IMG/VR virus record: IMGVR_UViG_3300005264_000094
Location: 1-54,129 of that record
Strand: one strand, 5' to 3'
Source of the DNA: a virus
DNA: 54,129 nt
In this document: positions 1 to 54,129 of the stretch, piece after piece
Layout: each line of letters starts with the position of its first letter
How positions within the stretch are numbered: the stretch's first letter is position 1
Program-made: the position numbers and the translations under genes
Notes under the pieces: generated by a model
Databases searched by the model: none
Seen by the model: only the letters and a program-made list of their open reading frames with translations
Told to the model about the DNA's origin: nothing

Positions 1-24
1 AGTTGCGAAATGCAGGAGGGATAG
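1..24 (+). CDS. 3' end of an upstream gene, probably phage A terminase large subunit
   Basis: A reading frame open from base 1 ends in TAG at 22-24, directly against the portal ATG. In phages of this type the gene before the portal is usually the large terminase. Only seven codons are visible, so the identity rests on gene order alone. Confidence 0.3.
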   Translation, partial: SCEMQEG

Positions 25-1284
25 ATGGGTCTATTTAATAAAATCAAAAACCGATTATTTAAAAATAGAGGACAGCCATTGGGAAATGGTATAGATTCAG
101 GTTTAGCAGGTATTCTTGGGATAGATATGAGTCAAATAGAAAATTCATCAGAATTATCTGAGACAATTTATTATATTTGTATGAAACATCTTTCGGAAAC
201 TTTGAGTAAAATGCCTTGGGAAGTAGTTCAAAAAACAGAAAAAAAGGGAAAAGAAAAAAAATTCAATTCTAATTTAGACTTGATATTAAATGTACGACCT
301 AATCCATACTATTCAGCAGCAACCCTATGGGGAACCGTAGAACTCAACAAATTACACTATGGAAATGCATTTGTGTATATAGAAATGAATAGATCCACGG
401 GGAAATTAAAGCACTTATGGGTCCTGCCATCAGAAGATGTAAGGGTATGGGTAGATGACAGAGGAATCATAGGTAAGAAAAACGCAATTTGGTATGTGTG
501 GACAGATAGAAGTACTGGGAAGGAATATAAATTTTGGCAATATGAGATCTTACATCTTAAAACTAGTATTTCATTTAATGGATTAACGGGTCTCCCTGTC
601 AAAGAAATCTTAAAAACACAAATAAACAGTGGTAAAAATGCAATAGGGTTTTTAAATAAGTTATATAAAGCAAATATGTTTGGTTCAAAAATCGTAATAC
701 ATTACACAGGTGAACTCAGTAAAAAAAAGGAATTAAATATGGCTGAAAAAATAGAAGGGTTTTCTAAGAATAAAGGAAGTGGGAGTATTATTCCCATCCC
801 TATGGGAGCAACTGCACAACTTCTTGATATGAAATTAGCAGATGCTCAATTTTTTGAAAACAATAAAAATTCTGCATTACAACTTGCAGCAGCTTTTGGA
901 ATAAAACCTAATGTTATAAATGACTATACAAAATCAAGTTATAGTAGTTCTGAGAGTCAACAGATAGACTTCTTTGTGAATACACTGCAACCATTGTTCG
1001 GGACATATGAGCAAGAGCTAACATATAAATTGTTCCATGAAACAGAACTGCAACAAGGGTATAGACTAATGATTAATGAAAAAATATTGTTTAAGATGGA
1101 CAATAAAACTAAATCAGAGGTTTATTCTAAGTATGCTATGAACTTTATCATGACTCCTAATGAAGTGAGAGAGGAGCTTAATTTACCATACCACGATGAA
1201 GGAAACAAACTATTGGGTAATGGGAATGCAATAGGAATAAATGATGTAGGAAAACAATATAAGAAAAAAGGTGGTGGTAAATAA
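25..1284 (+). CDS. Phage A portal protein, HK97 family
   Basis: The product has 419 residues, the usual length for an HK97-type portal (Phage_portal, PF04860). Portals form the dodecameric ring at one capsid vertex through which DNA is packaged and ejected. The N-terminal half has the expected region around residues 85-120 (NVRPNPYYSAATLWGTVELN), followed by a KLHYGNAFVYIE segment. The C-terminal third carries the MTPNEVREELNLP motif common to these portals. An AGGAGG lies just before the ATG. The next gene starts on the base after the stop. The order portal, ClpP-like protease, capsid is the classic HK97 arrangement. The assignment is by family resemblance and synteny. Confidence 0.9.
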   Translation: MGLFNKIKNRLFKNRGQPLGNGIDSGLAGILGIDMSQIENSSELSETIYYICMKHLSETLSKMPWEVVQKTEKKGKEKKFNSNLDLILNVRPNPYYSAATLWGTVELNKLHYGNAFVYIEMNRSTGKLKHLWVLPSEDVRVWVDDRGIIGKKNAIWYVWTDRSTGKEYKFWQYEILHLKTSISFNGLTGLPVKEILKTQINSGKNAIGFLNKLYKANMFGSKIVIHYTGELSKKKELNMAEKIEGFSKNKGSGSIIPIPMGATAQLLDMKLADAQFFENNKNSALQLAAAFGIKPNVINDYTKSSYSSSESQQIDFFVNTLQPLFGTYEQELTYKLFHETELQQGYRLMINEKILFKMDNKTKSEVYSKYAMNFIMTPNEVREELNLPYHDEGNKLLGNGNAIGINDVGKQYKKKGGGK

Positions 1285-2004
1285 ATGAGGATAGATATTA
1301 AAGGACCAATTATATCAGACTGTAATCAGAGGTTTTACGATTGGGTTGGGATACCAGCAACATCACCAAAGAAAATAAACTCTTTGATCCAAAATGCTAA
1401 AAAAGGAGAAAAATTAGATGTTTTCATTAATTCTGGTGGTGGATCTGTATTCTCTGGATCTGAAATATTTACAGAACTAAAAAGCTATAAGGGAGAAGTA
1501 GAAGTTAATATAGTTGGAGTTGCTGCTAGTGCTGCTAGTGTAATCGCCATGGCGGGGGACAAAATATTAATGTCTCCTACTGGTCAAATCATGATCCACA
1601 ATGCATCTAGCGGGACATATGGAGATCATACGGCATTAACAAAAACTGCGGATGTATTGAAAGTAATTGATGAAAGTATAGCTAATGCGTATGAACTGAA
1701 AACAGGGAAAAATCATAGTAAACTCCTAGAACTCATGGGAAACGAAACATGGCTAAGTCTAGCAAAAGCAAAGGAACTTAACTTTGTAGATGGTGGCATG
1801 TTCGATGAGGAAACAACCTTTATTAATGTTAGTACTGCAAGTGATGGGACTATACCGCAGGAAGTAATCGAAAAAATGAGAAATAGCATGATGAAAGAAG
1901 GGGTGCTGGTAGAGCCTGAGAATGAAACTCATAAGATACCAGAAAATAATACAGAAGCTAGAACGCTACTTGCAAAAGCTAGAATGAGGTTACTACTTGC
2001 TTAA
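1285..2004 (+). CDS. Phage A prohead protease, ClpP/S14 type
   Basis: A 239-residue Clp-protease-like head maturation protease. It is expected to cut the capsid N-terminal scaffold domain during prohead maturation. The visible S14 features are a GGSVFSGSEI segment near residues 50-60, the nucleophile region AASAASVIAMAGD (about residues 73-85) and the histidine motif QIMIHNAS (about 95-102). The acidic residue of the triad should lie in the following helices. The last 40 residues are a charged tail. It abuts the portal stop and lies 24 bases before the capsid gene, so translational coupling is likely. Confidence is high from the motifs plus gene order. Confidence 0.88.
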   Translation: MRIDIKGPIISDCNQRFYDWVGIPATSPKKINSLIQNAKKGEKLDVFINSGGGSVFSGSEIFTELKSYKGEVEVNIVGVAASAASVIAMAGDKILMSPTGQIMIHNASSGTYGDHTALTKTADVLKVIDESIANAYELKTGKNHSKLLELMGNETWLSLAKAKELNFVDGGMFDEETTFINVSTASDGTIPQEVIEKMRNSMMKEGVLVEPENETHKIPENNTEARTLLAKARMRLLLA

Positions 2005-2028
2005 CAATAAAAAAAATAGGAGGAACAA

Positions 2029-3213
2029 ATGAGAAAATCAGATTTAATTAAAGCTCAAATACAAGCTCTCAGAGTAACTGCACAAGGGTTATTAGAAAAA
2101 GATGGGGTTACTGCTGAAGAATTAACAGAAATTGAAAATAAAATAAAGGTGGAAAATCAAAAGTTAGTTATCCAGGAAGAAATAGAAGCAGCAGAAGTAG
2201 CTGAGATGGAGGCTAGTAATGGAGGTCCACTTGCAGCCAATATAACGAATCAAGGTCTTGGAGGAGAAACTGATCAAGAAGTCGCTTATGAAAACTCTTT
2301 CTATAATGCACTTAGAGGCAGAGCCAGTATTGATGATGTAAATATCTTAGACGCTCAAAATGCACTTTCTTCCAATACTGGAGAAGACGGTGGGTACTTA
2401 ATCCCTGTGGATCAAAGAACACAAATAAAGGAATTGAAAAGATCTTTAGGATCTCTTAGAGAACTTGTGACAGTAGAACTAGTTACTACTAAAACAGGAT
2501 CTAGGAACATGGAAAAGGATGCGGAACATACGCCATGGGAAAATATAACTGAAGGTGAGGACGTGAAGGGAGTTGCAAGTCCTAAAACTGTAAAAGTTTC
2601 ATATTCAATAAAAGATAAAGGTGGGATTTTACCAATTCCAAATTCATTACTCAAGGATAATACCGCTAATTTAAAAGCTTTTATAAATAGATGGCTTGCT
2701 AAAAAATCAGTTGCTACTGAAAATTCCATGATAATAGCACTAATGGAAACATTAACTAAGAAAACTATCACTGGGCTAGATGGTGTAAAAGATGTATTTG
2801 ATGTAGATTTAGATCCTGCGATATCGGCTATGGGAGTTTCTGTGATGAATCAAGATTCATTTAATTTCTTTAATAAACTCAAAGATAAAAATGATAATTA
2901 TATCTTAGAAAAAGATCCTAAAGACTCTACGAAAAAGATCCTAAATGGTAGACCAGTTATAGTCTTATCAAATAAAATCTTAAAAACAAAAACGGTTAAT
3001 GCTAAAAAAATAGCTCCTATATTTATGGGTTCACTAAAAGAAGCTATTGTTTTATTCGACAGGGAACAAATGTCATTATTATCCACAAATATTGGTGGAG
3101 ATGCATTTGCCAAGAACCTTACTAATGTAAGAGGAATTATGAGACTTGATGTTTCTAAATTTGATACTTCCGCTGGAATATTTGGTCAGATTGATATAAC
3201 TCCTGTAGTTTAA
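2029..3213 (+). CDS. Phage A major capsid protein, HK97 fold
   Basis: A 394-residue major capsid protein with its own scaffold. Residues 1 to about 70 are charged and helical (the delta-domain-like segment). The body then starts around the NALSSNTGEDGGYLIP motif (about residues 109-124), typical of HK97 gp5-like proteins just after the protease cut. The usual capsid segments follow, including the GRPVIVL motif near residue 306 and the late ALVLFDR-like segment (EAIVLFDREQMSLL). A strong AGGAGG at 2017-2022 sets the ATG. It should be the most abundant product of the head operon. The assignment is from motifs and position. Confidence 0.9.
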   Translation: MRKSDLIKAQIQALRVTAQGLLEKDGVTAEELTEIENKIKVENQKLVIQEEIEAAEVAEMEASNGGPLAANITNQGLGGETDQEVAYENSFYNALRGRASIDDVNILDAQNALSSNTGEDGGYLIPVDQRTQIKELKRSLGSLRELVTVELVTTKTGSRNMEKDAEHTPWENITEGEDVKGVASPKTVKVSYSIKDKGGILPIPNSLLKDNTANLKAFINRWLAKKSVATENSMIIALMETLTKKTITGLDGVKDVFDVDLDPAISAMGVSVMNQDSFNFFNKLKDKNDNYILEKDPKDSTKKILNGRPVIVLSNKILKTKTVNAKKIAPIFMGSLKEAIVLFDREQMSLLSTNIGGDAFAKNLTNVRGIMRLDVSKFDTSAGIFGQIDITPVV

Positions 3214-3231
3214 GATAATTAGGAGGGTTTT

Positions 3232-3729
3232 ATGCTTACTTTGGACGAAATAAAACTTTATTTGAGGGTAGATGGTGATGATGAGAATCTTCTCATCACA
3301 TCTCTAATCGGATTTAGTGAAGAGGAAATAGAAAACTCAACAGGAGCGACATTTGAAAAATATGGAGGAAAAGAAACTTATAAGATGGCTCAAAGAGTAA
3401 TTGTAGCTGATAGGTTAGCTAGTAGGCTAAATAATAGGCTAGAAATATGGGACAATACCAAGGTCAAAACTGACCTTGGTAACTCACCTAAAGAAAAGCT
3501 TATAAAAAAGATATGGGGGAAAATTTCGCCTATCTATGGATTCTCTAGCGGAGGGGATGCTAACACTACCAAAAGTACTGTTAATTTTAAAATTATGATA
3601 AGAAAAACTGATATTTCTAAAGATAATTGGGTGATATATAAAGGTCAAAGATATGATATAAGCCATATTATGCCCAATTTTGATAGTAATCAATACTTGG
3701 ATTTAAATGTATTTTTATATGAGGAGTAG
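3232..3729 (+). CDS. Fused phage head-tail connector: gp6-like adaptor plus head-closure domain
   Basis: One 165-residue ORF seems to join two neck proteins that are usually separate. Residues 1 to about 75 resemble HK97 gp6/QLRG-type connectors (LYLRVDGDDENLLITSLI, then a helical EIENSTG region). Residues from about 90 resemble the second half of head-tail adaptors of the SPP1 gp16 family (IWGKISPIYG, KIMIRKTD, VIYKGQRYDISHIMP). The N-terminal part of the second domain is missing. Together they would form the ring between portal and tail. The junction coincides with a perfect inverted repeat at 3456-3481. The ORF is intact; whether it is one functional protein is inference. Confidence 0.65.
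   Translation: MLTLDEIKLYLRVDGDDENLLITSLIGFSEEEIENSTGATFEKYGGKETYKMAQRVIVADRLASRLNNRLEIWDNTKVKTDLGNSPKEKLIKKIWGKISPIYGFSSGGDANTTKSTVNFKIMIRKTDISKDNWVIYKGQRYDISHIMPNFDSNQYLDLNVFLYEE
3456..3481 (+). repeat. Perfect 11-bp inverted repeat inside the connector gene
   Basis: Arms 3456-3466 (TACCAAGGTCA) and 3471-3481 are exact reverse complements around the 4-base loop AAAC. The hairpin lies in coding sequence where the two neck domains are joined. There is no T-tract after it, so it does not look like a terminator. Confidence 0.8.
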
Positions 3730-3735
3730 GTATCT

Positions 3736-4161
3736 ATGAGTGATTTAGATGATCTTGCTAATGACTTAGTTAAAATTTCAGAAGAGTTGTCTAGCGGTAA
3801 AGAAGCTAAGAAATTTTTAAAGAAAGAAGCGGGCAAACTAAAAACTAAAACTCTCAGTAATGCAAAATCTAAAGTAAAAGCCCACAGTGGGAATTATTTT
3901 AAATCTATAAAAGCTGGGAATGTCTATGATAGTGAGGAGGGGTTATCTGTAGATGCTTATTCTGCAAGCAGTGTCGCTCATTTGATAGAAAATGGACATA
4001 TCATAAAAGGTAGAAATAAAAAAGACGGATCTGACGGTGAAACACATGGGTTCAAAAAAGGACTACATATATTTGACAATACAGCAAAGGACTATAAAGA
4101 AGAATTTGAGACAAATATAGAGGACTTTAAAAATGGATTATTTGCTAAAAATGGATTTTAA
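3736..4161 (+). CDS. Phage A HK97 gp10-like head-tail protein
   Basis: A 141-residue protein of the HK97 gp10 type, a neck or tail-completion component. The typical pattern is visible: a helical, lysine-rich N-terminal half (KFLKKEAGKLKTKTLSNAK), an HSGNYFKSIK segment (about residues 55-64), then a VAHLIENGH motif (about 80-88), which matches the 'YA..vEfGh' signature of the family. It sits between the connector and the tail terminator, as expected. Confidence is good from motif and synteny; there is no other obvious reading. Confidence 0.75.
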   Translation: MSDLDDLANDLVKISEELSSGKEAKKFLKKEAGKLKTKTLSNAKSKVKAHSGNYFKSIKAGNVYDSEEGLSVDAYSASSVAHLIENGHIIKGRNKKDGSDGETHGFKKGLHIFDNTAKDYKEEFETNIEDFKNGLFAKNGF

Positions 4162-4174
4162 GTGGGTGTAAATA

Positions 4175-4624
4175 ATGACTAAATATAAAGATATACTAGT
4201 AGCCCTGGTTAAACGTTTAGAAATCCTTCCAGGGGGAATAGAGGTAGAAACACAAGATGTTGAAGAAGGGTTTTCTAGACCATCTTTTTTTATAGAACTA
4301 GATAATATAAAAGTTAATGATTTCATGAAAACTTCAAAAATAAGGGATCTAACAGTAAGAATAATTTATTTTCCAACAGATAAACATATCAATCAAGTTG
4401 AACTATTAGATATGCAGGAGTTACTCGAAGAACTATTTATAGAAGATAACTATGTGGAAATACTACCAGAAACAGAAGAAAGAGAAGCTGTCATGGTGGA
4501 AGTAAACAATGCTAAATTTAATAAAAATAAAGATATATTACAGTTTCAATTTGACATAGATCTAGATGAATATTATGTCCGAGAAAACAATTATGAAAAA
4601 ATGGAAAACTTGGAAATTTATTAA
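4175..4624 (+). CDS. Phage A tail terminator protein
   Basis: A 149-residue protein resembling the tail terminator family found in clostridial and related myophages (DUF6838-like). It would cap the tube and sheath at the head-proximal end. It is acidic, with an N-terminal ILVALVKRLEIL helix, a beta strand RPSFFIELDN and DLTVRIIYFPTD near the middle. It is immediately followed by the sheath gene, which is the usual position. The fit is by pattern and order, not by catalytic residues. Confidence 0.65.
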   Translation: MTKYKDILVALVKRLEILPGGIEVETQDVEEGFSRPSFFIELDNIKVNDFMKTSKIRDLTVRIIYFPTDKHINQVELLDMQELLEELFIEDNYVEILPETEEREAVMVEVNNAKFNKNKDILQFQFDIDLDEYYVRENNYEKMENLEIY

Positions 4625-4644
4625 TTTCGTAAAACACGAAATTA
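4622..4644 (+). promoter_or_regulatory. Intercistronic hairpin before the sheath gene
   Basis: TAATTTCGT (4622-4630) and ACGAAATTA (4636-4644) are perfect 9-base arms around AAAAC. The hairpin ends one base before the sheath ribosome binding site region (AGAAGGAGGG). It lacks a T-tract, so it more likely stabilises or processes the mRNA upstream of a highly expressed gene than ends transcription. Confidence 0.6.
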
Positions 4645-4656
4645 GAAGGAGGGAAT

Positions 4657-5760
4657 ATGTGTCCAACAAATAACGGAATGCCCAAACTAGATATAATCTT
4701 TAGAGGGCTTGGAGTAAGTGCGGTAAAAAGAGGAGAGAGAGGCACAGCAGTGTTGATCTTAGTCGATGATACAACTGCTAACTATTTAGCCAAATATAAA
4801 TCAATTGAAGATTTCACAGCTGAAGAGGCAGCTAAATTTGAACCGGAGCACGCGTTGTTTATAAAAGATGCTTTAGAAGGAATACCATTAGAGCTATATG
4901 TGACAACAACAGCTAAGGAAACACCTGATTTAGCCACTACTCTTTTGAAGCTAAAAGGTGCTATTCCTCGAAATTCGTGGGTAGCGATAGCATCCAATAT
5001 TCAAACTAATCAAGATGATCTAATAACCTGGGTAAAAGCTCAAAGAAAAAAAAATAAAAAAAGATATAAAGCTTTCGTATACAAAGGAACTACAACAGAT
5101 AGTATGGGAATAGTTAATTTAACTACTGAAAAAGTAACGTTCAAAGACGACAGAGGAGAAATTACAGGAGATAATGCTATTCCTTTCTTATTGGGGTACT
5201 TGGCAGGGCTTCCATTATCTATGTCAGCAATAGCAAAACCGCTAACTAAATTCGAATGTGTAACGGAGCCAGATGAAAAAGATGATGCTGTTTCAACTGG
5301 AGAATTCATCTTATTTAACGACGAAGGTGTCGTGAAAGTAGCTAGAGGGGTAAACTCATTAGTAACTCTTGGACAAGATGCGACACTGGAAATGACCCAT
5401 ATAAACACTGTAGAAAAGATGGATCTGATCTATTGTGACATTTATAATGCGTGGAGTAACAACTTCAAAGGGAAATATGACAATTTCCTCGATAATCAAA
5501 TGTTATTGTTTTCAGCAATAAATGCATATTTAGGGTTAATAGCATTAGATAAGATATTAGATCCTACGTTTGATAATAAAGTAGAACTTTATCTGGAAAA
5601 ACAAAAATTAGCTAATTATCCAAAATATGGCAAAGAGGTTGTGGATAAATGGAGTGATATTAAAATTATGCAGATGACTGTATCAACTAACGTGTATCCA
5701 AGGACTAATATTAAAATAACAGGAATTATGGAAGATTTATTCATGGACATATTTATGTAA
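4657..5760 (+). CDS. Phage A tail sheath protein
   Basis: A 367-residue contractile tail sheath subunit, which polymerises around the tube and contracts to drive it into the cell. The start LDIIFRGLGVSAVKRGERG followed by a TAVLILVDD strand is typical of short clostridial/PBSX-type sheaths. The C-terminal part ends with strands that interlock neighbours (QMTVSTNVYPRTNIKITGIMEDLFMDIFM). It is shorter than T4-type sheaths but normal for XkdK-like proteins. It lies before the tube gene, as expected. A strong AGAAGGAGGG precedes the ATG. Confidence 0.85.
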   Translation: MCPTNNGMPKLDIIFRGLGVSAVKRGERGTAVLILVDDTTANYLAKYKSIEDFTAEEAAKFEPEHALFIKDALEGIPLELYVTTTAKETPDLATTLLKLKGAIPRNSWVAIASNIQTNQDDLITWVKAQRKKNKKRYKAFVYKGTTTDSMGIVNLTTEKVTFKDDRGEITGDNAIPFLLGYLAGLPLSMSAIAKPLTKFECVTEPDEKDDAVSTGEFILFNDEGVVKVARGVNSLVTLGQDATLEMTHINTVEKMDLIYCDIYNAWSNNFKGKYDNFLDNQMLLFSAINAYLGLIALDKILDPTFDNKVELYLEKQKLANYPKYGKEVVDKWSDIKIMQMTVSTNVYPRTNIKITGIMEDLFMDIFM

Positions 5761-5832
5761 ACGTTTTTCATCGTAGGAACTATCAATAAAGAAAACAAAA
5801 TGCCTTAGAGGGCAAATAAGGAGGTTATTATT

Positions 5833-6240
5833 TTGGGTAAAAAAGCCAATGGGAATAATTATAATAGTGGTAATAAAGGAACCATTTGGATAAATGGAAT
5901 TCCAATTTTAAATTGTTATAAAGCAAATATAGAAAAAAAGATTGATTATGAGGAAATCCCTCATCCAACTAAACCTGGAGGAAAAATAAGAGTAGAAGTA
6001 GGACACACAATAGAAGTCGGCTTTGCATTTAAGAAAACCGTGCTAACTAAAGTAATTGATTTTGAATCTGATGATATTACGATGATTATGACTGATGCAA
6101 ATAACAATAATACAGTTATAGAAACAACAGAAGCCAGTGGGATAACTTTTGACTCTACTGTAATAAAAGCATTTGAAAAGGGTAAAGTAGGAGAAATAGA
6201 GATGTCAGGACAGGCTGAGGACATGAGAAAGTTAGTATAA
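5833..6240 (+). CDS. Phage A tail tube protein (XkdM-like)
   Basis: A 135-residue inner tube protein. Tube subunits stack as hexameric rings through which DNA passes. It resembles XkdM (IWINGIPILNCYKANIEKKIDYEEI, then alternating strands and a final GEIEMSGQAEDMRKLV). The start is TTG at 5833, with AGGAGG a few bases upstream (5819-5825); no ATG fits better. Its position after the sheath and before the chaperone is the standard myophage order. Confidence 0.82.
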   Translation: MGKKANGNNYNSGNKGTIWINGIPILNCYKANIEKKIDYEEIPHPTKPGGKIRVEVGHTIEVGFAFKKTVLTKVIDFESDDITMIMTDANNNNTVIETTEASGITFDSTVIKAFEKGKVGEIEMSGQAEDMRKLV

Positions 6241-6249
6241 GAAATAGTA

Positions 6250-6278
6250 TTCCCCTCTCATTAGTTAATAGAGGGGAA
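6250..6278 (+). promoter_or_regulatory. 9-bp hairpin between tube and chaperone genes
   Basis: TTCCCCTCT (6250-6258) and AGAGGGGAA (6270-6278) are perfect complements around an 11-base loop. It has no T-run, so it could be a weak attenuator or mRNA 3'-end protector that lowers expression after the abundant tube gene. This is inference from position. Confidence 0.6.
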
Positions 6279-6316
6279 AATATAATAATTAAGTGATTAA
6301 TAGGAGAGGATCAAAT

Positions 6317-6769
6317 ATGCAATTACAAGAATTTATAGATAAAGCAAGGGAAAAAAGAGAAAAAAGAATAAAAGTAGTTCAAATAGATATTAAGGATATC
6401 GGTCTTGTAGAATTTCAAAGACCAGAAGAAAAAGATTCTCTTGCTTATATGAATAAGTTAAATAGTTCTAGTAGAACTATTATTGAACATCTAGGAACAA
6501 ATGAAAAAGGAGAACCGCTAAAAAGGGAAATTGAAGAACCTGAGAATGTGGAAGTTATTTTAAACGCATCTACAGAATTTGTATATAAAACATGTTCTTT
6601 TTTTAGAGCAAAAGAATTAAGAGAAGAAGTCAAAGATGGAAATTTTTTTGCTGTTCCTAGTTTATTTTTGGAAACGTCTGAAGTTATTGAGTTAGCTTCC
6701 AAAATAATAGACAAATTTGATAGTCAAAAAGAAAAAGAAAAAGATGAAGAAGAAATAAAAAACTCATAG
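6317..6769 (+). CDS. Phage A tail assembly chaperone (short form, gpG-like)
   Basis: A 150-residue chaperone that should bind the tape measure protein during tail assembly. The reading frame is open from 6293, but the AGGAGAGG at 6302-6309 places the start at ATG 6317. The protein is charged and rich in K and E, ending in a lysine/glutamate tail. The slippery heptamer A AAA AAC sits at 6757-6763 in the correct phase, just before the stop. A -1 slip there yields a longer product (see 6763-6966), as for lambda G/GT and P2 E/E'. XkdN is the likely counterpart. The position, directly before the tape measure, supports this. Confidence 0.8.
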   Translation: MQLQEFIDKAREKREKRIKVVQIDIKDIGLVEFQRPEEKDSLAYMNKLNSSSRTIIEHLGTNEKGEPLKREIEEPENVEVILNASTEFVYKTCSFFRAKELREEVKDGNFFAVPSLFLETSEVIELASKIIDKFDSQKEKEKDEEEIKNS

Positions 6770-6966
6770 GAGGTAGCAGTGACCCAGGGGAACTGTACTG
6801 GGTGTCGCACTATCTCCAAAAAGGACATGAATTAAAGAAGTTATTAAATTTAAGTAATATTGAAAAAAAATTCTATATACAGTCTATGAATATCGAACAT
6901 GAAAAAAAAGTTAAATACGATATTGAAAAAATGAAATTATTTTTTAAAGGTTTGGGGGGTGGGTAA
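6763..6966 (+). CDS. -1 frameshift extension of the phage A tail chaperone (gpGT-like)
   Basis: After the heptamer A AAA AAC (6757-6763) the -1 frame stays open for 67 codons to TAA at 6964-6966. It reads LIGGSSDPGELYWVSHYLQK and then a charged helical domain ending in KGLGGG. There is no separate start or ribosome binding site in the right place, so it is made by frameshifting. A 6-bp hairpin (6782-6787 with 6798-6803) lies downstream of the slip site and may stimulate it, although the spacing is longer than usual. The extension overlaps the tape measure start. Confidence 0.82.
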   Translation, partial: LIGGSSDPGELYWVSHYLQKGHELKKLLNLSNIEKKFYIQSMNIEHEKKVKYDIEKMKLFFKGLGGG

Positions 6967-9070
6967 GATATCTAGAGTAATAAAGACTATCCTAAGATTA
7001 AAAGACGAAATGTCACCTGGTCTCAAAAGGAATTCTGAAGCTACAAAAAGATTAAGTGAAAAAGTGAAAAAATCAAGAGATCAAATTAAAAAATTTCAAA
7101 TTGCAAACACAAAAGCAACAGAAGGATTGAAAGAACAAAATGATAAAATAAAAGCTTTGACTTCTAGGAAAAACAAAGAAAGTAACACTATGAAAAAACT
7201 AGCAGTACAAATGCAAAAGTATAAAAATCAGACTGGACTAACTTCTAAACAAATTGTTAAAAATAATCAAAAACTAAAAGAAGCTCGTAGTAGATATGAT
7301 AAATTAGGAGCTTCAGTCTCTAGTCTAAATAAGTCACTAAAAGGTGCTGATAGTTCAGTAAAAAAATATAGTGAAAGTATTAAATCAAATAATAAAGAAA
7401 TTGGATCTATAAACAATGAAATAAGTAAATACACTAAAAAAATAAAAAAAAATATAGCTACTCAAAAAGAAGCACAAAGTGCTGTGAATAGATGGGGTAA
7501 AGGTGCTATTAAAAGTATAGATAAAGTTATAGCTAGATCTGTTAAATTAGGTCTTGTTACGGCAGGTGTCGTAGCTGCATTAGGAGCTAAAATGGGATTT
7601 AGCGAAGCTATGGATATGGAAGGATATAAAATGCAGTTGGAAACGGCTGTTAAAGATACTGAAAAAGCTGGGGAACTTATGAGTAAAGCTGTTGATTTTG
7701 CTGATAGAACACCGTTTGAAACAGGAGATATAGTAGAAGCTACAGCTACAATGGAAATGTATGGTCTTTCTTCTACTAGGTGGTTATCAGATATAGCCGA
7801 TATGGCAGGATCAACAAATAAACAAATTGGTGATGCTACAGAGGCTATGGTAGATTCAAGCGTAGGAGAGTTTGAAAGATTAAAACAATTCGGGATATCC
7901 AAAGATATGATAATGACAGCATCAGCTAAAAAATACGGGGATAAAATAGTCTTTAATGCTAAAGGACAAATGCTCGATCAAGTTAAGATGCAAACTGTAC
8001 TCCAAGAACTTATGCAAGAGAAATTTAAAGGAGGAGCAGAAAAGCAAGCCAGGACAATGAAGGGTCTTTTATCTACGGTAACAGGAAGCGTGAAATCATC
8101 ATTGAAAGAAATAATGGGGATTCAAAAAGACGGAACTATCAAGCAAGGTAGTATGTATGAAAAATTAAAAGAGCAAATAAAAGGAGTAACCAATACTCTT
8201 CTAAAATGGAAAGAAGACGGGACTGTCACAAAGATAGCCTCTAATATAACTGAAGCAGTCATGAAAGTAATAAATATCATAAAAAAACTATTTAATTTCT
8301 TTCAGAAATATAGAGAGATAATAGAACTGGTACTAGTGCTTGTAGGCGTTATATATACTACTGTAAAAGCATTTAGAGCACTAGAAGCTATAATGGTAGC
8401 GGTAAATATAGTTACAGGGCTTCTAAATGGAACTCTAGCAGTCTCACCACTTGGGTTAATAGCAATAACCATTGGTCTAGTAGTCGGAGCATTGTACCTA
8501 CTATGGAGACATATGGACAGTATAATAGCAGTCTTTAAAAGTGCTTGGGATTGGATAAAGAATTTGATAAGTGGGACAAATAATTTTGCATTAATGTTAG
8601 CTGGACCAATTGCACCACTGCTCTTGTTAATCAAACATTTTGACAAGATCAAAGAGGCGGCCAGTAAAGCTTTTGGATGGGTTAAAAAAATATTTGGTGT
8701 AGATAACAAAGATAAAGAATTCAATGTAACGATGAATAAAAAAGAAAACTCTAAGATTGATTTTCAAAATGGCAGTCCAGGAAAACATATGGAACAATAT
8801 GCAAAAGGTGGGATTGCTACAAAACCAAGTATATTTGGAGAAGCTGGAGCAGAAATAGCAATACCTCTTAATCAATCTAGCAGATCTAAAGATCTTTTAG
8901 GTAAAGCTAATAATATAATAGGTGGGAATGATGAAAAATCGAAAGCTGAAGGTAAAATTAATAATTTTCATTTTCATGGTGATGTATATGGATTTGAAGA
9001 TTTTAAAGAGGTTTTAGCTAAAGGGTTTTATGAAATTATTCAAGAAAATAATTCAAATGTGGTGAGGTAG
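6959..9070 (+). CDS. Phage A tape measure protein
   Basis: A 703-residue tail length ruler, which occupies the tube lumen and helps DNA enter. Residues 1 to about 185 are a long lysine-rich coiled coil. A small hydrophobic stretch follows (about 193-210, LGLVTAGVVAALGAKMGFS). The middle is an alpha-helical TP901-type tape measure core (TPFETGDIVEATATMEMYGL, about 251-270). Membrane segments follow near residues 453-475, 495-518 and 545-560. Near the C-terminus is the GGIATKPSIFGEAGAEIAIPL motif found in many tape measures. The start is GTG 6959, overlapping the chaperone extension. Confidence 0.88.
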   Translation: MGKISRVIKTILRLKDEMSPGLKRNSEATKRLSEKVKKSRDQIKKFQIANTKATEGLKEQNDKIKALTSRKNKESNTMKKLAVQMQKYKNQTGLTSKQIVKNNQKLKEARSRYDKLGASVSSLNKSLKGADSSVKKYSESIKSNNKEIGSINNEISKYTKKIKKNIATQKEAQSAVNRWGKGAIKSIDKVIARSVKLGLVTAGVVAALGAKMGFSEAMDMEGYKMQLETAVKDTEKAGELMSKAVDFADRTPFETGDIVEATATMEMYGLSSTRWLSDIADMAGSTNKQIGDATEAMVDSSVGEFERLKQFGISKDMIMTASAKKYGDKIVFNAKGQMLDQVKMQTVLQELMQEKFKGGAEKQARTMKGLLSTVTGSVKSSLKEIMGIQKDGTIKQGSMYEKLKEQIKGVTNTLLKWKEDGTVTKIASNITEAVMKVINIIKKLFNFFQKYREIIELVLVLVGVIYTTVKAFRALEAIMVAVNIVTGLLNGTLAVSPLGLIAITIGLVVGALYLLWRHMDSIIAVFKSAWDWIKNLISGTNNFALMLAGPIAPLLLLIKHFDKIKEAASKAFGWVKKIFGVDNKDKEFNVTMNKKENSKIDFQNGSPGKHMEQYAKGGIATKPSIFGEAGAEIAIPLNQSSRSKDLLGKANNIIGGNDEKSKAEGKINNFHFHGDVYGFEDFKEVLAKGFYEIIQENNSNVVR

Positions 9071-9478
9071 ATGAGGGAAATATATTTTGCAATTGAAGAT
9101 GAGGTTCTCCAATTGCCTTATGTTAATGAAAAGATTGAAGTTGGTGAAGGTCTTAATACAGAAGAATTTGAGACTGTAGATGGGAAAACATTAACATTAA
9201 TAGGGAATAAAGGGAATAGGACTATCAGTATTAATAGTTTTTTCCCTACAAAACAATATAGATGGCTTAGTTTCAATTCAAAACTTTCTACAGAATGTCT
9301 AGATTTTTTTAAAAGGAATAGAAAAAAAGTATTAAGGATTGTTTATGTAAATGGAGAAGAAACTTTGTGTAATATGTTGTGTATTATATCAAATTACACA
9401 GTGGCACCTAAAAAAAATGGAGACTATAACTATTCTTTAGAAATTAAAGAATATATAGATCCAAAGGAGGTATCTTAG
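9071..9478 (+). CDS. Phage A baseplate/tail protein, XkdP-like without LysM
   Basis: A 135-residue protein whose QLPYVNEKIEVGEG start and ISINSFFPTKQYRWLSF centre resemble the N-terminal domain of XkdP, the PBSX protein between tape measure and hub. The peptidoglycan-binding LysM domain of XkdP is absent. It ends in a strand pattern (NYTVAPKKNGDYNYSLEIKEY) typical of tail-end proteins. It abuts the tape measure (ATG at 9071) and shares a base with the next start. It is probably the junction between tube tip and hub. Confidence 0.62.
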   Translation: MREIYFAIEDEVLQLPYVNEKIEVGEGLNTEEFETVDGKTLTLIGNKGNRTISINSFFPTKQYRWLSFNSKLSTECLDFFKRNRKKVLRIVYVNGEETLCNMLCIISNYTVAPKKNGDYNYSLEIKEYIDPKEVS

Positions 9479-10428
9479 TGGTTACTATAAATTTAATCAG
9501 AGAAAATAAAAAAAATGATATAACTAATCTTTCAGGGAATATAAGTTTGAGTGACAGCCTAGATACTTTAGGAGCTGCTTTAAATTTTGATATTGCTAGA
9601 AATTTCAATGATCCAAATTTCGCGACTTCTGAAATTGTAGAAGCTGGGAATATTATTGAATTTAAAAATGAAGGGAAAGTTGTTTTTATTGGGTCCATCA
9701 TAACAATAGGAACTGAAAAATTTAAGAAAAGTATAAAATGTTTAGACTTTTCTTTTTATTTGAACAAAAATAAGCTTATTAAACAATTTAAAAATATAAG
9801 TGCATCTGATGCAATAAAAAATATGTGTGATCAGATAGACATAAAAATAGGGGATATTGATAATATTCCAACTGCTATAACTAAGATCTATAAAAATAAG
9901 ACAGTCGCAGAAATAATAAAAGATATTCTTATACAAGTTTTAAATGAAACAGGCGATAAATACAAATTAGAAATAAATAATGAAGCATTAGATGTAAAAA
10001 AACACAGGCTCATAGAAGCTAAAACTAAATATAATTTTTGGGGGAAAATAACCAAAAATGAAGACATAACAGATATGAAAAATGTGATTTTAGTAACCTC
10101 TAATAATCAAGATGATGTAAACACATTGGGAAAAGCTGTTGACAAGGCTAATATTGATAAATATGGAAAATTACAAGAGATTGTAGAAGTCGAGCCAAAG
10201 GACATTTCGAAAGTCCGTAATATAGCAAATAAGAAGCTCAAAGAGTTAAACAAAGTATTTATAAGTGTTAATGTTGAAACTTTAGGAGATAATTCCCTGA
10301 GATCTGGAAGGATAATAGAAGTTATAAATAAAGAATTCAATTTAAACAGTAAATATTTAATTAAAAGTACTAATCATAAATATTCTAAAGGGAATCATAC
10401 CACCAGTTTAAATTTAGAGATGAACTAA
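9478..10428 (+). CDS. Phage A baseplate hub protein, XkdQ/gpD-like
   Basis: A 316-residue hub protein of the XkdQ (T4 gp27/P2 gpD-like) type. It should form the trimeric base that carries the spike. Typical elements are a first domain of strands (ISLSDSLDTLGAALNFDIA), the KTVAEIIKDIL helix (about residues 141-151), and a late SGRIIEVINKEFNLNSKYLIKSTNHKYSKGNHTTSLNLEM segment. The start is GTG 9478, overlapping the preceding stop. The last base overlaps the next gene's start, which suggests coupled translation. Confidence 0.75.
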   Translation: MVTINLIRENKKNDITNLSGNISLSDSLDTLGAALNFDIARNFNDPNFATSEIVEAGNIIEFKNEGKVVFIGSIITIGTEKFKKSIKCLDFSFYLNKNKLIKQFKNISASDAIKNMCDQIDIKIGDIDNIPTAITKIYKNKTVAEIIKDILIQVLNETGDKYKLEINNEALDVKKHRLIEAKTKYNFWGKITKNEDITDMKNVILVTSNNQDDVNTLGKAVDKANIDKYGKLQEIVEVEPKDISKVRNIANKKLKELNKVFISVNVETLGDNSLRSGRIIEVINKEFNLNSKYLIKSTNHKYSKGNHTTSLNLEMN

Positions 10429-10904
10429 TGGGGGAATATGGAGCTAAATTAGCTAAACTTTGGAAGGAACTGGAAAACCAAGAAATAATAGAATCAACAA
10501 TTGGAAAAGTCATTAGTCCTCCTCCAAACCTTAGAGTTTCTATATGGAATAACAGTGTAATATTAGAACCAACTCAACTTTATATGAATGACAGGTTATT
10601 CGATGATCATACAAGAAAATTTGAAATAGATGGGGAAGTATCTGAAATTGACTTAAATTTAGAAAAAAATGAAGTAACAGATATAATAATCCCCCCTGTT
10701 TTACCTTTTATTCCTGCCCCTGCCCCACCTCCACCTTGGGCTGTTAAAGGTAAGGGAGCTATGAAAGGTAAAGGAACATATAAAACTAATGGGACGATAG
10801 TAAATACAGATACATTAAAAAAAGGTGATCTTGTAAAACTTACCCCAGCAGGAGTTGGACAGATATGGTTTGTGGATTTTAAGGTAAGAAAATTGAAGGA
10901 ATAG
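10428..10904 (+). CDS. Phage A baseplate protein with DUF2577 (XkdR-like)
   Basis: A 158-residue protein with an XkdR/DUF2577 core. The C-terminal signature is LKKGDLVKLTPAGVGQIWFVDFKV, matching 'LkkGD.V.l.p...gQ.ffVldkv'. A proline-rich then glycine/lysine-rich insert lies between the halves (FIPAPAPPPPWAVKGKGAMK and onwards, about residues 92-118). The protein belongs to the spike and hub region. It ends 11 bases before the -35 of the promoter at 10916, so the tail operon is interrupted here. Confidence 0.68.
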   Translation: MGEYGAKLAKLWKELENQEIIESTIGKVISPPPNLRVSIWNNSVILEPTQLYMNDRLFDDHTRKFEIDGEVSEIDLNLEKNEVTDIIIPPVLPFIPAPAPPPPWAVKGKGAMKGKGTYKTNGTIVNTDTLKKGDLVKLTPAGVGQIWFVDFKVRKLKE

Positions 10905-10915
10905 CAGTTTGGACT

Positions 10916-10944
10916 TTGACAATTTAATATCTGAGGGATATACT
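10916..10944 (+). promoter_or_regulatory. Consensus sigma-70 promoter inside the tail operon
   Basis: TTGACA (10916-10921) and TATACT (10939-10944) are separated by exactly 17 bases. This is close to perfect consensus and stands out within a late operon. It lies upstream of the 97-residue gene at 10982 and, with the terminator at 11278, forms a self-contained transcription unit. Confidence 0.75.
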
Positions 10945-10981
10945 ATAGAAAATCTAAAGTTTTAAATATTCGGGAGGTCTA

Positions 10982-11275
10982 ATGATGTTAAAAACAAAAA
11001 TAAAGTTTGTTTTTATAGGGGTTAAGCCAGAAAGGCAAACAAAAATTAAAGAACTAACAGAAAAAACTTTAAAAGGCATTAAAAGAATTAATTTTAAGAA
11101 AATAAAAAAAGCAGAAGCTCATATTGCTAGTATAGTTTGCTTTAATGACGAATCAAAAGAGACTATAACTTTCCAAATTAATTTTATTGGGAGAACGTTT
11201 CATATTTTTTCTATTGCTATGGATATAGAAGAAAACTCTGAAATAATTATAGAAGATCTTAAGGCACTAAATTAA
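10982..11275 (+). CDS. Small unknown protein in a moron-like unit
   Basis: I do not recognise this 97-residue protein. It is lysine-rich in the first half (KIKELTEKTLKGIKRINFKKIKK) and has beta strands in the second (ETITFQINFIGRTFHIFSIAM), with no membrane segment or cysteine cluster. Two ATGs (10982 and 10985) follow GGGAGG; the second has the better spacing. The gene has its own consensus promoter (10916-10944) and a strong terminator (11278-11317), and it splits the XkdR- and XkdS-like genes, which are usually adjacent. It is therefore likely to be expressed from the prophage independently of the late genes. A role in superinfection exclusion or lysogenic conversion is inference only. Confidence 0.75.
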   Translation: MMLKTKIKFVFIGVKPERQTKIKELTEKTLKGIKRINFKKIKKAEAHIASIVCFNDESKETITFQINFIGRTFHIFSIAMDIEENSEIIIEDLKALN

Positions 11276-11277
11276 AG

Positions 11278-11317
11278 AAAAACCTCAGATATTAAATTTG
11301 TCTGAGGTTTTTTATTG
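11278..11317 (+). terminator. Strong rho-independent terminator closing the moron unit
   Basis: A 12-base stem (11278-11289 with 11301-11312) encloses an 11-base loop, with T-rich sequence from 11308 on. Because the left arm begins AAAAA, it could work on both strands. Late transcripts would need antitermination or a new start to pass it. Confidence 0.85.
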
Positions 11318-11338
11318 CAAAATTTAGGAGATGATTGG

Positions 11339-11779
11339 ATGGGTATATTTCCAAATGCAAATTTAGAAATTGAAGAGGAACAGCAAATAATAAATTTTAA
11401 AGATACTAAAGAACCTCTTTTTGACTTTAAAAAAAAGCAAATAGTGATCATGGATGGGAAAATCATATATTGCACTTACAGACAAAAAATAGAGCAATGG
11501 GTCGAATTAATAATTCAAACTACAGTTAACAAATATAAGGTGTATAAAGATACTGGTTTTGGATTCTCAAAACTATATGAATATAGAGGTCATCAAATAT
11601 TTGCTTCTAATTTCGGTATTTCTGAACTTAAAAGAGAGATGAAAGAAAAATTAGAAGGACACAAGGAAATTATATTAGCAAAGAATATAAAAATTTCTCA
11701 AGACTTCAATGTTTTAAGAATAGAATTAACTTTAGAACTAACTGAAGAAGAGTTAGAAAAAGAGGTGATTATAGAGTGA
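11339..11779 (+). CDS. Phage A baseplate wedge protein, XkdS/DUF2634 (gp25-like)
   Basis: A 146-residue protein of the XkdS family, related to T4 gp25/P2 gpW, a baseplate wedge component with a lysozyme-like fold but no enzyme activity. Typical parts are DGKIIYCTYRQKIEQWVELIIQTTVNKYKVY, then an FGFSKLYEYRG motif. The frame is open from 11315 within the terminator, but TTAGGAG at 11324-11330 favours ATG 11339. It overlaps the next gene by four bases. Confidence 0.72.
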   Translation: MGIFPNANLEIEEEQQIINFKDTKEPLFDFKKKQIVIMDGKIIYCTYRQKIEQWVELIIQTTVNKYKVYKDTGFGFSKLYEYRGHQIFASNFGISELKREMKEKLEGHKEIILAKNIKISQDFNVLRIELTLELTEEELEKEVIIE

Positions 11780-12867
11780 ATGAAGAGTATAAAGCCCCAC
11801 TAGTGGAAAATATACACAAAGGTATGTTAAGTGATATATCTGAAGACTACGAAAAAGAGGTTGGAACCTTTACAAATGATCTAACAAAAACTTATGCGAT
11901 ACAGTCATACCAGGCAAGAAAAAAAATAGAACTTTTATTCAGCAAATTAGACATAAATAATTATCATGATACAGAGTTAGATAGGTTTGTATTTCAGAGA
12001 AAAGGGATAAAAAGGAAAGAAAGTAATACCTCTTTAGGAGTTATTACTGCAAAAGGGAGCGGAACTGTAACTATTGGAGATCTCTTTGAAACTGAATCTG
12101 GAACTCAATTTAAAGTTGCCGAAACAGTAGTCATAATTGACAACGGTGATGTAAAAATAGAGGCTGTTATTCCAGGATTAAAAGGGAATGTAGGAGCTAA
12201 TACTATCACTTTAATTCCTATAACCATTCAAGGAATAACAGAAATTACAAATACTTTCCCAACCATAGATGGGTACGACCAAGAAACCAATGAATCATTG
12301 ATTGAAAGGTATTTAATCGATATTCAAAAACCGCCTACCTCTGGGAATATATACCATTATATGCAGTGGTCAAGAGAAATTGTAGGAGTAGGAGATTCTA
12401 AAATAGATCCCCTCTGGAACGGTAATAATACGGTTCAGATAGTAATAATAGATGATCAAAAACTTCCAGCAACAACCGAATTAATTGAAAGAGTTCAAAA
12501 CTATATAGATCCAAAAGGTGAAAACAACTCTACTTGGGGTGCAGGGTATGGACAAGCCCCTATAGGAGCTTACTGTAGTGTGATAAGTGCTATCCCTAAA
12601 AACATAAGTGTTGTTAGTGCTCTAACATTAGAAATTGGATATACAATAGATCAGGTTAAACCATGGGTAGATGAAGCAATAAGAAAAAATTTAAAAGAAA
12701 TAGCTTTTTTAAAAAATAGTGTTTCCTATGCGATCCTTGCAAGTAAAATTTTAAATGTAGAAGGCATTAGTGACTGGTCATCATTTACTATAAATGGAGG
12801 AACTAAGAATATCAGCATAGGAGACAAAGAAGTAGCAGTTCTAGAGAGTGTGATTTTGAATGAATAA
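11776..12867 (+). CDS. Phage A baseplate J-like protein (XkdT)
   Basis: A 363-residue gpJ/XkdT family wedge protein. It shows the family order: N-terminal helices (QSYQARKKIELLFSKLD), the middle region with VITAKGSGTVTIGDLFETESGTQFKVAE, and the NVGANTITLIPITIQGITEITN segment that precedes NESLIERYL. The late TIDQVKPWVDEAIRKNLKEI helix is also typical. The start is GTG 11776, four bases before the preceding stop ends. The length matches XkdT. Confidence is high. Confidence 0.88.
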   Translation: MNEEYKAPLVENIHKGMLSDISEDYEKEVGTFTNDLTKTYAIQSYQARKKIELLFSKLDINNYHDTELDRFVFQRKGIKRKESNTSLGVITAKGSGTVTIGDLFETESGTQFKVAETVVIIDNGDVKIEAVIPGLKGNVGANTITLIPITIQGITEITNTFPTIDGYDQETNESLIERYLIDIQKPPTSGNIYHYMQWSREIVGVGDSKIDPLWNGNNTVQIVIIDDQKLPATTELIERVQNYIDPKGENNSTWGAGYGQAPIGAYCSVISAIPKNISVVSALTLEIGYTIDQVKPWVDEAIRKNLKEIAFLKNSVSYAILASKILNVEGISDWSSFTINGGTKNISIGDKEVAVLESVILNE

Positions 12868-13399
12868 ATTAAATTTGTTAGAAAATCTACATAAGGTCTT
12901 CAGAGGTGATAATTATATAGATAACTTAATGGGAGCCTCTGGGAAAGAATTAGATGATATAGAAAACAAAATAGACCAGCTAGGAAAGGAGTTTTTCTTT
13001 GATACTATGAGTCCTGTAGGTATAGCAGTTCTAGAAAATCAACTTGATTTTAAAGCTACAGGGGACCCCATAGAAGGTAAAAGGGAACAGTTAGAAGCTA
13101 GATGGAAAACAGCAGGTAAATGTGATTTAGAATTATTAAAAATAATAGCTAATTCATGGAGAAATGGTGAGGTTTCAGTTCTTTTTACCAATGCAGTTAT
13201 AGAAATAACTTTTATTTCTATTGTAGGTATACCCAATAACATAGAAGCTTTAAAACGTTCTTTAGGAGAAGCTAAACCAGCACACTTACCAATTAATTAT
13301 ACATTTAAATATCGTACCTGGGGGATGCTACTTCCTAAAACATGGGGTTATTATAATCAATATACATGGGGTCAAGTCTTAAAGCAGGAGGTTATATAG
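12860..13399 (+). CDS. Phage A tail protein, gpI/XkdU-like (DUF2313)
   Basis: A 179-residue DUF2313-type protein, linking wedges to fibres like P2 gpI. The first half is helical (NLLENLHKVFRGDNYIDNLMG). The middle has EGKREQLEARWKTAGKCDLELLKIIANSW, a pattern found in XkdU. The end (LPINYTFKYRTWGMLLPKTWG and a repeated TWG) matches the family's conserved C-terminus. It overlaps the baseplate J gene by eight bases and abuts the fibre gene. Confidence 0.78.
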   Translation: MNKLNLLENLHKVFRGDNYIDNLMGASGKELDDIENKIDQLGKEFFFDTMSPVGIAVLENQLDFKATGDPIEGKREQLEARWKTAGKCDLELLKIIANSWRNGEVSVLFTNAVIEITFISIVGIPNNIEALKRSLGEAKPAHLPINYTFKYRTWGMLLPKTWGYYNQYTWGQVLKQEVI

Positions 13400-14236
13400 A
13401 TGAGCGGAACTACACCAAATTTAAATTTGGTTAAGCCAGGAGAAAATGGGACAGCCGATATAAAAGTTATTGATCAGAATATGGAAATAATAGATGTCTG
13501 GGCGGGAGAAAAAGAAACAGAATTAAGCGGTAAAGAACCTAAATTCACTAAAAATAGTGGGTTTAATCTTGGTATATCACATCTAGTAAATTCAATAAGT
13601 AAAACATTAGTTGCTTCAGCATATGCTGTTAAATTAGCTTATGATAGGGCGAGCCTAGGAGTAACAAATGCATCCACTGCACAAACTAAAGCTGATGATG
13701 CTTACAATTTAGCAAATGGAAAAGAGCCTACTTTTATTAAAAACAATGGGTTTAATAGAGTTATGACTAACTTAGTAACTTCAACCAGTACTACATTAGT
13801 TGCATCAGCAGCAGCAGTTGGAATAGCATACAATAAGGGAAAAGAGGCACTAGGTTTAACGGTTATAAATAAAAATGCAATACAGAATAATGCAGACCAA
13901 ATAAGAAATTTATCTAAAACAGTAAATGATGTTACGATACTTTGGGAATCAAATGTGGGGTTAGGATCCGGCTTGATAACTTTATCAGATAGTATATTTA
14001 ATTACAAAATTATAGAGGTTCTGAGCTCTAGAGATGAAAAAGATTATTTTAAAATGTCTACTATAAGAGTATCTGATTATAATAAATATATTAAAGATGA
14101 TATAGGACGAGGAATAGGGGTTGGAAGAAGTGACTATTGGTTTTTTAGATTTTCAGATGATGGATTGACGTTATCTGAAAAGGGAGGGAATTCTGAAGAT
14201 TCAGTAATTTGGGAAATAAGAGGATTAAAGTCATAA
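13400..14236 (+). CDS. Phage A tail fibre protein
   Basis: A 278-residue fibre protein. The N-terminal segment (TPNLNLVKPGENGTADIKVIDQNMEIID) is typical of the part that docks to the baseplate. Two repeats follow, each beginning with a GKEPKFTKNSGFN or GKEPTFIKNNGFN motif (about residues 48 and 111) and continuing with a TLVASAYAV-type helix. The same GKEPxFxKNNGFN motif occurs in the phage B fibre at 52588, which points to exchange between fibre genes. The C-terminus is beta-rich and ends in a WEIRG motif, perhaps a host-contact tip. Confidence 0.75.
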   Translation: MSGTTPNLNLVKPGENGTADIKVIDQNMEIIDVWAGEKETELSGKEPKFTKNSGFNLGISHLVNSISKTLVASAYAVKLAYDRASLGVTNASTAQTKADDAYNLANGKEPTFIKNNGFNRVMTNLVTSTSTTLVASAAAVGIAYNKGKEALGLTVINKNAIQNNADQIRNLSKTVNDVTILWESNVGLGSGLITLSDSIFNYKIIEVLSSRDEKDYFKMSTIRVSDYNKYIKDDIGRGIGVGRSDYWFFRFSDDGLTLSEKGGNSEDSVIWEIRGLKS

Positions 14237-14264
14237 AAAAATCTTAATTTTATAAGGGGGAAAA

Positions 14265-14834
14265 ATGAAATATACACTTACAAATCAACCGCAACAAATA
14301 AGTGAAACAAAGGGAGAAATTGAAAATTTTTCAAGTTATACGATCGTATTAGCGGCAGGAACAACTCCACCGACGGAAAGTACAGCTAGAATAACAGTAA
14401 GTCCGTGGAAGAGTTATCCTTTTAAAACATCTCAAGGAGAATCTTTGTATGCTTGGATTCCAAACATAGCTGAAGGGAATTCAATTGAGGTTTCAGTCGT
14501 AAATTTTCCTTTGGGAGAAGAAGGGGGTGATGAAGTAGCGAAACTCTCGGAACAAATACAGAATTTAAGCGGTTATGTGAATGTCTTAGCGGTAGAAGAT
14601 ATGTATGCAATTGATATTCTAAATGCAAGTAATAAAAATATAGAAATTGAAACTCGATGTAATTTATATATAGAACTTACGTATACTTACGAGTCTGCGA
14701 TAACGTGGTTCAACGGCATTAATTGGTTAAGCGGTTTTGCACCAACACTATATCAAGGCAAGACTTATGGAATTAACTTCTCCACTAAAGATGGTGGAGC
14801 AAGTTGGAACGGTATGTTAATAGGCGGTTGGTAG
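14265..14834 (+). CDS. Tail fibre accessory protein sharing its C-terminal half with the gene at 53772
   Basis: A 189-residue protein. Residues 1-95 are beta-rich, with small-domain character (TPPTESTARITVSPWKSY). From about residue 96 (EQIQNLSGYVNVLAVEDMYA) the DNA is identical to the last 104 bases of the window, where it follows an unrelated N-terminus. The C-terminal half is therefore an exchangeable module ending in WNGMLIGGW. It is preceded by a GGGG ribosome binding site and followed after one base by the receptor-binding gene. The exact function is unknown; a fibre-tip adaptor or decoration is likely. Confidence 0.7.
   Translation: MKYTLTNQPQQISETKGEIENFSSYTIVLAAGTTPPTESTARITVSPWKSYPFKTSQGESLYAWIPNIAEGNSIEVSVVNFPLGEEGGDEVAKLSEQIQNLSGYVNVLAVEDMYAIDILNASNKNIEIETRCNLYIELTYTYESAITWFNGINWLSGFAPTLYQGKTYGINFSTKDGGASWNGMLIGGW
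14549..14652 (+). repeat. 104-bp direct repeat, copy A
   Basis: Identical, base for base, to 54026-54129, which is the end of the window. The match starts at GGAACAAATACAG and is cut off by the window edge, so the true repeat may be longer. The flanking left sequences differ (CTC versus ACG before the match). Confidence 0.95.
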
Positions 14835-14835
14835 T

Positions 14836-16362
14836 ATGACACCATTACAAAGAATAATGCAAAAATGGAAACCGAGAAGGTATATTAACCTTATTGAGAA
14901 TGGAGACTTTCTAAATGATGTTAATAATTGGTCGGGATCTCAGTCCATATTAAGTGTAACCGATAGTAAACTCACGTGTAAAATTAGCTCAGGCTATTAT
15001 TTTGGAGGTGCCAGGAATAACAATTTAAATGGTTCTGTGCTGGGACATAAATATTACTCATTCATAAAGGCACATGTCAATAATAATGATTGTAGTGAAT
15101 TGAAATTATCTCTAAATACCTATGGTTCGTCTAATATAAATAGTATATCCAACCCTATCAAAGATGTCGTATATTTCATAAGTGGGATAAAAACCTGTGA
15201 AACTGTACCAACATACGCAGCAATGTATCATTCTTATGCCACAAGCGAAATTGCAGAAGGAAAAGAAGCTATTCTACATGAATCTGCGACGATTGACCTA
15301 ACTGAACTAGGATTAGAAGATAGATCGCAAGAGTGGTGTGATAAGTACATTGCACCAAATGTTGACTATTGGAATTTCGTTAATGAGTTAGAAAACGGGG
15401 ATCTCTTAAATGGGAGAGATAAATGGGTGGTATCTGATGCAACATACACATTATCTTCTGAAAGCATAGTCGCGATGCCCACTGATATATACGGTAGAGT
15501 TACAAATTATTTTCAATTCGGTAATAATGATGAATATGCCGATCACAACTTTTATCATTGTGCTATGCTGAAAACAAATTCAACTAAAGTAAGATTGCAT
15601 CTAAACGATGGAACTCGGCAAAGTGAGCTACCTCCTACCACATTAGCCTCCTTCACACTAGTCTCAGGAATATTAAAAATACAAAGTGGATATACTACTA
15701 TAAAACTGAAAGTACAAGATAATGATCCTGATAACAGGAACGAATTTGAAGTTAAAGACTTTAAATTAATTGACTTAACTAAACTAGGATTGGACAACGT
15801 AACCGCAGAATGGTGTGATCAAAACATAGCACCTTATGTGAACATGGAAAGATATGATAATCTGATTGAGAATGGAGATTTTAGTGATGGGTTAGATGGG
15901 TGGCTTGACTATAACACCAGTGCAACTGCAACTTCCAACATTCTCTCTATATTCCCTAACAACGTAAACATAACACACTACCATGAAAAAAATATTAGTA
16001 ATCTCGCAATTGGTAACAAATATTATATATGCGGTAACGTAGAAGAGTTAGTTAATTGCTCCATAGAGTTGCAGTTTTGGAATAGAATAGAAAATGGTGG
16101 TTTTGAACGAAGTTTAAAAATGTTAACCTCTTCTTCAGGTATTGTCAGTACTATTTTTACACCCTCCGGAAAGTATCATAACCCATACGCAAGATATAGG
16201 TGGACGTTATTTAAGGATGGTAGTGCTGTATTTTTAGGTACTGATGAAGTTGCAAAAATAAGTAAGTGTATTGTAATTAATCTAACAGCAAAATACGGAA
16301 TGGGAAATGAACCAAGCAAAGAATGGTGTGATGAAAATATTGCACCCTATATCAATTACTAG
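14836..16362 (+). CDS. Probable receptor-binding protein with three tandem repeats
   Basis: A 508-residue protein built of three repeats of about 160 residues. Each begins with a variant of LIENGDFLNDVNNW (near residues 18, 183 and 341) and ends with a variant of EWCDxxIAPY (near 166, 324 and 495). The ENGDF...W start and beta-rich body resemble carbohydrate-binding modules of the CBM4 type, although the sequence is divergent. Its position at the end of the fibre cluster, before the lysis gene, and its repeats suggest that it binds sugars on the cell surface. It has no signal peptide. The repeats differ enough that they are old duplications. Enzymatic activity is not evident. Confidence 0.7.
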   Translation: MTPLQRIMQKWKPRRYINLIENGDFLNDVNNWSGSQSILSVTDSKLTCKISSGYYFGGARNNNLNGSVLGHKYYSFIKAHVNNNDCSELKLSLNTYGSSNINSISNPIKDVVYFISGIKTCETVPTYAAMYHSYATSEIAEGKEAILHESATIDLTELGLEDRSQEWCDKYIAPNVDYWNFVNELENGDLLNGRDKWVVSDATYTLSSESIVAMPTDIYGRVTNYFQFGNNDEYADHNFYHCAMLKTNSTKVRLHLNDGTRQSELPPTTLASFTLVSGILKIQSGYTTIKLKVQDNDPDNRNEFEVKDFKLIDLTKLGLDNVTAEWCDQNIAPYVNMERYDNLIENGDFSDGLDGWLDYNTSATATSNILSIFPNNVNITHYHEKNISNLAIGNKYYICGNVEELVNCSIELQFWNRIENGGFERSLKMLTSSSGIVSTIFTPSGKYHNPYARYRWTLFKDGSAVFLGTDEVAKISKCIVINLTAKYGMGNEPSKEWCDENIAPYINY

Positions 16363-16372
16363 GAGGGAAAAT

Positions 16373-16645
16373 ATGTATGGAAAAATTATAGATGATAAAA
16401 TAAAGTTAGGTCTTCCTCATACGGGAGTTCTAGCAGACGGAAGACAGGTGAGTGGGTATAACTTACTACCACAGGAAAACCTATTAGCAGAAGGTTGGCG
16501 AGTAGTCCAAGAGGTCAAACCTGAATATGATACTACAACTCAAATGCTAAAGGAATCTACTAGAGAGATAGTAGATGGTGAGATAGTGATAACATATATA
16601 GCAATAGAAAGACCAGTAGAAGAATTTGAATTAGAACAAATCTAA
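16373..16645 (+). CDS. Small tail-fibre-associated protein
   Basis: A 90-residue protein; the frame is open from 16307, but AGGAGGG at 16361-16367 sets ATG 16373. It has the pattern of small proteins encoded after fibre genes in Clostridia-like phages (KPEYDTTTQMLKESTREIVDGEIVITYIAIE), where a residue list such as 'YDxxTQxLxE' is common. The same 18-base start region (AGGAGGGAAAATATGTAT) recurs at 16717-16734 before the endolysin. A hairpin (16633-16654) overlaps the stop. Confidence 0.6.
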   Translation: MYGKIIDDKIKLGLPHTGVLADGRQVSGYNLLPQENLLAEGWRVVQEVKPEYDTTTQMLKESTREIVDGEIVITYIAIERPVEEFELEQI

Positions 16646-16654
16646 ATTTGTTCT
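16633..16654 (+). promoter_or_regulatory. 9-bp hairpin before the endolysin gene
   Basis: AGAACAAAT (16633-16641) and ATTTGTTCT (16646-16654) pair perfectly around CTAA. The stem includes the stop codon of the preceding gene and has no T-tract. It may protect or attenuate the mRNA between fibre and lysis genes. Confidence 0.55.
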
Positions 16655-16728
16655 TATGGAGGGAAATAAAGAAAAAGAGTTAAAAATAACTTTTGTTAAC
16701 TTTACTTTTAGAGAATAGGAGGGAAAAT

Positions 16729-17253
16729 ATGTATTATGGAACTTTAGATAAAAGGGTTATTCCTTTAAAAATATATGCTATAACAAAGGCTCTATATGGC
16801 CATACACCTATAGAGTATCAAAAATCTATATTCTATCTTATATGGGGAACTGTAGCTGTAGAAACAAGATGTAGCACATATAAAGATAAAACAAGAGGCT
16901 ATGCTGGTGAAGGACTTACTCAATTTGATAAGATACCTTTTTCAGACATAAAAAAAAGAACAAGCAGCAGCACAAGAAATACCATTGCAAGTAAATTTGC
17001 TATGGATTTAAAAAAATGGAAATGGGAAAATCTATCATTTAATGACAGTAAAGCTTTAATCATGAGTTTTTGTTTTTATAAGTTAGTACGAGAGAAGTTC
17101 CCAGCTCCTTATAGTGCTCAGGCTCATGCTAAATACTGGAAAAAGTACTATAACACAGTTTTAGGAAAAGGTACTACAGAGAAGTATGTAGCTGCTTTTA
17201 AAAAGTATTGCGATCCGGATATGTTTGAAAAATTAGAAAAGTGGGCTATATAG
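16729..17253 (+). CDS. Endolysin, lysozyme/transglycosylase-like
   Basis: A 174-residue cell-wall hydrolase. The start at ATG 16729 follows AGGAGGG; the frame is open further upstream (16693), but without a better signal. The likely catalytic glutamate is E45 in AVETRC, and a GEGLTQFD motif (residues 60-67) follows 15 residues later, as in lysozyme-like and lytic transglycosylase folds (E...GxGLxQf). A helical C-terminal half (KALIMSFCFYKLVREK, AHAKYWKKYYN) completes a compact single domain. There is no signal peptide, so release needs a holin; candidates are the small membrane proteins at 33768 and 34028. The stop lies in the terminator. Confidence 0.68.
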   Translation: MYYGTLDKRVIPLKIYAITKALYGHTPIEYQKSIFYLIWGTVAVETRCSTYKDKTRGYAGEGLTQFDKIPFSDIKKRTSSSTRNTIASKFAMDLKKWKWENLSFNDSKALIMSFCFYKLVREKFPAPYSAQAHAKYWKKYYNTVLGKGTTEKYVAAFKKYCDPDMFEKLEKWAI

Positions 17254-17266
17254 CCCCTTTTTTTTT
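17243..17266 (+). terminator. Rho-independent terminator of the late operon
   Basis: GGGCTA (17243-17248) pairs with TAGCCC (17251-17256), followed by a run of nine Ts (17258-17266). The stem overlaps the endolysin stop codon. It separates late genes from the integrase. Confidence 0.8.
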
Positions 17267-17280
17267 AAGGAGTGAATAAA

Positions 17281-18111
17281 ATGAAAGAATTAACTCAATA
17301 TATAGAAGTATTGAAAAAAGAATATAAATCTGAAAATACTATAGTTAGTTATAGTAAAATCATTGAAAAATTCATGAAATTTATAGAAAAAAATATTTTT
17401 TTAGTTACTGAATACGACATAAATAATTATAAAGTTCATTTGAGCGAAAGGAAGCTAAAAGCTACAACTATTAATACCTATTTAATAGTTATCAGAGACT
17501 TTTTAAGCTTTTTTGATATCAAGGTTACTCCTAATTTAGTTTCTATTCAGAAAAAATTTATTTTAGACAATTTGATATCAGATAAGGAAATACAAAAGAT
17601 AGTACGGAAAGCTCAACTAGAGGATGACTCTAGAACTGCTGCAATTGTGTATGGATGTTATTCTACTGGAATGAGAGTGTCAGAGTGTTTAGGAGTCCCT
17701 GAAAGTGCCTGGCTTGATTTTAAATCTAAGACTCTTGAAGTGCATGGGAAAGGCAACAAAAAAAGAAAGGTATTATACCCAGGAGGACTCAAAACATTAA
17801 TTAGAAAGTATTATAAGAATAGAACAGGAAAAGGAAATGAGTTCTTTAAGGGAAAAAAAGGCAACATTGGACGCAGAACTGCTCTGGCTAATTTCAAAAA
17901 ATATGGTGCTGATATCGGAATAGATAGAGAAAAACTCTATTTACATAACTTGAGACATAGATTTGCAGTTAATTTTTTAGAAAAGAATAGAGATGTATAT
18001 GCTCTTTCAAAGATATTAGGACATACAAACCTAAAAACAGTAGAAATATATCTGATGAAGACGACAAATGAATATTTAGATGATATAGAGAGCATGATAA
18101 CAAAAATTTAA
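17281..18111 (+). CDS. Tyrosine recombinase / integrase (XerC/D-like)
   Basis: A 276-residue site-specific recombinase. It has an N-terminal SAM-like core-binding domain (TQYIEVLKKEYKSENTIVSYSKII) and a catalytic domain. The catalytic residues are recognisable: Arg in STGMRVSE, Lys in HGKGNKKRK, His-x-x-Arg in HNLRHRF, His in LGHTNLKT and the nucleophile Tyr in VEIYL. AAGGAG at 17267-17272 favours ATG 17281 over GTG 17272. It follows the endolysin terminator and is followed by a long noncoding stretch, which is a natural place for attP. It could integrate the phage or resolve plasmid dimers. Confidence 0.88.
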   Translation: MKELTQYIEVLKKEYKSENTIVSYSKIIEKFMKFIEKNIFLVTEYDINNYKVHLSERKLKATTINTYLIVIRDFLSFFDIKVTPNLVSIQKKFILDNLISDKEIQKIVRKAQLEDDSRTAAIVYGCYSTGMRVSECLGVPESAWLDFKSKTLEVHGKGNKKRKVLYPGGLKTLIRKYYKNRTGKGNEFFKGKKGNIGRRTALANFKKYGADIGIDREKLYLHNLRHRFAVNFLEKNRDVYALSKILGHTNLKTVEIYLMKTTNEYLDDIESMITKI

Positions 18112-18132
18112 GGGGATTTATTCCTCTTTTTT
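18111..18132 (+). terminator. Terminator after the integrase
   Basis: AGGGGA (18111-18116) pairs with TCCTCT (18122-18127), including one G-U pair, with loop TTTAT and a T-tract to 18132. It starts on the last base of the integrase stop. Confidence 0.65.
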
Positions 18133-18785
18133 AATGAAAAAATAAATATTATGTATTATTAAAGTTGTGACTTGCGACACATAAAATAGAAATTTAAATA
18201 AATAGAGGGTTGAAATAATAATTAAATCTCTTGAAAGCTAATAAAACCAATGGAAAATGATAGAAACATAAATAGAACATAAGTTACTACTATTATGTAT
18301 TATATAACTGGGTATTTCGATAGTTCTGTTTGGTGACGATTTAACCATAAAAATTGGATCACACAACTATTGATAAATAATATTAGTAGGTTTAATAAAA
18401 TTAATATCTGGAGAGTGGTTGGAAATAACAACAGAATATAAAAATGAATAACTCTATTTCTGTATAATGGTGTGATTTTTACGATGATTTTTTGTGACGA
18501 AATATTTTGTGAGATGTGGTTAAAAATAGATTTTGAGAGAGACCCATCCGGAGTAGTGAGGCAATATTTTTTTACAGATGAGATCCATCCATAATCATAT
18601 ATTAAAAAACGAATGTTCCATAATACTTATTTTGTAACATTCATAAATGAGCCTAATAAAATCAAGGCTTGAGAGTGACACTTTTTCATGTGTTCAAATA
18701 ATTAGTATGATTTGAAGTTTTGTTTGCGATTTTTATTGAAATCTGTTTGCGATTTTTATCATTTTTAGTGGGATTTATAAAAAAG
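18133..18785. other. 650-bp noncoding region beside the integrase; candidate attP or regulatory region
   Basis: No plausible gene is seen on either strand. The region is very AT-rich. It holds a 7-bp inverted repeat (GAATGTT 18611-18617 with AACATTC 18636-18642), the sequence AGTTGTGAC at 18163-18171, which also occurs in the repressor operator at 26490, and the 16-bp direct repeat at 18721. The position next to an integrase suggests attP; this is inference and no core could be proven. Confidence 0.4.
18721..18759 (+). repeat. Two 16-bp direct repeats, 23 bp apart
   Basis: TGTTTGCGATTTTTAT occurs at 18721-18736 and 18744-18759. The copies are just upstream of the promoter at 18786, so they may bind an activator or repressor of the AbrB/par region, or be arm sites for the integrase. 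Confidence 0.8.
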
Positions 18786-18815
18786 TTGACAACGTACCGT
18801 TATTGGAGGTATACT
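18786..18815 (+). promoter_or_regulatory. Sigma-70-type promoter for the AbrB/par region
   Basis: TTGACA (18786-18791) and TATACT (18810-18815) are 18 bases apart. A partly paired leader hairpin (CGAAAGG 18821-18827 with CTTTTCG 18838-18844) follows before the ribosome binding site. It should drive the regulator at 18853 and perhaps the genes beyond. Confidence 0.65.
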
Positions 18816-18852
18816 TTTATCGAAAGGCAATATTAGTCTTTTCGAAGGAGGG

Positions 18853-19035
18853 ATGAAAATAGAAAGCAGAGATCTGAAAGTAACCTTTAGTAAATCTGGA
18901 GCAGGAAATTTTACTCCTAAGACAACATTACCTAAGAAGTGGTGTGATAAATTGAATATAACGAAAGATGAAAGAGATATAATAATTATATTTGATGAAG
19001 AGAATGAACAGATGGTGATAAAAAAAGTTAAATAA
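18853..19035 (+). CDS. AbrB/SpoVT-type DNA-binding regulator
   Basis: A 60-residue swapped-hairpin protein. The pattern KVTFSKSGAGNFTPKTTLPKKW and a following DKLNITKDERDIIIIFDEE match AbrB/MazE-like domains, which bind DNA as dimers and often act as autoregulators or antitoxins. No toxin gene is adjacent that I recognise. The ribosome binding site AGGAGGG directly touches the ATG, an unusually short spacing; no better start is seen. It may control the promoter at 18786 and the partition genes. Confidence 0.72.
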   Translation: MKIESRDLKVTFSKSGAGNFTPKTTLPKKWCDKLNITKDERDIIIIFDEENEQMVIKKVK

Positions 19036-19050
19036 GAATTGATATTAAAA

Positions 19051-19074
19051 AAGAGACTCCTAGTAAAGTCTCTT
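19051..19074. terminator. Perfect 8-bp hairpin, copy 1
   Basis: AAGAGACT (19051-19058) pairs with AGTCTCTT (19067-19074). On the plus strand no T-tract follows, but on the minus strand the stem is followed by a T-run, so it may stop antisense transcription. It is nearly identical to the hairpin at 19446. Confidence 0.55.
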
Positions 19075-19090
19075 AAAGGGGAGGGAAGTA

Positions 19091-19438
19091 TTGAACAATA
19101 AAATTTTACTACAGAAAAACTTAGAAATTTTAGCTGAAACAGGTGTATTTAAGGAGGTATCGTATTCCTCAGAAACCGAGACTACTATTGTTGTTTCGGA
19201 AGGAAAGATTATAAAAAGAGAAGGGAATATCGTTATTCAAAATGAAAACGGGAATAAAATAGAAATTCCTGAAGATGGTCTGAAAGAGATCGTGGTCTTG
19301 GAAGAAAGAAAGATAGTTGATATTAGAGGGATAAAAGATAACTCTAAAATTTCCACTGTTTTCTTTTTCAAAGAAAATGGTTTTGAATCTTATCTTGAGA
19401 GATTAAGACAAACCAAATTGGTAAGAAACGAAGATTAA
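19091..19438 (+). CDS. Unknown protein between two related hairpins
   Basis: An unrecognised 115-residue protein starting at TTG 19091 after an AGGGGAGGG signal. It is beta-rich and acidic, with two short strand pairs (SETETTIVVSEGKIIKREGN and KEIVVLEERKIVDIRG) and a charged end. It has no membrane segment, cysteine cluster or HTH. Hairpins of nearly the same sequence lie just before (19051) and after (19446) it. It sits between the AbrB-like regulator and the partition genes and may be a plasmid-maintenance accessory. Confidence 0.6.
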   Translation: MNNKILLQKNLEILAETGVFKEVSYSSETETTIVVSEGKIIKREGNIVIQNENGNKIEIPEDGLKEIVVLEERKIVDIRGIKDNSKISTVFFFKENGFESYLERLRQTKLVRNED

Positions 19439-19445
19439 ATAAAAA

Positions 19446-19467
19446 AGAGACTCCTGGAAGAGTCTCT
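19446..19467. terminator. Perfect 8-bp hairpin, copy 2
   Basis: AGAGACTC (19446-19453) pairs with GAGTCTCT (19460-19467), loop CTGGAA. Together with the copy at 19051 it brackets the gene at 19091. A T-run exists only on the minus-strand side. Confidence 0.55.
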
Positions 19468-19470
19468 AAA

Positions 19471-19528
19471 TAGCTAGTAAGATATGCTTACCAACAACCA
19501 ATATAAGTATAGCATATCTTATCAGCTA
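19471..19528. promoter_or_regulatory. 18-bp inverted repeat upstream of the par operon
   Basis: TAGCTAGTAAGATATGCT (19471-19488) matches the reverse complement of 19511-19528 at 16 of 18 positions, with 11 contiguous inner pairs, around 22 bases. It sits just before the small gene leading into parA. It could be a parS-like centromere, an operator for ParA/ParB or a leader hairpin. Confidence 0.7.
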
Positions 19529-19552
19529 AATCAAAAGGAGGCGGTTGATAGT

Positions 19553-19690
19553 ATGAATATGACTCAAGAAGAAAACGGACAATGGAAATGTATTATAAAA
19601 GATTTAAATATAACTTTTTATACTGAGGAGCATGAGCAAGCAGTGAGGATCGCATGGGGACTTGGAATGGTAAAGGATAAATTGAACTAA
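19553..19690 (+). CDS. Small protein leading the par operon
   Basis: A 45-residue unrecognised protein, with a GGAGG at 19537-19541 before ATG 19553. The frame is open from 19484, but the earlier start would lie inside the inverted repeat and lacks a ribosome binding site. It is acidic at the start and ends in EQAVRIAWGLGMVKDKLN. It ends 10 bases before parA, so it is probably cotranscribed. Confidence 0.5.
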   Translation: MNMTQEENGQWKCIIKDLNITFYTEEHEQAVRIAWGLGMVKDKLN

Positions 19691-19700
19691 GGAGGGGAAA

Positions 19701-20450
19701 ATGAGAAAGATAGCAGTTATAAATCAAAAAGGCGGAGATGGAAAGACCACTACTTCTAGAAATATATCAGAAATTTTATCCATGAAAGGGAATAAGGTGT
19801 TGGTAATCGACATGGACCCTCAAGGGAATCTTACTACTAGCTATGGGATAGCCAAGAAAGAAGTTAAAACTCTGCTGCATGTATTTAATAAAGAAGTAGA
19901 TATAAATGAAATAGTAATAAAGAAGAGTGATAAACTCCATGTTATCCCAAACAATATAAAGATGTCTAGAGCAGGAATGAGATTTGCAGGGCATCCCAAC
20001 TGGGCCAAACTACTAAAGAGAGCAATGAGAGATCTAGAAGAGAGATATGATTTTGTAATAATGGATTGTCCTCCTTCTTTAGACTTCTTTGCATATAATG
20101 CACTAAATGCCGGGAATGAGATTGTAGTAACTCTCCAGGCAGAGGAATCATCTCTGGAAGGAATAGTAGATCTAATGGATACAGTAGAAGAGATCAGAGA
20201 AGATAATGAGGAATTAAAGTTTACTGGAGTAGTAATTACACAATATAAAGGTAATACAAAGCTACATAGTGGATTTAAAGAACAATTAAATAATTACTTT
20301 TCAGACACTATGTTTGATACAGTAATCAGGGAAAATATAAAAGTAGCAGAAGCTAATCAAGCTCATAAATGTGTTGTAGAGTATTCACCAAACTCTAATG
20401 GAGCTAAAGATTATCTCTCTCTTACAGATGAAATTATAGCAAGGGGATAG
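19701..20450 (+). CDS. parA: ParA partition ATPase
   Basis: A 249-residue ParA/Soj-type ATPase that, with ParB and a centromere, moves plasmid copies to daughter cells. The deviant Walker A motif is at residues 10-17 (KGGDGKTT) with the signature lysine at K10. Walker A' follows (KVLVIDMDPQGNLT) and Walker B (YDFVIMDCPPS). There is no N-terminal DNA-binding extension, so it is a Soj/type Ib-sized protein. AAGGAGG precedes the ATG. A small gene and ParB follow. Confidence 0.92.
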   Translation: MRKIAVINQKGGDGKTTTSRNISEILSMKGNKVLVIDMDPQGNLTTSYGIAKKEVKTLLHVFNKEVDINEIVIKKSDKLHVIPNNIKMSRAGMRFAGHPNWAKLLKRAMRDLEERYDFVIMDCPPSLDFFAYNALNAGNEIVVTLQAEESSLEGIVDLMDTVEEIREDNEELKFTGVVITQYKGNTKLHSGFKEQLNNYFSDTMFDTVIRENIKVAEANQAHKCVVEYSPNSNGAKDYLSLTDEIIARG

Positions 20451-20452
20451 GT

Positions 20453-20638
20453 ATGGAAAAGATAATAATCTACCAAAGAGATTTCTTTGGTGGGCTCAGT
20501 AAGGTAGAAGAACATAATAAAAACTGGACCACTGAAGTCATGAGTGATATGGCAGGAATCATAGAAGATGTATTTGTAAATTGTGAAGCAGCTAAAGAAC
20601 ACAGAGATTCTTTTTATCCTGATGGTGAGGTGCTATAG
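20453..20638 (+). CDS. Small unknown gene between parA and parB
   Basis: A 61-residue acidic protein starting two bases after the parA stop (GGGGATAGG ribosome binding site in the parA end). No domain is recognised; it contains EDVFVNCEAAKEHRDSFY near the C-terminus. Its tight spacing suggests cotranscription with parA and parB. It could be a small partition accessory. Confidence 0.6.
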   Translation: MEKIIIYQRDFFGGLSKVEEHNKNWTTEVMSDMAGIIEDVFVNCEAAKEHRDSFYPDGEVL

Positions 20639-20680
20639 GATAAGGAGACTGAGCTATATTTAATAATCAAGGAGGGTAAT

Positions 20681-21574
20681 ATGGGATTAGATCTTAAGGA
20701 AAATCCATTAACTGGGAGAGGAAAAGAGTTTGCACCTTCTCCAAAAATAATTAAAAGTACAATTGAAAAATATGGAGAATTAAAAAATATAAATCATAAG
20801 TTGTTTAAAAAGATAGATCTGCATGATAGGGAATTTATAAATAGACTAGACTCAAAGGAAGATGTAATGAGTGCTGAAGGGTTTGAAGGTCTGATAGAGT
20901 CTATTAAAGCAGTAGGATTACTTAACCCTATCTATCTACTTGAAAAAGAAGGTGGATATAGGATTATCTCAGGATGGAGAAGATCTCTCGCACTATCTCA
21001 AATTTTTGCAAAGGATGAATCAAGAATATTTAGGGAAAAAGTTATTATACTAGATGGAGATACACCTATGGATCTACTAGAAAAGATATCTATAGATGAA
21101 AATATAAAAAGAAAGGACCTTTCTATACTGGAACTCTCATATAAATTTAATAGATTTGCAAAAAAAGAAGGAATAACTGTAGATGATTGTCTTAAACTAT
21201 TTACGATAGGAAAAACACAATTTCATGCTATAAAAAAAGCTATAGACTTTCAACCTGAAATAAAAGAAATTTTGGAAGAGGTTGGAGCTATAAAAGCTGA
21301 TTTATTAAATAAGATCTATGAATTTCATATGGAAATCTACAAAGATACTCCAGGGTATGATCTAAGTAAAGTTATAGAAGAATATAAAGATCTTCCACGT
21401 GGAGAGCTAAAAGAGATTCTCCATGAGGCTAAAGTTATGAATAATGCAAAGAAACAAGCTAAAACTTATAGTGTTAAAAGAAATAAGAAAAAGCTGAATA
21501 TAACAATAAATAGAACTCTGGAAGATGATGATTATAAAAAATTAATGGAATTTATAGAAATATTATGTAAATAA
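20681..21574 (+). CDS. parB: ParB partition protein
   Basis: A 297-residue ParB/Spo0J-family protein. The ParB N-terminal fold is visible (MSAEGFEGLIESIKAVGLLN, then YRIISGWRRSLAL, which corresponds to the GERRxxA box at about residues 106-118). An HTH region follows (LSILELSYKFNRFAKKEG through KTQFHAIKKAIDF). The C-terminus (about 250-297) is lysine-rich and should dimerise. AAGGAGGG precedes the ATG. It binds the centromere; candidates are the repeat at 19471 and the hairpin at 21597. Confidence 0.85.
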   Translation: MGLDLKENPLTGRGKEFAPSPKIIKSTIEKYGELKNINHKLFKKIDLHDREFINRLDSKEDVMSAEGFEGLIESIKAVGLLNPIYLLEKEGGYRIISGWRRSLALSQIFAKDESRIFREKVIILDGDTPMDLLEKISIDENIKRKDLSILELSYKFNRFAKKEGITVDDCLKLFTIGKTQFHAIKKAIDFQPEIKEILEEVGAIKADLLNKIYEFHMEIYKDTPGYDLSKVIEEYKDLPRGELKEILHEAKVMNNAKKQAKTYSVKRNKKKLNITINRTLEDDDYKKLMEFIEILCK

Positions 21575-21577
21575 GTT

Positions 21578-21787
21578 GTCGGAAATAATCACTATTACAT
21601 ACCAACAAAAGACTTAGATCCTTTCATTAATAGGGATTTAAGTGGTATGTGTATACTGTGGTAAATAAAGTCTTGATTTCACGTCGGAAATAATCACTAT
21701 TACGTCGGAAATAATCACTATTACGTCGGAAATAATAATCATTACATCGGAGATAATCACTATTACGTCGGAAATAATCACTATTAC
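21578..21787. repeat. Iteron array: six 21-bp repeats, plasmid origin
   Basis: The 21-bp unit GTCGGAAATAATCACTATTAC occurs once alone (21578-21598) and then five times in direct tandem (21683-21703, 21704-21724, 21725-21745, 21746-21766, 21767-21787). Copies 4 and 5 have small differences (AATAATAATCATTAC; ATCGGAGAT). A 21-bp period, two helical turns, just upstream of a Rep_3-type gene, is the classic iteron origin arrangement. The region between copy 1 and the tandem group holds the hairpin at 21597. Confidence 0.92.
21597..21650. promoter_or_regulatory. Nested inverted repeat within the origin region
   Basis: Outer arms ACATACCA (21597-21604) and TGGTATGT (21643-21650) are exact. Inner arms ACTTAGATCC (21612-21621) and GGATTTAAGT (21634-21643) match at nine of ten. 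It lies between iteron 1 and the tandem iterons, so it may be a cruciform, a parB terminator or a partition site. Confidence 0.65.
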
Positions 21788-21880
21788 ATTTTGTAGCCTT
21801 AGAAAATAAAAGGATTGAAGACTACGTAAACTTAAAAAGGTTTTAAACTCTAAAACTTAAAAAGAAAAAAGGAGATCAAA

Positions 21881-22780
21881 ATGAAATTAACATTATATAA
21901 ACCAAGTGTAGCTATTACTACAAATATGAAATTAACAGCAATAGAATTAGATATAGTTGATCATATAATGAAAAAAACATTTGATCAGATAAAAGAAGAA
22001 TCTAATCCTGTGATAGATCTGGAAGTATCTGAGATATCACGTTTAACAAATAAAGCTATATCCACAAAAAAAGAATTAATAGAACTAACAAATAAATTAT
22101 ATGAAAATGAATACAGCTATAATATATTAGGAAAAGATAAAAGTGTAAAAGCATATGTAAAAAGTAGATTTATATCAGATTTAATAATATATCCAGAAGA
22201 AGCAAAAATAGGAGTGGTCCTAGGAGGATTACTCCTGGATAAAATAAATAACATGGTAGAAGGTCTAAGACTTCAAGAAAAAGATATACATATGACAAAC
22301 CTCCAAGAAAAAAAGGAGATAAAAAAGAAACTAGATAATCTTAAATTGTTTTATTCTAAAATAGATACCTCCAAATATAAGGATATAAAATTTTATCCAA
22401 GCAGAGTAATCTATCAGCTTTTAGAAGATTATAAAATGAGCGAAATCCCTGTGATGGACATAGAAAATTTTAGAAGTATCACCAATACAGTAAATAAATA
22501 TCAGAGTGGATTTAAAGCAAAGGTGCTAGATAAGATAAAAGAAGATCTGATTACCACTGATAAAATAATAGATTTTGAAATTATAAGAAAAAATAGGAAA
22601 ATTTCAAAGATAAAGATATTAAAAGGACAAAAGAATATATCTAAGAGAGAAGAGAGAAAAGAGATTATAAATAGATATTTAAAAGCCTGTAATTATAAAT
22701 ATATAAAAGACCTGAATAAGCAGCATAGAAAAATATTAAATTTGATGCTAGAAAAGGCAAATTATAGAAAAATAAGGTAA
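21881..22780 (+). CDS. rep: Plasmid replication initiator, Rep_3 family
   Basis: A 299-residue initiator of the Rep_3/RepB type, which binds iterons and opens the origin. The N-terminal winged helix is visible (MKLTAIELDIVDHIMKKTF, then ISRLTNKAISTKKELIELTNKLY), followed by a second winged helix (SRVIYQLLEDYKMSEIPVMDIENFRSITN). The C-terminus is very lysine-rich. Its length and context (iterons directly upstream) fit the family. The 93 bases between iterons and ATG are AT-rich, as expected for the melting region. AAAAGGAG precedes the ATG. Confidence 0.85.
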   Translation: MKLTLYKPSVAITTNMKLTAIELDIVDHIMKKTFDQIKEESNPVIDLEVSEISRLTNKAISTKKELIELTNKLYENEYSYNILGKDKSVKAYVKSRFISDLIIYPEEAKIGVVLGGLLLDKINNMVEGLRLQEKDIHMTNLQEKKEIKKKLDNLKLFYSKIDTSKYKDIKFYPSRVIYQLLEDYKMSEIPVMDIENFRSITNTVNKYQSGFKAKVLDKIKEDLITTDKIIDFEIIRKNRKISKIKILKGQKNISKREERKEIINRYLKACNYKYIKDLNKQHRKILNLMLEKANYRKIR

Positions 22781-22783
22781 ATA

Positions 22784-22815
22784 AAAATGAGGGAAATTAA
22801 GCCCTCATTTTTTTA
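22784..22815. terminator. Bidirectional terminator between rep and the PIN gene
   Basis: AAAATGAGGG (22784-22793) pairs with CCCTCATTTT (22802-22811), loop AAATTAAG, followed by Ts to 22814. It is shared by converging genes; the stop codon of the minus-strand PIN gene (22805-22807) lies in the right arm. Confidence 0.85.
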
Positions 22816-23344
22816 TATATAAAGCAGTAATTACGTCTAAATCTAAATCTAGAAAATCTCTATCATGGGTAACAATTGTAAGTCCATTATTTCGACACAT
22901 TTCTGCAAAATAGCTATCATTAAAATCAAAATAAGTTCCTGTCTGTAAAATATTATCAATGTTTATATGACTAAAATTATCATTTAATTGTACAGATTTA
23001 TTTAAAATTTTAGATTTTATTACTTCAATTATACCATCAGATAACTCTATATATTCATCAGTATTTCTAAAATCTTTTTTATAATCATTGTATTTACTAG
23101 GATTTTCAGTATTTTTCAGTCTAAATTCAATCCGTGTATAAGTATTAAAAAATTCAGAAACAATTTGAGAACTCGTATAAATTTTAGATTTAGCTATGAT
23201 AGCTTTTAGAAAAAAGTCATTATATTTTTCTCTAATATTAGGTCTAGAATTTGCTTGTGGGCAGAATAAATGCAACCATATGTTTGCATCGAAAAAAAAC
23301 TTTTCATCTTTAGAAGGGTTATAAGAAGTAATGTTTTTTATCAT
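22805..23344 (-). CDS. PIN-domain nuclease, putative effector
   Basis: A 179-residue PIN-domain protein, a fold used by RNA-cutting toxins such as VapC. The acidic residues that bind metal are recognisable: D19 (FFDANIW), E64 (VSEFFN), D143 (FNDSYFAE) and D161 (THDRDF). It is longer than most VapC toxins, with a variable segment at about residues 90-125. Its ATG overlaps the STAS-like gene stop by four bases (ATGA), so both are translated together and VapB-like antitoxins are absent. It is the last gene of the minus-strand operon. It may be the effector of the cassette; the target is unknown. Confidence 0.78.
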   Translation of the reverse strand: MIKNITSYNPSKDEKFFFDANIWLHLFCPQANSRPNIREKYNDFFLKAIIAKSKIYTSSQIVSEFFNTYTRIEFRLKNTENPSKYNDYKKDFRNTDEYIELSDGIIEVIKSKILNKSVQLNDNFSHINIDNILQTGTYFDFNDSYFAEMCRNNGLTIVTHDRDFLDLDLDVITALYIKK

Positions 23345-23676
23345 TCCCCCAACTCCTTTTTAAGTACTTCTTCAACTTGTGAATCATCTAATTTTTGTTT
23401 AACCACTTTGATAACTTCTTTTATTAAAAAAAGATCAGCTTTTTCAAGGTTTTCAAGTTTTAATAGTTTATTTAATGTTTCTCCTGAAAATTTAGTATAT
23501 AAATTTCCAATTGCATTGTTTAAAAATGCTGTAGTAATTAAATCTAATTCAGAAAAATCTAAATGTATAGATTCGTTTCTTTCAAATTTTTTAACAATCA
23601 GCTTAAATACAATATCTCCATCTTCTGGAGAGATTGCTAAATCACTTTTGATAATATCTTTTATTTTAAAGTTCAT
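23341..23676 (-). CDS. STAS-like protein (DUF4325)
   Basis: A 111-residue protein with the DUF4325/STAS-like pattern: a beta strand DIVFKLIVKKF, then HLDFSELDLITTAFLNNAIGNLYTKF, and helices (DLFLIKEVIKVVKQKL). STAS domains are phosphorylation-controlled partners of GHKL kinases, as in SpoIIAA/SpoIIAB. It sits between a STAS-GHKL protein (gap 12 bases) and a PIN protein (overlap 4 bases). It may relay the ATPase signal to the nuclease. The binding residues cannot be proven. Confidence 0.7.
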   Translation of the reverse strand: MNFKIKDIIKSDLAISPEDGDIVFKLIVKKFERNESIHLDFSELDLITTAFLNNAIGNLYTKFSGETLNKLLKLENLEKADLFLIKEVIKVVKQKLDDSQVEEVLKKELGE

Positions 23677-23688
23677 AATTTAGTCCTC

Positions 23689-24600
23689 CTAAAATATATT
23701 TTCTATAAGAGCATTCTCTATGAGTATACCATTTTTTTCTTCAAAGTCAGTTTTATATAATTTTTCATCATTTATTTTAAATACTAAATTTACTATAGTA
23801 CCTAAAAATTCTCCTTCAAATGAACTTATTGTAATTGTTTCATCTGAATTCTCATAGAATCCATTAGAAGAGATAATCTGTATTGATCCATGGTTTTTAG
23901 ATAAGAAATCTATAAGAAATGGTAAACCTAATCCCCCTGCTTGATTATCTGCTTTAGTTGTGTTTCCATTTTTCGTTGCCCAGTTTATAGATTCACTAGC
24001 GGTAATATCATATGAGTTTAATTTTCTCATAACATTCTCTTTTATTGTGGTTCCTAAATTAACTATTGTAAAATATACACTTTTTTCAGAAGGAAAATAT
24101 TGACCACAAGTATATATATTATCACAATTTCCGTGTAATCTAGAATTTTGAAATAATTCTTCGATAGCACGTCTAAATTCTTTTTCGAATTCATTCGACA
24201 TTTTTACTTTTAAAGAGGGAACCATTTCATATCTTAAATATTTTTGAAAATTATTTTTTTCTTTAGGGTTAAATTCTTTATATTTTATAGTTGTATGATA
24301 TGTATCATCAATTGCATCTATTTTAAATTTTTTAGAAAAATGATTTTTTTTAAAGATTTTATTTATACTTTCAGTAATATTTCTAAAAACAATTTTATTT
24401 TTATTTACTTTAACACTATCATAACAAATAGCTCCTAAAACTGCTGTCAGGTTAGCTCTTAACCACCTAGTTTTTTTGAAATCTAAAACAACTTTTGATG
24501 ATTCTATTTTATTTAATTTTGTGATCATAGTTATGAAAAAATCATAACTTTCATATGTATTTCCTAATTGTTCAGGAATTTCAATAATGACTTCTTCCAT
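23689..24600 (-). CDS. STAS-GHKL ATPase fusion protein
   Basis: A 303-residue protein. Residues about 30-60 (SSKVVLDFKKTRWLRANLTAVLGAICY, STAS-like) precede a GHKL ATPase domain. N box: EELFQN at 147-152 with H156; a second box with NLG at 181-183, where Asn replaces the usual Asp; and the glycine-rich AGGLGLP at 221-227, then a NHGSIQIISS segment (236-245). The catalytic or kinase activity is unproven; the D-to-N change may matter. It is coded on the minus strand in the same operon as an Ltp-like gene and the repressor. A partner-switch sensor or regulator is inference. Confidence 0.72.
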   Translation of the reverse strand: MEEVIIEIPEQLGNTYESYDFFITMITKLNKIESSKVVLDFKKTRWLRANLTAVLGAICYDSVKVNKNKIVFRNITESINKIFKKNHFSKKFKIDAIDDTYHTTIKYKEFNPKEKNNFQKYLRYEMVPSLKVKMSNEFEKEFRRAIEELFQNSRLHGNCDNIYTCGQYFPSEKSVYFTIVNLGTTIKENVMRKLNSYDITASESINWATKNGNTTKADNQAGGLGLPFLIDFLSKNHGSIQIISSNGFYENSDETITISSFEGEFLGTIVNLVFKINDEKLYKTDFEEKNGILIENALIENIF

Positions 24601-24617
24601 TTTCCCTCCAGAATTCT

Positions 24618-25139
24618 TTATTTTAGGTTATCTATCGCATATTGAGCTTCTTCTCTAGTGAAGTTCTCACCGTGTGTAGAGATTAATTGATTGTAAATAG
24701 CTGAATTAGACATATCCATTGTATCTGCATATGTTTCAGCTTTTTTTAATGCATTCTGTTTCCAATTAAAACTAATGTTTTCCATTGCATATTCAGCGGC
24801 TTCTGCTGGAAAGTTCTCACCGTATTCAGAAACTAATTGATTATAAATACCAATTTTAGACATATTCATTGTCTTTGCATATGTTTTAGCTTTTTTTAAT
24901 GCTGATCTATATTCTCTAGGAATGTTACTGGATACTGTCCCGCTAGATGCCGTTTGGTTGCTTGAAGAACTTTGTTCATTATCATCTGCTGCTCCGCCTA
25001 GGATAGAAATAAGTATAAGTATTATAAATCCACTTAAAAACTTATGTCTCATAAAAAAACCACGTTGATCTTTTCCACAATGAACACATTTTTTAACCCC
25101 TTTAGCGATATCTTTGTTACAAGCTTTACATTTTGTCAT
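24618..25139 (-). CDS. Ltp-like superinfection-exclusion protein
   Basis: A 173-residue membrane protein. N-terminal zinc ribbon: C4, C7, C18 and C21. A transmembrane segment follows at about residues 34-51 (FLSGFIILILISILGGAA), then a serine-rich linker. Two tandem repeats of about 45 residues (ALKKAKTYAKTMNMSKIGIY and ALKKAETYADTMDMSNSAIY) are the Ltp repeat (PF07553). In Streptococcus phage TP-J34 the related lipoprotein Ltp blocks DNA injection by incoming phages. Here a membrane anchor replaces the lipid anchor. It lies in the repressor operon and should protect the lysogen. Confidence 0.8.
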   Translation of the reverse strand: MTKCKACNKDIAKGVKKCVHCGKDQRGFFMRHKFLSGFIILILISILGGAADDNEQSSSSNQTASSGTVSSNIPREYRSALKKAKTYAKTMNMSKIGIYNQLVSEYGENFPAEAAEYAMENISFNWKQNALKKAETYADTMDMSNSAIYNQLISTHGENFTREEAQYAIDNLK

Positions 25140-25251
25140 TTTTCTCCTCCTAAAGTTAATATTAATTTGTTAATTCCTATACACTTAGTTACATTCTGTT
25201 TTTATCTATTTTTTCAGTTAATATTATTTTTTTCATTTATTTACTCCTTTT

Positions 25252-25776
25252 TTAGTCTAAAAAATATTGACATGAACATCCAAAATTCTTTGGAATTTGA
25301 GGTATAGAGTTAATTTTTTCTTTAGGAAAAAATTGTTTGTCAGTCTTACAAATGGGACAAACTCCACCATGTATATAGCATATTTCTATTCCCTTACTAA
25401 GCTCTAAAACTTTTTTAAGATTACATAAACTTTCTTCATTATAAGCTTTATCCCAATAGTATTGAAAGTACAGTTCTACTTTAAAAAAATCTGTATCACT
25501 ATTTTTATTTATTGAAGCCATTTCTTTCAGATCTGTCTTTAACAGTCTATCTATTTCATTGCATTTAAAAGATTCTTTACTATCATTTAAAAAATTATTA
25601 AGTTGATCATAATTAATTCTATGCCCCAATAAACGTTGCTCTGTTAAAACCATAAATATATTTTTTAAGGTTTTGATGTAATCTACAGAATTATTTAAAT
25701 CATCAAATTTAAAACTAGAAATTTGATCTACAATAAATCTATATTTTTTATCATTCCAAACACTTTTTATTTCCAT
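25252..25776 (-). CDS. Unknown protein with C-terminal zinc-finger-like motif
   Basis: A 174-residue unrecognised protein. The first 130 residues are mostly helical and charged. The end holds a CPIC pair and CSC pair (about residues 139-170, CPICKTDKQFF and NFGCSCQYF), perhaps a zinc site with C146/C149-type spacing that I cannot fix exactly. It lies 23 bases after the repressor gene on the same strand, so it is likely expressed in lysogens. Its role is unknown; a regulatory or defence protein is possible. Confidence 0.6.
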   Translation of the reverse strand: MEIKSVWNDKKYRFIVDQISSFKFDDLNNSVDYIKTLKNIFMVLTEQRLLGHRINYDQLNNFLNDSKESFKCNEIDRLLKTDLKEMASINKNSDTDFFKVELYFQYYWDKAYNEESLCNLKKVLELSKGIEICYIHGGVCPICKTDKQFFPKEKINSIPQIPKNFGCSCQYFLD

Positions 25777-25799
25777 AACTCTCCCCCCATTTAACTGTT

Positions 25800-26456
25800 T
25801 TATAAATTATTTAATGTTTTAATGACTTTACCACAAATTGTAAAATCATCGCTCTCTGTTACTATTATAGGCTGATAAGACGGATTATCCGAATATAAAA
25901 GGATAAAATTATCTTTTCTAAAATATCTCTTTACGAAAGCTTCCTCATTAACCAGAAAGACCCCTATATCTCCATCATGAAGTTCTTCATCCTTTCTTAT
26001 GAGGATAACTGCAGAATCGGATATAGTGGGGTTCATGGAGCAACCTTTGACATGAATTCCTACGCAATCGTTGCAGTTTGAGATATCTAACGATAGATAA
26101 CCTGTAGGTTCTGCGTTTGGTGTATAACCTATGCCAGCAGAAACAGAATCAAAAACAGGAACTTTAGATTCTTCCGTGGATTCCATAAGTTCTATTTGGC
26201 TCTGTAATCTCTCTTCAAGTATCGGAGTAGTATAAAATTTAACTTCATCATCTGAAAAAAATCCTAATTGATTAAGAATATCTATTTTATTTATTTTTAA
26301 TGCTTCACTAAGTTTTAAAATAACTTCTAGGGAAGCTGGTCTTACTTCTTTTTCTATTTTAGCAATAAAGGAAGCACTTACTCCACTTTTTCTAGCTAGT
26401 CTTTCTCTACTATAACCTAAAGCTTCTCTTTTTTCTCTTAAAATTTTACTAATCAT
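25800..26456 (-). CDS. LexA/CI-like phage repressor
   Basis: A 218-residue repressor with an N-terminal XRE helix-turn-helix (residues 5-60, ERLARKSGVSASFIAKIE) and a C-terminal S24 peptidase domain. The self-cleavage site is probably A107-G108 (SVSAGIGY), the nucleophile S140 (GCSMNP) and the general base K176 (FVKRYF). DNA damage, via RecA, would trigger cleavage and induction. It is transcribed divergently from the Cro-like gene at 26583 across a short operator region and leads the minus-strand operon of exclusion and defence-like genes. Confidence 0.9.
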   Translation of the reverse strand: MISKILREKREALGYSRERLARKSGVSASFIAKIEKEVRPASLEVILKLSEALKINKIDILNQLGFFSDDEVKFYTTPILEERLQSQIELMESTEESKVPVFDSVSAGIGYTPNAEPTGYLSLDISNCNDCVGIHVKGCSMNPTISDSAVILIRKDEELHDGDIGVFLVNEEAFVKRYFRKDNFILLYSDNPSYQPIIVTESDDFTICGKVIKTLNNL

Positions 26457-26489
26457 AGCCCCTCCTTGTTAAAGTAATTTTACCATCAT

Positions 26490-26507
26490 TTGACACAGTT
26501 GTGACAA
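26490..26507. promoter_or_regulatory. Candidate repressor operator
   Basis: TTGACACAGTTGTGACAA is an 18-bp palindrome of form TTGnCACA-2-TGTGnCAA. It lies between the divergent repressor and Cro-like genes. A half-site TTGGCACA at 26525-26532 overlaps the -35 of the rightward promoter, and a CAGTAGGGG sequence repeats at 26531 and 26565. Confidence 0.75.
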
Positions 26508-26524
26508 AAACAGAATAAAAAAAG

Positions 26525-26554
26525 TTGGCACAGTAGGGGCTTAGATGTTATACT
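26525..26554 (+). promoter_or_regulatory. Rightward early promoter
   Basis: TTGGCA (26525-26530) and TATACT (26549-26554) with 18-base spacing. It drives the Cro-like gene and the early genes. The operator half-site overlaps the -35, so the repressor should block it. Confidence 0.7.
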
Positions 26555-26582
26555 TAATTTAGTACAGTAGGGGGTGAAAAAA

Positions 26583-26780
26583 TTGAAATCAATTAAAAAC
26601 GAGATTAGGAAAAAATTATTAGATAAAAATAAAACAATGAAATGGTTGGCTAAAGAAATGAATGTTTCGATTAGAACATTTTATAGAAAAATAGAAAGAA
26701 ATGATATTGATTTTATTTGTAAAATTAATGATGTTTTAAATGAAATGCCAAATTACAAACACAAAAGTGAGGTAAATTGA
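26583..26780 (+). CDS. Cro-like small helix-turn-helix protein
   Basis: A 65-residue protein with a clear HTH (MKWLAKEMNVSIRTFYRKIE, residues about 17-36). The frame opens at GTG 26574, but that codon overlaps the AGGGGG ribosome binding site, so TTG 26583 with 8-base spacing is the better start. It is divergent from the repressor and immediately after the rightward promoter, as Cro is. It likely represses the lysogeny promoter during lytic growth. Confidence 0.72.
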   Translation: MKSIKNEIRKKLLDKNKTMKWLAKEMNVSIRTFYRKIERNDIDFICKINDVLNEMPNYKHKSEVN

Positions 26781-26890
26781 TGATTAGGATAGAATCGTTA
26801 GTAGAAACTAGAACCATAAAAGGTAAAAAGAAAAAGATCATCCAAGGGAAGAAGATCCGAGAGGCTGTGAGGGTCGCCAAGGGGAAATAA
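26780..26890 (+). CDS. Very small basic protein
   Basis: A 36-residue lysine-rich peptide (MIRIESLVETRTIKGKKKKI and onwards). Its ATG shares a base with the Cro-like stop and follows a GAGG ribosome binding site, so it is coupled to that gene. The stop lies in the structured region at 26885. No function is recognised. Confidence 0.5.
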   Translation: MIRIESLVETRTIKGKKKKIIQGKKIREAVRVAKGK

Positions 26891-26958
26891 ACTCTGAACT
26901 GATGGCCTCGGAAGCTCTCCCCAAGAATTTTAAGGGGCTATCAGATGAGAGTTTATTT
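26885..26958 (+). ncRNA. Large imperfect hairpin, possible structured RNA element
   Basis: AAATAAACTCT (26885-26895) pairs perfectly with AGAGTTTATTT (26948-26958). A second stem CTGATGGCC (26899-26907) pairs with GGCTATCAG (26936-26944) with one G-U. A small inner CCCC/GGGG stem is possible. The element is richer in G+C than its neighbours. It lacks a T-tract, so it is more likely a structured leader or attenuator than a terminator. Confidence 0.55.
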
Positions 26959-26986
26959 CTCAGACTACTATAAGGAGATGTAAAGT

Positions 26987-27133
26987 ATGGAAATAAGAAC
27001 TATATACGCAGCTCATACGATGCCAATCGATGAAGCAATTAAATTTTTGGAAGAAAAAAAGCAGGGTAAAGAAGAAAAAAAGATTGTAAAGGGTACTAAA
27101 GAAATTCCATTACTTATAATTAAGGGTTGTTAA
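26987..27133 (+). CDS. Small early protein
   Basis: A 48-residue protein with AAGGAG at 26972-26977 before ATG 26987. It is lysine/glutamate-rich in the middle (FLEEKKQGKEEKKIVKG). It is not recognised; the length and position suit a phage early regulatory peptide. Confidence 0.55.
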   Translation: MEIRTIYAAHTMPIDEAIKFLEEKKQGKEEKKIVKGTKEIPLLIIKGC

Positions 27134-27152
27134 TAATAAATAGGAGGTAGAT

Positions 27153-27587
27153 ATGGGAAGAGACACAAGTGTGCTAGGAGAAGCACTAGGGGTAACGATG
27201 GAAAGTACATCTATAATAATGAACTTTCGGGAAAGAATGGGTATGGCGGAAGTAATAGATGGGTTAGACGATCAAAGACAGGACGAATTTGTAAAGAGAA
27301 TCTTAAAACATTTTAGTAAATTAGAGAAATTTGCAAAAATATTTAAGGATGAAGAGTTTTCAGAATTTGTAAGAAAAGAAAAGGCATATTTTAGAAAGAA
27401 TATCGACGAACAAGCTTATTATGAGACTCTGGATGACGAATTGAGAGATGGGACAATAAAGTACTCAGTAGTAGCACTAGAAAAGCAGAGAACGCAAAAT
27501 AGTAGGTATGACAGAAAGATGATATTAGATGGAAAGATAAGTAGTTTGAAAAAAGAAAAAAGAAAAAGGAGCCCAGCAACGAACTGA
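27153..27587 (+). CDS. Unknown early protein
   Basis: A 144-residue unrecognised protein with AGGAGG before the ATG. It is helical and charged, with a central LKHFSKLEKFAKIFKDEEF segment and a very basic tail (KKEKRKRSPATN). No transmembrane segment, HTH or metal motif is seen. It is the last gene before a 290-bp noncoding stretch upstream of the primase. It may bind DNA through its basic end. Confidence 0.6.
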   Translation: MGRDTSVLGEALGVTMESTSIIMNFRERMGMAEVIDGLDDQRQDEFVKRILKHFSKLEKFAKIFKDEEFSEFVRKEKAYFRKNIDEQAYYETLDDELRDGTIKYSVVALEKQRTQNSRYDRKMILDGKISSLKKEKRKRSPATN

Positions 27588-27878
27588 ACTCCAATTTAAA
27601 ACTTTGTAAAAATTAATTAAGTAAATTATAACCGATTAGAGATGATTTGTAAAGAATAAGAGAGCTCTACCAGAGGGTAGTAGCAAAAGGCTCTTATAAG
27701 AAAAACATACATCAAAAAACTAATGTGGTTTGAATCGACTGGAGGGCACGGAAAGATTATATTTTTTTGCCTCCCAACATCAAAAAACTAATACAGAAGT
27801 ATATAGTGAGGATTTATATTAGGGTATTATAGGACTCTCTGTTTTCTTTGGAGGTCTTTTTACGGGGGGAATTACGAG
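27588..27878. other. Structured noncoding region upstream of the primase
   Basis: No gene is seen. It contains nested stems (ATAAGAG 27656-27662 with CTCTTAT 27691-27697, enclosing CTACC 27667-27671 with GGTAG 27676-27680), a 16-bp direct repeat (ACATCAAAAAACTAAT at 27709-27724 and 27777-27792), and a stem GGAGGGCA (27741-27748) with TGCCTCC (27768-27774). A replication origin or a regulatory RNA for the primase gene are both possible. Confidence 0.5.
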
Positions 27879-29387
27879 TTGGATTATAATACGATAGTTT
27901 TTTTAGAGTCTCTTTTCGAGGACTGTAACAATCTTATAGAAATTAGGGAGATTGGGGAACATAATAATAATTATTTCTATGAGTCTGTAGAAGATCTAGT
28001 GGAAAATTATGAAATCTCTATGGACAGGCATGTCTATTTTGGTGTTTCTTCTAGGGGAACTAAGAAGAATGGTAGAGGGAAGATCTCTGGTGGAAATGAT
28101 AACTGTGTAGATACCAAGGCACTATGGTTTGATTTTGATGATCTAAGTCTAGAGGAAGTCCAAAAGAGACTGGAAGCAGTAGGAAATCCTACTTTTCTCA
28201 TAGGATCAGGGAATGGGTATCATGCATACTACCTACTGGATGAAAGAGAAAAGACAGAGGATGTTATCCCAGCTCTAAAAATATTGACTAAAAAATTAGG
28301 AGCAGACAGCAAGGTAGCGAGTCACTCAAAAATAATGAGGTTACCGGGATCGATAAATAAAAAAAATGATACCTGGTGCGACATAATCAAAATGAATGTA
28401 TTTTCAGGAAAAGAATATACTCTGGAATATTTTAAAGATCTAGTGGCAGAGGAACTGGCAGATTTTAGAGAAAAGAAAAATAAAAAATCTGAGAATTTTG
28501 GAGAGTTATCCAGGATAGCAGAGAACAGCAAGAGTTATTGTATAGGAAAGATGCTCTATGGGGTAGAAAAAGGAGATAGACATCTAGCAATACTCAGGCT
28601 TACAAAATATTTTCAAACAGTTTTGAAAATGGATAAGGAGAGGTCTATAGATCTAATCCTAGGTTGGAATCTAAGAAATAAACCTATGGAGACGAAAAGT
28701 GACTTAATATATCAATTTAACCATGTATGGGAAAGGGAATATAAATTTTTGGGATGTGGAATGCCTGGAATAGAAAAATTTTGTAAAAAAGATAGGTGCA
28801 GTAAAAAGCCCATGGAAAGGGTAGCAATAGAAAATGTAGATATTTACTACAGTAACAGGACATTTATAGATTATAAAAAGATTAGCGGTAACGAACTGAT
28901 AATACTTGGGACACTCCAAATGTTTCCGGAGGGATTAACTTTTGCAGAATTAAAAGTAAAAGTAACTACATTAAAGAGCAAAAAGACATTTCTTACAGAT
29001 ACTACAAGGAGAAAGGTCCTCAAGAGTCTAGTTACTAAAAAGCTAATTAAAGAGATCACAGGCAGGGAAAATGTCTATGAATATATAAAAAAAGGGAACT
29101 ATAATGGTGGTTATGTAAAAATAAGCCCATCATTATTAAAACTGGCACTATTAAAGCAGATATCACAGGCAGAATATAAATTACTGTTACTCTTAAAAAA
29201 ATATAGTAGGAAGGAAAATGAAAATAATATAGTGTTTCCTACGGAGGTTACTCTGTCTAAAGAGCTAGGAGTGACCCAATCTGCTGTATCTCACGTGGTG
29301 AGTGCACTTGAAGAAAAGCAATGTATAGAGAAAATTTATTACATCAAAAGAGGGTACGATCATCTGAAATACAGGATTTTATTGTAG
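27879..29387 (+). CDS. Archaeo-eukaryotic-type primase with C-terminal winged helices
   Basis: A 502-residue replication protein. The prim-pol catalytic pattern is visible: DxD at 85-87 (LWFDFDDLS), a GNGYHAY segment with H115, and an ASHSKIMRLPGSINKK motif at 147-162. It resembles the RepB-primase/AEP type found on plasmids and phages. After a linker with cysteines (CGMPGIEKFCKKDRCSKKP) two winged-helix regions follow (TLQMFPEGLTFAELKVK; FPTEVTLSKELGVTQSAVSH). The start is TTG 27879 after GGGGGG; no ATG fits. It should prime replication, with Rep or independently. Confidence 0.8.
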   Translation: MDYNTIVFLESLFEDCNNLIEIREIGEHNNNYFYESVEDLVENYEISMDRHVYFGVSSRGTKKNGRGKISGGNDNCVDTKALWFDFDDLSLEEVQKRLEAVGNPTFLIGSGNGYHAYYLLDEREKTEDVIPALKILTKKLGADSKVASHSKIMRLPGSINKKNDTWCDIIKMNVFSGKEYTLEYFKDLVAEELADFREKKNKKSENFGELSRIAENSKSYCIGKMLYGVEKGDRHLAILRLTKYFQTVLKMDKERSIDLILGWNLRNKPMETKSDLIYQFNHVWEREYKFLGCGMPGIEKFCKKDRCSKKPMERVAIENVDIYYSNRTFIDYKKISGNELIILGTLQMFPEGLTFAELKVKVTTLKSKKTFLTDTTRRKVLKSLVTKKLIKEITGRENVYEYIKKGNYNGGYVKISPSLLKLALLKQISQAEYKLLLLLKKYSRKENENNIVFPTEVTLSKELGVTQSAVSHVVSALEEKQCIEKIYYIKRGYDHLKYRILL

Positions 29388-29393
29388 GGGGCT

Positions 29394-29552
29394 ATGATGA
29401 AAAAAGAGTATGGTAAAAGGTTAGTAGTATGTGGAAATAATAATGCAGATCTGGATAAAAAAATAATAGAAATTCAGAAAAATGAAGAGATAATAGAAAC
29501 AGATTTTGATGACATATTTGGACTAAAGGTAGTAGTGTTTTATTGCAAATAG
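29394..29552 (+). CDS. Small acidic protein after the primase
   Basis: A 52-residue protein starting at ATG 29394 after TAGGGGG, six bases beyond the primase stop. It is acidic at the centre (EIQKNEEIIETDFDDIFGL) and hydrophobic at the end. It is not recognised; it is probably cotranscribed with the primase. Confidence 0.5.
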   Translation: MMKKEYGKRLVVCGNNNADLDKKIIEIQKNEEIIETDFDDIFGLKVVVFYCK

Positions 29553-29563
29553 GGGGATAAATT

Positions 29564-29902
29564 ATGGCAATTAAAAATATGGCTAAAGATATAGTAACTC
29601 CATTTATAGAAAGACTCTATAGTGGGATGATCTCTGTAAAAGAAGTATGTAAAATAACTGGGGTAAGTCAGCCAGTTGTTTTTAACTATTTAGACAATCA
29701 TAGATGCAAAGAGAAGAAAAAAAAATTATTAAAAGCTCTTAGGAGAACCAGTGTGGCAAAAAATATAAGAAATTTTAGAATAGAACCTAAATTATATATA
29801 AGTCATAGAGTGGAATTTGAACTTTTAAATTTTGAAGGGAGAATAAATCTAAAAATTGATGATACGGATAATGGTCAAGTAATTTATGTAAATGTAGCTT
29901 AG
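29564..29902 (+). CDS. Small HTH protein
   Basis: A 112-residue protein with an HTH near residues 20-44 (MISVKEVCKITGVSQPVVFNYL), a basic middle and a beta-rich C-terminal domain. It is probably a phage regulator of early or late genes. AGGGGG precedes the ATG. It is not assigned to a named family. Confidence 0.6.
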   Translation: MAIKNMAKDIVTPFIERLYSGMISVKEVCKITGVSQPVVFNYLDNHRCKEKKKKLLKALRRTSVAKNIRNFRIEPKLYISHRVEFELLNFEGRINLKIDDTDNGQVIYVNVA

Positions 29903-29910
29903 GAGGAAAA

Positions 29911-30072
29911 ATGAGAGAGAAAAAATTAATTACACATAGAGAGATAATTCAAATGTCAACAGAGATATTAGTAGAAGGTCTGAGAAAGCATGATCAGGGA
30001 GATGTAGAACCTCCATTCACAAACAGGCAAGTAAAGCAGATGAAAACTGAACTGAAGAGAAGAAGGAAGTAG
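29911..30072 (+). CDS. Small basic protein
   Basis: A 53-residue protein with AGGAGG directly upstream of ATG 29911. It is mostly helical and ends in a basic tail (KQMKTELKRRRK). The function is unknown. Confidence 0.55.
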   Translation: MREKKLITHREIIQMSTEILVEGLRKHDQGDVEPPFTNRQVKQMKTELKRRRK

Positions 30073-30100
30073 TAACTTTATTTGTTTAGGAGGTATAGTT

Positions 30101-30463
30101 ATGAAGGACAAAAATAAGAATTGGAGCACAGGACTCCCTAATTTCGGTATAAAGGAAATAGGTATCTTGCAACAAAGTAAAAAATGGGATATGGATATTA
30201 GTTTTGAAGAACTTATAAAACACAATCCTACATGCAAAATAGAAGGAGAATATGATTCACATTGGTCTGATGATGGATTTGGTGGGATGTGCTTATATAT
30301 GCAGCATCCTTTAAATGATACATGCAGTTCTATCATAACAATTTCAAAGGATGGATTTTGTTATGACGGAGATGGTGGAAGTACTAAGGAATTTATAAAC
30401 ACTGAGGAAGCAATTAAAAAGATGCACGACTTTAGAGCCAAGAAAATGAAAGAACAGAATTAA
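30101..30463 (+). CDS. Unknown phage protein
   Basis: A 120-residue protein of unknown function with AGGAGG before ATG 30101. It has an aromatic, glycine-rich centre (YDSHWSDDGFGGMCLYMQHP) and an antiparallel-looking SIITISKDGFCYDGDGG segment. Three cysteines occur but no clear metal motif. It sits in the early-gene block. Confidence 0.6.
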   Translation: MKDKNKNWSTGLPNFGIKEIGILQQSKKWDMDISFEELIKHNPTCKIEGEYDSHWSDDGFGGMCLYMQHPLNDTCSSIITISKDGFCYDGDGGSTKEFINTEEAIKKMHDFRAKKMKEQN

Positions 30464-30497
30464 CAAAAGTTGTTTATAGAACGAGGAGGAGATTTTT

Positions 30498-31478
30498 ATG
30501 AATCGTCATCAAATTTTCACTCAAGAAAAATACAATGAAGTACCAATGGTAAGCAAAGCGATAGTAAATGATTATATTAGTGAGTGTCGTGCAAACGGAC
30601 TCACTAAAGCTACTGTCTCGGAATATACAAGTTTATTAAAATATAGTGAGATGTTGATACATGATTATCTTGAAAATAAGAGCTTACTAGAACTTACACG
30701 TTCGGATTTTAGAGATCTATCACTGGTATTGCAATATGACTACGAGTTAAGTCATAGCAGAATAAACTCTATATTGAGTGCATTAACTAACTGCATGAAC
30801 TATATAGAAGACTGTGAAGACAAATGGGAAGATTATAATAAGAATCCAATGAGGAAAATCAAACGTCTTGCTAAAAAACCAATCAAAGAAAAAATTTTTA
30901 TCAATAGACTGGAAGTAAAAAAAATTATTAATCATTTTGTGGCTAACTGGATGTTACAAGATGCAGTTTTAGTAAGCTTGGCTTATGATAGTGGGGCTCG
31001 AATTTCTGAACTGGCACAAGTGAAAAAAACGGGTATTTTAGAGGGTAATCTGACAAATGTAGTGATATTAAAAGGGCAAAAACAAGGAGCTCCTTTAATG
31101 TTCATGAATGACACTAAGAGATTAATTGAAAAATGGCTTGAACTTAGAAATGATGATGATATAGAAAATTTGTTTATTTATCCTGATTTCCCTACTAAAA
31201 GTAACAGCTACTTGAAAAGAGAGGTGACCGCTAAGACTTTGGCAGCTCGAATAGTAAAGGCTGGGGAGACTCTACATAAACATATTTCGCCTCATGTATT
31301 TCGTAGGAGCAGAGCGGAGACTTTGAAACAGGGGGAAGATGAAAGGTTTAATTATAGGAAATTTTCTACTAAGGAGATACAAACATTGCTGAGACATAAG
31401 AATATCAGTACGACAGAAATTTATCTGAAAGATAACTCATCAGAGATAATGCAAAATATAGTGAATTTAATTAATTAA
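30498..31478 (+). CDS. Second tyrosine recombinase
   Basis: A 326-residue site-specific recombinase. An N-terminal SAM-like domain (SKAIVNDYISECRANGLTKA and onwards) precedes the catalytic domain. The catalytic residues are visible: Arg in GARISEL, Lys in LKGQKQG, HxxR in HVFRRSR, His in LRHKNIS and Tyr in TEIYLK. It is clearly different from the recombinase at 17281. Possible jobs are phage integration, resolution of multimers or DNA inversion; no inverted repeats of clear inversion type were found nearby. GAGGAGG precedes the ATG. Confidence 0.85.
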   Translation: MNRHQIFTQEKYNEVPMVSKAIVNDYISECRANGLTKATVSEYTSLLKYSEMLIHDYLENKSLLELTRSDFRDLSLVLQYDYELSHSRINSILSALTNCMNYIEDCEDKWEDYNKNPMRKIKRLAKKPIKEKIFINRLEVKKIINHFVANWMLQDAVLVSLAYDSGARISELAQVKKTGILEGNLTNVVILKGQKQGAPLMFMNDTKRLIEKWLELRNDDDIENLFIYPDFPTKSNSYLKREVTAKTLAARIVKAGETLHKHISPHVFRRSRAETLKQGEDERFNYRKFSTKEIQTLLRHKNISTTEIYLKDNSSEIMQNIVNLIN

Positions 31479-31543
31479 TTTTGAGAAGGATGACACCCCA
31501 TCAGATAAAATTATTATTTGTTTGGGTAGAGGAGGAATAAAAA

Positions 31544-32146
31544 ATGTTGAATTTTGAAAATAAAAATCAATTTAAAAAGTATATAAATAATCTTAAAAGT
31601 GAAAAAGAAATGTATTGGCATAGTAAGAATAGAATTAATAGAGAAGAAAGGGTGAAAACTAATATAGAAGATTTTGCCTTTGAAGTTAATGGGTATTCAT
31701 TTAGATTAAGAGGTGTAAAATACAATAAACCAAAGCAAAGCAGTTTATATTTGTATAATGAAAAAAGTAAAATACAATACAATTTGGGAAGTATAGAAAA
31801 GGTTTGGGATAGTATATTACAAGCTATACATTTTGACAAGTTAGACAAAGAAGAAGAAAAGAGAGAAAAAATAAAAAAAATAGGGTTTATATGCGGGGAA
31901 ATAGAAGGAATTGAGTTTGAAAAAACATACTTGAAACTAGATAAAGGTACAGATAGATCTCAACATTATTTAATATTAAATGAATCGGATGTAATTTGGA
32001 TTTTTGCTAAAAAAAGAAATGGATATAAACAAGTTTCAGAAGATGATTTGTTGAAAAGTCATAATGGTTTAAGTAATGTAGCTAGAGAACATTTTTTAAG
32101 AATAAAAGAAGATATTAAAGAATTTAAAATAGCAAGTATGGATTAA
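31544..32146 (+). CDS. Unknown protein
   Basis: A 200-residue protein not assigned to a family. The first half is basic and mostly helical; the second has aromatic strands (HYLILNESDVIWIFAKKRNG). GAGGAGG precedes the ATG. It may belong to the accessory early genes of phage B. Confidence 0.55.
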   Translation: MLNFENKNQFKKYINNLKSEKEMYWHSKNRINREERVKTNIEDFAFEVNGYSFRLRGVKYNKPKQSSLYLYNEKSKIQYNLGSIEKVWDSILQAIHFDKLDKEEEKREKIKKIGFICGEIEGIEFEKTYLKLDKGTDRSQHYLILNESDVIWIFAKKRNGYKQVSEDDLLKSHNGLSNVAREHFLRIKEDIKEFKIASMD

Positions 32147-32204
32147 TATTAAAAAACACAAGATAGAAACAAATAAGAATTTGTTTATATAAAAGGTGGT
32201 AAAA

Positions 32205-32528
32205 ATGAATTGTAGGTTACTTTGTAAATATTATGAAAAAAAGATAATTAAAAATAAAAAAATAGAATTTTGTAATAAAATTTCTAGAGAATTAATTTTA
32301 GATGATATTGTTTCTGATTATGATTGTGAGTATTATTTTAGAAAATTGAAAAAAGTTGAACATCTAGAAAAAAATAAATATTTAATCGATGGCGAAAAAG
32401 TTGAATTAGTAAGTGCATTTGATAGTGAAGATTGTGAAGGGTGTTGTTTCCTCGGTGATTCAGATGTTTTTTGTTCAAAATGTAGTGCTAAACATATTTG
32501 TATTTTTAAAAAAGTGGAGGGAATATGA
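32205..32528 (+). CDS. Cysteine-rich small protein
   Basis: A 107-residue protein with up to ten cysteines. The C-terminal CEGCCFLGDSDVFCSKCSA segment suggests metal binding. The frame opens at GTG 32196 but AAAAGGTGG there is the ribosome binding site, so ATG 32205 is the start. It overlaps the next gene by four bases. An AT hairpin (32167-32186) lies just before the ribosome binding site. Confidence 0.6.
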   Translation: MNCRLLCKYYEKKIIKNKKIEFCNKISRELILDDIVSDYDCEYYFRKLKKVEHLEKNKYLIDGEKVELVSAFDSEDCEGCCFLGDSDVFCSKCSAKHICIFKKVEGI

Positions 32529-32806
32529 TTGAAAAGATAATAATTTTTACAATTGTAGCAATTGTAGTATTTGGAGATGAATTTAGAATAAAAGAACAAG
32601 AAAAACTTATTAAAGAGCAATCAAAGGTAGTGAATGAATCAAAGGATTACATTGATGACCAATCAAAAGCATTGATTGCATCAGATAAGCATAATAAAAA
32701 ACAAAAGGTTTTAATAAAACTAAAAGAACTTGAAATTGAAGTTTTAAAAGAACAAAAAGAAGTTTTAAAAAATGAAGTTCATTTAATGAGAAGGGATAGA
32801 AACTAA
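32525..32806 (+). CDS. Small membrane-anchored coiled-coil protein
   Basis: A 93-residue protein with an N-terminal membrane segment (IIIFTIVAIVVFG, residues 5-17) followed by a long coiled coil of K/E/Q residues. The shape matches inner-membrane spanins, but it is not next to a lysis gene and no second component was recognised. It overlaps the preceding gene (ATGA). Confidence 0.5.
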   Translation: MIEKIIIFTIVAIVVFGDEFRIKEQEKLIKEQSKVVNESKDYIDDQSKALIASDKHNKKQKVLIKLKELEIEVLKEQKEVLKNEVHLMRRDRN

Positions 32807-32828
32807 ATTTTGATAAAGGAGATAAAGT

Positions 32829-33047
32829 ATGAAAGAGATATTAGTAAGGGGAGACAAAAAAGAACTATATGATGAAATATTGAGTAATTATTGTATAGGA
32901 GATTATGAAGATGTCTTAAAATATAATATTGTCTATTCGGAAGATGGAGTGAATATGATTCCAGTTTGTGCCAAAGAATATATGGATAAATTTACTAAAG
33001 AATCAGGGAATCATAGAGTTTATGATATTAAAGAAAAAAATGGATAA
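32829..33047 (+). CDS. Small unknown protein
   Basis: A 72-residue acidic protein with AAAGGAG upstream of ATG 32829. It is not recognised. It ends eight bases beyond the start of the next gene. Confidence 0.55.
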   Translation: MKEILVRGDKKELYDEILSNYCIGDYEDVLKYNIVYSEDGVNMIPVCAKEYMDKFTKESGNHRVYDIKEKNG

Positions 33048-33219
33048 ATTTATATTTAATGAATGCAGAGGGAAAATTAAAACCCTAAATAAATTTAAAA
33101 AATATATAGAAGAAAAAGAATTTATGAATAGATTAGGTATAGAAAATTATATAGATGATGATTTAAAAAGATTAAAAAAATTAAAAAAGAGGGTAAAAAA
33201 CAGACTGAAAGAGGAATAG
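33040..33219 (+). CDS. Small basic protein
   Basis: A 59-residue basic, helical protein ending in RLKKLKKRVKNRLKEE. The frame is open from 32968, but earlier starts lie inside the preceding gene; ATG 33040 overlaps by eight bases. It may bind nucleic acid. The start is uncertain. Confidence 0.45.
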   Translation: MDKFIFNECRGKIKTLNKFKKYIEEKEFMNRLGIENYIDDDLKRLKKLKKRVKNRLKEE

Positions 33220-33232
33220 AGGAGCTAATCTT

Positions 33233-33409
33233 ATGAATGCGATGCACTGTCCAGTATGTGATTCTAAAACAAAAGTATATGGAACTAGAGAACTGCATGA
33301 TGGGAGCTGGCAAAGATATCATAAGTGTAAGCAGTGTGGCAGGAAATTCACATCACGTGCAGTGATAAAAGAAAGGATAATTAAACAGATAAAAGCAGTT
33401 TTAATCTAA
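33233..33409 (+). CDS. Ogr/Delta-like zinc-ribbon late activator
   Basis: A 58-residue zinc protein: C6-x2-C9 and C32-x2-C35 (MHCPVCDSKTK; YHKCKQCGRKF). The spacing and the order CPVC...R...YHxCxxCGRxFTS match the Ogr/Delta family (PF04606), which activates late promoters of P2-like phages through RNA polymerase alpha. It lies immediately before the strong terminator and the phage B late operon, where no -35/-10 of good quality is seen. The role as the late activator is inference. Confidence 0.72.
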   Translation: MNAMHCPVCDSKTKVYGTRELHDGSWQRYHKCKQCGRKFTSRAVIKERIIKQIKAVLI

Positions 33410-33420
33410 TTTTTTAAAAA

Positions 33421-33450
33421 AGTGTCTACCATTAGACACTTTTTTTTTTT
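33421..33450 (+). terminator. Strong terminator between early and late regions
   Basis: AGTGTCTA (33421-33428) and TAGACACT (33433-33440) pair perfectly around CCAT, followed by at least ten Ts (33441-33450). It isolates the late operon from early transcription. Confidence 0.92.
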
Positions 33451-33499
33451 ACCTATGTGAGAAATCAAAAAAAAATGCTTTAATTATAGTAGAAAACAA

Positions 33500-33518
33500 A
33501 AGTTCGGCGGTCGGACTT
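33500..33518. repeat. 19-bp palindromic element, copy 1
   Basis: AAGTTCGGCGGTCGGACTT at 33500-33518 is 17 of 19 identical to the element at 50019-50037. It lies about 30 bp before the first late gene, before an AAGGAGGGAGGG signal. It may be a binding site for the activator or an RNA hairpin. Confidence 0.75.
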
Positions 33519-33545
33519 TTAATTTTAAAAAAAAGGAGGGAGGGA

Positions 33546-33767
33546 ATGTTATTCGGATGGAAAAAAAAAGCAATGGAATTGGAAAAGAAAGTAAAGGTTA
33601 TAGCTAAACAATCGGAAGAAAAAGTAAAAGACATGGAAAAACAGTTGGAAGAAAACGGGGTTGTAATAAACAAACTTGAAGATGAAAGAAATAAGATCCA
33701 GAGAAAATTAGGACATTACAGAGGAATTGGGAAAAGAAAAAGGCCAAGATATACAAGGGTGAAGTAG
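33546..33767 (+). CDS. Small charged coiled-coil protein
   Basis: A 73-residue, very basic protein: a long K/E coiled coil (EKKVKVIAKQSEEKVKDMEK) and a basic tail. It is the first gene of the late operon, preceded by AAGGAGGGAGGG. It is not recognised; with the next two genes it may form the lysis or head-gate cassette. Confidence 0.5.
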   Translation: MLFGWKKKAMELEKKVKVIAKQSEEKVKDMEKQLEENGVVINKLEDERNKIQRKLGHYRGIGKRKRPRYTRVK

Positions 33768-34019
33768 ATGGAAACTAGGGTAACAGATCTTGAAAAAATA
33801 GTAGTACGACTAGAAGAAAAGACAACAAAAAATGCAAAAGAAATAGTTGTATTAAAAGAAAAAGCAGCAAAAGATTCAGAGGAACGGGCTGTACTGAAAG
33901 AAAGGATAGGAAATATTATCCAATCTCAAAAAGAAACAAAAAATATATTATTTGGAGTACTAGGATCTGTAGGAATGGTATTAGTCATCCAGATAATGCA
34001 AATAAGTCTAAAGGGGTGA
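33768..34019 (+). CDS. XhlA-like membrane protein, holin candidate
   Basis: An 83-residue protein: an N-terminal coiled coil (residues 1-55) followed by one membrane segment (ILFGVLGSVGMVLVIQIM, about 61-78). The shape matches haemolysin XhlA-type proteins, which help release endolysin. It abuts the preceding gene. The identity is by shape only. Confidence 0.6.
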   Translation: METRVTDLEKIVVRLEEKTTKNAKEIVVLKEKAAKDSEERAVLKERIGNIIQSQKETKNILFGVLGSVGMVLVIQIMQISLKG

Positions 34020-34027
34020 AAAAGTAG

Positions 34028-34438
34028 ATGAACGAAATAATTTTAAGCATAGGAGTAATAGCGATCGTATTTTTAAGTTTAGCTTACTTACACGGGTGGA
34101 AGAACCTAGGGGAAGCTGTAAAAGAAACAATGTGGATAGTTGAATTGGAAAAAGGAGGAGGGAAAGGTAGGGAGAAATTTGAAGATTTATTAAAAAAATT
34201 AAATGCACCATGGTATCTAAAGGTTTTACCTCCAATTCTCGATGTTGGGGTTAAATATTTTGTCACAAAAAATCTAAAAGATGTAAATAAATTAAATGTG
34301 GTTGCAGATCAAATAAGTAAATATGCAATAGGAAATTTTAGCAAAGTAGTGGGCGATGATAAAATCAAAATTATAGGGGAAGAATTGACTAAAAATATAG
34401 AGGATAAGGGAAGAATAGGAGCTTTTGCAGAATATTGA
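34028..34438 (+). CDS. Membrane-anchored protein
   Basis: A 136-residue protein with an N-terminal membrane segment (IILSIGVIAIVFLSLAYLHG, about residues 4-23) and a soluble, mostly helical remainder. It resembles the large phage holin or holin-accessory proteins in size, but no signature is certain. The next small ORF and the terminases follow. Confidence 0.5.
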   Translation: MNEIILSIGVIAIVFLSLAYLHGWKNLGEAVKETMWIVELEKGGGKGREKFEDLLKKLNAPWYLKVLPPILDVGVKYFVTKNLKDVNKLNVVADQISKYAIGNFSKVVGDDKIKIIGEELTKNIEDKGRIGAFAEY

Positions 34439-34460
34439 ACCAATTTTAAAGGAGATCAAG

Positions 34461-34544
34461 ATGCAAAGGCAGGGGTCTATTTCCAATATAAATTTTAATT
34501 TGGAGGTGGAAGGTGGAGAATTTAAATTTTACAGAAAGAGATAA
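34461..34544 (+). CDS. Possible 27-residue ORF overlapping the terminase start
   Basis: AAAGGAG at 34448-34454 precedes ATG 34461; the frame ends TAA 34542-34544, 29 bases into the small terminase. It may be a leader peptide for coupling. Evidence is only the ribosome binding site. Confidence 0.3.
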   Translation: MQRQGSISNINFNLEVEGGEFKFYRKR

Positions 34545-35193
34545 TATCTGGGCAAAGATAAAAAGACGTTACAGATTCCTATATAAAAGAGGATATATTC
34601 CAGGAAAGAATGTCAAATGGGAAGATTTTGCATTAAAAGAAGGTCCACATGGAAATCATGTAACAGATCTAAATGTATCAACAATCAAGATGAGAGTAGG
34701 TCGTGGTAAATGGGCTATAGGATTAGAGATAAGGACACAAGAAGATCAAGATGATTTAGAGCAGGTAATGAGTGGAGAAAAATTCAACTCTGAAAAACAC
34801 TGTCTGATGGTGGATCAACTAGCATATGAATTTCATACTAAGTCAGCGGTGTATAAAGCGATGGGACTATCTAAAGGGAAATTTGATTACTGGGTAAAAC
34901 AACATCAAGAATTTAAAGAAGCATATGAAGAGGGAAAAGATAGGCAGGAGGAGGAGTTATTCCAAGCTCAAAGAGAACGAGCACTAGGGTCTACGGTAAC
35001 TGAAAGAGAAGAAAAAGAAGACGGAGTAGAAACAAAATATAAAGAAAAAGAATTAGCAGGAGATGTCAATGCACAGGAATTACTCTTTAAAAAAGTTAAC
35101 CCTGAGCAGTACGATAAAAACTATGTAAAAAAAGATAATGAAGAGGACCAGACTGAAAAACTACTTGATATCTTGGGTGGGATGACCGAATGA
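34513..35193 (+). CDS. Phage B terminase small subunit
   Basis: A 226-residue DNA-recognition subunit of the packaging motor. It has helix-turn-helix-type segments (YEFHTKSAVYKAMGLSKGKFDYWVKQH), then a charged, helical oligomerisation region (AQRERALGSTVTEREEKEDG). It starts at GTG 34513 with GGAGG at 34502-34506. It directly overlaps the large terminase start by four bases. The N-terminal 60 residues are unusual and may be a second DNA-binding segment. Confidence 0.72.
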   Translation: MENLNFTERDNIWAKIKRRYRFLYKRGYIPGKNVKWEDFALKEGPHGNHVTDLNVSTIKMRVGRGKWAIGLEIRTQEDQDDLEQVMSGEKFNSEKHCLMVDQLAYEFHTKSAVYKAMGLSKGKFDYWVKQHQEFKEAYEEGKDRQEEELFQAQRERALGSTVTEREEKEDGVETKYKEKELAGDVNAQELLFKKVNPEQYDKNYVKKDNEEDQTEKLLDILGGMTE

Positions 35194-36806
35194 AACTACT
35201 AGATTTTAACATTAAAGGGAAGTTTGGAAAAAGTTTGAGACTAGTAAGGGAAAAGCAGGGAGAGACAGCCTATAAGGCACTATATAGAATGGGGCTTATA
35301 AAAAATGCTAGAGAATCTTTTTGGTGGTATTGTCAATCTCGGGAACCGGATTTTTATACAGATGATAAAAAATATTTGAAGGAATACTGTGATACATTAC
35401 AGGCATTTGCAGAGGATAGAATAGTCAAATGGGATGAAGATAGCGACGAATGGGAGATATTAACCCATGAAGAAATTCAAAACAAGGAAGAAAGACTAAA
35501 AATAAAAGCTCTGATCTGCTATGACCTAATGATAAATATGCCACCTCAACATGGAAAATCAAGGACACTCGTAAATTTTACTCAATGGATGTTAGGGAAG
35601 AATAATGAAGAGAGAATAATAACAGGGTCCTATGGAGACGATCCAGCTACAGACTTTGCTACATATACCAGAGACGGGATACAAGCTCAAAGAGATGTAG
35701 AAGATGTAGAAGGAATAGTGTTTCAAGATATTTTCCCTAAAACAAGGGTAAAAAAAGGAAGTGCAGCAGCTCAAAAGTGGGCTCTTGATGGTCAACATTT
35801 TAACTACCTAGGAGTAGGTCGTGGAGGAGCAGTTACCGGTAAAGGTGCTACATGGCTAATTGCTGATGACCTTATAAAAGATGCAGAGGAAGCACTGAAT
35901 GCAAATATATTGGCTAAAACTTGGCGATGGTACACAATAACCTTTAAATCAAGGATAGCTGCTAAGGATGGAAATGTAAAATCTATACTCAATATGACAA
36001 TGTGGAGTAAGCAAGACCCAGCCGGAAGAATATGGCATAACCCAGAATTAAAAAAAGATTGGTATAGACTAGCTTTTAAAGCATATGACAAGGAAAAAGA
36101 TAAGATGCTATGTGAAAGGGTACTGTCCAAAAAGGCATATCTAAAGAAATATAAGGAAGCAGCAAGTGGAAGTAAGCTAGATCTAGCCATATTTCTTGCT
36201 AATTATCAACAAGAGATATTTGATACTGAAGGAGCATTGTATCAAAACTTTAAGACATATAAAGAACTGCCTAAGACTATAAGAAAAAGAAAGGCTTATG
36301 TGGATACCGCGGATACCGGGAAAGATTATCTATGTTCTTTAGTTTACGACGAGGATACCGGAGGAGAGTTTGCCTACCTTGTCGACGTGATCTATACCCA
36401 AAAACCTATGACGGTGACAGAGGAACTTGTGGCTGAACAATTTTGTAGATATCAGATAGATGAAGCCGATGTAGAAGGAAATAACGGTGGAAGTAACTTT
36501 GCTAGAGCTGTAGAAAAGATAATAAAAAAAGATTATGGATATAAATGTGTAATTGAAAGTTTTAGGCAGAGTAAGAACAAGGAAACAAGAATACACAGTA
36601 ATGCATCAGCAGTGCAAAAATATCTATTATTTCCTGAAAATTGGGAAAACAAATTTCCGGAGTTTTATGAAGCTATGGCCACATACCAAGCTCAGGGGAA
36701 AAATGCACATGATGATGGTCCAGATACAGCTACCGGAGTAGTTGAAAAAATGGGATTTGGAAGTAAGGGTAGTATAGCTGAATTATTTATGAGGTGGAAA
36801 AAATGA
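35190..36806 (+). CDS. Phage B terminase large subunit
   Basis: A 538-residue ATPase/nuclease. The Walker A-like motif is PPQHGKS (residues 118-124), typical of terminases. The Walker B motif is WLIADD (about 226-231). The nuclease domain opens with AYVDTADTGKDY (about 370-381), where the aspartates would bind metal, and a late acidic motif occurs near residue 490-520 (HDDGPD). The protein should cut and pack concatemeric DNA. It follows the small subunit and precedes the portal, as expected. Confidence 0.9.
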   Translation: MKLLDFNIKGKFGKSLRLVREKQGETAYKALYRMGLIKNARESFWWYCQSREPDFYTDDKKYLKEYCDTLQAFAEDRIVKWDEDSDEWEILTHEEIQNKEERLKIKALICYDLMINMPPQHGKSRTLVNFTQWMLGKNNEERIITGSYGDDPATDFATYTRDGIQAQRDVEDVEGIVFQDIFPKTRVKKGSAAAQKWALDGQHFNYLGVGRGGAVTGKGATWLIADDLIKDAEEALNANILAKTWRWYTITFKSRIAAKDGNVKSILNMTMWSKQDPAGRIWHNPELKKDWYRLAFKAYDKEKDKMLCERVLSKKAYLKKYKEAASGSKLDLAIFLANYQQEIFDTEGALYQNFKTYKELPKTIRKRKAYVDTADTGKDYLCSLVYDEDTGGEFAYLVDVIYTQKPMTVTEELVAEQFCRYQIDEADVEGNNGGSNFARAVEKIIKKDYGYKCVIESFRQSKNKETRIHSNASAVQKYLLFPENWENKFPEFYEAMATYQAQGKNAHDDGPDTATGVVEKMGFGSKGSIAELFMRWKK

Positions 36807-38095
36807 GCAAAAAACAAAACAAAAGAAAAGAAAGATTTAAAAAAAATGCCTTAAATTATTCAGAAACTATCAAAGAACTTGGAACTAATAGTGATTTGAA
36901 TGAGGCGTCTTTAAAAAAACTCTATAAAAAAAATGGTGTTATAAGAAATATAGTGGATAGTCCTGCTGAAGATGCAACTAGAGAAGGATTTGAAATCATA
37001 ATTGAAGATGATAATGATGGGAAAATACAAGAATTACTATATATAGAATTAAAAAAGATAGATTTACAGGAGATAACTAAAAAAATGATGCAATATGATC
37101 ATTTGGTCGGAGGTTCTATAGCTTATTTTAGAACTAAAGGAAGTAAGGAGAAAGAAGATGAAATGACTCTGGATAACATGACAAGTTTGGAAAAAATACA
37201 GGTATTTCCTAAGGATAAAGTAGTAAAAGTAGTAAAAGAAGAGGACCTTAAGTCTGAAGATTATGATGAAATAAAAAAAATAGAAGTAAAAACAAGCTCA
37301 GGGGAAGAGAGTATACACTCAAGTAGGATATATATATATTCACCTAGAAAATTTTTAGATGAAAATTTTGGGGATAGTATACTTGAAACAGTGTATGAGC
37401 CAATAAATTTACTTTATAATTTTTACTGGTCTGCAGGACAGGTAGCTTATGCAATGACTTTTAAAGTATTAAAATCTGCTGGAATTGATCTATCTGATCT
37501 GGAAGCCTGGAAGAAAATTCAAGCAATGATAGAGGAAGAACTCAATACTACAACTACAGCAGTTATAGGAAAAGAAGATAGCTTGGAACAACATGGAGCA
37601 GGGGGAAAAATCCCAGATCTGAAAGCTATGGGAGATGTGTTTTGGGAATATTTATCAGCGTGTAGTCGAATACCTGTAGCGATCCTAAAAGGAAACCAGA
37701 TGGGGAAATTATCAGGAGCAGAATATGATGCTATTAATTACTTTAACAGAATCTCGGGATTACAAGAAACTGCTCTAAGACCTTTTCATGAGAGAGTAAT
37801 AAGGATGAAACTAAAAGAATTGGGATACAAAGATAAAAGTTTTCAATTGATCTATAGCTCATTGTGGAAATTGGATGAAAAAACAGTAGCAGAAATAAGA
37901 AAGTTAAATACAGAATCAGATAAAAATGAAGCTACTACTGTACAAACGTTGATGCTATCGGGAGCAGTAACAGCTAAAGATCTAAAAGAAATAGCTTCTA
38001 AAATAATGGGAAGCAGTCTGAAGATGAACTCTAAAGAAAATAAAAGGTCAGAAATTAGTAAAAAAATAATTGAAAAGATAATAGGGAGCGGTTAA
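36803..38095 (+). CDS. Phage B portal protein, DUF1073 family
   Basis: A 430-residue portal of the DUF1073/Phg_portal_3 family (PF06381, also labelled with anti-CBASS Acb1-type names in some databases). The signature IRNIVDSPAEDATREGF (about residues 47-63) and an ASRIPVAILKGNQ-like segment (CSRIPVAILKGNQMGKLSGA, about 283-302) are typical. The frame opens at GTG 36794, but GAGGTGG there is the ribosome binding site, so ATG 36803 is preferred. No Acb1 nuclease motif was seen, so the portal role is favoured. Confidence 0.85.
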   Translation: MSKKQNKRKERFKKNALNYSETIKELGTNSDLNEASLKKLYKKNGVIRNIVDSPAEDATREGFEIIIEDDNDGKIQELLYIELKKIDLQEITKKMMQYDHLVGGSIAYFRTKGSKEKEDEMTLDNMTSLEKIQVFPKDKVVKVVKEEDLKSEDYDEIKKIEVKTSSGEESIHSSRIYIYSPRKFLDENFGDSILETVYEPINLLYNFYWSAGQVAYAMTFKVLKSAGIDLSDLEAWKKIQAMIEEELNTTTTAVIGKEDSLEQHGAGGKIPDLKAMGDVFWEYLSACSRIPVAILKGNQMGKLSGAEYDAINYFNRISGLQETALRPFHERVIRMKLKELGYKDKSFQLIYSSLWKLDEKTVAEIRKLNTESDKNEATTVQTLMLSGAVTAKDLKEIASKIMGSSLKMNSKENKRSEISKKIIEKIIGSG

Positions 38096-38099
38096 AAAA

Positions 38100-38873
38100 A
38101 TGGTGACTAGTTATCCTGAACAGATTGAAAAAGATTTGGAAGATGAAGTAGCTATATTGATGCAAGAACAAACAGATATATTTAATGATATCTGGGAAGA
38201 AGTATTAAAAGAAAAACTAAAAAAAGGAATAAAAAAAAATTCTCAAGAAGACGATGATCTAGAAGAAGAGATAAAAAGCATCATAGAATTAACTAAAAAT
38301 GAAGCAAGTATACTACTCATCGATGATGATATTAAAGATATAGTAGATGGAATAGCAAAACAAGTAAGAAATTATTGTGTTAACTATATCAATAAAAGTT
38401 CTAATGCTGTAACAGCGGTAGATATGTTTAAAAGTGACTATATAGATGGAAGAAAAATGAAATCATATACAACTAAATGTATTAAAGAAATAAAAAGTAT
38501 GCCTAATTATTATTTCGATAAGGTTGAAACAATCATTTTTGATGGAATAAAAAAAGGACAATCAGTAGCAGAAATAGGGAAATTAATAGATAAAGCTAGT
38601 AATGAAGCAAGTAAATATTCTCGATTAATAGCAAGAAATAATATTGGTAATATTACTGGATTTGTAGAAGAATCACAGCTAACCGGAATGGGATTAACCA
38701 GGGGAATATGGAGAACTATGAAAGATGAGGATGTACGAGAAAGACATGAAAAAAATGAAGGAAAAGAATTTGACTTGAATGAGGGGATAGATGGTGAAAA
38801 ACCAAAATCAGCTCAATTATGCAGGTGTGAAACAGAGATCAATAATGAAGATATCTTGAGTTTAGTGGCATAA
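38100..38873 (+). CDS. MuF-type head morphogenesis protein
   Basis: A 257-residue minor head protein. The C-terminal third has the MuF domain pattern: IWRTMKDEDVRERHEKNEGKEF, then an RCETEI end (W.t..D..vR..H..n.G, then cRC). MuF proteins are packed in or on the capsid near the portal, often with an extra toxin domain; none is visible here. The N-terminal half is helical and charged. It follows the portal, as is typical of Mu-like heads. Confidence 0.82.
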   Translation: MVTSYPEQIEKDLEDEVAILMQEQTDIFNDIWEEVLKEKLKKGIKKNSQEDDDLEEEIKSIIELTKNEASILLIDDDIKDIVDGIAKQVRNYCVNYINKSSNAVTAVDMFKSDYIDGRKMKSYTTKCIKEIKSMPNYYFDKVETIIFDGIKKGQSVAEIGKLIDKASNEASKYSRLIARNNIGNITGFVEESQLTGMGLTRGIWRTMKDEDVRERHEKNEGKEFDLNEGIDGEKPKSAQLCRCETEINNEDILSLVA

Positions 38874-38888
38874 ATAGGGAGGTGTGGT

Positions 38889-39965
38889 GTGGCTAGAAAG
38901 GGTTATTTTGGAGCAACAATTAAAACAAATAGTATAAAAAAAAATGCAATCAAAGGTTTTTTAGATCTAGAATTAATAATCAGTAAGGAAGCAGTCATGG
39001 AATACTGGGACTTCAGTAACGATAAGATCGTTTTTGAGTATTTACCAGCTTCAGAACTTTTTACAGAAGAAACTATAAAGAGTGCTCAAATGGTTCCTGT
39101 GACAGATGATCATCCATGGGGGTTAGTGGATCAATATAACTATAAAGACTGTATGAAAGGAATAACAGGCAGTGACGTAAGGGAAGAAGATGGGTTTTTA
39201 GTAGTATCTGCAAGAATTTTTGATGAAGATCTGCAAGCTTATATTTTAGCAGGGAAAAAAGATGAATGTTCGATTGGGTATGAGTGTCTTGAAGATTGGA
39301 TAGAAGGGGAATTTGAAGGTAAAAAATATGATTTGATACAAAGAGAGATCAGAATAAATCATATTGCTATGTGTAGAGATGGGAGGGGAGGAAGTGATTT
39401 AACAGCAAAATTCAATTCAAAAAATGATATAAAAAAAGAGGGAATAACTTATAAAACTAACAGTAAGGAGGGAAAGATGAAAGTTAAATTAAATGGAAAA
39501 GAAATTGAAGTATCGGAAGAGGTGGGAGCTGAGGTAGAGAAGCTAAACACAAGGGTTGTTGATATTGAGAAAGAGAAAAACACTGTAGATGGACAACTGG
39601 AAGCAGAAAAAATAAACAGTAAAAACTTACAGACTAAGGTAACAAATATGGAAGAGAAAATGAATGGCTATGAGGAAAAGGAGAAAGAAGCAAAATTTAA
39701 TTCTCTAAAGGAGGAGGCAGCAGAAATTTTAGGAGAAGATGGTGTGGCTGAAAAGAAAAATGCCATAGATGTAATGGAAGCTGTGATACAGAAAGCAAAT
39801 GCTGAGTATTCAGCAGAGGGAAAGGCTGAAGAAACTGTGAGAGCAACATATGAAGGTGTAGTAGCAGGACTCAAAGCAAATGGATGGGATACCGGAAGTA
39901 TCAATTTTGGAGAGAAGAAAAATGAAAAAGAGGAAAAATTGAATAGTTGGGAGGGGATCAGATAA
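38889..39965 (+). CDS. Phage B prohead protease (DUF2213) fused to scaffold
   Basis: A 358-residue DUF2213 protease with a scaffold-like C-terminus. Conserved protease elements are DDHPWGLVD (about residues 75-83, His), ECSIGYE (about 120-126, Ser) and NHIAMCRDGRGG (about 157-168). From about residue 197 (MKVKLNGKEIEV) a helical, glutamate-rich coiled-coil scaffold follows. An internal ribosome binding site and in-frame ATG allow a separate scaffold (39477). The start is GTG 38889 after GGGAGG. It should cleave the scaffold during maturation. Confidence 0.85.
   Translation: MARKGYFGATIKTNSIKKNAIKGFLDLELIISKEAVMEYWDFSNDKIVFEYLPASELFTEETIKSAQMVPVTDDHPWGLVDQYNYKDCMKGITGSDVREEDGFLVVSARIFDEDLQAYILAGKKDECSIGYECLEDWIEGEFEGKKYDLIQREIRINHIAMCRDGRGGSDLTAKFNSKNDIKKEGITYKTNSKEGKMKVKLNGKEIEVSEEVGAEVEKLNTRVVDIEKEKNTVDGQLEAEKINSKNLQTKVTNMEEKMNGYEEKEKEAKFNSLKEEAAEILGEDGVAEKKNAIDVMEAVIQKANAEYSAEGKAEETVRATYEGVVAGLKANGWDTGSINFGEKKNEKEEKLNSWEGIR
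39477..39965 (+). CDS. Nested scaffold protein from an internal start
   Basis: AAGGAGGG (39465-39472) lies inside the protease gene, five bases before in-frame ATG 39477. The 162-residue product would be the scaffold without protease, as in lambda C/Nu3. It is rich in K, E and coiled-coil repeats. The internal start is seen; its use is inference. Confidence 0.65.
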   Translation: MKVKLNGKEIEVSEEVGAEVEKLNTRVVDIEKEKNTVDGQLEAEKINSKNLQTKVTNMEEKMNGYEEKEKEAKFNSLKEEAAEILGEDGVAEKKNAIDVMEAVIQKANAEYSAEGKAEETVRATYEGVVAGLKANGWDTGSINFGEKKNEKEEKLNSWEGIR

Positions 39966-40411
39966 TGAATGCAGCGATGAAGGGTAAGGTAGCATTTACA
40001 GGTAACAAAACGATAGAGGCATATGCTAGTGAAGGAGATGTGCTATTTGGAACAGGAGTAATGATAGGGACTGATCCAGAACAAATGGCAAAATGGAGTG
40101 GTGCTAATGACAAGATATTTAGAGGTATAGCACTATTTGACGAGAACGGGAAAGCACTATATGAAGATAAGGATATGGGACTGGTTATGGAAGTAGGAAC
40201 TGTATGGGTAACTGCTGATGGGGATGTATCTGTAGGAGATCAAGCAGCCTGCTATCCTTCCGGGAACTTTGGTAAAAAAATAGCAGTAGCAGGAACAACA
40301 GGAACATATGCTACAAATATCCAAGGGGTATTTAAAACTGCTGGAACTGACGGTGAGCTAGTAGCACTGAAGATAGAAGGAATTACAAATACAACGATTA
40401 TTCAAAAATAA
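39965..40411 (+). CDS. Capsid decoration protein, DUF2190-like
   Basis: A 148-residue protein that probably decorates or stabilises the capsid. The DUF2190 pattern (MKGKVAFTGNKTIEAYASEGDV, then FRGIALFD and VGTVWVTADGDVSVGDQAACYP) is clear. The frame opens at TTG 39947, but GGGAGGGG precedes ATG 39965, which overlaps the preceding stop (TAATG). It lies between protease and capsid as usual. Confidence 0.82.
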   Translation: MNAAMKGKVAFTGNKTIEAYASEGDVLFGTGVMIGTDPEQMAKWSGANDKIFRGIALFDENGKALYEDKDMGLVMEVGTVWVTADGDVSVGDQAACYPSGNFGKKIAVAGTTGTYATNIQGVFKTAGTDGELVALKIEGITNTTIIQK

Positions 40412-40422
40412 GGGGGAACACA

Positions 40423-41310
40423 ATGAAAGATATTTTAAAATATAATGGAAATTTTAGTTCGGAGCAGACAAAACACATAGAATCTGCAATTACAAGTCCT
40501 GAATTACAGGCTACCTTTAACGGTAGAAAAGTATATGCAACAGACTTTAGTGCAGATCCTGCAGATGAATTTGCAACATGGGATGTAATCAACGGGGACG
40601 GGCTCGTAAAAATCAGTAGAGCTGGATCTACAGAGATAGCATTATCAGAAACTGACGTAACACCAGTGGCTATACCTCTTGTGTATGTAGAGGGTGCATA
40701 TAATATCACAAGAAATGAAACAAGAAAGATGAGTAAAACAGGGAAAAAATTGGATGCCGATAAATTATCTGTAATCGTGGTTAAAATGTCAGAAATGGAA
40801 GACAAACTTATCTTTGAAGGAGATGCAGGAACAGGAGTAAAGGGTCTGTTTGATGTAGAGGGAGTGCAAGAAGTAATCGTCGAAAATGGTGCATCAGCAA
40901 GTAAATTATGGTCTGATAAGACAGGACCGGAAATGATCAAAGATATCAAGGCAGCAAGAAATAAGGTAGATGACATTAACGGTCTAGAAGCAGATACTCT
41001 AGTAGTGTCAAGAGCTCAGTATGAAGAGATGGATAGTAGATTTTTAAATGACAAGAGTGAAAGAACTGTTCCTGAGTATCTAATCGAAGCAAAGGTCATC
41101 AAAAGAATAGCAATTATCAAAAAAGACATAGAGCCATATGTGGCTGACACAAGAGTCCAACATGCAAAGATCATGGGAGCTATTGACAGAAAGGCTCTGC
41201 CTACGGCAACTGATGCACTGCAAAATAAAACTACAGTAATTGAGCATAAGATAGCAGGATTAGCATTAAAGCAACCATTATCACATTGCATCATCAAAGG
41301 GGTGAAATAG
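40423..41310 (+). CDS. Phage B major capsid protein, DUF2184-like
   Basis: A 295-residue capsid protein. It resembles DUF2184 and encapsulin-like HK97-fold capsid proteins, with a long helix and E-loop region (IPLVYVEGAYNITRNETRKMSK, about residues 84-105), followed by DADKLSVIVVKMSEMEDKLIFEG and AGTGVKGLFDVEG. It follows the decoration gene with GGGGG at 40412-40416. It shares no obvious similarity with the HK97-type phage A capsid. Confidence 0.82.
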   Translation: MKDILKYNGNFSSEQTKHIESAITSPELQATFNGRKVYATDFSADPADEFATWDVINGDGLVKISRAGSTEIALSETDVTPVAIPLVYVEGAYNITRNETRKMSKTGKKLDADKLSVIVVKMSEMEDKLIFEGDAGTGVKGLFDVEGVQEVIVENGASASKLWSDKTGPEMIKDIKAARNKVDDINGLEADTLVVSRAQYEEMDSRFLNDKSERTVPEYLIEAKVIKRIAIIKKDIEPYVADTRVQHAKIMGAIDRKALPTATDALQNKTTVIEHKIAGLALKQPLSHCIIKGVK

Positions 41311-41312
41311 GA

Positions 41313-41648
41313 ATGCCAAAAATACACAATAAAACCAAAAATATAAAACATTATCCAAAGGTAATTCTGAAACCTGGAGTAAATATTTTGACTGATAAGG
41401 AATATGAGTTACTTAAAAAAGATTCATATTTTCAAAAGGAAATAGCAGAGAAAAAATTGAAGGTGGAGGAAATAGCAGATCCAATCAAAGAACTTTTATC
41501 AAAAAATATATCACAGATCAAAGAAGGTATTGAAAAGCTAAAGGATAAAGATCTCTTAAATAAAATATTGGAAGCAGAGAAATCAGGAGATAATAGAGTT
41601 GGCTGTATAAATGTAATCGAGGAAAGAATAAAACAGCTGGAGGGATAG
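41313..41648 (+). CDS. Small head protein, unknown
   Basis: A 111-residue helical protein; the frame opens at 41286, but ATG 41313 follows TAGGA and avoids overlap. It has a KVILKPGVNILTDKEYELL start, similar to short 'FI-like' or collar proteins. It lies between the capsid and the connector genes and probably assists neck assembly. Confidence 0.5.
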   Translation: MPKIHNKTKNIKHYPKVILKPGVNILTDKEYELLKKDSYFQKEIAEKKLKVEEIADPIKELLSKNISQIKEGIEKLKDKDLLNKILEAEKSGDNRVGCINVIEERIKQLEG

Positions 41649-41651
41649 GAT

Positions 41652-42023
41652 ATGGCTGTAATTGTAGATGATGAGAGTAAAATAAAGTTTAGAAATAAAG
41701 TGAGGATAATGGGGAATCATCTCAAAAAACTTACAGATGAACAGATAGACATGTATCTAGAAGATTCAGAGGAGGAACTGGAAATCTATATTCCAGTTTC
41801 ATCTCAAGAAAGAGCTCTCAGAAATTTGGTATGTCATTTTGCGACACTAAACAAAAGAAGAGTTACTGAAGAAAAGATATCGGATATGCAGAAAAAATAT
41901 GGGAACAGTAAATCTCTAAAGGATGGAGGGTTTGATTCCACTGAATATGGACAGGAGTATCTTAGAATTTCAGATAAATATAAACCAAAAAAAGTAGCAA
42001 TAAGAATGGTGAGTAGAAAATGA
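41652..42023 (+). CDS. Head-tail connector, DUF4054-like
   Basis: A 123-residue connector protein. The alternating helical pattern LTDEQIDMYLEDSEEELEIYI, then SQERALRNLVCHFATLNKR matches DUF4054/gp6-like adaptors that attach to the portal. It overlaps the next gene by four bases. Confidence 0.65.
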   Translation: MAVIVDDESKIKFRNKVRIMGNHLKKLTDEQIDMYLEDSEEELEIYIPVSSQERALRNLVCHFATLNKRRVTEEKISDMQKKYGNSKSLKDGGFDSTEYGQEYLRISDKYKPKKVAIRMVSRK

Positions 42024-42529
42024 TAGATATAGATGATACTGGGATGTCAGATGAAATAATGAAGGAACTCTCGAACCTAGGGAAAATGACTGTAGAAGTA
42101 GGTGTCACAGGGGAAGCAGATTCTTTTACAAAGATGCTTGCAACAGTACATGAATTTGGGACCGAGATTCAGGTAACAAAAAAGATGAGAGGGTATCTAG
42201 GAGCTAATGGGATGCATCTAAAGAAAACTACAACTCATATAGTAATACCGGAAAGGTCTTATTTGAGAAGTAGTTTTGATGAAAATGCAGATTTTTTTGA
42301 AAAATATATAAAATTATTAGTTACCAAAATGATAGCAGGAGATATAAAGGCATATAATGTCCTTGAAAATTTTGGGATAGTGGCGGTAAAAAAAGTGAAA
42401 GACAAGATAAGAGCAGTGGATAGCCCTAAAAAGCATCCATTTACTCTATCAAAAAATCCAGGAAAAACTAATCCACTCATACAAACTGGTCGTTTTATAG
42501 GAAGTATATCAAGTGAGGTAAAAAGATGA
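42020..42529 (+). CDS. Virion morphogenesis/tail-completion protein (Mu gpG-like)
   Basis: A 169-residue protein with the pattern VEVGVTGEADSFTKMLATVHEFGTEI (about residues 22-47) and VIPERSYLRSSFDE (about 74-87), typical of phage virion morphogenesis and gp10-like proteins of Mu-like phages. The order after the connector fits. It overlaps both neighbours by four bases. Confidence 0.7.
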   Translation: MIDIDDTGMSDEIMKELSNLGKMTVEVGVTGEADSFTKMLATVHEFGTEIQVTKKMRGYLGANGMHLKKTTTHIVIPERSYLRSSFDENADFFEKYIKLLVTKMIAGDIKAYNVLENFGIVAVKKVKDKIRAVDSPKKHPFTLSKNPGKTNPLIQTGRFIGSISSEVKR

Positions 42530-42870
42530 CATTTGAATTTGCAGATATGATTGAAGAAAATGGGATCACTGTAGGTTATGAAAACATAAATTCAGCCATA
42601 GTAAGAGGTAAATCAAGTAAGGTTAAGGAGATTGGAGAAGGACTGATGCTAGTCTATCCTGCAACTCCTGCAGAATTGAAGATGTATGCTGGGGGAGAAT
42701 ATATATCTGAAGCTTTTAATGTAAAGACACTAAAAGATGTGGAACTTGAAATAGGGGATAAAGTCCTGTATATGGAAAAAAAATATACTGTATTTTATGT
42801 GAAAAATTATAACCATATGGCTGATTTTTATGAGTATCTAATAAAAAAGGATGTTGGTAAAAATGGTTAA
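42526..42870 (+). CDS. Neck protein, unknown
   Basis: A 114-residue beta-rich protein of unknown family. It overlaps both neighbours and lies where the head closure/stopper usually is. Predicted features: YTVFYVKNYNHMADFYEYL near the end. Confidence 0.5.
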   Translation: MTFEFADMIEENGITVGYENINSAIVRGKSSKVKEIGEGLMLVYPATPAELKMYAGGEYISEAFNVKTLKDVELEIGDKVLYMEKKYTVFYVKNYNHMADFYEYLIKKDVGKNG

Positions 42871-43393
42871 TTTAGAAGAACTAGAGGACTTATTTTATGA
42901 CAAGATATTTGAACTCTCTGGAATACAAGTCTTGTTAAGTAGGCATATAGGAAAACTTAAGAGTGAAGATCTAGAAGATACAAGGATCATGTATAAGATA
43001 GAAGATTATAAACCGCCATCTGAGGGGACTTATTTTAGAAAATATGATGCAGAGAAGGATTTGATCGTAAAAACTGAAAAGATGTCAACTACTCTGAAGA
43101 TGTCACTAACCCTCTACAATCTAAATAATGATTTAGATGGTTCAAAGATATTAAATGAAATACATGATTTTTTTAGAGATCACTATAAACTCATGAAATA
43201 CCTAAAGGAAAAAGGTAATCCTTTATTAGTTATAACGGATATTACAGGGATCCAGGATAGGACTTCTATTTTGAATCATGAATGGGAAGAGAGAAGAGGA
43301 TTTGATGTATCTATAGATGTAGAAGAAGATTTGGTGAATGAAATAGGAATTATAGAAAAATTTAAAGGAATAAAGTTTGAAAGGGAGGAATAG
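42863..43393 (+). CDS. Phage B tail terminator-like protein
   Basis: A 176-residue protein with mixed structure (TTLKMSLTLYNLNNDLDGSK near the middle). The position directly before the sheath gene suggests the tail terminator or joining protein. The frame opens at 42851, but ATG 42863 fits better with AAAGGAT upstream. It abuts the sheath ATG. Confidence 0.5.
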   Translation: MVNLEELEDLFYDKIFELSGIQVLLSRHIGKLKSEDLEDTRIMYKIEDYKPPSEGTYFRKYDAEKDLIVKTEKMSTTLKMSLTLYNLNNDLDGSKILNEIHDFFRDHYKLMKYLKEKGNPLLVITDITGIQDRTSILNHEWEERRGFDVSIDVEEDLVNEIGIIEKFKGIKFEREE

Positions 43394-44395
43394 ATGGATC
43401 CAATTAAAGTAGTAATAGAAGACAGGACCAAAGCATTAAATCAGACAGATCTATCAACGATCTGTATATTTGATACAACTAAGGATATCACAGAGCAGAT
43501 AGTGGAGAAGACAGATGGGATCAATGGTTTCGGAGCAGAGGATGCAGCATATAAGGAACTAGAAAAAATAATGGGGAATACTATTCAAAAAGTAGTGATC
43601 ATTGGTGTAGATATGAGTGCAGAAGGTACTGTAGTAGCGGATGAACTCAATAAGATAGAAAGTGGATTTCTGTATATAGTATCAACTAGTAGAGATACAA
43701 CAGAAATGAAGGCTATAAACGCATGGGCTGCTTCTAATATGAGAATATTTTTGGGAACTACAGCAAAGGATATCACTAAAGAAATAGCAGGAACATTATC
43801 TGATGATATGAACAGTGACTATGGTGCATTATTTGCACATCCGGGGGACAGTGAAGGAGTCGATGTGTGTTTTGCATCAGGAGCAGCGGGACTATGTGCA
43901 CCAAAGGAGATAGGAAGCTATACCTGGGCAAACAAATCTCCAAATCTGATAGCAAAGAAGAAGTATGACAATATCACTGAAACGGCAATGCTTGCTAAAA
44001 ATATAAATGTATTTACAGAGAGTTTGGGACGATATTTTGTAAGTGATGGAAAAACAACATCAGGAAGCTACATAGATATCACAGAAGGGAAATTATGGCT
44101 ATATCATAAAACTCGTGAGGAACTAACACTATACATACTCAACAAAGATAAGGTTTCTTATGATGACAGTGGGATAAATGCCTTTGGAGGGAAGATAAGA
44201 AAAGTATGTGAAGCTGCTGTAAGTCAGGGAATAATCCAAGCTGATTATGAAATAGAGCTACCTCAGTTTGATGAAATATTAGAGGTTGATATAGTAAATA
44301 GAGAGCTACCTTATGTTTATGTAAACGCAGTAGTTTTGGGATCTGTACATAAAGCAAGTGTGAAGTATGCACTGGCACTAACCAAGGAGGGGTAG
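43394..44395 (+). CDS. Phage B tail sheath, DUF3383-like
   Basis: A 333-residue sheath subunit of the DUF3383 type, which differs clearly from the phage A sheath. Motifs are ALNQTDLSTICIFDTTKDITEQ (about residues 13-34), an FLYIVSTSRDTTEMKAINAW segment (about 94-113) and a late NRELPYVYVNAVVLGSVHKASVKYAL end. A helix in a LPQFDEI stretch follows the sheath core. It is directly followed by the tube gene. Confidence 0.82.
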   Translation: MDPIKVVIEDRTKALNQTDLSTICIFDTTKDITEQIVEKTDGINGFGAEDAAYKELEKIMGNTIQKVVIIGVDMSAEGTVVADELNKIESGFLYIVSTSRDTTEMKAINAWAASNMRIFLGTTAKDITKEIAGTLSDDMNSDYGALFAHPGDSEGVDVCFASGAAGLCAPKEIGSYTWANKSPNLIAKKKYDNITETAMLAKNINVFTESLGRYFVSDGKTTSGSYIDITEGKLWLYHKTREELTLYILNKDKVSYDDSGINAFGGKIRKVCEAAVSQGIIQADYEIELPQFDEILEVDIVNRELPYVYVNAVVLGSVHKASVKYALALTKEG

Positions 44396-44398
44396 CAG

Positions 44399-44794
44399 AT
44401 GAATTTTGATAGTAAAAAAGTAGTTATGGATGCAGAGGGAATACCTATAGTAGGATTTGGGAAAGATTCCAAAGTTGAAATAGAGTACAATTCGGATTTT
44501 GCAGAACTTGATATGGATGTAGACGGTGACTGGGGAACATTTATGGAAGGTAATGACAGATCAGCCACTATAAAACTCGTGTTAAAGGGAAATTCTCCTA
44601 GTAACATAGAGTTTGAACAGATGGCAAAAAATAAGAAAGAATTTGCATGGAATATGGCAAATCTAAACACTTTCGGAGCTAAAGTTTATTTTGCACCAAA
44701 GTGCAGAGTAAAAAAAATACCTACAAATAAATTAGGAAAAAAACATGAGGAAAGAACATGGGAGCTATTAACTCCAAGATTAGTTGAAAAATAA
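44399..44794 (+). CDS. Phage B tail tube, DUF3277-like
   Basis: A 131-residue tube protein: FDSKKVVMDAEGIPIVGFGK, then an IEYNSDFAELDMDVDGDWGTF segment and RSATIKLVLKGNSPSNIEFE. These match DUF3277 (tube of Mu-like contractile phages). It lies between sheath and chaperone. Confidence 0.78.
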   Translation: MNFDSKKVVMDAEGIPIVGFGKDSKVEIEYNSDFAELDMDVDGDWGTFMEGNDRSATIKLVLKGNSPSNIEFEQMAKNKKEFAWNMANLNTFGAKVYFAPKCRVKKIPTNKLGKKHEERTWELLTPRLVEK

Positions 44795-44814
44795 AGAGAA
44801 TGGAGGAAGACAAT

Positions 44815-45324
44815 ATGAGTAATTTACCACCTAAAAAAGAGACTAAAAGAAAAATATTTACAATAGAGGTCGGAAAAGGAAAAAGGAAAAAGATTCTTAC
44901 ATTTGTGAATCCCGGTGCTAGATGGGTATTCAGACTGGAAGATGAAGCCACATCTGCTAATGGTGTATTAGATGTACAAAAATATGTAGGAGAAGTGCTA
45001 TCTATTCATCAAGAACAGCATGAATTAGAAGAGTTTGTAGAGATCAATGGGAAACCTAGCTTTGAGACTAGTACAGGAAGGGTAGTAACTATCCTTGAAC
45101 CAAGTGGAAAGCAGAGATTTGGATTTGAAAAACATGCAACTCAAAATGGAAAAATATCAAACGAGATGCTTGCTGAAAAAATTCTAGAACATACAGAGGA
45201 AAAATATAATTTAGATGACTTTGAAAGTGCAAAGGAAATGAAAGAAATAGTGAATTTCTATATCAAATTAGTCGACTACTCTGAGGCAGAGGAGTTGTAT
45301 AACAAGTTTAATACATTTTGTTAG
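44815..45324 (+). CDS. Phage B tail assembly chaperone (short form)
   Basis: A 169-residue protein. The frame opens at 44800, but GGAGGA at 44802-44807 favours ATG 44815. It starts with a charged basic segment (LPPKKETKRKIFTIEVGKGKRKK), then mixed structure. The stop is at 45322-45324. A second open frame (+1 relative) follows to 45526, so a programmed frameshift is likely, comparable with Mu, which uses -2 slippage. The position between tube and tape measure is right. Confidence 0.68.
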   Translation: MSNLPPKKETKRKIFTIEVGKGKRKKILTFVNPGARWVFRLEDEATSANGVLDVQKYVGEVLSIHQEQHELEEFVEINGKPSFETSTGRVVTILEPSGKQRFGFEKHATQNGKISNEMLAEKILEHTEEKYNLDDFESAKEMKEIVNFYIKLVDYSEAEELYNKFNTFC

Positions 45325-45526
45325 CCCCTCGTATATAGATGAAGATGGAGATCTGGATCTAAACATATATAAGAAAAAAGTAAAGGGGCTCAATGAAATT
45401 TATTGGGCTCTTGCTTTTAAACTCGGAGGGGTAGCAGAACTAGATACTTGGACCACTGACAAGATTATAGAGGCATATGCAGCTATGGAGATCTTTAATG
45501 AAAGGGAGGCGGAACAATGCAAGTAA
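45272..45526 (+). CDS. Frameshift extension of the phage B tail chaperone
   Basis: The +1 (equal to -2) frame is free of stops from 45272 (after TAG 45269-45271) to TAA at 45524-45526. It has no ATG/GTG/TTG start at the beginning, so a shift within 45272-45324 is needed. Downstream residues read SPSYIDEDGDLDLN, then a helical EIYWALAFKLGGVAELDTWT region and EIFNEREAEQCK. The slippery site is not certain (TTTTG near 45316 is a candidate). The extension overlaps the tape measure ATG. Confidence 0.68.
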   Translation, partial: STTLRQRSCITSLIHFVSPSYIDEDGDLDLNIYKKKVKGLNEIYWALAFKLGGVAELDTWTTDKIIEAYAAMEIFNEREAEQCK

Positions 45527-47712
45527 GAAGCCTTACATTTGGAATAGGATTCAATACTAATATGTCTCCCTTGATCGGGGCAGATAGAAGAGTAGATGGA
45601 TTTAAATCAAATGTAAAAAAATTAGGATTTACGATAGATAAAACTGATGGTAGTACAAAAAAGTTTGGTAAAAACTCAAGTAATGCTGTCACAAATAAAA
45701 CAATAAATAAAGTAGGTAAATTTAATAATGAATTAAAAAAAACAAGTGGAATAACTAATGGATTAGGAAATAGTTTTGGAAGGTTAAAAACTATGGTAAT
45801 AGGATTTTTAGGTATTAAAATAGCTAAAGATTCAATCATGGGAGGTAGTGATCTATCTGAAACCAGATCAAAGTTTCAAACAGTATTTGGTGATACGTCA
45901 GCTGATGCAGAAAAATGGGTGAATGAGATGTCAGACACATGGGGCCGCTCACGATTGGATCTGATGACTAATATGGCATCCTCTCAAGATTTATTAACAG
46001 GTTTTGGAATGGGAACTAAACAAGCAACTGAGTTTTCAAAAGTCATGACAGAGATCCCAACTCATATAGCTTCATTTGGAAATATAAGTGATAAAGATGC
46101 ACTTGAAAATTTTAGAAAGGGGATCCTCGGATCACACGAAGCATTGGAGATGCTAGGGATAAAATTAAGGGATGACTCTTTAAATGTGAAAGCATTAGAT
46201 ATGGGATACAGTGGAAAATTCAGCACTTTATCTGAGATTGAAAAAATTAAAATAAGGTTAGCTCTAGCAACTGACCAAAGTAAAAATTCATTGAGAAAGG
46301 AAAATGGTGCTATTGGAGATGCGGCGATAACTGCAAAAGGATTCGCTAATCAGTTGAAACGACTTTGGGGTAATGTAAAGGATATTTCTTCTGGTTTTGG
46401 TTTATATTTCACTCCTGCATTAGCAGAAGCTATGATTCCTTTGAATAAATTTTTATCTACAATTAGAGATGATATGCCGAAATTAAAGCCTTATATGGAT
46501 ACATTTATCAATGGATTTAAATTTGTAATAAATATAATAAATAAGGTCAATCCTGCTGTCTGGAAATTAGGAATAACTGTTATAACTTTAACAACAATTT
46601 ATACAAAATTAAATAGTGCTACCAAAGGTATAACTATTGTTTCAAAATTAGTAAAATTAACAAAAACTTTTTCTCCTATCATGAGAACAGCATTTGTAAT
46701 TGGAGTTTTAGTGTTAGCTTTAAATGACCTTTGGGTTGGATTTCATGGTGGTAAGAGTGTCATATTTGAATCTATAAAAGCTTATCCAACTTTAACAAGC
46801 ATTATAATTAATGTAATTTTGTTTTATGGTATTTATAAAGGATATTTAATTTCTGTAGCTATCCATACAAAGATATTAAACTTTTTAAATCATAAATTGG
46901 TAAAAAGTTTTTTAACAGTAGCAAAATCTATATTAAAAACAATTGCAGTATATGCACTGAAAACAGTAGCAATACTGAAGTCTATAGCTCTTAAAACACT
47001 TCAAATTACTAAAACAATTATTTTAACTACAGTTTCTTTGGCAGGAGCAGTAGCAATGGGTGTTATTACCACAGCCACATGGGCTTGGAGTGCTGCTATG
47101 AGTGCTAATCCAATAGGATTAGTAATAATTGGTATTGGATTATTAATCGGAGTGTTTGTAATTGCTTATAAAAAGTCTGAAACATTCAGAAGTTTTATAA
47201 ACTTACTTTGGGACAAAATGAAAGGTATCGCAAAATGGGTAAAAACAGGTTTTGTTTCAGCTTTTTCATCAGCTTTTAATATAATTGGGAATAAGATTGG
47301 TGTTATTTTTAAAAAAATAACAGGATTTCGAGATGCTCTAATGTTTTGGAAAGATAAAGAAGGCGAAAAAAACAATATAGGATTTAATTCTCAAAATAAG
47401 ATTAATCAAAAAGATATATTAGTTAACTCAAAATTTAAAATAGATCCTATGGAATATAAAACTCCATATGACTTAGGTGTAATAAAACACAAAAGTGCGT
47501 ATGACGGAATAAGTGAAGAAAAAAATAAATCTATTATCACTACTACTAATGAAACAAACTCAAAAAGTGAAAGCAAGGTAAAAGTAATTAAGTATGCTGA
47601 TAAGATAGAAATTAACGTACATGATTCTAAAGATCCCATTGCTACCGCTAAGGTGGCAAGAAAGGAGTTCCAGGATATGATAGACGAGTATGCAATTCAG
47701 GTGGAGGAATAA
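45517..47712 (+). CDS. Phage B tape measure protein
   Basis: A 731-residue protein. Positively charged N-terminus, then a helical body and several hydrophobic segments, e.g. LNSATKGITIVSKLV (about residues 365-380), TLTSIIINVILFYGIYKGYL (about 427-446) and IGLVIIGIGLLIGVFVIAY (about 534-550). It ends with charged, flexible sequence. The order after the chaperone fits. It is distinct from the phage A tape measure. GGGAGG precedes ATG 45517. Confidence 0.85.
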   Translation: MQVRSLTFGIGFNTNMSPLIGADRRVDGFKSNVKKLGFTIDKTDGSTKKFGKNSSNAVTNKTINKVGKFNNELKKTSGITNGLGNSFGRLKTMVIGFLGIKIAKDSIMGGSDLSETRSKFQTVFGDTSADAEKWVNEMSDTWGRSRLDLMTNMASSQDLLTGFGMGTKQATEFSKVMTEIPTHIASFGNISDKDALENFRKGILGSHEALEMLGIKLRDDSLNVKALDMGYSGKFSTLSEIEKIKIRLALATDQSKNSLRKENGAIGDAAITAKGFANQLKRLWGNVKDISSGFGLYFTPALAEAMIPLNKFLSTIRDDMPKLKPYMDTFINGFKFVINIINKVNPAVWKLGITVITLTTIYTKLNSATKGITIVSKLVKLTKTFSPIMRTAFVIGVLVLALNDLWVGFHGGKSVIFESIKAYPTLTSIIINVILFYGIYKGYLISVAIHTKILNFLNHKLVKSFLTVAKSILKTIAVYALKTVAILKSIALKTLQITKTIILTTVSLAGAVAMGVITTATWAWSAAMSANPIGLVIIGIGLLIGVFVIAYKKSETFRSFINLLWDKMKGIAKWVKTGFVSAFSSAFNIIGNKIGVIFKKITGFRDALMFWKDKEGEKNNIGFNSQNKINQKDILVNSKFKIDPMEYKTPYDLGVIKHKSAYDGISEEKNKSIITTTNETNSKSESKVKVIKYADKIEINVHDSKDPIATAKVARKEFQDMIDEYAIQVEE

Positions 47713-48230
47713 TGAGAAATTATTTAGGAGATCTTGAGTTTGAAATACTCAAGGAAATGGACGAAAGTTATAATAATTCTCTGAGTAAGAGGAGGAGGGA
47801 GGACGGATACCAAATGTCCGACCACTCTCTTAAAAACCCAATGGTTATCAACATTAAAGTTTCTTGCAATTCAAAAGAATGGAAAAGTGATAAAGAAAAG
47901 TTAATAGATATGAGAAATTCAAGTAAAAGGTTTGACTATTTCTATCTAAGGGAGGGAAAACTTTTCTCTGAGATGGCTATAGGATCATTAAAATTTGTAA
48001 CTGGAAAAAATCAAGTGAATGGATTTACAGCAAGTATTACTTTGGAACAAATGATAATCGGGGTAGCTAATGAAACTATCATAGAATTTATAGATATTCC
48101 CGAAGAGGATGCAAATACAGCGGTATCGCAGAGTAACGATGAGAACAATGATAAAAAGGAACTAGGAGAGGTGGAAGTAAAGGAAGAAAACATAACGGCA
48201 GAATCATGGGCGTATATTATAAAGAATTAG
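47712..48230 (+). CDS. Baseplate/Dit-like protein
   Basis: A 172-residue protein that resembles Dit-like tail proteins of Pam3-type myophages: HSLKNPMVINIKVSCNSKEW (about residues 39-58), RFDYFYLREGKLFSEMAI (about 77-94) and a FTASITLEQMIIG end (about 105-117). A charged C-terminal tail of about 50 residues follows. It shares a base with the tape measure stop. Confidence 0.62.
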   Translation: MRNYLGDLEFEILKEMDESYNNSLSKRRREDGYQMSDHSLKNPMVINIKVSCNSKEWKSDKEKLIDMRNSSKRFDYFYLREGKLFSEMAIGSLKFVTGKNQVNGFTASITLEQMIIGVANETIIEFIDIPEEDANTAVSQSNDENNDKKELGEVEVKEENITAESWAYIIKN

Positions 48231-48245
48231 GAAGGAGGGGTTATA

Positions 48246-48572
48246 GTGATATTAAAGTATTTGGATTTTGATAAAACTAATCTTAAATATAAAAGCAATA
48301 AGATCCAAAGTGAGATAGCCGGAGTAGTATTGAACTTTGAAGCACACTATAACAACTACTCTGAGGATGTAATGTTAAATATAAAAACTGAAGCAGGAGA
48401 AGACATAAGTACTGGGCTAAGAATAAGAATGGACGTAGACATATTTGATACCATAACTGATGAAAGGTTGCCAGATGTGAAATTGATACCTCTTAGTCTA
48501 ACTGGAAAGAATGAAGAGATCTCTCTTACAAATTTTATGGAGGATGTAAAAATATATATAATAGGTGATTAA
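48246..48572 (+). CDS. Baseplate plug-like protein
   Basis: A 108-residue beta-rich protein of the type that lies before the hub and spike in these phages (Pam3 gp18-like). The pattern VVLNFEAHYNNYSEDVMLNI, then AGEDISTGLRIRMDVDIF supports a plug domain. The start is GTG 48246 after GGAGGGG. Confidence 0.55.
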   Translation: MILKYLDFDKTNLKYKSNKIQSEIAGVVLNFEAHYNNYSEDVMLNIKTEAGEDISTGLRIRMDVDIFDTITDERLPDVKLIPLSLTGKNEEISLTNFMEDVKIYIIGD

Positions 48573-48573
48573 A

Positions 48574-49365
48574 ATGTATGAGTTATGGGAACAGATAAGG
48601 ATAGTAAAGTTTGGAGGGAAGGAGTACCGTTTTGGTAGTCTAGATGTTCATTTCAGTATTAAGTTTAGCAATGAATCTGCAAGTGATATTGCGACAATAA
48701 AATTGTACAACATCAATGATGATAGTCTGAGCAGATTAAAAGAAGAGGAAGATATAGTAATTGAAGCAGGACATAAACAGAGATCTATGATAATTTTCAT
48801 AGGGAAAATTGATAAATTTAGCAGTGAGATCGAAGGAATAGATCAAGTGACAACGATAAAGTGTAGTAGGAGCAGTAAAAAGTGGCTGAAAGAAGGGATA
48901 AATAAGACATGGCAGCGTGGAAGTAAGGCAAGTGATATAGCAAGAGATATCATTAATGGAAGTAGTTATAGTCTAGGTGCAGTAGATGTTGTAAATGAAA
49001 AAGTATATAAAAATGGGAAGACATTTAGTACTACAAGAAAGAGGGCTCTAGAAGAGGTGGCAAAAACTACAGGAAGTAAACTCTATGCAACTCATAATAA
49101 AATATATCTGATGCCATATAAGAAGAGTATCAGACAGACAATAAAAATAGATAAGGAAAGTGGGCTGATAGAAAGACCTAAACGACTTGAAGAAGGAAAG
49201 GTACAGGTAGTAATGCTACTTCGACCTGATATAGATGTAGATACGATAATTGAGATTGAGAGCACAAGTATTAATGGAATGTACAGGGTCGTAGAAGGAG
49301 AACATGGAGCAGGAGAGATAAACGATTACTATACAAAAGTGGAGTGTGTGAAGGATGAATCTTAA
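48574..49365 (+). CDS. Baseplate hub protein (gp44/gp27-like)
   Basis: A 263-residue hub protein. The first domain has FGSLDVHFSIKFSNESASDIAT and a following beta structure; the later domain has a TTRKRALEEVAKTTGSKLYATHNKIYLMP motif typical of phage hubs. The frame opens at GTG 48565, but ATG 48574 has the right distance from AGGTG. It overlaps the spike gene by 11 bases. Confidence 0.7.
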   Translation: MYELWEQIRIVKFGGKEYRFGSLDVHFSIKFSNESASDIATIKLYNINDDSLSRLKEEEDIVIEAGHKQRSMIIFIGKIDKFSSEIEGIDQVTTIKCSRSSKKWLKEGINKTWQRGSKASDIARDIINGSSYSLGAVDVVNEKVYKNGKTFSTTRKRALEEVAKTTGSKLYATHNKIYLMPYKKSIRQTIKIDKESGLIERPKRLEEGKVQVVMLLRPDIDVDTIIEIESTSINGMYRVVEGEHGAGEINDYYTKVECVKDES

Positions 49366-50020
49366 AAGTTTAATATTAACAATGTTCGGGCAAGAACTAA
49401 ACCAAATTCACACAACCCTACCAGGAAGGATAGAAAAATACTATCCGGAAACAATGAGGGCAGATGTGGTGCTCTATAATAATAAAAAGATAGAAGATAA
49501 GTGGGAGGAGATCCCGCCTATCTTGAATATGCCTGTGAGATTCCCCAAGGTGGCAGGGTTCTACATGAGGATGCCATTAAAGAAAAAGGATCCTGTGGTA
49601 ATCTGCTTTGCAGAGGAGAGTATAGACAACCTAGTAGTGGATGGCCAATCACATAATAGTGAGGACAGTAGAAGATTCTCCATGGATGACGGGTTTGTAA
49701 TGGGGGGCTTTTCATTAGAAAATGACAAACTAAAGAAAATAGGAGAATACACTGAGGATGTAGTACTTGTAAACAATGTAACCGGAACAGTGATCAGACA
49801 AAACCAAGCCGGAGAGATATTTATAGAAGACAGTAAAAATATAACTATAGGCAACAGTGACAATATAACTATAAAGAGTGGGAAAATTGTATCTATAGAA
49901 TGTGAAACTTTTGATCTAAAATGTTCAGGAACTCTTAATATAACAGCTCCTACAACTAATATAACTGGAGTAGGAATTATTAGTGGGACTTGGACAGCAG
50001 CAGATTATATTAAAGCTTAA
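49355..50020 (+). CDS. Tail spike/baseplate protein, Gp138-N-like
   Basis: A 221-residue spike protein. The N-terminal OB-fold-like domain (TLPGRIEKYYPETMRADVVL, then VRFPKVAGFYMRMPLKKKDPVVICFAE) matches the Gp138 N-terminal domain (PF18352). The second half is a beta-helix-like repeat (FIEDSKNITIGNSDNITIKS), ending in a tip. It punctures the outer layers during infection. Confidence 0.78.
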   Translation: MNLKSLILTMFGQELNQIHTTLPGRIEKYYPETMRADVVLYNNKKIEDKWEEIPPILNMPVRFPKVAGFYMRMPLKKKDPVVICFAEESIDNLVVDGQSHNSEDSRRFSMDDGFVMGGFSLENDKLKKIGEYTEDVVLVNNVTGTVIRQNQAGEIFIEDSKNITIGNSDNITIKSGKIVSIECETFDLKCSGTLNITAPTTNITGVGIISGTWTAADYIKA

Positions 50021-50037
50021 GTTCGACGGTCGAACTT
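50019..50037. repeat. 19-bp palindromic element, copy 2
   Basis: AAGTTCGACGGTCGAACTT is an exact 8-bp palindrome around CGG. It differs from the copy at 33500 only at the two matching positions next to the centre. It overlaps the spike stop and precedes the ribosome binding site of the next gene. Confidence 0.8.
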
Positions 50038-50047
50038 GGAGGAAACA

Positions 50048-50416
50048 ATGAAAAGTGGAAAATTGATAGATGGAGATTTGGTATTTGATACAAGTGGAAA
50101 TCTTATGATGGTAGAAGAAATAGATGAATTGAAACAAGGGCTTGAATTTGAGGTAGCTACAAATATAAAAGAGTGGTATTTGAATCCAAACTTTGGGATG
50201 AAGTGGCTGGATGGTGATAATGGTATTTTGGAAAATAAATATGATGAAAACAAGGTGCTTGTTGATGCTAGAAGAGTAATTTTTAAGAGGAGTGAAGTAA
50301 AAAGCATAAGCAGTCTTCAGTGCAATTTTGAAGCAACGGAAAGAACAATATACATTGAAGGAGATCTGATAACTGAGCTTGGAAGTGTAGAGCTAAGTGT
50401 AGGGGTGGGAATATGA
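50048..50416 (+). CDS. Baseplate wedge protein, gp25/DUF2634-like
   Basis: A 122-residue wedge protein, the phage B counterpart of XkdS. Features are DLVFDTSGNLMMVEEIDELKQGLEFEVATNIKEWYLNPNFGM and a late strand region. The frame opens at 50036 (TTG), but TTGGAGGA there is the ribosome binding site, so ATG 50048 is the start. It overlaps baseplate J by four bases. Confidence 0.7.
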   Translation: MKSGKLIDGDLVFDTSGNLMMVEEIDELKQGLEFEVATNIKEWYLNPNFGMKWLDGDNGILENKYDENKVLVDARRVIFKRSEVKSISSLQCNFEATERTIYIEGDLITELGSVELSVGVGI

Positions 50417-51546
50417 AATATGGAGTTACAGAAACAGGCATAAATAAGATGCATTATGATGAAATAGTAGAAGAGATTAACGGTGATATAAAGGCTGAAA
50501 TCAGTAATTTCAACACAAGAGATGACAATCCCTTAGAGTTACTTATAAAGCAAGTTAGTGTACAGGCAGCTAGACTGTGGGATATGGGAGAAGATGTTTA
50601 TAATTCCAAATATGTGTCAACAGGAAAAGGTGTTTCACTGGACCACGCAGGAAAAGCGAGGGGATTAAAGAGGAAAAAATCTACATATGCTGTAGGAAAA
50701 GTAAAATTCACTGGAGATCTAGGGGTTATTATCCCTCCAAATTTTCAAATAGGAACAAACAGTGGACTAAATTATCTCACTACAAATAAGTTAGATGTAG
50801 TAATTGACGTAACTAGAGAAGTGGAAGTCGAATTACAGGCTATACAAGGTGGGGAAAAATACAATGTAGATGCACTACTTCTAAATAAGATAGTAAATCC
50901 CATTACAGGGCTAGAGAGTGTTGTAAATGAAGTAAAGATTGAAGGTGGAACTGATATCGAGAGCGATGCCGAGTTCAGGAAGAGAGTAAATGAATTTGGC
51001 GGGAATGCAAGCATGAGAAGTATTATATCAAACGTGCTTAAGACAAATGTTATAGATGCATTCGGTCTTGAAAATAAAAATGATGATGTAGATGCTGACG
51101 GTCTACCAGGTCACTCTTTTGAAGTAATAGTAGTCGGAGGAACTGATCAGGAAATAGTAACAGCAATAGAAGAGAAAAAAAGTGCAGGTATTAATACACA
51201 TGGAAGTGTCAGCATGGAGTATTTAGGAAATACATATAAGTTTACAAGGGCTAGTACGTCTGGGATCTATGTAGAATTAACTCTGGGAACTAATGACAAA
51301 TACCTAAATGAGTATTCGGACCTTATAAAAAATAACTACCTCAGTTACATCGAAAGACTGAGTGTAGGAGATGTGGTTACATATAATGAGATGCTATCAC
51401 AGATCTACATAGGGACACAAGGAGTAGTAAGCAGTATATGTAAATTTGGAACGGACACAGAAAATCTTTTAGAGGAAGATATAGTGATAGGAGTAAGAAG
51501 CATACCTTCATTGGTAGCTGAAAATATCATTGTAAATCTACAATAG
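50413..51546 (+). CDS. Phage B baseplate J-like protein
   Basis: A 377-residue gpJ family protein: SKYVSTGKGVSLDHAGKARGLKRKKSTYA (about residues 65-93), then a GDLGVIIPPNFQIGTNSGL segment, NVDALLLNKIVNPITGLESV (about 154-173), and the ESDAEFRKRVNEF motif (about 182-194). This order is that of baseplate J proteins. It is different in sequence from the phage A counterpart at 11776. Confidence 0.88.
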   Translation: MKYGVTETGINKMHYDEIVEEINGDIKAEISNFNTRDDNPLELLIKQVSVQAARLWDMGEDVYNSKYVSTGKGVSLDHAGKARGLKRKKSTYAVGKVKFTGDLGVIIPPNFQIGTNSGLNYLTTNKLDVVIDVTREVEVELQAIQGGEKYNVDALLLNKIVNPITGLESVVNEVKIEGGTDIESDAEFRKRVNEFGGNASMRSIISNVLKTNVIDAFGLENKNDDVDADGLPGHSFEVIVVGGTDQEIVTAIEEKKSAGINTHGSVSMEYLGNTYKFTRASTSGIYVELTLGTNDKYLNEYSDLIKNNYLSYIERLSVGDVVTYNEMLSQIYIGTQGVVSSICKFGTDTENLLEEDIVIGVRSIPSLVAENIIVNLQ

Positions 51547-51555
51547 GTGATTATT

Positions 51556-52179
51556 ATGACTTTAGAAGAATTAGTTGAAAAGGAGTTTGGTAGATTGCCA
51601 AGCACTATCAGAAAAAATGGGAAAAATTACAAGATAGTATTGAAGGCTGTTATGAAACAGATGCTGAGGATAGACGAGTTTTTTCAAGAGCTGAAGGATA
51701 TAGATGATATAGACAAGGCATACGGGCATAGCTTAAACAGAATAGGAGATGACTGCAATGTACTTAGAAAGAATTATACAGATGAAAAGTACAGGAGATT
51801 AATCAAGGCTACTGAAAATGCAAACACAGGATCCGGGAATGTTGCTTCTATAAAAACTTTACTGGCTATAATCTTTGATTCTGAAGAAGAGGAATTTGTA
51901 ATAGAAGATATAGAAACTGCAAAATTTAAGATACTTCTTAAACCTAATATCTCTATATCTGAAGCTTATGAAAGTATTGAAATTTGTAGAGCAGCAGGTG
52001 TTGGTTTTAGTATAAAAATTCTCTCTGCAAGTGAAGTAGAAGTAGAAGTCGTAGAAGGAAAAAAAAGAGTCGTAAAATATGATCGGATCCCATTTGTACT
52101 TAAAGAAGAAATGATCCTAAATGATGGAATTATTCTTAAAGAATATGTAAGTAATAAAAGAATTGAAGTTAGGGGGTAA
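51556..52179 (+). CDS. Phage B tail protein, gpI-like
   Basis: A 207-residue protein after baseplate J. The helical FFQELKDIDDIDKAYGHSLNRIGDDC (about residues 36-61) and a following NTGSGNVASIKTLLAIIF segment resemble tail proteins that join the baseplate to fibres (DUF2612-like). The frame opens at GTG 51547, but ATG 51556 has the better distance from AGGTG. Confidence 0.65.
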   Translation: MTLEELVEKEFGRLPSTIRKNGKNYKIVLKAVMKQMLRIDEFFQELKDIDDIDKAYGHSLNRIGDDCNVLRKNYTDEKYRRLIKATENANTGSGNVASIKTLLAIIFDSEEEEFVIEDIETAKFKILLKPNISISEAYESIEICRAAGVGFSIKILSASEVEVEVVEGKKRVVKYDRIPFVLKEEMILNDGIILKEYVSNKRIEVRG

Positions 52180-52182
52180 AGG

Positions 52183-52578
52183 ATGGCACTAGTAAGAAGT
52201 AATGTGAGCAGAATTAAGATTGCTGATGCAATGAGGGGATCAAGAGTAGGAATTCCTAAGCTAAATAAATTCAGAGTAGGAACCGGAGGGAAAGATACAC
52301 AAGGAAGTTTAAAAGCTCCTGATGGAAGTTTAGGAGGGCTTTTTTCTGAAATAAAGGTTATGGATGTCTCTGAAATAGTAAAAGTAACTGATTATGAATA
52401 TTTGTACAGACTAGCTATAGATACAGATGTTCATGCAGATCTAGTAGGGCAAGATATTAATGAGATGGCTCTCTATGATGAGGAAGGGGACTGGTGGATA
52501 ATGGAAACAATAGAGGGATACGGAGCATTTCAAGCAGGGCATCTTTATGAATTTGAGATGAGAGTAGTGAGTAATTAG
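52183..52578 (+). CDS. Tail-collar fibre N-terminal-type protein
   Basis: A 131-residue protein resembling the N-terminal domain of tail-collar fibres (DUF3751-like): FRVGTGGKDTQGSLKAPDG and DINEMALYDEEGDWWIMETIEG (about residues 89-110). It probably anchors the fibres at the baseplate. Confidence 0.68.
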   Translation: MALVRSNVSRIKIADAMRGSRVGIPKLNKFRVGTGGKDTQGSLKAPDGSLGGLFSEIKVMDVSEIVKVTDYEYLYRLAIDTDVHADLVGQDINEMALYDEEGDWWIMETIEGYGAFQAGHLYEFEMRVVSN

Positions 52579-52587
52579 GAGGTCATT

Positions 52588-53169
52588 ATGTTAAGTGAGG
52601 ATAGGAGAAAGATAATAGCAGAAGATGAAGACTGGTCTGATGAAATTCCTTGTGCGATAGATGGAGAGACAACTGCAATAGACGGATCAAATGGTATATA
52701 TCAGAAAATAATGAACCGAATTTTGAAGGTTAAGAATCTTTTGAATGGGAAAGAACCAGCGTTTGTAAAAAATAACGGATTCAACATGGTAAAAGCTACA
52801 GATCGGACTTCTCTATCTAGTGAAGAAATTGCATCTATGGCTTTAATGCAAGAGATCATTACTTTTCTAAAGGAATACTCAGACGCAGGAATTGCAGGAT
52901 TAGTTGACGCATCACCAATATTCTTAGATACACTAAAAGAATTATCAGATGCAATTGACAATAACCCTAACTATGCATCGGACATGGTTGCATTACTAGC
53001 ATCAAAATTAGGGGCAAATGCCCAAGCAGTAGACTCAGCTAAACTTGGTGGAGCGACTAAAGATGTTGGAGTAACTGGTAACTCAATAGTACAGAGATCC
53101 CCATCCGGAGGTATTGCAGCTAATATCCTAACTCTAGGGGGTTTCAACGTATCTATTGTAAATAACTAA
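52588..53169 (+). CDS. Phage B tail fibre protein
   Basis: A 193-residue fibre protein. It carries a GKEPAFVKNNGFNMVKATDRT segment (about residues 54-74) shared with the phage A fibre at 13400, a SSEEIASMALMQEIITFLKEYSD segment, and a long LDTLKELSDAIDNNPNYASDMVALLASKLG region (about 112-142), which is common in phage fibres. It ends with a small beta domain. Confidence 0.72.
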   Translation: MLSEDRRKIIAEDEDWSDEIPCAIDGETTAIDGSNGIYQKIMNRILKVKNLLNGKEPAFVKNNGFNMVKATDRTSLSSEEIASMALMQEIITFLKEYSDAGIAGLVDASPIFLDTLKELSDAIDNNPNYASDMVALLASKLGANAQAVDSAKLGGATKDVGVTGNSIVQRSPSGGIAANILTLGGFNVSIVNN

Positions 53170-53179
53170 GGAGGTTACT

Positions 53180-53728
53180 GTGGAGATAGTTAAAAAGCTT
53201 GAACTTAAGAATATAGTAACTGGTGATATTACTAATTATGGTATGACTAGCGAGATAGCATCACCTAATTATATTGAATTTGATAATAAACAGGGGAGCG
53301 TATATTATGCTTCTTTGGGAGACACCAATCCAGGGACACCAACTATTCTGGGGGGGTCAAGATTTGTAGTTGAACCTGAATTAGAGAGCGAAGAGTTTAA
53401 ATTATTAACTTTTAGTCTAGGGGGAAGTAACAATTCTGGGGGGACAGTTATTATGAGTGATTTTCTCTTTAGAAATTCTGAATACATAAGATGCACTAGG
53501 TTTGTAATTACTTCTGCGTCTAAGTATGAAAAGTCTTGTAGTATCAATGAGGTGACTTACGCTGGGACTGGTGTATCTCATGTAATTGAGGGTGAATGGG
53601 AGTTGTTAGATGGTTACACATTAGTTGTTCCAAGTTCCGCAGATTACTGGCATGCTGATTTTTATGGTTATGTAATAAATCCACCAATGCTGGGGGCAGG
53701 GATAGAACAAACAACACGTGTAGTGTAA
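53180..53728 (+). CDS. Tail fibre accessory protein with poly-G tracts
   Basis: A 182-residue unrecognised beta-rich protein, starting at GTG 53180 after AGGAGG. It contains a run of seven Gs (53350-53356), one of six (53438-53443) and one of five. Such tracts in an AT-rich gene could allow slippage. It is a likely fibre or fibre-decoration protein, based on position. Confidence 0.6.
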   Translation: MEIVKKLELKNIVTGDITNYGMTSEIASPNYIEFDNKQGSVYYASLGDTNPGTPTILGGSRFVVEPELESEEFKLLTFSLGGSNNSGGTVIMSDFLFRNSEYIRCTRFVITSASKYEKSCSINEVTYAGTGVSHVIEGEWELLDGYTLVVPSSADYWHADFYGYVINPPMLGAGIEQTTRVV

Positions 53729-53771
53729 TGATCTACAAAACAGGAGACAAATTACAATAGGAGGAGAATAA

Positions 53772-54129
53772 ATGAAAGTAACTGAAATAGCACAAGAATT
53801 AGCAGCAACAAAAGGGACATTTTGGAATAAAGATCCAAGCAAAACAATTTTGTTTGCAAATACTGCGGCAACTCCTACAGAGGAAGAGTGGGGGAATGCG
53901 ATTCCCTTAGATCCGAGAGAAAAATTTCCTATGGGTGTGCCATCAGGGAAAATTTTCGTTAAAACAACAGGGGGGGAAGCTGAACTAGCGATCTCGGGTT
54001 TTTTCTCGAGTAATGGCGAACTACGGGAACAAATACAGAATTTAAGCGGTTATGTGAATGTCTTAGCGGTAGAAGATATGTATGCAATTGATATTCTAAA
54101 TGCAAGTAATAAAAATATAGAAATTGAAA
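53772..54129 (+). CDS. Fibre accessory gene cut by the window end, sharing its 3' module with 14265
   Basis: The ATG at 53772 follows AGGAGGAG and the frame is open to the window end (119 full codons). The N-terminal 85 residues (IAQELAATKGTFWNKDPSKT and onwards) differ from the gene at 14265. From about residue 86 (EQIQNLSGYVNVLAVEDMYA) the DNA is identical to it. A run of seven Gs occurs at 53970-53976. The complete gene cannot be seen. Confidence 0.75.
   Translation, partial: MKVTEIAQELAATKGTFWNKDPSKTILFANTAATPTEEEWGNAIPLDPREKFPMGVPSGKIFVKTTGGEAELAISGFFSSNGELREQIQNLSGYVNVLAVEDMYAIDILNASNKNIEIE
54026..54129 (+). repeat. 104-bp direct repeat, copy B, at the window end
   Basis: Identical to 14549-14652. 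The copy runs into the window end, so its true length is unknown. The distance between copies is 39,477 bases. Confidence 0.95.

Follow-up and report, generated by a model that had tools for sequence, protein, structure and literature searches.

A moron cassette in a phage tail operon carries a terminator that is probably gated by the origin of the transcript

We analyzed a viral DNA stretch of 54,129 nucleotides (IMG/VR record IMGVR_UViG_3300005264_000094; "the window" refers to this whole stretch) and found in its tail operon a moron cassette whose terminator is probably gated by the origin of the transcript, as judged from sequence comparison and folding models. A 16-bp inverted repeat, overlooked in the initial annotation, ties the spacer of the cassette promoter to the terminator. 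At two other sites in tail operons, Fusobacteriota prophages carry sixteen further cassettes of the same design with different cargo.

Results

The initial annotation described a promoter, a ribosome binding site, a 97-residue orphan open reading frame (ORF) and a terminator with a 12-bp stem between XkdR-like and XkdS-like genes, and our inspection of the sequence confirmed this arrangement. The features of the locus are as follows.

9478 to 10428: YqbQ/XkdQ-like gene, preceding the DUF2577 (XkdR-like) gene
10428 to 10904, plus strand: upstream late gene, XkdR-like (DUF2577; Pfam PF10844, E = 6.8e-11), which stops 6 nt before the left arm
10889 to 10900, plus strand: left flanking repeat AAAATTGAAGGA, a copy of the target/Shine-Dalgarno region, by comparison with the empty sites of L002, L035 and L216
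10911 to 10936, plus strand: left arm GGACTTTGACAATTTAATATCTGAGG, the proposed antiterminator strand, identical at 26 of 26 positions in two other Fusobacteriota genomes
10916 to 10944, plus strand: cassette promoter TTGACA-17-TATACT (TTGACA at 10916 to 10921, TATACT at 10939 to 10944), with the left-arm core as its spacer
10921 to 10936, plus strand: left-arm core, 16 nt that perfectly complement the 5' arm and loop of the terminator
10972 to 10977, plus strand: Shine-Dalgarno sequence GGGAGG of the moron gene, from sequence
10982 to 11275, plus strand: moron gene (ATG at 10982) for a 97-aa orphan protein; relatives, none found
11278 to 11314, plus strand: intrinsic terminator with a perfect 12-bp stem (11278 to 11289 with 11301 to 11312), an 11-nt loop and a T run
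11283 to 11298, plus strand: right pairing block (terminator 5' arm and loop), complementary to 10921 to 10936
11319 to 11330, plus strand: right flanking repeat AAAATTTAGGAG, containing the Shine-Dalgarno sequence of the next gene, by comparison with the empty sites
11339 to 11779, plus strand: downstream late gene, XkdS-like sheath initiator (DUF2634/Sheath_initiator; Pfam PF10934, E = 1.1e-13), with a likely start at ATG 11339

A sequence scan showed that the cassette promoter matches the consensus at 11 of 12 bases. Promoters of this quality are not rare (4 observed in the window against 3.45 expected in shuffles), and with about 3.5 of them per shuffled window the match alone says little. 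The unusual part is the position ahead of the ORF, as only about 0.002 such promoters are expected in the 60 nt ahead of any given start. The terminator was absent from our first terminator scan, which allowed loops of at most 8 nt, and was found by an inverted-repeat search. Positions 10921 to 10936 fill most of the promoter spacer and are the exact reverse complement of positions 11283 to 11298. The left arm lies upstream of the predicted start of cassette transcription, expected at about 10951. Since the arm fills the promoter spacer, RNA made from the cassette promoter would lack it.

The unit had been read as a moron, and comparison with related phages supports this reading: the gene is absent from otherwise syntenic relatives and has its own promoter and terminator at the sequence level. 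In L002, L035 and L216, whose neighboring genes are 80 to 90% identical, the tail genes abut directly. The same site is also empty in the more distant Cetobacterium prophages L036 to L038, in the other Fusobacteriota prophages L219 to L223 and in Fusobacterium phage phiHugo, so that a homologue is by no means always present at this place in syntenic phages. Because the site is empty in all close syntenic relatives examined, we consider the cassette an insertion. The same relatives suggest that the host of the window phage belongs to the Fusobacteriota. Comparison of the boundaries with phages lacking the insertion revealed that the edges of the insert are imperfect copies of the Shine-Dalgarno region of the next gene, with AAAATTGAAGGA on the left and AAAATTTAGGAG on the right, compared to AAAGTTAGGAGG at the empty site of L002 and L216. 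We searched for an exact target-site duplication; the direct repeats at this insertion and at that of L128, described below, are imperfect and stem from the Shine-Dalgarno region.

The gene itself, annotated as unknown, has no identifiable relative in viral contigs, genome contigs, phages, plasmids, Pfam, PHROGs or PADLOC. A single match to the protein in 98 Fusobacteriota genomes (E = 4.8e-4) was judged on inspection to be due to chance, as it lies inside an ORF resembling an M16 peptidase. The AlphaFold model is of low confidence (pLDDT 62.6; b-a-b-b-b) and too uncertain for an assignment. HPF/YfiA chains top the fold list for this model (Foldseek E = 0.25, Z = 5.4), a result that is meaningless alone. 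The Pfam matches of the protein include no ribosome-hibernation family (HPF/RaiA) even at E = 10, the only match being YcaO_C at 0.042.

We then considered the predicted folding of the transcripts. In equilibrium folding, RNA starting at or after 10921 formed the terminator with a probability of 0.999, compared to about 0.003 to 0.016 for RNA starting at 10890 to 10905. For RNA starting at 10700 the probability rose to as much as 0.56, so the folding depends on context and the fold argument is weaker for it; the stretch from 10700 is coding and hence presumably translated, and occupied by ribosomes, during transcription. A terminator probability of 0.27 for L249 counts against the argument as well. 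The arm:terminator duplex was predicted at -29.9 kcal/mol, compared to -19.6 kcal/mol for the terminator hairpin, and it extends over the terminator 3' arm and the U tract through many G.U pairs. When growing transcripts were folded, the terminator 5' arm was held in the antiterminator pairing with a probability increasing from 0.70 to 0.97 before the 3' arm emerged. The left arm and the terminator hairpin are mutually exclusive in the predicted folding, as in a pairing-type antiterminator. A search of Rfam returned no family at the gathering score and only four sub-threshold matches (E = 0.73 to 0.85). Stable partners are common in any case: in an energy-only scan of 85 terminators, a partner at -24 kcal/mol or better was present upstream of 38 and downstream of 36, and partner duplexes of the HK97 moron terminators reach -26 to -27 kcal/mol. 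Since the scan does not distinguish the two sides, duplex energy alone cannot serve as evidence.

A motif-blind scan of 334 terminators for an exactly complementary arm matched the window, L128, L161 and L165, while the complement and reverse controls of the same scan gave no match; such an arm was also sought in P2, HK97 and phiHugo, and none was found. In a DNA search of 98 Fusobacteriota genomes, the 26-bp arm GGACTTTGACAATTTAATATCTGAGG was present unchanged in two other genomes, and allowing up to 3 mismatches yielded no further copy among them. L128 carries the identical 26-bp arm 558 nt ahead of a near-identical terminator at what we call site B, located between the spike and the next baseplate gene of another tail operon. 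The remaining site-B phages are empty. In L136 and L263, which have no cassette at site B, only the 3' half of the terminator is left (TGTCTGAGGTTTTTTATTG), identical to the right end of the window cassette. In L129, a copy of GGACTTTGACAATTTAATATCTGAGG adjoins a transposase-like ORF. As a separate observation, the site-B gap of L206, L208 and L262, otherwise empty, contains several similar long hairpins of the AAAAGCCTTGACT...AGTCAAGGCTTTT type, repeated between the spike and the next gene. Candidates set aside were L130, whose 22-nt match has no matching terminator; 29 viral contigs with AATTTAATATCTGAGG, consistent with chance, in which an exact search found no matching terminator arm downstream; and 3 viral contigs with GGACTTTGACAATTTAAT, also consistent with chance, in which no matching terminator arm follows by inspection.

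The arms of L161 and L165 are wholly different from that of the window, and following them up led to a third location, site C, present in nine Fusobacteriota genomes as well as in further viral records and extending from a late-control gene D-like gene to the spike. Site-C phages L241 to L250, L255 and L257 hold 15 cassettes with different arm sequences, so that 17 cassettes were compared in total: the window, L128 and these 15. The site-C arm, typically GGACAATKACAAYTRAATATAATAACTGTGA, starts within about 30 nt of the gene D stop codon, and the distance from arm to terminator ranges from 0.4 to 2.4 kb across cassettes. In four site-C cassettes the arm is followed by a perfect 12/12 promoter and in a fifth by an 11/12 promoter; in several, the 12/12 promoter begins some 7 nt downstream of the arm. 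A simple promoter scan detected no good promoter in several other cassettes, L128 included. Where the promoter begins after the arm, as at site C, or the arm fills its spacer, as in the window, the cassette's own transcripts would lack the arm. Few phages with an empty site C are known. One relative without a cassette, L252, has a terminator-like hairpin right after the gene D stop codon (about 4314 to 4350 in the orientation of the spike gene) with no obvious left arm; this short contig is perhaps a decayed prophage.

The cargo consists of accessory genes of the kind expected in morons. The Pfam matches include a SocA/Panacea antitoxin (6.5e-17) with a sub-threshold PemK-like toxin next to it, a second PemK toxin (3.6e-12), a Bro-N protein (2.7e-23) and a membrane protein of the DUF2335 family. 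A lipoprotein-like protein had only sub-threshold Pfam matches, and cargo with no Pfam match comprised a small protein followed by a 204-aa acetyltransferase-looking protein, as well as short hydrophobic peptides. Two such peptides make up the cargo of L128, the first resembling Fst-type toxins by eye. The region L128:3681-4250 encodes this Fst-like short peptide and the second membrane peptide, with a strong hairpin after each, and may be a type I toxin-antitoxin unit.

Across cassettes, arms and terminators vary together, as in TAATATCTGAGG with CCTCAGATATTA, AATAACTGTGA with TCACAGTTATT and AATGACTGTGA with TCACAGTCATT. Over the 12-bp core, 97.2% of cells were paired and 4 pairs had changed on both sides, a result drawn from a small set of independent states (6 distinct rows of the core); slid controls gave 26 to 54% paired and 0 both-sided changes. 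The energies of each arm with its own terminator beat permutations (0 of 20,000 as good), within site C alone too. Four phages carry tandem cassettes, and in these each arm has the base matching its own terminator at the diagnostic position; the energies agree with own matching except in L241, in which the arm of cassette 1 pairs equally with terminator 2. Moreover, the mRNA-sense duplex was more stable than the antisense duplex in 16 of the 17 cassettes (mean, -30.1 versus -22.4), which fits RNA with G.U pairs and not DNA repeats. The covariation and the strand asymmetry, observed in the sequences like the architecture, the insertion and the complementarity, are evidence that arm-terminator pairing is under selection.

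The strand asymmetry also bears on an alternative that we consider unlikely, namely that the cassette is a small mobile element whose matching ends serve as terminal inverted repeats or recombination sites, a feature of the DNA to which antitermination would be incidental. An identical 26-bp left end and a near-identical right end do occur at two unrelated sites with different cargo, and short direct repeats of the Shine-Dalgarno region flank both insertions. However, antisense duplexes were the weaker ones in 16 of 17 cassettes, and the DNA match is confined to the inner 16 to 20 nt; the outer bases differ, and this outer part pairs as RNA through G.U. The inverted repeats do not lie at the outermost ends, as those of a transposable element or MITE would, and neither the window cassette nor that of L128 contains a transposase. 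In addition, the left arm is half a terminator located upstream of a promoter, and site-C cassettes remain at one place, each with its own arms.

Predicted stems of at least 20 pairs enclose the cargo in read-through RNA, which would also suit processing by RNase III or silencing of the cargo in late mRNA, with disruption of the terminator as a side effect. We regard this explanation as quite improbable: the perfect block spans the 5' arm and loop of the terminator, the very part that must be covered to prevent termination, and the stem does not include the ribosome binding site of the cargo. It is not mutually exclusive with gating of the terminator. Finally, late transcription could pass because a protein or RNA of the phage acts on RNA polymerase in a Q-, put- or EAR-like manner, or because the terminator leaks. 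Such passage has precedent in lambdoid phages, as is generally known, and in Tn916 (PMC11658703) but would leave the cassette-specific covarying arms unexplained and is very improbable here.

The rest of the record contains further features. Positions 1 to 17250 and 34513 to 54129 hold two different tailed-phage structural modules, with two portal proteins and two baseplate J proteins; because these modules are distinct, the record probably joins two neighboring prophages or represents a composite element. Between 17272 and 22780, a tyrosine recombinase, a ParA-type ATPase and a Rep_3-type plasmid initiator occur together, suggesting a phage-plasmid lifestyle for part of the record. The minus strand at 22805 to 26456 has genes for a PIN-domain protein and for a repressor of the S24/HTH (CI-like) type. 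A second 11/12 promoter, TTGACA-18-TATACT, is located at 18786 to 18815, upstream of small ORFs and near several hairpin-terminator-like sites.

Discussion

From the sequences and the folding models we infer how the cassette promoter is used in the lysogen, where transcription terminates and how read-through by pairing takes place in lytic growth. In a lysogen, RNA from the cassette promoter would lack the arm, the hairpin would form, and transcription would stop before the late tail genes. During lytic growth, polymerase coming from the late promoter would make the arm first. The emerging 5' half of the terminator would then pair with the waiting arm, no hairpin would form, and late transcription would proceed into xkdS and beyond. 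According to this model, the terminator would insulate the cassette in the lysogen yet let late transcription through, and cargo could be swapped while each cassette retains its matched arm-terminator pair. The initial annotation had raised the question of how late transcription continues past the terminator, to which arm pairing in the read-through RNA offers a specific predicted answer. The 2.4-kb spacing between arm and terminator in some cassettes is long for co-transcriptional pairing and counts against the model, as does the scarcity of known empty examples of site C.

Morons of the HK97 gp15/gp22 type are similar in that an extra gene with its own terminator lies between late tail genes. 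The HK97 record annotates both moron products, putative terminators and the antitermination protein Gp69. In contrast to HK97, which encodes Gp69 and in which, as in P2, no exact complementary arm was found, the device for passage would here be the RNA of the cassette itself. In attenuators of the trp, T-box and riboswitch types, the 5' arm of the terminator is captured by RNA made earlier, which blocks the hairpin, as predicted for the cassette. However, attenuator leaders lie near the terminator and sense a ligand, a tRNA or a ribosome, whereas the cassette strand lies 0.4 to 2.4 kb upstream and its input would be the origin of transcription. The read-through protection of IS10 and IS50 relies on a sequence, present only in read-through RNA, that alters folding and blocks translation of the transposase. 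Both systems change the folding of read-through RNA; the cassette is predicted to block termination and not translation.

Tn916 canT, HK022 put and EAR are processive antitermination RNAs described or proposed to act on RNA polymerase, across unrelated terminators (PMC11658703; PMC9378689). They resemble the cassette in combining a mobile element with an insulating terminator and a cis-acting RNA that lets its own transcription pass (PMC11658703; PMC9378689), and they differ from it in that the cassette arm is specific to its own terminator through base pairing. Our literature search, which covered open-licence papers only, found no description of a terminator gated by transcript origin; morons and pairing-type antiterminators are each of known kinds, and their combination was not found in that literature.

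A moron that brings its own terminator would be expected to block the late operon in which it lies. In lambdoid phages, a phage-wide antiterminator lets late transcription past moron terminators. If our model is correct, the cassettes would provide a self-contained RNA solution that needs no protein, which would explain how toxin-antitoxin and other accessory genes are swapped in structural operons. Half a terminator upstream of a promoter is a sequence signature by which moron slots could be sought in other genomes, and the arrangement is a design for genetic parts that are insulated yet transparent. On balance, we favor the view that this is a general device in Fusobacteriota phages: exchangeable cassettes, single or in tandem, would each be sealed by a terminator that only read-through RNA cancels, so that accessory genes, toxin-antitoxin systems for example, would act as plug-in modules in late operons.
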